From a virus, in the IMG/VR virus record IMGVR_UViG_3300035698_019872, positions 1 to 23,662 of that record: a DNA stretch of 23,662 nt. One strand, given 5' to 3'. Positions 1-23,662 of the stretch are shown piece after piece. The first letter of the stretch is position 1, and each line of letters opens with the position of its first letter. Made by a program: the position numbers and the translations under genes. The notes under the pieces were generated by a model, which saw nothing but the letters and a program-made list of their open reading frames with translations, ran no database searches and was not told the origin of the DNA.

Positions 1-283
1 CACGCTCATAATGCTCATCGCAAAACTCATCACCACATTTCATATCGCGTTTGAGACTACTTATTTCTTCTTGCAGCCCTTCATATTCTGCCAACAACCC
101 TTCATATTCTTCACGCTCCGCCTTGAGTTCCACCGATTGCAGGGATTCGTATTCTTTCCTGAATAGGTTTACGATGTTGTTATAAGCATCAATGTGCTTA
201 TAAAACTCATCCCGCCAATTTACAACATCTACATGTTTTGTATTTGTCATATTGTTTACCGCATCTTGCCATTTACTCATCAT
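1..283 (-). CDS. Partial hypothetical coiled-coil protein (3' end beyond window)
   Basis: An open frame reads leftward off the window edge without a stop, so the C-terminus is missing. Two adjacent ATG codons (283 and 280) follow an AGGAG site. The second has the better spacing (7 nt), so the protein probably begins MSKWQDAV. The visible 93 residues are charged and rich in Glu, Leu and Lys, consistent with a coiled coil. They include an in-frame 21-bp tandem duplication encoding EYEGLLA then EYEGLQE. No enzyme motif is visible. It is the last visible member of the leftward gene series, 23 bp beyond the next gene. Family and function are not recognised; a structural or scaffolding-type helical role is only a guess. 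Confidence 0.7.
   Translation of the reverse strand, partial: MMSKWQDAVNNMTNTKHVDVVNWRDEFYKHIDAYNNIVNLFRKEYESLQSVELKAEREEYEGLLAEYEGLQEEISSLKRDMKCGDEFCDEHYER
77..110 (-). repeat. Two copies of a 13-bp sequence in a 21-bp tandem duplication
   Basis: CCCTTCATATTCT occurs at 77-89 and 98-110. It encodes the duplicated heptad EYEGLLA/EYEGLQE in the partial coiled-coil gene, consistent with in-frame expansion of a coiled coil. Confidence 0.7.
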
Positions 284-306
284 TATGCTCCTTTTCTGTT
301 ATATGT

Positions 307-528
307 TTATTTTTCTGATAACAATATTCTCTTGTCTTTGAGTAAAGTAATATGTGCATTAGTAATATGCTTTGGCAAGTCGCTAACACTATTGTAGATT
401 ATTCCTTTCTTAATATTTTCTTCTAACTCTTTAACACTCATGCTTTCATATGTGTCTATAAGACTGTGAGTAATGCTTCCGTCTGTACTGCCGAATGGTT
501 GCCCAAACAACGAATGTGCTTTTGTCAT
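307..528 (-). CDS. Hypothetical protein, 73 aa
   Basis: A small soluble protein starting at an ATG with a GGAG site 7 nt upstream. It lies 2 bp beyond the stop of the 531-920 gene and before the partial gene at the left edge. The N-terminal third (MTKAHSLFGQPFGS) is Gly/Ser-rich and probably unstructured. The middle (SMSVKELEENIKKGI) looks helical. There are no cysteines, membrane segments or recognisable motifs. The good ribosome binding site and tight operon spacing support it being real. Function is unknown. Confidence 0.65.
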   Translation of the reverse strand: MTKAHSLFGQPFGSTDGSITHSLIDTYESMSVKELEENIKKGIIYNSVSDLPKHITNAHITLLKDKRILLSEK

Positions 529-530
529 AA

Positions 531-920
531 TTAAACTCCTCTCAGTTTCAACTCATTAACATCTTCTCGCAATGAAGTCAATTCATCTTCGTGTCTTTTA
601 TCAAAAAAGACACCCTGTGTTTTTGGATCTTCACTACAACCATTTACATCTGCATCTCCTTGCAATGATGGCGAAAGTTTCGCCAATCCACTTGCAATCT
701 GTTTAGTCTCTGGATCAATCAGTACGGGCGGAACCAATACGCCCAACCTGATAAGATCGTCAATGATATAACTCATAAGGTCACATCTTTTTTGAAGCGC
801 AGTTCTGCTTAATTCTTCAAGCTCTTTCACTTTCAGTTCAAGCCTTTCGAAAGCATCTTTTTCAGAAACCGTTTCCCGTAGAACTTCCGAATAAGCTTCT
901 GCTGTTGTTTTCTTTTTCAT
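531..920 (-). CDS. Hypothetical protein, 129 aa, helical N-terminus
   Basis: The ATG at 920 is preferred over the in-frame TTG at 932, because the AGG at the TTG serves as ribosome binding site 6 nt before ATG 920 and the TTG overlaps the upstream gene's stop. Residues about 1-60 are strongly charged and helical, probably a coiled coil. A short hydrophobic stretch follows (LIRLGVLVPPVLID, about 59-72), then a polar, low-complexity region, and a final charged helix. The hydrophobic stretch is too short and proline-broken for a confident membrane span. It follows the 37-aa membrane protein gene and may be translationally coupled to it. No family is recognised. Confidence 0.65.
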   Translation of the reverse strand: MKKKTTAEAYSEVLRETVSEKDAFERLELKVKELEELSRTALQKRCDLMSYIIDDLIRLGVLVPPVLIDPETKQIASGLAKLSPSLQGDADVNGCSEDPKTQGVFFDKRHEDELTSLREDVNELKLRGV

Positions 921-928
921 TTTATTCC

Positions 929-1042
929 TCAACTTTTAAAGAAATAATATGTTGCTATTCCAGCGAAACAAACTGCACTGATAGACAACAATGCTATTAA
1001 TGTCAATAAAATCTTTTCAAACCAATCGCTATTATTCCACAT
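929..1042 (-). CDS. Small single-span membrane protein, 37 aa
   Basis: Found by reading the minus strand between two larger genes. ATG at 1042, TGA at 931-929. The protein has a short polar N-terminus (MWNNSDWFEK), one hydrophobic helix of about 23 residues (ILLTLIALLSISAVCFAGIA, then TYYFF) and a tiny KS tail. The start overlaps the last codons of the upstream gene by 11 nt with an AGGA about 9 nt before it. The stop overlaps the TTG preceding the next gene. This packing argues for a real coupled gene that fills what would otherwise be a gap. A holin- or superinfection-exclusion-type role is possible, but nothing in the sequence proves it. Confidence 0.6.
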   Translation of the reverse strand: MWNNSDWFEKILLTLIALLSISAVCFAGIATYYFFKS

Positions 1043-1241
1043 TATTCCATCCTATCTGCTTGCTGATTTTAACAAGCTCAATGTTGCTCAATAGTTTCCG
1101 TTTTTCATCAAGCTTCGCTCTATAATATTCTCCAAGCTCGCCTTGAAAGAATAGATCGCCAGAAGGAGCGAATCTCCACTTTGCCATCAACTGCTCATAC
1201 GTTGCTTTATCAATCCATGCTTTCATTTGCTTTTGTGTCAT
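1032..1241 (-). CDS. Small conserved phage protein (KWRFAPSGD...FFQGE...GEYY type), 69 aa
   Basis: The ATG has a good AGGAG site 6 nt upstream, which lies inside the C-terminal codons of the preceding gene (ATGA overlap at 1241-1238). The sequence MKAWIDKATYEQLMAKWRF, followed by APSGDLFFQGELGEYY and a Lys-rich helix ending in SKQIGW, matches from memory a small protein seen in many unrelated phage genomes. I know no assigned function for that family. It has no cysteines or membrane helix. The aromatic-rich core suggests a compact fold. Gene identity as a conserved phage hypothetical is fairly secure; its role is not known. Confidence 0.8.
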   Translation of the reverse strand: MTQKQMKAWIDKATYEQLMAKWRFAPSGDLFFQGELGEYYRAKLDEKRKLLSNIELVKISKQIGWNNVE

Positions 1242-1657
1242 TGCGTTCTCCTTTTCACAATTCTTCTAGGTCTGTCAACATCTATCCATTCTTCTTCTGG
1301 CAACTGTCCATTCTTTATACGCTCAGATTCAATAATACGAATAGCACAATCTACAGCACCTTCATCTTGAGATGGTTCGTCATCAACTTCTCGCATAATA
1401 AACTCAGCCAGCTTTTCTATCTGAGCTTCAAGATGCGATCCGGGTTCAACATCCGCTTCTTCAAGAGGACACTCAACAGGCACATATTCATAACTACAAA
1501 ATAAAATTTGTAAATTAGTTGCATCTCCAGCAATAAAGGATGCACAAGCTCTTATTTTATCTTCTAAATATATTTTACAAATAAGATTATCGCCTAAAGA
1601 TAGTCTATACGGACAATTTATACAGGACTCAATCGTTGTTAGTAGTTGCTTCGCCAT
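1238..1657 (-). CDS. Hypothetical Cys-rich protein, 139 aa, with C-terminal RPRRIVKR motif
   Basis: Start chosen at ATG 1657 (MAKQLLTTIE), with AGGA 6 nt upstream; a longer frame from 1714 would run far into the preceding gene. The N-terminal half carries Cys12, Cys15, Cys27, Cys38, Cys54 and Cys63, with CINC and a later CSYEYVPVECP segment. This suggests a small metal-binding domain, though not a standard zinc ribbon. Residues about 65-110 are acidic and helical. The last residues, RPRRIVKRRTQ (129-139), are one copy of a basic motif shared by five proteins in this arm. The codons of that tail also contain the ribosome binding site of the next gene. Function is unknown. Confidence 0.7.
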   Translation of the reverse strand: MAKQLLTTIESCINCPYRLSLGDNLICKIYLEDKIRACASFIAGDATNLQILFCSYEYVPVECPLEEADVEPGSHLEAQIEKLAEFIMREVDDEPSQDEGAVDCAIRIIESERIKNGQLPEEEWIDVDRPRRIVKRRTQ

Positions 1658-1856
1658 CAGCTTTCCTTTCAAATCCGTCTGGTAAAAAATATGGTTCTGT
1701 AAATTGTATATCAACCACTCTTAAATCTTTTCGTTTCATTATTCTTTCAGTAAACCTAGCTTGACCAACATACGTTGCTTCCATGCCATTGTTAAATATC
1801 AATGTTATGTTTTGCAACGCTCCAACTATCTCTTTTCTAGGGTTTTTCTGTTTCAT
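1629..1856 (-). CDS. Hypothetical protein, 75 aa
   Basis: A small basic protein whose ATG overlaps the stop of the preceding gene in an ATGA arrangement (1856-1853), implying translational coupling; only a weak purine-rich site precedes it. The sequence alternates short beta-like stretches (GALQNITLIFNNGMEATY, LRVVDIQFTEPYF) and ends in a polar tail. Its last 29 nt overlap the start of the next gene. There are no cysteines, membrane helices or recognised motifs. Function is unknown. Confidence 0.6.
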   Translation of the reverse strand: MKQKNPRKEIVGALQNITLIFNNGMEATYVGQARFTERIMKRKDLRVVDIQFTEPYFLPDGFERKADGEATTNND

Positions 1857-2098
1857 TTTTGCTTTCTTATTTTAACAATGCGATTAGGTTTATTTACTTT
1901 CACGTTTTCATTGTTGTTATTCGACTTTATCAATTCTATAATTTCTGTTGTGTACCAAGCGGCTATACAAGATATACAATGTTGGTAACTATGACAGTTT
2001 TCTGTTTCCCATGCTTCAGGAAGAGGACAATCTAAATCATCTCGTAAATCATCTTCAAAATTTGTTTTTAAGAATTCTTCAATCTTATCTTTAAGCAT
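1853..2098 (-). CDS. Hypothetical protein, 81 aa, with C-terminal KPNRIVKIR motif
   Basis: ATG 2098 is preferred to the in-frame TTG at 2110, because a GAGAG-type site lies just before it. The N-terminus is an acidic helix (MLKDKIEEFLKTNFEDDLRD). A Cys/His cluster follows (Cys24, Cys35, His36, His40, Cys41, Cys44), compatible with metal binding. A further helix and an Asn-rich linker (SNNNNENVKVN) lead to the basic end KPNRIVKIRKQK (70-81). This end is nearly identical to that of the protein at 5595-6191, although nothing else in the two proteins is alike. The gene overlaps both neighbours by a few bases. Function is unknown. Confidence 0.7.
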   Translation of the reverse strand: MLKDKIEEFLKTNFEDDLRDDLDCPLPEAWETENCHSYQHCISCIAAWYTTEIIELIKSNNNNENVKVNKPNRIVKIRKQK

Positions 2099-2285
2099 GT
2101 TTTCTCTCAACTTTGCTATGTTTGCTCAAAATGCCGAAAATTGCCTTAAAATTGCCCTTTTCAGCCATATTTTGCAGTTTTTTGACCCAAAATGGGCTGA
2201 AATCAACGTATTTATACAGTTTTTCGTCAATTTTAACGTCTAAATCACCGTTTTTATAGTATGCTCCTACTGATATTCGTACCAT
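2091..2285 (-). CDS. Hypothetical protein, 64 aa
   Basis: ATG 2285 (MVRISVGAYY) is chosen over the upstream TTG because AAAGGGG sits about 6 nt before it. It overlaps the end of the sigma-region-4-like gene by 19 nt and the next gene by 8 nt. The protein starts with short beta-like strands (VRISVGAYYKNGDLDVKI) and ends with basic helices (FWVKKLQNMAEKGNFKAIFG, then HSKVERKHA). It lacks cysteines and membrane segments. The coding strand contains several near-repeats of GGCAATTTT in this area. Function is unknown. Confidence 0.6.
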   Translation of the reverse strand: MVRISVGAYYKNGDLDVKIDEKLYKYVDFSPFWVKKLQNMAEKGNFKAIFGILSKHSKVERKHA

Positions 2286-2779
2286 TTGTTGCCCCTTTCT
2301 GTCACCCAAGAGACTGTTCTGCCATATCTTTTGCGCTGATAAATCCTTTGCATGTTATTATAACGCCAATGACCGCATTTTTGGCAGTAGTGGTGATACT
2401 TTTTATCTATATCCAACTTGTTTATCAGGGTTCCACAAAGAGGACAAACCACTTTGTCATTAGCCGGATCAGTTTTAATGGCATATTCATAATACATATC
2501 ATTGTGAACATTGTTTTTCTTGAGTTCCCTAAGAAATTCTGCTTCGTGCGCTTTCAAAGCGATTCGAAGCTTCCTGAGAGCTTTGATTTCTGTTTGGCGT
2601 ATTGCCTCAGTTGTCAAGTTAAGTTCTCTGGCAATGCTCTCAAGCGTCTTGTATGACGTTCCAATGGCGAAGCGAGATTTAATAACGAATTGTTGCTTAA
2701 AAGTTAATCTTGTTTCAAAAATCTTGAACAGCTTGCTTCTAAATTCATCATAAATAAGTTCGTCTAAAATTGTAGTCAT
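2267..2779 (-). CDS. Sigma-70 region-4-like HTH protein with zinc ribbon, 170 aa
   Basis: Probably a phage transcription regulator. Residues about 24-75 read like sigma region 4: LTFKQQFVIKSRFAIG, then a helix-turn-helix with TLESIARELNLTTEAIRQTE and the closing KALRKLR, typical of the -35-recognising helices of sigma factors. A zinc ribbon follows (Cys112-x2-Cys115 and Cys132-x2-Cys135), then a basic C-terminus. No sigma region 2 is present, so it is not a complete sigma factor. It may be an adaptor, an anti-sigma-like protein or a DNA-binding activator. The start has an AAGGAG site 7 nt upstream, inside the end of the previous gene (ATGA overlap). The N-terminal half aligns with the protein at 3208-3726. 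Confidence 0.75.
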   Translation of the reverse strand: MTTILDELIYDEFRSKLFKIFETRLTFKQQFVIKSRFAIGTSYKTLESIARELNLTTEAIRQTEIKALRKLRIALKAHEAEFLRELKKNNVHNDMYYEYAIKTDPANDKVVCPLCGTLINKLDIDKKYHHYCQKCGHWRYNNMQRIYQRKRYGRTVSWVTERGNKWYEYQ

Positions 2780-3207
2780 TTATTTTCTCCTTGATTTCTC
2801 ATCTTGACAATTCGTCTTGGTCTTTCGTTAAACGTTGTACCATCACATGATCTTAACAGTTTTTCAAACTTAACAATTCTTTCGTCAATGGTTGAATCAG
2901 GATCAAATTGCATTGTGTAGTCAGTTCTTGGTTCTGGCTTTGTTTTTTTTAGTTCTGGAACTAATATATAAACTGGTTGACCATCTTTTTGTAATTTAAG
3001 TTTCTCAATAGCTTTTTTCATTTCCTTGTTTATTCTTTTTGATACTTGAAAATTGTCATGAGCTTGATTTGCAATTTTATCAGAGAACAAACAATCATCT
3101 CTCAAAGCCTCAGTCTCTTTTTTAAGATCTGAAAACTTATGCTTCCAATAACCAATCCAAATTATAAAAAGAAAAATTATAAATAACAATGGTATAATTG
3201 TAGTCAT
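2776..3207 (-). CDS. Membrane-anchored coiled-coil protein, 143 aa, with C-terminal RPRRIVKM motif
   Basis: The N-terminus is one strong hydrophobic helix (IIPLLFIIFLFIIWIGY, about residues 4-20). It is followed by a basic WKHK, which by the positive-inside rule puts the rest of the protein in the cytoplasm. Residues about 25-75 are charged and helical. A Pro-rich segment (about 85-95) and another helix lead to RPRRIVKMRNQ (129-139) and a GENK end. The motif is the same as in four other genes of this arm. The ATG directly abuts the stop of the preceding gene. It lies between the two sigma-region-4-like genes, and its last codons supply the ribosome binding site of the next one. Function is unknown. 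Confidence 0.7.
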   Translation of the reverse strand: MTTIIPLLFIIFLFIIWIGYWKHKFSDLKKETEALRDDCLFSDKIANQAHDNFQVSKRINKEMKKAIEKLKLQKDGQPVYILVPELKKTKPEPRTDYTMQFDPDSTIDERIVKFEKLLRSCDGTTFNERPRRIVKMRNQGENK

Positions 3208-3726
3208 TTAACCACTCTTCTTTCTTAAAATTTTCCAAAGATGCCTTTCTCTCCAAGAATCATCGACAACAGTCTCAACTGCTCTTGGCACTTCTTGCAT
3301 TCTTCTATACATTTTTTCTTCATCATAATACTCTTCTGCTCGCTCTTTAGCTTTTTTTGTTGCGTTTCTTTTATTAACTTCTTTCATTGCTTCTTTTTCA
3401 CCCTTTTTTAATTCAAGCTTCGTTGGTTCTATAATGAAATTTTTACTTCTAAAATTATTCAATGTAGCAATTTCTAAAATATCATGTTCTTGTCTTTTGA
3501 AAAATCTGTTTAATTTACAATAAATTTTTGCCTCGATTATTTGAATGGTTGTAGAACTACATTTTAAAAATTTAGCAATACTTGTTTTTGTACCAAACTT
3601 TTTTTCAGCCGAATGTAATAGTTTAAAAACAAGCGATTCTCGTTTTGGAAGCTTAGTGTTGACAAATAAATTCAACTCATCAAAAAAATCACTGTAAACC
3701 ATTTTGCTCAAAGTATCATTTTCCAT
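3208..3726 (-). CDS. Divergent sigma-region-4-like protein, 172 aa
   Basis: Start set at ATG 3726 (MENDTLSKMV), which has an AGGGG site 7-8 nt upstream; the longer frame to 3765 overlaps the preceding gene more deeply. Residues about 9-76 line up without large gaps with residues about 8-75 of the protein at 2267-2779. Examples are MVYSDFFDELNLFVNTKLPK against LIYDEFRSKLFKIFETRLTF, and FLKCSSTTIQIIEAKIYCKL against ELNLTTEAIRQTEIKALRKL. The helix-turn-helix is therefore probably homologous but diverged. The C-terminal half differs: a long, charged Lys/Glu helix and no zinc ribbon. A DNA-binding or RNA-polymerase-binding regulator is the likely role; the target is unknown. Confidence 0.6.
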   Translation of the reverse strand: MENDTLSKMVYSDFFDELNLFVNTKLPKRESLVFKLLHSAEKKFGTKTSIAKFLKCSSTTIQIIEAKIYCKLNRFFKRQEHDILEIATLNNFRSKNFIIEPTKLELKKGEKEAMKEVNKRNATKKAKERAEEYYDEEKMYRRMQEVPRAVETVVDDSWRERHLWKILRKKSG

Positions 3727-3907
3727 TATTTTTCCCCTTTCCAGTGACTTCTCCAGTTTCTTCACTCCATCTTGTTTTGCATTTTGGGCAAAGCCATTCT
3801 GTAATCATCTTTCGTTCCAAAGAAAAGACGCCTCTCAACTTCGTTGTCTTAGAATTATTTTTAGACCAAACTGCATTGCAGATTGGACATTTATTTCTCT
3901 TTATCAT
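3716..3907 (-). CDS. Small zinc-ribbon protein, 63 aa
   Basis: ATG 3907 (MIKRNKCPIC) is chosen, with GGAG 11 nt upstream; a TTG at 3916 is too close to that site. The sequence has two CxxC knuckles, Cys7-Pro-Ile-Cys10 and Cys40-Pro-Lys-Cys43, about 30 residues apart. This is the layout of a zinc ribbon. A basic Lys/Gly tail (GEVTGKGKNNGK) follows. It overlaps the genes on both sides (17 and 11 nt). Such ribbons in phage early regions usually bind nucleic acid or RNA polymerase, but nothing here shows the partner. Confidence 0.7.
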   Translation of the reverse strand: MIKRNKCPICNAVWSKNNSKTTKLRGVFSLERKMITEWLCPKCKTRWSEETGEVTGKGKNNGK

Positions 3908-4511
3908 AATAGTCAATCTCCATTTTCACTTTAAGCGGAAGGACGAGTGGATTTTTCATCGTATTAATATAATCACCTTGTTGTGTTGTAAAATTATATA
4001 TTTCATTATTTTGTGTGCTTTGCTGTTTATTGTGAGTTGTGTTTCCCTTTATGCAAACATCGCCTAAGTATTCAAAGAAGTCGTTTGGATTGAGATCGTT
4101 GAACTTGACATGATTTAATTTTCGGTTGTCTGTTGTTTCAGTGAGATGCGGAATGGTTTCTTTAAGAGAAACTTTTTCTCTTATTTTGACTACTCTTTTA
4201 GGTTTAGATTCTTCCGATTCTTCTTCAACTGATTCGAGCCAGCTTACAGCAAAGTAATTGACAGCTCCAGTTTTAGAATCAGCCACTGTATAAAAATCTT
4301 CTATTTCGCCATTGACTAAATTTTTTGCACGATCTTTTTTATTTTTTATAAGTTGTATATTACCGCATTGACTAATTTTCGATTGAAACCATCTTGACGG
4401 TTGTAAAACTTCGAAATCAAGACGAGAATCAAGAATGACTTCAAAAGGAATGTTTTTTATCTCGTCAAGAGTTTTGACTCTTACTTTATCTCCTGCTTGG
4501 AACTTCGCCAT
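3891..4511 (-). CDS. Hypothetical protein, 206 aa, SH3-like N-terminus and internal KPKRVVKIR motif
   Basis: First gene after the promoter at 4546-4574; ATG 4511 follows a GGAAGG site about 10 nt upstream. The N-terminus (FQAGDKVRVKTLDEI, and later YFAVSWLESV at about 86-95) looks like a small SH3/KOW-type barrel. The GDKVRV opening resembles VGDRVQIRSYEE in the protein at 5595-6191. An acidic linker (EEESEES) leads to KPKRVVKIREK at 103-113. Here the motif is not terminal: another 93 polar residues, Asn/Thr/Gln-rich, follow. One reading is that a gene once ended after the motif and was later extended. Function is unknown. Confidence 0.7.
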   Translation of the reverse strand: MAKFQAGDKVRVKTLDEIKNIPFEVILDSRLDFEVLQPSRWFQSKISQCGNIQLIKNKKDRAKNLVNGEIEDFYTVADSKTGAVNYFAVSWLESVEEESEESKPKRVVKIREKVSLKETIPHLTETTDNRKLNHVKFNDLNPNDFFEYLGDVCIKGNTTHNKQQSTQNNEIYNFTTQQGDYINTMKNPLVLPLKVKMEIDYYDKEK

Positions 4512-4545
4512 AAATCACCAACCTTCCTTTTCTCAATTTGACTTA

Positions 4546-4574
4546 ATTTAACCATAAATTGTTGCGGTTGTCAA
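4546..4574 (-). promoter_or_regulatory. Leftward sigma-70-type promoter
   Basis: Read on the minus strand: TTGACA (4574-4569), 17-nt spacer, TTAAAT (4551-4546), with TGG directly upstream of the -10 (extended -10). It lies in the only sizeable gap (about 60 bp) of this part of the arm and points at the 3891-4511 gene. The -35 overlaps the stop region of the gene at 4571-5071. Confidence 0.6.
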
Positions 4575-5071
4575 TCCTTTTTTTTCTTTTTCTTTGGGTT
4601 TTTTGTAGTCTTCTTCTTTGTTGGCTTCTTCTTCTTAACTAATTTTCTCTTTTCTACTTTCAAAATCTTTCGTGCTAAATCCATACCAGCAGTAAACATA
4701 TCTAAATTTTTATCATTAAAAATCCATTCAAAATCTATTTCGCCGTCTTCTTCTGTTACATCAAATATCATTTTCTTTGACCACTCGACAAGCTCTTCAG
4801 GAATTTCTCTTCTTGGAAAAGTTTCTATAAATAACCTAGCTGTATCAAGAACATAATCTTTATTTGCATTATATTTGTTTTCATAATCATTTAAATAAGA
4901 TAGAAGAACAATTGCTTCTTCGTCTGTCCACTCAAACTTTTCTTCTATATCTATTTTTATATTAGCTTCTTTTTCTACTTTCTCTTTTAGCTCTGTTCCA
5001 TAGAAAGCGGCTGCAAGCTTTATGTTTTCAAAGAGGTCGTGTAGCGAAATAGGAAGGTCAGGCGCTTTCAT
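4571..5071 (-). CDS. Hypothetical protein, 166 aa, with polylysine tail
   Basis: Starts at ATG 5071, overlapping the TGA of the kinase gene (ATGA), so translation is probably coupled. Residues about 1-140 are acidic and mainly helical with no known motif. The last 28 or so residues are almost entirely Lys, Thr and Pro (VKKKKPTKKKTTKNPKKKK). This sharp acidic-to-basic change suggests a folded domain with a disordered nucleic-acid-binding tail. The tail is simple-sequence, and the coding strand is an A-rich run, so its length could vary between relatives. Location next to the dNMP kinase may only reflect operon order. Function is unknown. Confidence 0.7.
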   Translation of the reverse strand: MKAPDLPISLHDLFENIKLAAAFYGTELKEKVEKEANIKIDIEEKFEWTDEEAIVLLSYLNDYENKYNANKDYVLDTARLFIETFPRREIPEELVEWSKKMIFDVTEEDGEIDFEWIFNDKNLDMFTAGMDLARKILKVEKRKLVKKKKPTKKKTTKNPKKKKKKD

Positions 5072-5598
5072 ATTTTCAAATCCTTAATAATAGAATCAGC
5101 GTATTCAGTTAAGTCAGATATTTCTTTGTCGTTGGTAATCAAAAAATCTTCTTTAATGTTAAGAAGCTCACTCTCGCTCTTGTGAGCGCTATTGACATCG
5201 TTATAACTTCTGCCATGCATTTTTACAATGATGCCGTTATGTGCCTTTATATAAGCTGCTTCGTTAAGAAAACGGACATCATCAATTATAAAATTGTTTG
5301 TAATGTTATCCGTGTTTAAACTGCGCTTCTTTCTTTCGGTTTCCCAATGGTTTATCCAAGCATTATCTCCAACGCATTCTCTAACAACTTCTGTTCCCAA
5401 GAGTTGAAGAAGTGTTCTGCCAAGTTTGTCTTTCTCGCCATTCCATCCTAACATCTTAGCAAACTCTTTTAATTTATAAGCAAAAGGGATGATGTCAGAA
5501 TAGACAAGATGTTCTTCGAGAAGTCTGTTGGCAAGAATATTTGCAAATGTTGTTTTTCCAGATCCGGCAAGTCCTGTAATTCCAATTATTTCAATCAT
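5068..5598 (-). CDS. Deoxynucleoside monophosphate kinase-like protein
   Basis: Probably phosphorylates dNMPs to dNDPs for phage DNA synthesis. The P-loop is near the N-terminus (GITGLAGSGKTT, residues 6-17). A segment LGRTLLQLLGTEVVRE, followed by AWINHW, matches the substrate-binding region of the T4 gp1 / DNMK family as I know it. FIIDDVRFLNEA supplies the second acidic/strand motif and NEA turn typical of that family. Its 176 residues are within the range of phage dNMP kinases, although shorter than T4 gp1. Start and stop each overlap a neighbour by ATGA. It works naturally with the nucleotidase at 6181-6741 and the deaminase at 8565-9002 as a nucleotide-pool module. Confidence 0.85.
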   Translation of the reverse strand: MIEIIGITGLAGSGKTTFANILANRLLEEHLVYSDIIPFAYKLKEFAKMLGWNGEKDKLGRTLLQLLGTEVVRECVGDNAWINHWETERKKRSLNTDNITNNFIIDDVRFLNEAAYIKAHNGIIVKMHGRSYNDVNSAHKSESELLNIKEDFLITNDKEISDLTEYADSIIKDLKI

Positions 5599-6191
5599 TT
5601 TATTTTCCTTATTTTAACTATCCTATTAGGCTTGATCTCTTTGGATTTCGGTACGAAATCAAGAGGTATAAGCCAATCCATATGCCAATTCCAATCATTA
5701 TTTTTCAACCCTATAGTTCTTAATTTAGTTGGTTTATGGCGAAAATGTAAGAGGCTTGTTGTTTCACTTACAGAAGAACAAAATTCCATCATTTGTGACA
5801 TTATAGATTCATATCCATTTTTGTTATTAGTGATAGCCTCATTATGATCAGTAATTGTTTTTACATTTTCTTCATAAGATCTTATTTGAACTCTATCCCC
5901 AACTTGAGGAATCCACTCATCATAACTAATCTCATCATCTGGATGCCACTGTATAACTTTATACAAAGCATCCAACGCTTCTTGTTCTGTTTTGAATTGT
6001 TTAAGTGTTGAAATATAAAAAGAAAATTTATCATCAATAGACAAATATAATCTAAAAAATCTAGCTGAATCAGTAATACAAAATTCTAATTTCCCTATAT
6101 CTTGTTTCGTTATAGGTTTATAAAGAGCATACGCTCTCTGTCCAGCTAATTTAACAATCTCAAATTCACCGTAAGGCGTGTCAACTTTCAT
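5595..6191 (-). CDS. Hypothetical protein, 198 aa, SH3-like segment and C-terminal KPNRIVKIR motif
   Basis: ATG 6191 (MKVDTPYGEF) has GGAG 6 nt upstream; the TTG at 6203 is rejected. The first 80 or so residues look like a mixed alpha/beta domain ending in FKTEQEALDALYKVIQ. The middle contains IPQVGDRVQIRSYEE, resembling the SH3/KOW-like opening of the protein at 3891-4511, with the barrel apparently completed near WHMDWLIPLDFV after a long insertion. The very end is KPNRIVKIRKIK (187-198), one of the five shared basic motifs. ATGA overlap with the kinase gene. Function is unknown; a small domain that positions the basic tail is conceivable. Confidence 0.7.
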   Translation of the reverse strand: MKVDTPYGEFEIVKLAGQRAYALYKPITKQDIGKLEFCITDSARFFRLYLSIDDKFSFYISTLKQFKTEQEALDALYKVIQWHPDDEISYDEWIPQVGDRVQIRSYEENVKTITDHNEAITNNKNGYESIMSQMMEFCSSVSETTSLLHFRHKPTKLRTIGLKNNDWNWHMDWLIPLDFVPKSKEIKPNRIVKIRKIK

Positions 6192-6741
6192 AAATCTCTC
6201 CAATTATTTCAATCAATGCCTTTTCTACATATCCAACTTTGCCTTCTTTGATGTGTTTGTTCTTGTTCCAAAGCTGAGGAAACAATATTCCATATCCGCC
6301 AGCTAGTTCAAACTTTTCTATCTTCCTGTCACTATCGTCTATCAGTATTGCTCTAGGCGAAGCGCAAAAATGTTTGCAATTGCCTATTAAAAACTTATCA
6401 TCATAATAAAAGTCAGGAAGATTGTTTTTGATCCAATTCACTTTACCAGATGCTGTTATCTCTCGCACCCTTCCTTCTAAATAATGAGGAAAGGCTGTAA
6501 GCAAACATGTATCAAACTTAGAAGTAAGCTCAACAAGCTCATCGCATTCCTCTGTCTTTGGCATAGAAGTCCAAAAGTCAAAATCTAAACTTGTCCAAAG
6601 ATATTCGTCTGAGATATCGAGAACCTTGTCAATGTTATAAGTTCCTTCGGGCCAATCACCATAGAAGCCAAACTTACTTCTAAGAGCTTCTACGAAATCG
6701 CAACAAACTCCATCTAAGTCTAAAAATATTTTATATTTCAT
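6181..6741 (-). CDS. 5'(3')-deoxyribonucleotidase-like HAD phosphatase
   Basis: Start set at ATG 6741 (MKYKIFLDLDGV), since the HAD motif then sits right at the N-terminus as usual. FLDLDGVCCDF gives motif I with Asp8 (nucleophile) and Asp10 (acid/base). LLTAFPHY supplies the Ser/Thr motif II position, and ILIDDSDRKIEKFELAGG is motif III/IV with paired aspartates. This pattern fits the 5'-nucleotidase, deoxy (NT5C-like) branch of the HAD superfamily, which dephosphorylates dNMPs. It sits beside a dNMP kinase, so the two may tune deoxynucleotide pools. Other small HAD phosphatases are possible. Overlaps the PnuC-like gene by 11 nt. Confidence 0.8.
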   Translation of the reverse strand: MKYKIFLDLDGVCCDFVEALRSKFGFYGDWPEGTYNIDKVLDISDEYLWTSLDFDFWTSMPKTEECDELVELTSKFDTCLLTAFPHYLEGRVREITASGKVNWIKNNLPDFYYDDKFLIGNCKHFCASPRAILIDDSDRKIEKFELAGGYGILFPQLWNKNKHIKEGKVGYVEKALIEIIGEIYES

Positions 6742-6949
6742 TTTTTGTCCATTCCCGCAAACCATAGATTGAAGTTAACAAGCAAAAACCCCACCAGATT
6801 ACTAATGAGTAGCGCTCGTTTAAACATTCAACTATCATCCAAGAAAGATTTGTTGCAATCCATATTACAAAACACCATTTGTTTTTCTTGATGTTTAAGA
6901 TTCCACCAACCATTGCAACAACACAAATTATCCAAGAAATCGTTTCCAT
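6731..6949 (-). CDS. Short PnuC-like membrane protein, 72 aa
   Basis: A three-helix membrane protein: helix 1 at about 3-18 (ISWIICVVAMVGGILN), helix 2 at about 24-42 and helix 3 at about 48-62, separated by short loops. The pattern GGILNIKKNKWCFVIWIATN followed by YGLREW resembles one half-unit of PnuC nicotinamide-riboside transporters, as found in short phage versions. Full PnuC is about three times longer, so a lone unit would have to oligomerise or act differently. The ATG has AGG 6 nt upstream, and the promoter at 6968-6995 lies just before it. It heads the operon with the nucleotidase. The PnuC assignment is moderate; membrane location is secure. Confidence 0.6.
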   Translation of the reverse strand: METISWIICVVAMVGGILNIKKNKWCFVIWIATNLSWMIVECLNERYSLVIWWGFCLLTSIYGLREWTKNEI

Positions 6950-6967
6950 ACTTTACCTTTCGAAATG

Positions 6968-6995
6968 ATTAAACCATAAATTTCAGGAAAGTCAA
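6968..6995 (-). promoter_or_regulatory. Leftward sigma-70-type promoter
   Basis: Minus strand: TTGACT (6995-6990), 16-nt spacer, TTTAAT (6973-6968), preceded by TGG. The ATGGTTTAAT core is identical to that of the rightward promoter at 9596-9623. The -35 lies in a GTCAAGTCAAAA sequence (6991-7002, plus strand) that recurs at 9125-9136. It drives the PnuC-like gene and the nucleotide genes beyond. Confidence 0.65.
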
Positions 6996-7009
6996 GTCAA
7001 AAAGAAAGT

Positions 7010-7876
7010 TTATGAGCAAACTTCGATGTATGGAACAATAACTTTTTGATTATTATGAATTTCTTGCTCTATTGTAACTTCAACTCTAGGCATCCTCAGC
7101 ACTGATGGACGAAGCATACTCTCTGTAGCATAATTACCATGATCTTCTAAAAAATTCTTCTGAAATGAGCCACAACGAATTAGATGAGTCTCGTGTTGTT
7201 TTATATCTTCTTTATACTCAGAAAAGATTTTAGCAACCGGAGCTGTTATCTGTTGGTGAGCATGTCCAGCAAAAACAACATGCATGTCAGGAAACTTGTT
7301 GGCAGCTCTTTCAAGTTCGTTCAAATTTGAACCTATATACATTGTTGCGGTTTTTCCGTGAAAGAGAAGAAACTTTAAATCAACATACCTGTTTGTTGTA
7401 GTGAAAACTCTAACAATGTTAACACTAACAGCTCCGCCATATTTTGCTTTTAAAATGTTAAGAAAAAATTCATCAATGGATATATTTAAATGGTCTAACC
7501 AAGCAGAGTGATTTCCTTGAACTCCTGAAAAAGTACAACCTTTTAAAAACTCAAGTCTTTTTGCTAGACTTTCTGCTTCTTCCATAAACAACTGGACAAG
7601 CTTTCTAAAGTCATTTCCAGCAACCTTCAATGTATCAAGGCGCATTTGATCTGTTTTTCTCATGTCGTTGAAAATATCACCTAAGAAGAAAGCGTAATGA
7701 TCTCCTGCGTTAAATGAATCTTTCCATCTTTTTATATAAGCAGCCAATGCTTCTTCGCAAAACATATCACTAAAAGAGTGGAAATCTCCAAGCTCATGAA
7801 AAGTTAATTTAGTTCCTATTTTAACTCGTCTGATCGCATGGTTAAATTTCGTAAAGATCTTTTCTCGGTATCGCAT
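7010..7876 (-). CDS. Calcineurin-like metallophosphoesterase, 288 aa
   Basis: All the usual metal-binding motifs are present in order: GDFH (Asp31, His33), LGDIFND (Asp67), QGNHSAW (Asn122, His123), LLFHGK (His173) and AGHAHQ (His205, His207). It is therefore a di-metal phosphoesterase of the calcineurin-like superfamily. Phage members include Mre11/SbcD-like nucleases and 2',3'-cyclic phosphatases; the sequence alone does not say which. The ATG at 7876 is well supported by AGGAG 6 nt upstream, even though it overlaps the end of the preceding gene by 61 nt. Its stop lies just before the promoter at 6968-6995, closing one leftward operon. Confidence 0.85.
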   Translation of the reverse strand: MRYREKIFTKFNHAIRRVKIGTKLTFHELGDFHSFSDMFCEEALAAYIKRWKDSFNAGDHYAFFLGDIFNDMRKTDQMRLDTLKVAGNDFRKLVQLFMEEAESLAKRLEFLKGCTFSGVQGNHSAWLDHLNISIDEFFLNILKAKYGGAVSVNIVRVFTTTNRYVDLKFLLFHGKTATMYIGSNLNELERAANKFPDMHVVFAGHAHQQITAPVAKIFSEYKEDIKQHETHLIRCGSFQKNFLEDHGNYATESMLRPSVLRMPRVEVTIEQEIHNNQKVIVPYIEVCS

Positions 7877-8331
7877 GTGTTACTCCTAAATAAAATGGAA
7901 TTTATATATCCCTTATTTCGTATAGCTATCAAAGCTGCTCGAACTGTTTTCCGAGTAACTTTAAAAAATTTTGCAACTTGCCGTTCCGAGATATGTCTGT
8001 CAAAACAAGCATAATACTCTTTATAAAAATCATAAACTCGCTTTTGCTTATCTGTAAGCGGATATAAGTTAGAAATATCTTCTTCAAAAAAGAATCTTAG
8101 TTTTAAATGATTGTTTTCTGTATCTTTTAAATAATCTGGTACAAAGCCAAATTTTAACTTAGCGTTATATCTTCTTCCTTGTTCTAATCTTTTTTTGGGA
8201 GTAGAATATTCTCTAACTCTTTTTTTTTGGCATTCCCTGCAATAATCTTGTAAACCATCTTTCCTAGTTCTATTTTTATTAAAAGCAGAACGTGGTTTGA
8301 ATATGCAATTAGGATTAGCACACTTAATCAT
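7816..8331 (-). CDS. Zinc-finger plus helix-turn-helix DNA-binding protein, 171 aa
   Basis: Start set at ATG 8331, which overlaps the TGA of the zinc-ribbon gene (ATGA). The protein then begins at once with its zinc domain: MIKCANPNC (Cys4, Cys9), the phage-typical SAFNKNRTRKDGLQDYC segment, and Cys31-x2-Cys34. The other in-frame ATG at 8382 would add 17 residues inside the upstream gene. The C-terminal half has LTDKQKRVYDFYKEYY, then RQVAKFFKVTRKTVRAALIA (about 127-146), a helix-turn-helix, probably winged. The N-terminal module is common ahead of HNH nucleases and phage regulators, but no HNH motif is present. Likely a regulator or replication accessory. The end overlaps the phosphoesterase gene by 61 nt. 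Confidence 0.65.
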   Translation of the reverse strand: MIKCANPNCIFKPRSAFNKNRTRKDGLQDYCRECQKKRVREYSTPKKRLEQGRRYNAKLKFGFVPDYLKDTENNHLKLRFFFEEDISNLYPLTDKQKRVYDFYKEYYACFDRHISERQVAKFFKVTRKTVRAALIAIRNKGYINSILFRSNTCDTEKRSLRNLTMRSDELK

Positions 8332-8492
8332 TTCTTCTTTCGTGATTTTTTTCGCCTGTCTTTTATCTCTTCTTGCGCCCATGTATTATTCCTACAATTA
8401 GGACAACCTTCGTAATCTCCAACGTTCCATTCGTATGTTTTTCCACAATTCCAACAATAGAAGACTCTTGGCTTTCTTCGATGTTTCGCCAT
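8328..8492 (-). CDS. Small zinc-ribbon protein, 54 aa
   Basis: Found by reading the minus strand between the promoter at 8521-8548 and the next gene. ATG 8492 has GGAG 7 nt upstream. The protein starts with a basic arm (MAKHRRKPRVF), has a zinc ribbon with Cys13-Trp-Asn-Cys16 and Cys30-Pro-Asn-Cys33, and ends in a basic tail (KDRRKKSRKKK). The TGA (8330-8328) overlaps the ATG of the next gene, giving a coupled pair of zinc proteins. The basic arms suggest nucleic-acid binding. Exact role unknown. Confidence 0.75.
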   Translation of the reverse strand: MAKHRRKPRVFYCWNCGKTYEWNVGDYEGCPNCRNNTWAQEEIKDRRKKSRKKK

Positions 8493-8520
8493 GTCGTTTC
8501 TCCTTGATAAACATAGCTTT

Positions 8521-8548
8521 ATTATACACTAACATCAAAAAATTACAA
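8521..8548 (-). promoter_or_regulatory. Leftward promoter with consensus -10
   Basis: Minus strand: TTGTAA (8548-8543), 16-nt spacer, TATAAT (8526-8521). It lies in the gap between the deaminase stop and the zinc-ribbon gene, about 30 nt before ATG 8492. The -10 is perfect and the -35 matches 4 of 6; there is no TGn at the usual extended position. Confidence 0.55.
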
Positions 8549-8564
8549 GACAAAAAATCCATTT

Positions 8565-9002
8565 TTATTTTATAAGTCTAACTTTCACTCCAGCTTCTTT
8601 AAACATCTTTTTAGAAATGTCTATACTTGACATCCAGCGTTTAGGAGCCTTGTTTTTTTCAACTATAACTTCAGTAATTCCTGCTTGGATGATTGCTCTA
8701 GCACAATCTGAACAAGGAAAGAGCGTTACATAAATTTTACAGCCTTTTGTGGCGATGCCATTTCTGGCCGAAGATGCAATTACATTAAGCTCTGCATGAG
8801 TAAAGTAAGCATACTTGTCAGGTCTTTCATGGCGCTCAGGAATATCCTTTACACCTCTCGGCAAGCCATTGTAGCCAACAGCTCGGATATTGTTATCCGA
8901 ATCGGCTATAACAGCGCCAACCTGAGTTGACTTATCTTCCGATCTAGTTGCGAATACTCTTGCAACTTCGATAAAAGTCTTGTCCCATGACTCTTGATTC
9001 AT
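8565..9002 (-). CDS. dCMP deaminase / ComEB-like cytidine deaminase family, 145 aa
   Basis: A zinc-dependent deaminase with THAELNVI (His69, Glu71 proton shuttle) and FPCSDCARAI (Cys97, Cys100), the classic HAE...PCxxC set. The context MNQESWDKTFIEVARVFATR, SEDKSTQVGAVI and YNGLPRGV is characteristic of the dCMP deaminase/ComEB branch, which makes dUMP for thymidylate synthesis. A longer frame starts at 9032, but that ATG overlaps the -10 of the promoter at 9031-9058. ATG 9002 has an AGGAG site 7 nt upstream and is therefore the start. It is the first gene of the leftward arm. No thymidylate synthase is seen in the window. Confidence 0.88.
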   Translation of the reverse strand: MNQESWDKTFIEVARVFATRSEDKSTQVGAVIADSDNNIRAVGYNGLPRGVKDIPERHERPDKYAYFTHAELNVIASSARNGIATKGCKIYVTLFPCSDCARAIIQAGITEVIVEKNKAPKRWMSSIDISKKMFKEAGVKVRLIK

Positions 9003-9030
9003 CAGTTTCTCCTGTTCCAGTTTTGCAACC

Positions 9031-9058
9031 ATTGTACCCTAAAAAATTGATTTGTCAA
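9031..9058 (-). promoter_or_regulatory. Leftward promoter of the early arm
   Basis: Minus strand: TTGACA (9058-9053), 16-nt spacer, TACAAT (9036-9031). The predicted transcript start is about 9024, leaving a short leader with AGGAG before ATG 9002. This promoter rules out the in-frame ATG at 9032 as a start for its own transcript. Confidence 0.7.
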
Positions 9059-9183
9059 CCATAAAATATAGTGTTTTAAAAATAAATAAAATCGTTATTT
9101 TTGCTAAAAATCTTAAAAAATCTTGTCAAGTCAAAACTGGAAAAAATTTAAAAAAAAGTAAAATAGTTCAAAATTGACATCAT

Positions 9184-9203
9184 TATATACATGCGCGCGC
9201 GCG
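9184..9203 (+). repeat. Alternating pyrimidine-purine tract (Z-DNA-prone)
   Basis: Twenty consecutive bases alternate pyrimidine and purine without a break, starting as TATATACATG and continuing as five CG steps. In so AT-rich a region a run of five CG dinucleotides is striking. Such tracts can flip to Z-DNA or extrude under negative supercoiling. Confidence 0.7.
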
Positions 9204-9216
9204 GCAGTGTATAGCT

Positions 9217-9250
9217 TATTCATTCATTTATTCATTCATTGATTCGTTCT
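9217..9250 (+). repeat. Imperfect ATTC tetranucleotide repeat
   Basis: Seven to eight copies of ATTC/ATTT/ATTG-type units in tandem (TTATTCATTCATTTATTC, then ATTCATTGATTCGTTC), directly after the Z-prone tract. It could be a slippage product, protein-binding repeats or part of an unwinding region. Confidence 0.6.
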
Positions 9251-9428
9251 ATCGCTCAACTGATTATTATCTATTATCAATAGTAGTTCTTATTGATGTT
9301 CTTTACTCTTTAAAACAGTTAATAAGAAAAGAGATAAGAAACCCCTTTTTTTTGATGCTGTCCATTTTGAAACACAAAAGCAATATTTTAAAAATGTTAA
9401 TTTTAAAATGTCATGTAAAAAATTAATA

Positions 9429-9453
9429 TTTAAATTTTCTGCGAAAATTTAAA
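9429..9453 (+). other. Perfect 11-bp inverted repeat, 3-nt loop
   Basis: Arms TTTAAATTTTC and GAAAATTTAAA flank TGC. The sequence is too AU-rich to be a strong terminator stem alone, but it is a good candidate operator or cruciform. It abuts the GC-richer hairpin that follows. Confidence 0.6.
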
Positions 9454-9478
9454 GAGCCGTAAACGACTCCTTTGTTTT
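9454..9478 (+). terminator. Weak terminator-like hairpin
   Basis: GAGCCG-TAAA-CGACTC is followed on the plus strand by CTTTGTTTT. On the plus strand one pair is a C-A mismatch; on the minus strand it becomes a G-U pair and is followed by CTTTAAATTTT. It may act in either direction, perhaps insulating the rightward promoter. Confidence 0.35.
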
Positions 9479-9595
9479 CTCTCCTAAAAGAAATTCTAAA
9501 GAACTCTTCCAATAGAAAAAAAAGATGTATATAAAATGATTGGAATGCGAGTATAATCAATTTTGAATTATTTTCAATTTATTTTATTTTTACTA

Positions 9596-9623
9596 TTGAC
9601 AATTAAAAAAACTATGGTTTAAT
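9596..9623 (+). promoter_or_regulatory. Rightward sigma-70-type promoter
   Basis: TTGACA (9596-9601), 16-nt spacer, TTTAAT (9618-9623), with TGG immediately before the -10. It points to the first rightward gene at 9672, leaving a leader of about 40 nt. Confidence 0.7.
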
Positions 9624-9671
9624 GAAGTCGTTGAATAACATGTTTCTTTTTGTTTCATGGAGTAAAAAATA

Positions 9672-9863
9672 ATGGCAACTAGACTTGGAAAAATATTTAC
9701 CAGCTTGCAACGGTTTGAATCACCCCCCTCACTCTCCGTGAAACAAGATTCAAACTTTTCGGTTTCAACGCCTCAAATGTTGCAAGCTGTTTTAAATCAA
9801 TCTCGGAAGAGTTCATATAAAAACTTTATGACGATTTTTGAAAATTTAGAAAGTGAGGATTAA
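9672..9863 (+). CDS. Hypothetical protein, 63 aa, overlying a nested inverted repeat
   Basis: First open frame of the rightward arm; ATG 9672 has GGAG 9 nt upstream. The protein has a basic start (MATRLGKIF), a Ser/Pro/Gln-rich middle and a short acidic end. No domain, membrane helix or cysteine is present. The coding sequence between 9701 and 9789 contains two nested inverted repeats (11 bp and 9 bp) and a run of six C, unusual in this AT-rich genome. It may therefore be a real peptide gene, a leader peptide, or a structured RNA/DNA element that is only incidentally open. The next gene follows after 2 bp with its own ribosome binding site, which mildly favours real translation. Confidence 0.5.
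   Translation: MATRLGKIFTSLQRFESPPSLSVKQDSNFSVSTPQMLQAVLNQSRKSSYKNFMTIFENLESED
9701..9789 (+). other. Nested inverted repeats (possible structured RNA or protein-binding site)
   Basis: Outer arms CAGCTTGCAAC (9701-9711) and GTTGCAAGCTG (9779-9789) are perfect over 11 bp. Inner arms GTTTGAATC (9713-9721) and GATTCAAAC (9747-9755) are perfect over 9 bp. The inner loop is 25 nt with a C6 run; a 23-nt segment separates the two 3' arms. The outer 3' arm is followed by TTTT. It lies about 75-160 nt into the transcript from the promoter at 9596. Confidence 0.65.
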
Positions 9864-9865
9864 TC

Positions 9866-10267
9866 ATGGCAGACCAAAAATTTATTCGTGGAGCGGCAGG
9901 AAGCAAAAAACAAGAAAGATTTAGATGTGACATTTGCGGTTTTGAAAAAATGGTTGACAATCCAGCAGAATTTAAATTAAATCATTATTGCAAACTTGCC
10001 GACCTTGTTGGTAAAAGCTTCTTGGTAAAGCCGCGTGGAGATTCTAACTTTGTTCAAAGTCATTTGGAAAACGCAGCAGCTTATGAAATTACAGTTCTTG
10101 ATTCTGAAAGAATGGGTTACGTTATGACAGGCTTAGACAAGAATGGTGAACCTGCTGGTGAATATGACAAAAGTTTAGTAAAACTTCTTTTTGACGAAGG
10201 TGATCATGAAATTTGGGTTGAAGATGAAAACTTCTTGGTAATCAAAAAACTTGAAAAGGAACTTTAA
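9866..10267 (+). CDS. Hypothetical protein with N-terminal zinc-finger-like motif, 133 aa
   Basis: ATG 9866 follows AGGA by 6 nt, 2 bp after the previous gene. After a basic arm the protein has FRCDICGFEKMV and, 18 residues beyond the second Cys, LNHYC, giving a Cys-x2-Cys...His-x-Cys set like a single treble-clef or C2HC finger. The remaining 80 residues are predicted beta-rich and acidic (YEITVLDSERMGYVM, HEIWVEDENFLVIKKL), possibly an OB- or SH3-like fold. It precedes the terminase by about 1.1 kb. A role as small terminase or packaging factor cannot be excluded, but no helix-turn-helix is visible. Function is unknown. Confidence 0.65.
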   Translation: MADQKFIRGAAGSKKQERFRCDICGFEKMVDNPAEFKLNHYCKLADLVGKSFLVKPRGDSNFVQSHLENAAAYEITVLDSERMGYVMTGLDKNGEPAGEYDKSLVKLLFDEGDHEIWVEDENFLVIKKLEKEL

Positions 10268-10269
10268 TT

Positions 10270-10734
10270 ATGAAGCTTGGAGATTATTTATTTGTGGCTC
10301 TTGCCATTATTGGTTTCTTCGCAGCAGGACTTTATATGAACTCCTGTGCTGCAAGGCAGTTGGAATATTTACCAGAAGATATGCAGCAAAACAAAAAAAT
10401 TGTTCTTACTCAACCAGAAGAAATATCAAAAGTGGTTAAACTCGCAGAGCAACCAGTTTGGCAAACTTTTGAGTGTACTGCCTATACTTCCGAAGATGAA
10501 GGTTGTAACAACATAACCTTAACAGGTTTTGAATTAACTCCGGGAGCAAGAGTAGTTGCAGTTGACCCGAAAATAATTCCGTATGGTTCAGTAGTTGAGA
10601 TTTATGGCTATGGAACTTTTTATGCTGAAGATTGCGGTGGCGCTATTAAAAGCAATAGACTGGACGTTTGGTTCGAGTCGTATGAAGACGCCATTGCTTT
10701 CGGCAGACGGAATTTAAAAATTAGATGGAAATAA
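10270..10734 (+). CDS. 3D-domain (RlpA/MltA-like double-psi barrel) wall-acting protein, 154 aa
   Basis: A probable peptidoglycan-binding or lytic-transglycosylase-like protein. The N-terminus is a signal-anchor helix (YLFVALAIIGFFAAGLYM, about 6-23), followed by NSC. That cysteine is at a lipobox-like position but has an unusual Met-Asn-Ser context. After a linker the 3D domain runs from FECTAYTSE to the end. It contains VVAVDPKIIPYGSVVEI (Asp99), FYAEDCGGAIKSNRLDVWF (Asp121, Asp132): the three aspartates that name the family, with Cys replacing the usual Thr after the second. It acts outside the membrane. A role in lysis or in late wall remodelling is likely. Its place before the terminase rather than after the tail is unusual. 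Confidence 0.8.
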   Translation: MKLGDYLFVALAIIGFFAAGLYMNSCAARQLEYLPEDMQQNKKIVLTQPEEISKVVKLAEQPVWQTFECTAYTSEDEGCNNITLTGFELTPGARVVAVDPKIIPYGSVVEIYGYGTFYAEDCGGAIKSNRLDVWFESYEDAIAFGRRNLKIRWK

Positions 10735-10747
10735 TTTGAAATAACCC

Positions 10748-10775
10748 TTGACAAATAAAAGTTTTGTGGTACAAT
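10748..10775 (+). promoter_or_regulatory. Rightward promoter giving an apparently leaderless transcript
   Basis: TTGACA (10748-10753), 16-nt spacer, TACAAT (10770-10775), preceded by TGG. The expected start point, 6-7 nt past the -10, falls on the A of ATG 10782. Confidence 0.7.
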
Positions 10776-10781
10776 ATTTGT

Positions 10782-11138
10782 ATGCCAACCTTAGAAAAAG
10801 AAGTTGAAGTGATAAAAACACCGTTAGACTGGATGTTCGAAGAACTTAAAGACGCTCTTGGCGAAGAATGGGCTGATAAGTTTTTCGCTGAACTTGAAGA
10901 GTTGCAGATTGTATCTGGTAATGATTTCAAAGCGATCCTGCGAAAAACCGCAGAGTCGCTTTCTTATTACGCTATGATTTTGAAAGATGGTGATACGTTA
11001 GAAGTTGTAAAAGACTTTGAGTTACTTCTTGGATTAAAAGGCAAGTGTGATATTAGCAACAAAAAAATTCTAGTACAGTATCAGCATCTTGTTTTGGCTA
11101 TTGTGCATCTTGTGATGCAGGAAGTTTTCAACGAATGA
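10782..11138 (+). CDS. Hypothetical protein upstream of terminase, 118 aa
   Basis: ATG 10782 (MPTLEKEVEV) is chosen. The frame is open to a TTG at 10764, but that lies inside the promoter. No Shine-Dalgarno sequence precedes 10782, and the promoter at 10748-10775 should start transcription at or within a base or two of this ATG, so translation may be leaderless. The protein is acidic and helical throughout (PLDWMFEELKDALGEEWADK...). It has no zinc motif and ends in a hydrophobic helix (LVLAIVHLVMQEVF). Its position two genes before the large terminase is where a small terminase subunit often lies, but it shows no obvious DNA-binding helix-turn-helix. Function is unknown. Confidence 0.65.
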   Translation: MPTLEKEVEVIKTPLDWMFEELKDALGEEWADKFFAELEELQIVSGNDFKAILRKTAESLSYYAMILKDGDTLEVVKDFELLLGLKGKCDISNKKILVQYQHLVLAIVHLVMQEVFNE

Positions 11139-11365
11139 AATATGCTGTTAGGTTAAACGCTGTTTGTGAGCTTTGTGGAGTTAATCATGGCTTCTTGACT
11201 CATCAACATCGGATAATCATAGCAGACAAAGCTTCGCTGCCTATCATGGAAAGATTTTTGAAATTTCAATATAATATTGTCGAGGTTACAGACAAAGATT
11301 TAGGACGATTTGAGAGAGAGCAGATTGGGATTGTAGATTTCGTAGAACTTCTTAAATTACTTTAA
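11135..11365 (+). CDS. Hypothetical protein, 76 aa
   Basis: Begins in an ATGA overlap with the preceding gene. The N-terminus has CELCGVNHGF...HQH, a Cys-x2-Cys and several histidines that could hold a metal (Cys11, Cys14, His18, His23, His25). The rest is a small alpha/beta segment ending in FVELLKLL. It ends 15 bp before the terminase gene. No family recognised; packaging or regulation are both possible from location only. Confidence 0.6.
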   Translation: MKYAVRLNAVCELCGVNHGFLTHQHRIIIADKASLPIMERFLKFQYNIVEVTDKDLGRFEREQIGIVDFVELLKLL

Positions 11366-11380
11366 TCTGAGGCTTACCTA

Positions 11381-13417
11381 ATGGCAAAAAAGAAAGTTAC
11401 ATTAACCAAAGATGGTTTTGTTGTTCATGCTAGTGCTGAAAGCAAAGCTAAAAAAGTTAAGAAGATAATTCAAGAAGTAGAGGCTCAAGGACGCTGTGCT
11501 TTTATAAGAGATAATGGCAAGCGATGCAAACTTGAGAGTTCGTCTAATTCTATTTTTTGTGAGCGTCATAACAAGACACTTATTCATGATTCAACTCGCA
11601 AACCCGTTCCTTTTGACTTGTATGACGAAGTAATCAAAGAGTTTAAGCTTATTAAGAACGGTATTAATTTTAGCTTAGATGAATATCCTCATATCGTTCC
11701 TATTTTTCATGATAAACATCCAGACATAGTTATTATTAAATCAGCTCAATGTGGCGTTACTGAATATGCTGGCATCAGAGCGTTAATTTCTTCGAAAAAA
11801 ATTAATGGTTTGTCGATAATATATACCTTTCCCTCTAAAGATTTAGCATCGATATTTTCAAAGCGAAGAATTGATTTACTCAAGCGTGAGAATCCACAAT
11901 TGTTTAAAGTTTATGATAAAAATGGTAAAATACGTCAGCATTATGATTCTATTTATGAGCGACATATTGGGGACTCTTATTTAGCTCTTGCAGGAGCATG
12001 GGCTGAACAACAGGCTATTTCAATTCCTGCTGACTTCTTGATTCATGACGAAGTTGACTTTTCTAAAGATGATGTTGTCAGTTTGTTTCGTTCAAGGCTA
12101 GGTAACTCTGATTGGAAGTGGCGGTTGATGTTTTCAACTCCCACTTATCCTGAGCAAGGGATTCACAAGCATTTCTTAGAGTCAGATCAACATCATTGGT
12201 GGTATATATGCGAACATTGTGGTCATGAATTTAAATTGTGTTGCTCTTTTCCAGAAGTGATTCACAAAAACGAAGCAGAGCAATATTATTTTGGTTGTCC
12301 TTCTTGTCATAAAGAAATAAACAGAAAAAAGGGATTTTATAAACCAGATAATTATGGTGCTTTGCGTAGAGGGTATCATATTTCTAAAATTTCAGCGCCG
12401 AGAGTTTCGGCGAATGAAATAATGGAAGATAAAGAACATTATGCAATGGAAAAAGATTTCTATAACTTTACGCTTGGTATGCCCTACGTAGGTTTGGAAG
12501 ACAAGCTTACTAGAGGGCAACTGGAAGCTTGTGAAGATGGACGCTACCACTTATCTTGGAAAGACAAAGGCGTTGTGTTAGGAGTCGATCAAGGCGGCAA
12601 CGATTTGCATATAGTTGGGCTTAAAATACTCGAAGATAAATGTCTTCAGGTTGTTTATGTTGATAGATACGTTGGCGAGCGATGCTGGCATGATTTAGAA
12701 ATTTTAATGAATCAACTTGGTGTTGTTCGTTGTGTTGTTGATGGTATGCCAGATGGGCATAAAGCAAGAGAGTTTCAGAAAAAATATAAAGGCATAGTTT
12801 ATTTAAATTTTTATCAGCAATTTAGAAAAGCAGAAGGCATTGTTTGGAATGCTGATAAAGCTATTGTGAATTCTGATAGAACAATGACGCTTGATGATTT
12901 AACAAATAAAATAAGAGACAAAAAGATTGTTTTGCCGATAACATCTAAACAAGAAATGGAGCGTTTTAAACTTCATTTGCTTTCTTTGACAAGACAGAAA
13001 GTTGTTAAGGATGGTTCTACTTCTTTTGCATATAAATCAGTAAGAGAAGACCACTATGCTCATGCTTTGAATTATGCTTTGATTGCTGGTAGCAAGTTGC
13101 AGCCATCATTTTTTAAAGTAAAGTATTTTAATAATAAAGAAGTTGTAAAAGAAGGCAGATATATTGAGCAAGTGATTGATGTATTTGCGAAGCTTGTATT
13201 TTTCGAAAAGCTTGCAATTGAAGATATTATTCAATATCGATGTGATAGGTCGAATGGCAAGTTAGTTGAGAATATGGATTTTTCTAAAAATAAACGAATT
13301 ATTTTTTATAAGATGGAACAAAAGTTTACTGTTGAAAACATGTTAGCTACTGTTGCCAACGTGACAGCAATAGAAGCTAGAATGCAGTTTGTAGATGAAG
13401 AAATTTTAGAACTTTAA
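11381..13417 (+). CDS. terL: Terminase large subunit, GpA-like, with extra N-terminal zinc knuckle
   Basis: The packaging ATPase-nuclease that drives DNA into the prohead. Residues 39-63 form a zinc-knuckle-like module (Cys39, GKRC49, FC60xxH63) not normally part of terminases. The ATPase has a deviant Walker A, KSAQCGVTE (120-128), Walker B FLIHDEVD (219-226) and the coupling motif FSTPT (251-255). A Cys-rich insert (Cys277, Cys280, Cys287, Cys288, Cys306, Cys309) is the zinc region typical of the lambda gpA group. The RNase H-like nuclease shows Asp403 (GVDQGG), Asp454 (CVVDGMPD) and Asp557 in REDHYAHAL. About 100 C-terminal residues after the nuclease have no known match. ATG 11381 follows GAGG. 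The portal gene begins 14 bp downstream. Confidence 0.92.
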   Translation: MAKKKVTLTKDGFVVHASAESKAKKVKKIIQEVEAQGRCAFIRDNGKRCKLESSSNSIFCERHNKTLIHDSTRKPVPFDLYDEVIKEFKLIKNGINFSLDEYPHIVPIFHDKHPDIVIIKSAQCGVTEYAGIRALISSKKINGLSIIYTFPSKDLASIFSKRRIDLLKRENPQLFKVYDKNGKIRQHYDSIYERHIGDSYLALAGAWAEQQAISIPADFLIHDEVDFSKDDVVSLFRSRLGNSDWKWRLMFSTPTYPEQGIHKHFLESDQHHWWYICEHCGHEFKLCCSFPEVIHKNEAEQYYFGCPSCHKEINRKKGFYKPDNYGALRRGYHISKISAPRVSANEIMEDKEHYAMEKDFYNFTLGMPYVGLEDKLTRGQLEACEDGRYHLSWKDKGVVLGVDQGGNDLHIVGLKILEDKCLQVVYVDRYVGERCWHDLEILMNQLGVVRCVVDGMPDGHKAREFQKKYKGIVYLNFYQQFRKAEGIVWNADKAIVNSDRTMTLDDLTNKIRDKKIVLPITSKQEMERFKLHLLSLTRQKVVKDGSTSFAYKSVREDHYAHALNYALIAGSKLQPSFFKVKYFNNKEVVKEGRYIEQVIDVFAKLVFFEKLAIEDIIQYRCDRSNGKLVENMDFSKNKRIIFYKMEQKFTVENMLATVANVTAIEARMQFVDEEILEL

Positions 13418-13430
13418 AGGATAAACAATT

Positions 13431-14759
13431 ATGGCTAAAAGTAAAAATCCAAGAGGTGAGCAGCTTCCGGTTAAAAAAACTTTTAAAGTTATTGAACCGA
13501 TTACAAGAAAAGCTTATGCTCCTTCTGCTGTAACTAGAGCAAAAAATTTAAAAACCGTTAATTCCAAAGCGCTTTATTATAATATTTACAGAAAGCATCC
13601 GTGGTTTAGAGCGTTTGTTACCAAACTTGCTAGAATAGTGTCGAATACTAAATGGGGAATTGTTTATGTTGGCGAAGGCGAACCAGATGAAACTTCGAAA
13701 ACTCAGATAAGAAAGTTTTTTGCTTATCCTAATCCGTATGAATCTTTTTGCGACATTCTTTACAAGACTACAATTCAACTCAAGATATTTAATACTGCTT
13801 ATTGGGAAGTAGTAAAAGATGAAAAGAATGTTCCGGTAGACTTTTACACACTTGATGGCAATATTGTTGTTAAGGTTGACAAGCATGGTTTTCCAGAACG
13901 AATTGCTTATATTCAAAAAGTAGGAAAAAACGAAGCTAAATTTTCCTATGATGAAATAATTAGGTTTGTTGTTCCTGATCCTCAAAGTAATTTAGACCCT
14001 AGCTCTGATATGGAAGCGCTTGAAAAGACTTTGTTGCTTGATATTAACGCAATGAATCTTAATCATAGCAAACAGAAGAATGGCGTTAGGTCTGGCAAAG
14101 CATTTATTTTCAAACCAGAGATAAGTCCTGAGCAGATGAAAAGAAATGAAGACGAGATACATAATTTAGCTGGTGGAGTTTCTGGTGCATTTTCTGCATT
14201 TTTAGCTCTTCAAGGCGATTTGACTGTGCAAGATCTTAAATTTGAAGAAGCTGGCATGGAGCAGAAAGAGCTTAGAGAATATTGTCGGGATGAGATTTCT
14301 GCTGTTACTGGAGTTCCTGTTGCCAAGATGGGACTAAAAAACGCTGACTTAAAAGAAGGTGAATATTTAACCAAGACTTTCTTTATTGAAGATGTTTGGC
14401 CTCTGCTTCAATTGACGCAGAGTACAATAAATCGTTATTTTGAGTATATTGGACTTTTGGATTATGAATTTAGGTTTGAGCCGCAGCCTTCAAGAGATTA
14501 TAGAGAAATAGCAAGATTCATTGATGTTCTTAAGAAGTATGGTGTTATTTCTGTCAACGAAGCTAGAGAGTTGGCTGGTTTATCTCCTGTAACTGGTGGC
14601 GATGACTTGTTTGTTATTATGAAAAGTGGCAATATTATTATTGTTGATGATGTAGAGAATGAAATTGCCAAGTTTATTCCTAGCGAACCTACTTCTGATG
14701 AACCAGAACCAGAAGAAGACGAAAAAGTAGAAGATGATGAAAAAGACGAAGATGAATAA
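13431..14759 (+). CDS. Portal protein, HK97-type
   Basis: Forms the dodecameric ring at the capsid vertex through which DNA passes. The family pattern is clear: YNIYRKHPWFRAFVTKLARIV near the N-terminus, PNPYESFCDILYKTTIQLKI with YWEVVKD, the stalk/crown region with LRE[Y]CRDEISAVTGVPVAKMG, and the later GEYLTKTFFIEDVWPLL. DYREIARFIDVLKKYGVISVNEARELAGLSP is the usual C-terminal helix pair before the tail. The final 35 residues are highly acidic (EPEEDEKVEDDEKDEDE), a feature often found at portal C-termini. Its 442 residues are normal for the family. It follows the terminase as expected; the next promoter starts 28 bp after its stop. Confidence 0.92.
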   Translation: MAKSKNPRGEQLPVKKTFKVIEPITRKAYAPSAVTRAKNLKTVNSKALYYNIYRKHPWFRAFVTKLARIVSNTKWGIVYVGEGEPDETSKTQIRKFFAYPNPYESFCDILYKTTIQLKIFNTAYWEVVKDEKNVPVDFYTLDGNIVVKVDKHGFPERIAYIQKVGKNEAKFSYDEIIRFVVPDPQSNLDPSSDMEALEKTLLLDINAMNLNHSKQKNGVRSGKAFIFKPEISPEQMKRNEDEIHNLAGGVSGAFSAFLALQGDLTVQDLKFEEAGMEQKELREYCRDEISAVTGVPVAKMGLKNADLKEGEYLTKTFFIEDVWPLLQLTQSTINRYFEYIGLLDYEFRFEPQPSRDYREIARFIDVLKKYGVISVNEARELAGLSPVTGGDDLFVIMKSGNIIIVDDVENEIAKFIPSEPTSDEPEPEEDEKVEDDEKDEDE

Positions 14760-14787
14760 AAAATGTAAAAAAAATAAATTTTTGCTA

Positions 14788-14815
14788 TTGACAAAAAAAT
14801 AATTTATGATAGAAT
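14788..14815 (+). promoter_or_regulatory. Rightward promoter of the capsid unit
   Basis: TTGACA (14788-14793), 16-nt spacer, TAGAAT (14810-14815), with TGA upstream of the -10 as an extended element. Transcription would start near 14822, about 100 nt before ATG 14923. With the terminator at 17717-17759 it brackets the protease/scaffold and capsid genes. Confidence 0.7.
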
Positions 14816-14922
14816 ACTTGTAGAAATATAATTTTTGTGATTTAGCTGATTAATCATTTCTGACGATTTGCGCAATTCTTAAAAACATTTTTTTTAAAAA
14901 ACAGTTTTCAAAGGCGAATCTT

Positions 14923-16341
14923 ATGAACGAAACCAACAATGTTATTTTAGAAAACAAGTTGGTTCTGCGCACTGGTATTCATAATGAGATTAATTACTCA
15001 GAAGAAGAACTTCTAAAACTTTTTAGGCTTTATCTTGAACTTGAATCTATACCAGTTGAAGAAAGAACTAGCGATCAAATTCATGCCTTTGACCTTTTTA
15101 AAGGTGCTGTAGAAGATCATGATGATTCTTCAGGAACTTGGGTTGGTTGGGTTGAAGGTGTATACTGGGATGAGCAATACAAAGCAATCGGATTTAAGAA
15201 ATTTGTGTTTGCAGAATTATCTTTCAAAGAAGTTATTAAAGCTCAGTTAGAACGTGGAAAACTTTCTTTTGGCATATCGCCTAGAATTTTTGTAAGGCGA
15301 ATTGCCAATGAAGCGAAAGATATTTTGCCAGTTAATATCGGTGTAGTTCTTGATCCTGCTGGTGGAGAGCCGTTGATGCTTTCTTCTACAACTTTTGTCA
15401 AAGAAGGATACGAGAGCATTGATGATTTATTTGAGTGGATTAAACTTTCTAAATTTAAAAATAGTGATATTGGAGAAGATGAAATGAACGAAGATGAAAC
15501 TAAAAAACTTATAAGTCAAATTCTTAGTGAGAAAGAAGAAGCGCAGAAAGAAGAATCGAAGTTTGATGCTATGGATGCGAAGATTAATGAACTTTCTCAA
15601 GGATTGGCTGCTATTGTTGAAGCGTTGAAAGAAAACAAAAACGTTGACAACAAAGAGAAAGAAGAAAAAATGTCTGATGAAAAAGAAAAAGAAGAGACTA
15701 AGGTTGAGCCGAAGGCTGAAGAGCCAGTAGTTGTTCCTGAGCCGGAAGTTGCTTCTGAACCCGAAGTCGTTCCTGAGCCTGAAGTAACTCCAGAACCAGA
15801 AGTTGCTCCTGAGCCTGAAGTTGCTCCTGAACCTGAAAAACCAGAAGCTCTTAAAAAGTATTTTGGTTCAAAGATTCCTGCTAACGTAATTGCTACTTTG
15901 AGTGTTGCTCCAAAAATTTCTGGACTTGATCTTAAAAGCGTCAATCGTGTTGCTGAAGATATTTATGATGCAGCTAAGGTTTTCGATGGCAGCGAAGAGT
16001 TCACTGGCGAGCAAGGTCAAAAAGCTATTACAGAGCTTCATAATATTCTTAAAGCTCTTCCGAGAGACGAAAAAGAAGAAAAAGAAGTTCTTGCTAAGAT
16101 AGCAGAAGTTGTGAAACCAGAAGTAGTAGAAAAGAAAGAAGCAGAAAAGCTTTCTAAGACAGTAGAGACTCCAAGACGTAAAGGGCTTGCTGTTACTGTT
16201 TCTAAAACAGAAGATGAAACGCTAGAAACAGAAAAGAAAGAAGAAACAAAACGTGAAGTTAAGACTTTGGCAACAGCTTCTAAAACAGAACTTCATGATG
16301 AACTTCTCAGCTTTCTGTCAAATGGACTTGGTGTAAAATAA
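14923..16341 (+). CDS. Prohead protease-scaffold fusion, 472 aa
   Basis: Residues about 1-165 resemble the serine prohead protease family: AVEDHDDSSGTWVGWVEGV (candidate catalytic His), LERGKLSFGISPRI (candidate Ser) and NIGVVLDPAGGEPLML. The remainder is scaffold-like: a charged coiled coil (about 185-250), a repeat of Pro-Glu-Pro-Glu-Val units (about 267-305), a small folded segment (KKYFGSKIPANVIATLSVAP) and a second Glu/Lys-rich helix region. Such fusions cleave themselves and the capsid delta-domain during maturation. ATG 14923 has AAGG 8 nt upstream. An internal in-frame start at 15484 may yield scaffold alone. It is followed directly by the capsid gene. Protease identity is good; exact catalytic residues are inferred. 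Confidence 0.82.
   Translation: MNETNNVILENKLVLRTGIHNEINYSEEELLKLFRLYLELESIPVEERTSDQIHAFDLFKGAVEDHDDSSGTWVGWVEGVYWDEQYKAIGFKKFVFAELSFKEVIKAQLERGKLSFGISPRIFVRRIANEAKDILPVNIGVVLDPAGGEPLMLSSTTFVKEGYESIDDLFEWIKLSKFKNSDIGEDEMNEDETKKLISQILSEKEEAQKEESKFDAMDAKINELSQGLAAIVEALKENKNVDNKEKEEKMSDEKEKEETKVEPKAEEPVVVPEPEVASEPEVVPEPEVTPEPEVAPEPEVAPEPEKPEALKKYFGSKIPANVIATLSVAPKISGLDLKSVNRVAEDIYDAAKVFDGSEEFTGEQGQKAITELHNILKALPRDEKEEKEVLAKIAEVVKPEVVEKKEAEKLSKTVETPRRKGLAVTVSKTEDETLETEKKEETKREVKTLATASKTELHDELLSFLSNGLGVK
15484..16341 (+). CDS. Possible nested scaffold protein from internal start
   Basis: ATG 15484 is in frame with the protease gene (residue 188), right after the protease domain ends, and has GGAG at 15472-15475, 8 nt upstream. 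Initiation here would give a 285-aa scaffold without the protease, as lambda Nu3 is made within gene C. The sequence permits it but does not prove use. Confidence 0.5.
   Translation: MNEDETKKLISQILSEKEEAQKEESKFDAMDAKINELSQGLAAIVEALKENKNVDNKEKEEKMSDEKEKEETKVEPKAEEPVVVPEPEVASEPEVVPEPEVTPEPEVAPEPEVAPEPEKPEALKKYFGSKIPANVIATLSVAPKISGLDLKSVNRVAEDIYDAAKVFDGSEEFTGEQGQKAITELHNILKALPRDEKEEKEVLAKIAEVVKPEVVEKKEAEKLSKTVETPRRKGLAVTVSKTEDETLETEKKEETKREVKTLATASKTELHDELLSFLSNGLGVK
15722..15841 (+). repeat. Coding tandem repeat (Pro-Glu-Pro-Glu-Val)
   Basis: About seven units of roughly 18 bp encode variants of PEPEVA in the linker between the protease/coil part and the rest of the scaffold. The codons vary among units (GAG/GAA, CCT/CCA/CCG), which suggests selection for the peptide rather than recent slippage alone. 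Confidence 0.7.
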
Positions 16342-16379
16342 TAACGTATTATTGTATTTTTTAATAAAGGAAATAAAAG

Positions 16380-17702
16380 ATGGACATGTTTGCTTATTCG
16401 AGAAGGCTTCAAACAACAAGAGACGAAACTCGTGAAGAACTTAAACTTGCTCTTGACTCAACTTCTGGAGATGCGCTGTCACCAGAATCACTAGAACCGT
16501 TTATTGTTGAAACAGTTCGTAGGCTTGCGCCTGTATTTTCACTGATGACCGTGATTGTTGCTGATAGCAAAACGCATGAGTTCAACAAACGTACAGCTCT
16601 TCCGAGCGCAACGTTTGAAGGTGAAAACGCTACTACAGTTGCTTCTAATTCCACTTATGAGCGTATCAGCGAACCGCTGAAGATTTTCCGTGGAAAAGGT
16701 GGAGTAACTGGTTTTCAACAGGCTGCTTCTAAAAAGTTCGTAAATTCGTTTGCGAAAGAGCTTGAAGGTCAGGCAAAATCAATGGCGTGGGCGATTGAGT
16801 TTGGTCTGCTTTGGGGTAACAAAACTTCTGATCCTTATCAGTTTGATGGTTTTGATACCAAAATTACTACAAATCGTCTTGACAAGAATGCTGTTATTAC
16901 TCTTCGTCATCTTGACGATCTGATTGACAGAATTCAGGAAGCTGGAATTTTGGATCATCGGACGCTTGCGTTTGTTGCGAGTCCTACAATGATTTCAAAA
17001 ATTTCGACTCTCCAGAGTGAAGCTCGTAAAGCGGTTGTGAATGTGGAGTTCCCCGGTGGTTTGGTAATGACAACTTATCGTGAGATTCCTCTTATTCGTT
17101 CTTCGTTTGTTCGTCCGACAAGTACGTTTGGCGTTCTGACTACAGCTTCTTCGGCAACAGCTGGCGCTCTTACTCCGGGTGCTACTTATACTTATCGTAT
17201 AGCAGCTGTAACAACTCGTGGCGAGCAGTGGGCTTCTACTTCTACAGCGCAGCTTCTTGCTGGTGGACAGAGTTCGGCAGATCTTACTTGGGTTGCGGTA
17301 GCCGATGCACAGCTTTATAAGGTTTATCGTACAGCGGCGAATGGAGCAGCTGGAACTGAATTGCTTCGTGCTACAATTGCTGCTAAAACGTATGACGGCA
17401 ATGGTACTATCACTGCTGCTGTTACAGCTTATAATGATGGCGTTGTTGCTCTTGGAACAGATTATCCGCTCGATGCAACGAACGTTGATGAAATTATTTT
17501 CTTGCTTAATTTCGACCAAAGCGAAGGCGCAGAAATTGCTTCTCTTATCAATGATTTCGGCGAAGAGATTCAGAACATGATTCAGTATCTTCCGCTTGGC
17601 ATTTCTTCTGATAAGACTGAGTTTTTGCTTATTAGTTACATGGCGATGCTTTATAAAGATGACCAAGTTCATGGTATGCTTCGTAGAGTTCGTACTCTTT
17701 AA
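16380..17702 (+). CDS. Major capsid protein, HK97-fold, with Ig/FN3-like insertion
   Basis: Position after protease/scaffold, length (440 aa) and pattern identify the shell protein. The N-terminal helix (about 1-45, TRDETREELKLALDS) could be a cleaved or ordering arm. The P-domain region includes RISEPLKIFRGKGGVTGFQQ and the long helix FAKELEGQAKSMAWAIEFGLLWG, followed by LDDLIDRIQEAGI and VASPTMISKI typical of HK97-like capsids. Between about 237 and 365 an Ala/Thr-rich segment reads as one or two fibronectin-III/Ig-like strands sets (GATYTYRIAAVTTRGEQWAS, then DAQLYKVYRTAANGAAGTELL). The capsid fold then resumes (LPLGISSDKTEFLLISYMAM). It has a strong AAGGA site and its own terminator. Confidence 0.85.
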   Translation: MDMFAYSRRLQTTRDETREELKLALDSTSGDALSPESLEPFIVETVRRLAPVFSLMTVIVADSKTHEFNKRTALPSATFEGENATTVASNSTYERISEPLKIFRGKGGVTGFQQAASKKFVNSFAKELEGQAKSMAWAIEFGLLWGNKTSDPYQFDGFDTKITTNRLDKNAVITLRHLDDLIDRIQEAGILDHRTLAFVASPTMISKISTLQSEARKAVVNVEFPGGLVMTTYREIPLIRSSFVRPTSTFGVLTTASSATAGALTPGATYTYRIAAVTTRGEQWASTSTAQLLAGGQSSADLTWVAVADAQLYKVYRTAANGAAGTELLRATIAAKTYDGNGTITAAVTAYNDGVVALGTDYPLDATNVDEIIFLLNFDQSEGAEIASLINDFGEEIQNMIQYLPLGISSDKTEFLLISYMAMLYKDDQVHGMLRRVRTL

Positions 17703-17716
17703 TTTATGTTAAATTT

Positions 17717-17759
17717 AACTCTCTTCACTATCTGTAAAATGGTAGTGAAGAGAGTTTTT
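17717..17759 (+). terminator. Strong intrinsic terminator after the capsid gene
   Basis: A perfect 14-bp stem, AACTCTCTTCACTA (17717-17730) and TAGTGAAGAGAGTT (17743-17756), with a 12-nt loop and a run of five T (17755-17759). It starts 15 nt after the capsid stop. The downstream genes have no obvious promoter, so partial read-through is expected. Confidence 0.9.
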
Positions 17760-17779
17760 CTAAAATAAGGAAGGTAAAA

Positions 17780-18352
17780 ATGGCTGAAATAAAATGGTTC
17801 TTGTGCAAAACTTTAACAGAAGGTTCTGTTCTTGATTATGTAATTAAGAATGGAATTTTTGCTGTTGATGACGAAAAACATATTGAACTTCTTAAAAATG
17901 AGTCTAGCAGGTTTGTTGAAATAAGTTCTGAGCATGCTGGCAATCTTAAAAAAGAAGCTGAGATCGCTAATAAAATTTTAGACGAACAGGAAGAAGTTTC
18001 TGAAGTAAAGATCGAAGAAACAGAAGAGCCTGTTTTTGAAGATGAAAATTCTGTTATAGAAGCTCTTGATGAAGTTACTTCTGATTTAAGTTTGTTGATA
18101 GAAGAAGAACAAGAAACTGGTGTCATTGACGAAGAAGAATTTGTTGATGCTATTTTAAGTTCTGATGATGCCAAAGAAGAAGAAATAGAATTTGAAGTAG
18201 AAGAAGTGATCGAAGAAGAAGAAAAAGAAGAAGTAGTTGAAGAAAAAGAAGAAGTAACTGAAGAAGTGATCAAAGAAGAAGAAATTGAGGAACCTGTAAA
18301 GAGAAAACGTGGAAGACCGAAGAAAAAAAAGAAAAAGGTTAAAGAGGAATAA
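17780..18352 (+). CDS. Acidic protein with C-terminal AT-hook-like motif, 190 aa
   Basis: A short N-terminal domain of about 60 residues (MAEIKWFLCKTLTEGSVLDY...) is followed by more than 100 residues dominated by Glu, with Val/Ile spacing (EEVIEEEEKEEVVEEKEEV). The protein ends in KRKRGRPKKKKKKVKEE. RGRP within a lysine-rich stretch is the core of an AT-hook, a minor-groove binder. The layout (globular head, acidic linker, basic tail) recurs in the protein at 20514-20903. It lies immediately after the capsid terminator with a GGAAGG site, and 2 bp before the connector gene. It may be a head-associated protein that contacts DNA; this is inference from context and motif. Confidence 0.65.
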   Translation: MAEIKWFLCKTLTEGSVLDYVIKNGIFAVDDEKHIELLKNESSRFVEISSEHAGNLKKEAEIANKILDEQEEVSEVKIEETEEPVFEDENSVIEALDEVTSDLSLLIEEEQETGVIDEEEFVDAILSSDDAKEEEIEFEVEEVIEEEEKEEVVEEKEEVTEEVIKEEEIEEPVKRKRGRPKKKKKKVKEE

Positions 18353-18354
18353 TA

Positions 18355-19023
18355 ATGGAACTTTGGGTTGATCAAGATCTTGTTGCCGAAAGACTTGCCG
18401 AGATGGGTATTGATACTACCGCTTGGGTAGTTGGCATAAGTCCTACAAAACTTGAGAAAGAAATATTAAGACAGCAACGAGTTTTCGAGAGATCGACTAG
18501 ACGAAAGTTTGAAGAAACTACTGCTACTATTCTAATTAATGGCAGAGGAACTTCTATGTTGGTTCTTCCTGAATTTCCTGTATCTTCTATAACGTCTATA
18601 ACTGTATTTGACGAATTTCTTACTGCCGATCAAGGTTATTTGATTCAGGCATGGAGATTGGAAGAAGATACAGGCAGAGTTCATCTTTCTGGAGCAGCGT
18701 CAATGTCGCTTGCTTTTTTTCCAGAAGGAAAAATGAACGTGCAAGTTAAATATACTTATGGTTACGAAGTCACTCCTACTGTTGCTATTCCTGATGATAT
18801 TCAAGACGCTATTGAACTTATGACCACTCTTTCAGTCATTGCTCGTTCTCCTAAAGACTTTGAGCTTGATGGGTTGAAAGGTTTTAAGATAGGCCAGTAT
18901 TCAGAAACCTATGGCGTAGGCAAAGATAAAAGTGGCCCTTATTATGAATATGAAGCAAGAAATTCTAAAATAATTCAAGAAATAATTGATAGATATAAAA
19001 AGATGTTGATGGGGAGAGCATAA
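18355..19023 (+). CDS. Head-tail connector (HK97 gp6-like adaptor), 222 aa
   Basis: The protein lies at the standard place after the capsid module. It contains the pattern of phage gp6/gp15-type adaptors: an N-terminal helical part (ILRQQRVFERSTRRKFEET), then beta strands LVLPEFPVSSITSITVFDEF, a WRLEEDTGRVHLS turn and VQVKYTYGYEVTPT with IPDDIQDAIELMTTLSV. Adaptors of this kind bind beneath the portal and form the first neck ring. It overlaps the next gene at TAATG. Family assignment rests on pattern recognition and gene order; both agree. Confidence 0.78.
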   Translation: MELWVDQDLVAERLAEMGIDTTAWVVGISPTKLEKEILRQQRVFERSTRRKFEETTATILINGRGTSMLVLPEFPVSSITSITVFDEFLTADQGYLIQAWRLEEDTGRVHLSGAASMSLAFFPEGKMNVQVKYTYGYEVTPTVAIPDDIQDAIELMTTLSVIARSPKDFELDGLKGFKIGQYSETYGVGKDKSGPYYEYEARNSKIIQEIIDRYKKMLMGRA

Positions 19024-19379
19024 TGAGTAGAACGTCAATACCAGCTAGATTTCTTCCTCTTAGCGCTTTGGTAAAAAGAAAAAACTCTCGTACTGAAACT
19101 GTAACTACTGTTTATACCGTTCTTCCTTGTAGACTTTCTCGGCATAGAGAAGTTGATAATACAGAACAAAATGTAAGGTCTACTGAAACTCAATACATAA
19201 CCTTGTTTGTGAATAGAACTTTGAGTGGTGTTAATGTAGACTTACGATTTAACGATACTGTAACAATTGACAGTAACATTTATAGAATCAACGATGTGTT
19301 TGATGTTGAAAGTGAAGACCATCATGTTGAGTGTGAATTGGAATTCTTGAGAAAAATGCAGACTCCGGTGACAACGTAA
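19023..19379 (+). CDS. Head-tail stopper / head closure protein, 118 aa
   Basis: A small beta-rich protein starting in a TAATG overlap with the connector gene. Strand pattern (TVTTVYTVLPCRLSRHRE, TQYITLFVNRTLSGVNVDLRF, DTVTIDSNIYRINDVFDVE) is that of SPP1 gp16/HK97 gp7-type closure proteins, in which NDTVTIDSNIYRI marks the barrel. It would form the second neck ring and retain packaged DNA. Gene order between connector and tail-completion protein supports this. Another small neck protein cannot be excluded. Confidence 0.7.
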   Translation: MSRTSIPARFLPLSALVKRKNSRTETVTTVYTVLPCRLSRHREVDNTEQNVRSTETQYITLFVNRTLSGVNVDLRFNDTVTIDSNIYRINDVFDVESEDHHVECELEFLRKMQTPVTT

Positions 19380-19963
19380 TGGCTAAAGACTTTACTATCA
19401 GAATGATAATAGACCCTAAAGAGAAGGCTAGGCTTAATTTTGTCATTGATGCGCTTCGTTCTCTTTCTTGGGTTAAGCCTGTTTTAAAGAAATCTGCTTT
19501 TTTAATGCTTGATTCTATTAAGATGAATTTTGAACGGCAAGGCAGACCTCAAAAATGGGCATCTTGGTCAAAAAGGTATAAAGCTTGGCGTGATAGGATT
19601 GGAGCGCAAGGAAACATTCTTGTTTTATATGCTAAGTATACACCTGAGTTTGGAAGATCAAGAGCTAATGCTAAAAAAAGAGGTAAAATCAAAACTAGAA
19701 GTTATAACGCTGAGTTGATGAAAAGCATTCTTGACACTAGCAAGTCATTATCGCTTGGAGCAAGAAGTTGGAATATAGGAACAAACGTTAAATATGCAGC
19801 TACTCATCAGTTTGGCGATCCTTCAAGAAGAATTCCGGCAAGGCCATTCTTTTTGTTTCAAGATATTGATGTTTTAAAAATTGGCAAAATGATAGAAACA
19901 GTAATTAATGGAATCTTTAATGGTAAAATTTCAGCTGCAATTGATGTTTCTAAGGTGATGTAA
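19379..19963 (+). CDS. Phage virion morphogenesis / tail completion protein, 194 aa
   Basis: The C-terminal half has the motif set of the P2 gpS / Mu gpG and HK97-gp10 type tail-completion proteins: GTNVKYAATHQFGDPSRRIPARPFFLF (about 144-169). The upstream conserved part WASWSKRYKAW and the KSILDTSKSL segment also fit. The N-terminal region is helical and basic. Such proteins link tail and head or finish the tail end. TAATG overlap with the preceding gene shows coupling. The identification is firm at family level; the exact contact is inferred. Confidence 0.85.
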   Translation: MAKDFTIRMIIDPKEKARLNFVIDALRSLSWVKPVLKKSAFLMLDSIKMNFERQGRPQKWASWSKRYKAWRDRIGAQGNILVLYAKYTPEFGRSRANAKKRGKIKTRSYNAELMKSILDTSKSLSLGARSWNIGTNVKYAATHQFGDPSRRIPARPFFLFQDIDVLKIGKMIETVINGIFNGKISAAIDVSKVM

Positions 19964-19964
19964 T

Positions 19965-20498
19965 ATGGCAGTTCAATCTATAGATTTAGAACAGGTTGTT
20001 GACAAGGTTGTTAGTCTTTTAGAAGCAAGCCTTCCTGCGAAGATAGCTGAAATTAATACTTTGAAAGGTGCAACTGATACTTTGATATGTGATGAACCTG
20101 CTGCTTATTACTTTGGTTTGCGAATTCTCGATACGGTAATCGGAGAAAGTGGCGGCCCTGTTGTAGAAGTTACTACTACAAATATTGAAGGGCTTGAATT
20201 TAACAACGGATTATCAAAAGAAGAGATTTCGATTATAATAAATCTTCATCTGTGGGAACCGGATGATACCTTTCAAGAAATTGAGAGGAAAACTTATAGG
20301 TACGGAAGAGCTTTAAGAGAAGTGATGTCTGATGAAATAATCAGACGAGAGTTCTTTCCACCTTCTTCTAATATAAAGGATTCTGTTATTACTGGCACTG
20401 AGTTTACTATGTTGGATCAAATTGGAACAACATATGTTAAGACAGTTACGCTCAGATTAAAACTGATTCAATATCTTGGCTATACGCAATTAATTTAA
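19965..20498 (+). CDS. Probable tail terminator protein, 177 aa
   Basis: It begins 1 bp after the stop of the tail-completion gene. The N-terminal amphipathic helix (LEQVVDKVVSLLEASLPAKI) is followed by strands VEVTTTNIEGLEFNNGLSKE and ISIIINLHLWEPDDTF and a helix (YRYGRALREVMSDE), ending in a strand YVKTVTLRLKLIQYL. This alternating alpha-beta layout and its gene position match tail terminator (lambda gpU-like / SPP1 gp17-like) proteins. No unmistakable motif exists for this family, so the call leans on gene order. Confidence 0.6.
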   Translation: MAVQSIDLEQVVDKVVSLLEASLPAKIAEINTLKGATDTLICDEPAAYYFGLRILDTVIGESGGPVVEVTTTNIEGLEFNNGLSKEEISIIINLHLWEPDDTFQEIERKTYRYGRALREVMSDEIIRREFFPPSSNIKDSVITGTEFTMLDQIGTTYVKTVTLRLKLIQYLGYTQLI

Positions 20499-20513
20499 TT
20501 GAAAGGATATACA

Positions 20514-20903
20514 ATGAAAGTAGTTAAATACGTTGGAAGTGCTAAGAAGAAGTTCAGAATTGATGGCAAAGAAATTAAAGCTGGAGATCTGATCAAACTT
20601 GAAAAAGGACTTGAACATCTTGCTAAACTCGATGAGTTTATTGTTGTTGGCGAGCAGAACGAAATCATAGAAGCGGAAACAAAAGAAATTGCTCCTGTCG
20701 TTCTTGAAAAAGAAGAAGTAAAAGAAATTGAAGATGAAAATGAAAACGGAATAGATGATTCTGTTGACGAAGCTCTTGAAGAACTCGAAGAAAATATTGA
20801 CGAGATCGAAGAGAAGATAGAAGAAATAAAAGAAGAATCTAAGCAGCCTAAAAAGCGTGGGCGTAAAAAGAAGATTGTTAAAGAAGATAAAGAAGATAAA
20901 TAG
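20514..20903 (+). CDS. Small acidic protein with basic C-terminal tail, 129 aa
   Basis: ATG 20514 (MKVVKYVGSA) is preferred to TTG 20499, as AAAGG precedes it by about 7 nt. Residues about 1-48 form a small beta domain (FRIDGKEIKAGDLIKLEKGL...FIVVG). This type occurs as short proteins in many phage head-tail regions. A Glu-rich helical region follows (about 50-110), then KQPKKRGRKKKIVKEDKEDK. The tail has RGR followed by lysines, like an AT-hook without the proline. It is architecturally parallel to 17780-18352, although the N-terminal domains do not align. Function unknown. Confidence 0.6.
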   Translation: MKVVKYVGSAKKKFRIDGKEIKAGDLIKLEKGLEHLAKLDEFIVVGEQNEIIEAETKEIAPVVLEKEEVKEIEDENENGIDDSVDEALEELEENIDEIEEKIEEIKEESKQPKKRGRKKKIVKEDKEDK

Positions 20904-20920
20904 GAAAGGATTGTGAAACA

Positions 20921-22333
20921 ATGGGAACTATTAATACAGCAGACTTCCTTACATATACTGACCAGATTGCAGCTCAGGTAGAAACTTACAATGGCGCAAC
21001 TGGTAATGGTATAGATGGTTACGGAAGCGAAATTACAGCAGCCGATGGCGCTCAGGCTAATGTTGGTAGAATAATTGCGCTTGCTGACCATGAGATAATC
21101 AACGACTTGTTTGTTGGTTTTCAACAGCAGCTCAACAAAGTTAGTGCTAATCCTCTGATGCTTCAGTATGCTATCGAAGGAGCCAAGTCACTTAATAGTC
21201 ATGTTGCTGGAACAGATGCGTTTCTCACAGCGAACAGAGTCAGGATAGCTCCTGAGTTCAAATATATTTGCGAGAGAATTCTTGGCGAATTGATTACAGC
21301 TGCCAATACTTATCCGCCTATATTTGACAAAGCTGCTGACTTGACGGTTACTGGTATTAATGCAGGAGCACTGTCCAATACCACAAACGCAAACGGTGGT
21401 CTTTATATTGGAAACGGATTGTTTGCTATAAAGACAAGTGCATCTGGTATTGCCGATGATCTTGTTTTAAATCTTACTTGTTATAAAAATTTTGGTTCTA
21501 TGGTTGTTGGTGGAACAGAAAGAATAGCTGTTTATTTTGATACATCTGATGTAGAAGGAGCTTATAAACCTATTCTTTCAGATCATGAAACTCTTTTTGC
21601 TCCGGGTGGAGCTGCTATTACATCTGTTGCAATGTTCAATCCGTTTAGTGGTGAAGCGCCTAATTTTTATATTGAGAAAACAAGCGCTCTTGCTGGTGCA
21701 GAAGCTATTGTTTTAACTCTTACTTGTACGCTTGCAAGTGGAGTTACAGAAGTTAAAACAGTTGCAGTAAATGCTTCAGATATAATTGGAACAGTAGATC
21801 TTGTAGGAACTCATCCTGATGATGAATATACATCTGTTACATTTACTTCTTCAGATGTTGATCCTGCCGCTGCAAACACTTGGAAAATCGGTTTTTGCAA
21901 TAAGTTTTATGGTGTAGCTCTTGCATCTGTTGTTTCTGCAAATGGTGTCGCTGATACATTCGAGATTGGCAACATGGCTGGTACAGTTGAGATTACAGCT
22001 GCTAATACTGCTGTGATGTCTGGCTGCGAGCATATAGATGATGATCTTTATAATGGAGCTAATTGGGAACTTGAAAAATGTACCGCAGCTGGCGGTGCTG
22101 CTGCTGTAGCGTTTGTATTCACTTGTACTCTTGCAGATGGAACGACAGAAGAAAAAACAGTTAATGTTGATGCTTCTGATGCAGCTGCTACTCAAGACCC
22201 TATTGGAACTCATGTTGCAGATAAATATATTAAAGTTGCGATCAGTACAATAACTCCACCTGTTTGTGTTGTTGGAACAGCTGGAGAAATTTGGAAAATA
22301 GTCGCTAATCAGGAAAGAAGTCCTGCTCTCTAG
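20921..22333 (+). CDS. Virion structural protein A with three internal repeats, 470 aa
   Basis: Residues about 1-135 are helical and shared with the next gene. Both begin MGTI, and LNSHVAGTDAFLTANRVRIA aligns with LNSHVAGVNAYLTAQAERVA. The remainder consists of about three copies of a beta-rich domain at roughly 168-240, 250-325 and 382-462. Each copy opens with KTSA/EKTSA/EKCTA and has an LTCT/FTCT strand; copies two and three also share a VxVxASD turn, a GTH segment and a closing W-K-I. The domain looks Ig-like, and the protein ends NQERSPAL. No enzyme motif is present. Position before the tail-tube gene suggests a tail or neck structural protein; the exact role is unknown. Confidence 0.65.
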   Translation: MGTINTADFLTYTDQIAAQVETYNGATGNGIDGYGSEITAADGAQANVGRIIALADHEIINDLFVGFQQQLNKVSANPLMLQYAIEGAKSLNSHVAGTDAFLTANRVRIAPEFKYICERILGELITAANTYPPIFDKAADLTVTGINAGALSNTTNANGGLYIGNGLFAIKTSASGIADDLVLNLTCYKNFGSMVVGGTERIAVYFDTSDVEGAYKPILSDHETLFAPGGAAITSVAMFNPFSGEAPNFYIEKTSALAGAEAIVLTLTCTLASGVTEVKTVAVNASDIIGTVDLVGTHPDDEYTSVTFTSSDVDPAAANTWKIGFCNKFYGVALASVVSANGVADTFEIGNMAGTVEITAANTAVMSGCEHIDDDLYNGANWELEKCTAAGGAAAVAFVFTCTLADGTTEEKTVNVDASDAAATQDPIGTHVADKYIKVAISTITPPVCVVGTAGEIWKIVANQERSPAL

Positions 22334-22347
22334 GAAGGGAATAAAAA

Positions 22348-23136
22348 ATGGGAACAATTGCCAAAGCGGATTTCTTAGTTCTTGCTGATAGCATTGCCGC
22401 TCAAACAGATCAACTTTCTGCTGTGCAGGGAGATGGAAGTGGACATGCGGCTCCTGCTACAATCAGTGATAGCGTAAGAAATATTCTTGAAGATTTAATT
22501 CTTAATATTGACCCTGAAGTGATAAGTGCGCTTCAGGACGATTTTGAGAAAATGTTGCTTAATACTTTTACGGTTCCGAATGCATATAGTCCGTTTAAAG
22601 ATTCTGTTGCTGCATTGAATAGTCACGTTGCTGGAGTGAATGCTTATCTTACAGCTCAAGCTGAAAGAGTTGCCCCTCAGTTTAAGACTGTTATACAACT
22701 TATGGTAGGCGAGATTCTTGACCCTGCTAATACGTTCAGTCCTATCGTTGCAGATATGGGCGAATGGAAACTTACTAGTTTCGGGCCTAACATCGAAGTG
22801 TTTACAGATGGCGATGCAATAGATACTAATAATTATTATGCATCTCACCTTCAACTTAAAAAGACTTCTGTTGCTCATGTTGCTGCGGCAGCTGCTTTTA
22901 TTTTGGAAGTTACATGTACGGATTGGGCTGGAACTTCTACTGTCGTGGAAGTAACAGTAGACCCTAATGATGCTCTCGATACACTTTATGACATTGGTGT
23001 TGCTCTTCCTGTTCCATCTGATATGTATACAGATGTTACAGGTATAGCGTACAAGGCTGCAACTCCACCTGATGTCGAAGCTGTAAATGAAACATGGCAA
23101 GTCGTTTCACAACTCGAAAGAACTGTTACATTATAA
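22348..23136 (+). CDS. Virion structural protein B, paralogue of A with one repeat, 262 aa
   Basis: The gene starts 14 bp after protein A, with AGGAAGGGA upstream of the ATG. Its first 135 residues match A in pattern (MGTIAKADFL, SIAAQT, LNSHVAGVNAYLTAQ, RVAPQF, GEILDPANTFSPI). Only one copy of the beta repeat follows (about 168-256), from LKKTSVAHVAAAAAFILEVT to WQVVSQLERTVTL. That end mirrors the WKIVANQERSPAL end of A. This is a tandem duplication in which the repeat number changed. It is probably a virion structural protein; alternative stoichiometries or a decoration role are equally possible. Confidence 0.65.
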   Translation: MGTIAKADFLVLADSIAAQTDQLSAVQGDGSGHAAPATISDSVRNILEDLILNIDPEVISALQDDFEKMLLNTFTVPNAYSPFKDSVAALNSHVAGVNAYLTAQAERVAPQFKTVIQLMVGEILDPANTFSPIVADMGEWKLTSFGPNIEVFTDGDAIDTNNYYASHLQLKKTSVAHVAAAAAFILEVTCTDWAGTSTVVEVTVDPNDALDTLYDIGVALPVPSDMYTDVTGIAYKAATPPDVEAVNETWQVVSQLERTVTL

Positions 23137-23160
23137 TATAAAAAACCGAAAGGAAATAAA

Positions 23161-23661
23161 ATGGGAACTGTTGCGAATGTACTTCATGGAATAAGCTCTT
23201 TGTCAATAGATGGAGCTGATGTTGGTTTCACTTCTGGTGGAGTTGAAATCGAGAAGAGTGTTGATACGTTCGAGAAGCTTGTAGACCAAGTTCTTGACGC
23301 TCTTGACGTTGTGCCTACTCAGTATACGTTTCATGTTAATACCGAGTTTGCAGAAGCTACTCTTACAAATCTTTATTTCGTCTGGAATGAAACTACAGCT
23401 CCGGTAGTTGTACCAGCTGTAACCAGAACTCTTGATCTTGGATACCAGCAGGAAATTCCTGAGCATGAGCTTGTGTTTGTTGGAACTGACCCTGAAGGCA
23501 ATGCGAGAACTTATACAGTTTATCGTGCCAAGAGTGCAGATGCATCTGCTCATTCACTTAAGAAAGACGAACAGATAATTATCCCGGTAGCATTTCGTTG
23601 TCTGCCTGACTTCACAAAAGCTGAAGGTGCATGGTATGGTAAGATTGTTGACACTCTCTAA
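23161..23661 (+). CDS. Tail tube (major tail) protein-like, 166 aa
   Basis: The stop codon ends one base before the window edge, so the gene is complete. The N-terminus, LSIDGADVGFTSGGVEIEKS followed by FEKLVDQVLDALDVVPTQYT, is the pattern of siphophage/myophage tail-tube subunits (an IDG-DVG-TSGGV strand pair then a VDQ turn). The late strands DEQIIIPVAFRCLPDF fit as well. Tail-tube subunits stack as hexameric rings. It also starts MGT, as do the two genes before it, and has an AAAGGAAAT site. The family is likely; whether the tail is contractile cannot be told here, as no sheath gene precedes it. Confidence 0.75.
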   Translation: MGTVANVLHGISSLSIDGADVGFTSGGVEIEKSVDTFEKLVDQVLDALDVVPTQYTFHVNTEFAEATLTNLYFVWNETTAPVVVPAVTRTLDLGYQQEIPEHELVFVGTDPEGNARTYTVYRAKSADASAHSLKKDEQIIIPVAFRCLPDFTKAEGAWYGKIVDTL

Positions 23662-23662
23662 A

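Follow-up and report, generated by a model that had tools for sequence, protein, structure and literature searches.

The window analysed here, i.e., the whole stretch of DNA under study, is a 23.7-kb fragment of an uncultured phage from IMG/VR (IMGVR_UViG_3300035698_019872, 23,662 nt). A leftward block of small genes (307..9032, minus strand) encodes a dCMP deaminase, a 5'-deoxynucleotidase, a dNMP kinase and a sigma-70 region-4-like protein, together with endonuclease VII-like and metallophosphoesterase-like proteins. Judging from its gene content and strand, which are the basis of this label, the block is probably early. The rightward head module of the window sets in at ~9.9 kb and comprises, at 11381..17702 on the plus strand, the terminase, the portal, a protease/scaffold-like protein (14923-16341), whose sequence is very acidic, and the major capsid protein. 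AT-hook-like tails are seen in the sequences of head proteins of the window.

Within the leftward block, a nine-residue peptide of the pattern [KR]P[NRK]R[IV]VKxR is found in exactly five copies, all on the minus strand, and a six-frame scan of the window gave no further copies; the head module is untagged. RPRRIVKRR (copy 1, 1247..1273), KPNRIVKIR (copy 2, 1865..1891), RPRRIVKMR (copy 3, 2797..2823) and a further KPNRIVKIR (copy 5, 5607..5633) lie 2, 3, 6 and 3 residues from the C-terminus of their proteins, respectively. Copy 4, KPKRVVKIR (4179..4205), is internal, closes the first domain of its protein and is followed by 95 residues. The count in the earlier note, five copies with four of them near a C-terminus, is thereby borne out.

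The five tagged proteins, all encoded on the minus strand, have little in common beyond this peptide. Tagged protein 1 (1238..1714) contains cysteines and is 158 aa long when read from a TTG at 1714, the ATG at 1657 being the likelier start. Its residues 96-134 are similar to phrog_20553 and to a segment that is repeated in proteins of Gordonia phages; these Gordonia relatives were rejected as a test of the tag, since the common part is a segment within larger proteins. Tagged protein 2 (1853..2110, 85 aa, with the ATG at 2098 likelier) is small, contains cysteines and has no family match. Tagged protein 3 (2776..3207, 143 aa) gave no significant family; its sequence runs from an N-terminal hydrophobic anchor through basic residues and a helical region to the tag. 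According to the positive-inside rule, basic residues after a hydrophobic stretch mark the cytoplasmic side, and the C-terminal side of this protein, tag included, is therefore probably cytoplasmic. Tagged protein 4 (3891..4511, 206 aa) consists of an N-terminal domain that closes with the tag and of a second segment, as judged from the motif and from family matches. Its residues 130-198 weakly match phrog_8365 and phrog_1648 (E about 0.01), two small families of stand-alone phage proteins, and this suggests that the protein may be a fusion, in which the tag ends the original first domain and a second protein was joined on later. Tagged protein 5 (5595..6203, 202 aa, with the ATG at 6191 likelier) has no family. 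Searches of Pfam, PHROGs and NCBIfam did not assign a function to any of the tagged proteins of the window, and single-sequence AlphaFold models, built with no alignment, reached pLDDT values of 37 and 42, too low to judge a fold by. Of the labels given to these proteins earlier, 'Cys-rich' and 'membrane-anchored' can be seen in the sequence, while 'SH3-like' is without any Pfam match. When the motif is removed, the five proteins show no significant mutual similarity, in agreement with the previous description of the carriers as otherwise different.

A profile built from the five copies separates them sharply from the rest of the window: the copies score 26.8-30.1 bits and the next best 9-mer 8.3 bits. 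The strict pattern was matched by 0 of 2000 shuffled window proteomes. We also employed a pattern-independent test, which counts the proteins that have a similar 9-mer in common within the 25 residues before their C-terminus. It found 3 partners in the window, a value that no shuffle among 100 reached. In the control stretches (T4, phage K, SPO1, Jayan, SSU5, LE4 and distant IMG/VR relatives) the count always stayed below 2. Exact scans of IMG/VR, from which records very near the window may be left out, gave 6 matches to KPxRIVKIR and 1 to RPRRIVK[IM]R, and GTDB gave 69 matches to KPxRIVKIR. The translated contexts of the matches examined in both collections were chance-like; one match, for example, is antisense to a tail sheath gene. 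Only 2 of the 69 GTDB matches lie near the end of a called ORF, and in both the last R is replaced by S, with R4 missing from one as well. The question raised by the earlier note, whether the motif is found at the same rate in shuffled or unrelated proteomes, is answered against chance by the shuffles, and these exact scans brought up no C-terminal tag. Its remark that it knew of no described system with such a tag also stands, as our literature searches found no description of one.

Relatives were searched with profiles of the phage's capsid protein and terminase. This revealed a clade consisting of G011/L018 (capsid 71%), G007/L013, G013 (88.6 kb), G014 (68.8 kb), near-duplicates and L068, with the head module identifying G011, G007, G013 and G014 as relatives. 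The members share the head module with the window, and the early genes of G013 and G014 are unrelated to those of the window; the leftward genes of the window had no tblastn match in the relatives' stretches compared. Single-protein IMG/VR scans, for which the terminase and tagged protein 5 served as queries, gave no close relative, and a GTDB scan with the capsid protein gave neither a prophage nor a host. The tag is absent from the Leptospira phages LE3 and LE4, which have the capsid protein in common with the window at 32%, and no tag was found on the L018 and L013 fragments, which do share the head module.

Genes in the relatives were called mechanically. In G013, three mutually unrelated proteins, i.e., a DUF3150 protein, a 67-aa protein and a 211-aa protein, end with RKRKVVRRKK, RRRKVIRRKD and KRRKIIRRKK, respectively. 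This sharing, summarised as RK[VI][VI]RRK, was reached by 2 of 100 shuffles in the pattern-independent C-terminal test; the tag patterns of G013 and G014 were spotted after the fact and are to be weighed accordingly. The G014 orthologue of the DUF3150 protein, 50% identical overall to that of G013, retains a tag (KRRIVRKK), and in both genomes the tagged DUF3150 protein adjoins an AAA ATPase. G014 further carries RRIIRRK on the gene preceding this orthologue and KKKKVIKKKKK on a small head-module protein. The versions in G014 are looser, and taken alone G014 is not significant, its sharing being matched by 74 of 100 shuffles. Both G014 and L068 have plain Lys-rich KKI/KKV tails at N-termini.

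The nucleotide sequences of the tag copies speak to the level at which selection acts. Differences among the five copies at codon positions 1, 2 and 3 number 10, 16 and 49, and 31 of 65 same-residue codon pairs are identical, where 27.1 would be expected from independent draws from the codon usage of the window. The regions upstream of the copies are 20-40% identical, i.e., random. In G013 the codons are likewise scrambled (4 of 17 same-residue pairs identical). Randomised synonymous codons and unrelated flanks indicate that the peptide is what is selected, rather than DNA or a ribosome-binding site, and that no recent copy is involved, and we regard selection on the tag peptide as strongly supported by these sequences. 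This upholds the previous reading, which had been drawn from the differing codons.

Together with the unrelated remainder of the proteins, the same observations make recent copying, an operator, RNA structure or a Shine-Dalgarno constraint unlikely. An element of the nucleotide sequence that encodes the peptide incidentally, be it a Shine-Dalgarno sequence, an RNA structure or an operator, would find its argument in the 4 of 4 terminal copies that abut an ATGA overlap with the next gene and in the AGG/AGA codons, which could serve as a Shine-Dalgarno sequence. However, base conservation at synonymous positions was looked for and not found, a GGAG lies beyond the tag in copy 3, and the internal copy has no start downstream. 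Moreover, one tagged gene of G013 has a separate AAAGGAG past its stop and another has no immediate next gene, so that we consider such an element very improbable. An inverted repeat over one copy (CCTAAT...) was dropped as a candidate operator because the other copies do not keep it. That the five copies arose by chance, or by recent copying of one gene end to the others, is hardly credible: basic residues are common in low-GC phages, but neither shuffling test reproduced the sharing (0 of 2000; 0 of 100), all of IMG/VR yielded only the 6 chance-like matches to KPxRIVKIR, and random flanks with saturated synonymous sites argue against copying.

The choice between lysine and arginine is also fixed. 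In all window copies, R occupies positions 4 and 9 and K occupies position 7, with P2 and V6 likewise invariant. Were charge alone decisive, the probability of seeing no variation at any of the three positions across five copies would be 0.002. A single base change turns a K codon into an R codon, yet the choice is fixed while synonymous sites are randomised. G013 shows the opposite choice on either side of the same beta-branched pair (K-[VI][VI]-R-R-K), so that a basic-[IV][IV]-basic core is common to the genomes, with K and R fixed differently in each. Tags resemble each other more within than between genomes (2 of 5000 permutations), a comparison that is biased because the copies were picked by within-genome similarity. 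Samples are small throughout, with five tag copies in the window and three in G013. Judging from these sequences, the K/R pattern appears to be best fitted by co-evolution of a short linear motif with a single partner, ahead of a generic basic tail.

We therefore favour, with a probability of roughly one half, the interpretation that the peptide acts as a short linear docking tag read by one common, putative partner in the cytoplasm. What was observed is the arrangement known from short linear motifs: proteins unrelated to each other share a short peptide that is itself under selection, in the window and also in G013. Docking fits best because the identity of the K, R and P residues does not vary inside the genome and the relatives carry genome-specific variants. 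According to this model, the tag would sit at the C-terminal end of a number of phage proteins that are unrelated to each other and probably early. One common partner in the host cytoplasm, either a phage-encoded hub or a host factor, would recognise it by its sequence. The tagged accessory proteins would thereby be recruited to one place. Tags that agree closely inside each genome, with K and R exchanged from one genome to another, would be consistent with co-evolution of the tag and this putative partner. A common docking tag had been proposed before with DNA, RNA, RNA polymerase, the membrane or a phage hub as possible destinations; the docking part agrees best with our data, each of these destinations being no more than a candidate.

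A docking tag has to be weighed against other functions of the peptide, among which a generic basic tail ranks second. Such a tail would bind by charge to nucleic acid or an anionic surface (nucleoid, mRNA, ribosome or membrane) and have no specific partner. All variants are strongly basic, Lys-rich tails occur in G014 and L068 at either end of several proteins, terminase included, and the AT-hook-like tails of the window's head proteins point in the same direction; those Lys-rich tails that are N-terminal in G014 and L068 suit a non-specific basic tail and were counted against docking. AT-hooks and Lys-rich DNA-binding tails are short basic terminal peptides, and the core of the AT-hook is R-G-R-P. 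This core is absent from every copy of the tag, which differs from such tails by its invariant [IV]V pair and its fixed K/R identities. The fixation of K/R, P2 and V6 despite randomised synonymous codons, a fixed nine-residue unit in place of a variable Lys-rich run, and the absence of intermediate-scoring tails (27 versus 8 bits) make us doubt that charge alone explains the peptide. A stability or processing signal common to short-lived early proteins, e.g. a basic C-terminal degron or protection from one, would suit the terminal position and the small accessory proteins, but 95 residues follow the internal copy and we know of no bacterial C-terminal degron of such a basic type; we regard this as quite improbable.

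By analogy with the internal proteins of T4, the peptide could instead bind the scaffold or inner shell, so that the proteins are packaged and ejected into the next host cell. T4 indeed puts short terminal tags on divergent small proteins (PMC9026906, PMC9391042), and encapsulins, kin of HK97-type capsids, use C-terminal peptides of ~10 residues behind flexible linkers (PMC8229669). The genomes that bear tags share the head module, and the acidity of the protease/scaffold-like protein counts in favour as well. On the other hand, one tagged protein has a membrane anchor, the tagged DUF3150 protein beside an AAA ATPase in G013 and G014 is no obvious virion protein, the tagged genes of the window lie in a block opposite to the head genes, and the L018 and L013 fragments have the head module and no tag. 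Loading into the capsid is thus unlikely, although less so than a stability signal.

If docking is correct, the lineage may possess a genome-specific recruitment code, a possibility that we put forward tentatively. Each phage would have its own version of a basic-[IV][IV]-basic tag, a changing accessory set and one phage-encoded, co-evolving hub, and new genes would join by gaining nine codons. Most early phage proteins lack known function, and a shared terminal tag would group unrelated ones by destination, predict new members from sequence alone and offer a possible bait for the common partner. If one partner were confirmed, this would be a general route by which phages link accessory genes that they have newly gained to a single assembly; a portable targeting tag might also result.

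Among known systems, import into the nucleus of Chimalliviridae resembles the tag in that several phage proteins are directed by the phage itself to a common site within the infected cell; there, however, a surface region is needed, and the imported proteins were found to have no conserved signal of a linear or terminal kind (PMC11087766). These are moreover jumbo phages, whereas the phages described here are far smaller (a fragment of 24 kb and relatives on contigs of 69-89 kb), and the parallel is not close. By analogy, the nearest known kinds appear to be the capsid-targeting sequences (CTS) of T4 and the cargo peptides of encapsulins. The CTS, too, is a terminal peptide of ~10 residues on divergent small phage proteins that serves one partner assembly, the prohead core, and related phages carry other proteins with CTS-like sequences (PMC9026906). 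T4 CTSs are N-terminal propeptides that the prohead protease cuts off (PMC9026906), whereas the tag lies 2-6 residues from the C-terminus or, in one case, internally, is strongly basic, has one membrane-anchored carrier and is known from sequence alone. No encapsulin shell gene was matched among the proteins scanned in this fragment, whose HK97-type protein is the phage major capsid protein. Encapsulin cargo peptides differ from the tag in sequence and composition and the tagged set here consists of phage accessory proteins, but the arrangement by which unrelated cargo reaches one shell protein, a C-terminal peptide of ~10 residues behind a linker (PMC8229669), recurs here as a C-terminal peptide of this size on unrelated proteins.

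Two acidic proteins of the rightward head module, encoded at 17780-18352 and 20499-20903 (+), end in basic C-terminal tails that resemble AT-hooks, namely KRKRGRPKKKKKK and KKRGRKKKIVKEDK. Lys-rich tails also terminate orthologues in relatives. Lys-rich KKI/KKV runs open several proteins of the relatives G014 (68.8 kb) and L068, including the large terminase; proteins with such N-termini lie at L043:9878-10186 and L043:10935-13049 (L043 being a stretch of G014), L046:5656-6723, L068:4594-4899 and L068:5986-8052. The terminase of a further relative, L018, has the N-terminus AQRRRIIKKLG. The N-terminal basic runs in G014, L068 and L018 may represent N-terminal counterparts of the tag or may be plain basic tails. 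G014 also encodes a NADAR-domain protein (L043:3818-4336) with the basic stretch KKKKKVKRRK close to its end.

In the leftward block, two possible phage transcription factors are encoded among the tagged genes. The product of 2267-2779 (-) is a sigma-70 region-4 protein, one end of which resembles a zinc ribbon; that of 3208-3765 (-) is also sigma-like, but with a weaker resemblance (phrog_351). All four terminally tagged genes end in an ATGA overlap with the next gene (at 1238, 1853, 2776 and 5595), and an untagged gene also ends in a similar short overlap (5068/5071).

The major capsid protein (16380-17702 (+)) shares 32% identity over 95% of its length with the capsid protein of the Leptospira phages LE3/LE4. 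The product of the preceding gene, 14923-16341 (+), carries a PEPEV repeat within its very acidic middle region, and its Pfam match is an acidic repetitive protein. Towards the right end, 20921-22333 and 22348-23136 (+) encode adjacent paralogues that resemble each other in their N-terminal halves; in the first, the C-terminal domain is apparently repeated.
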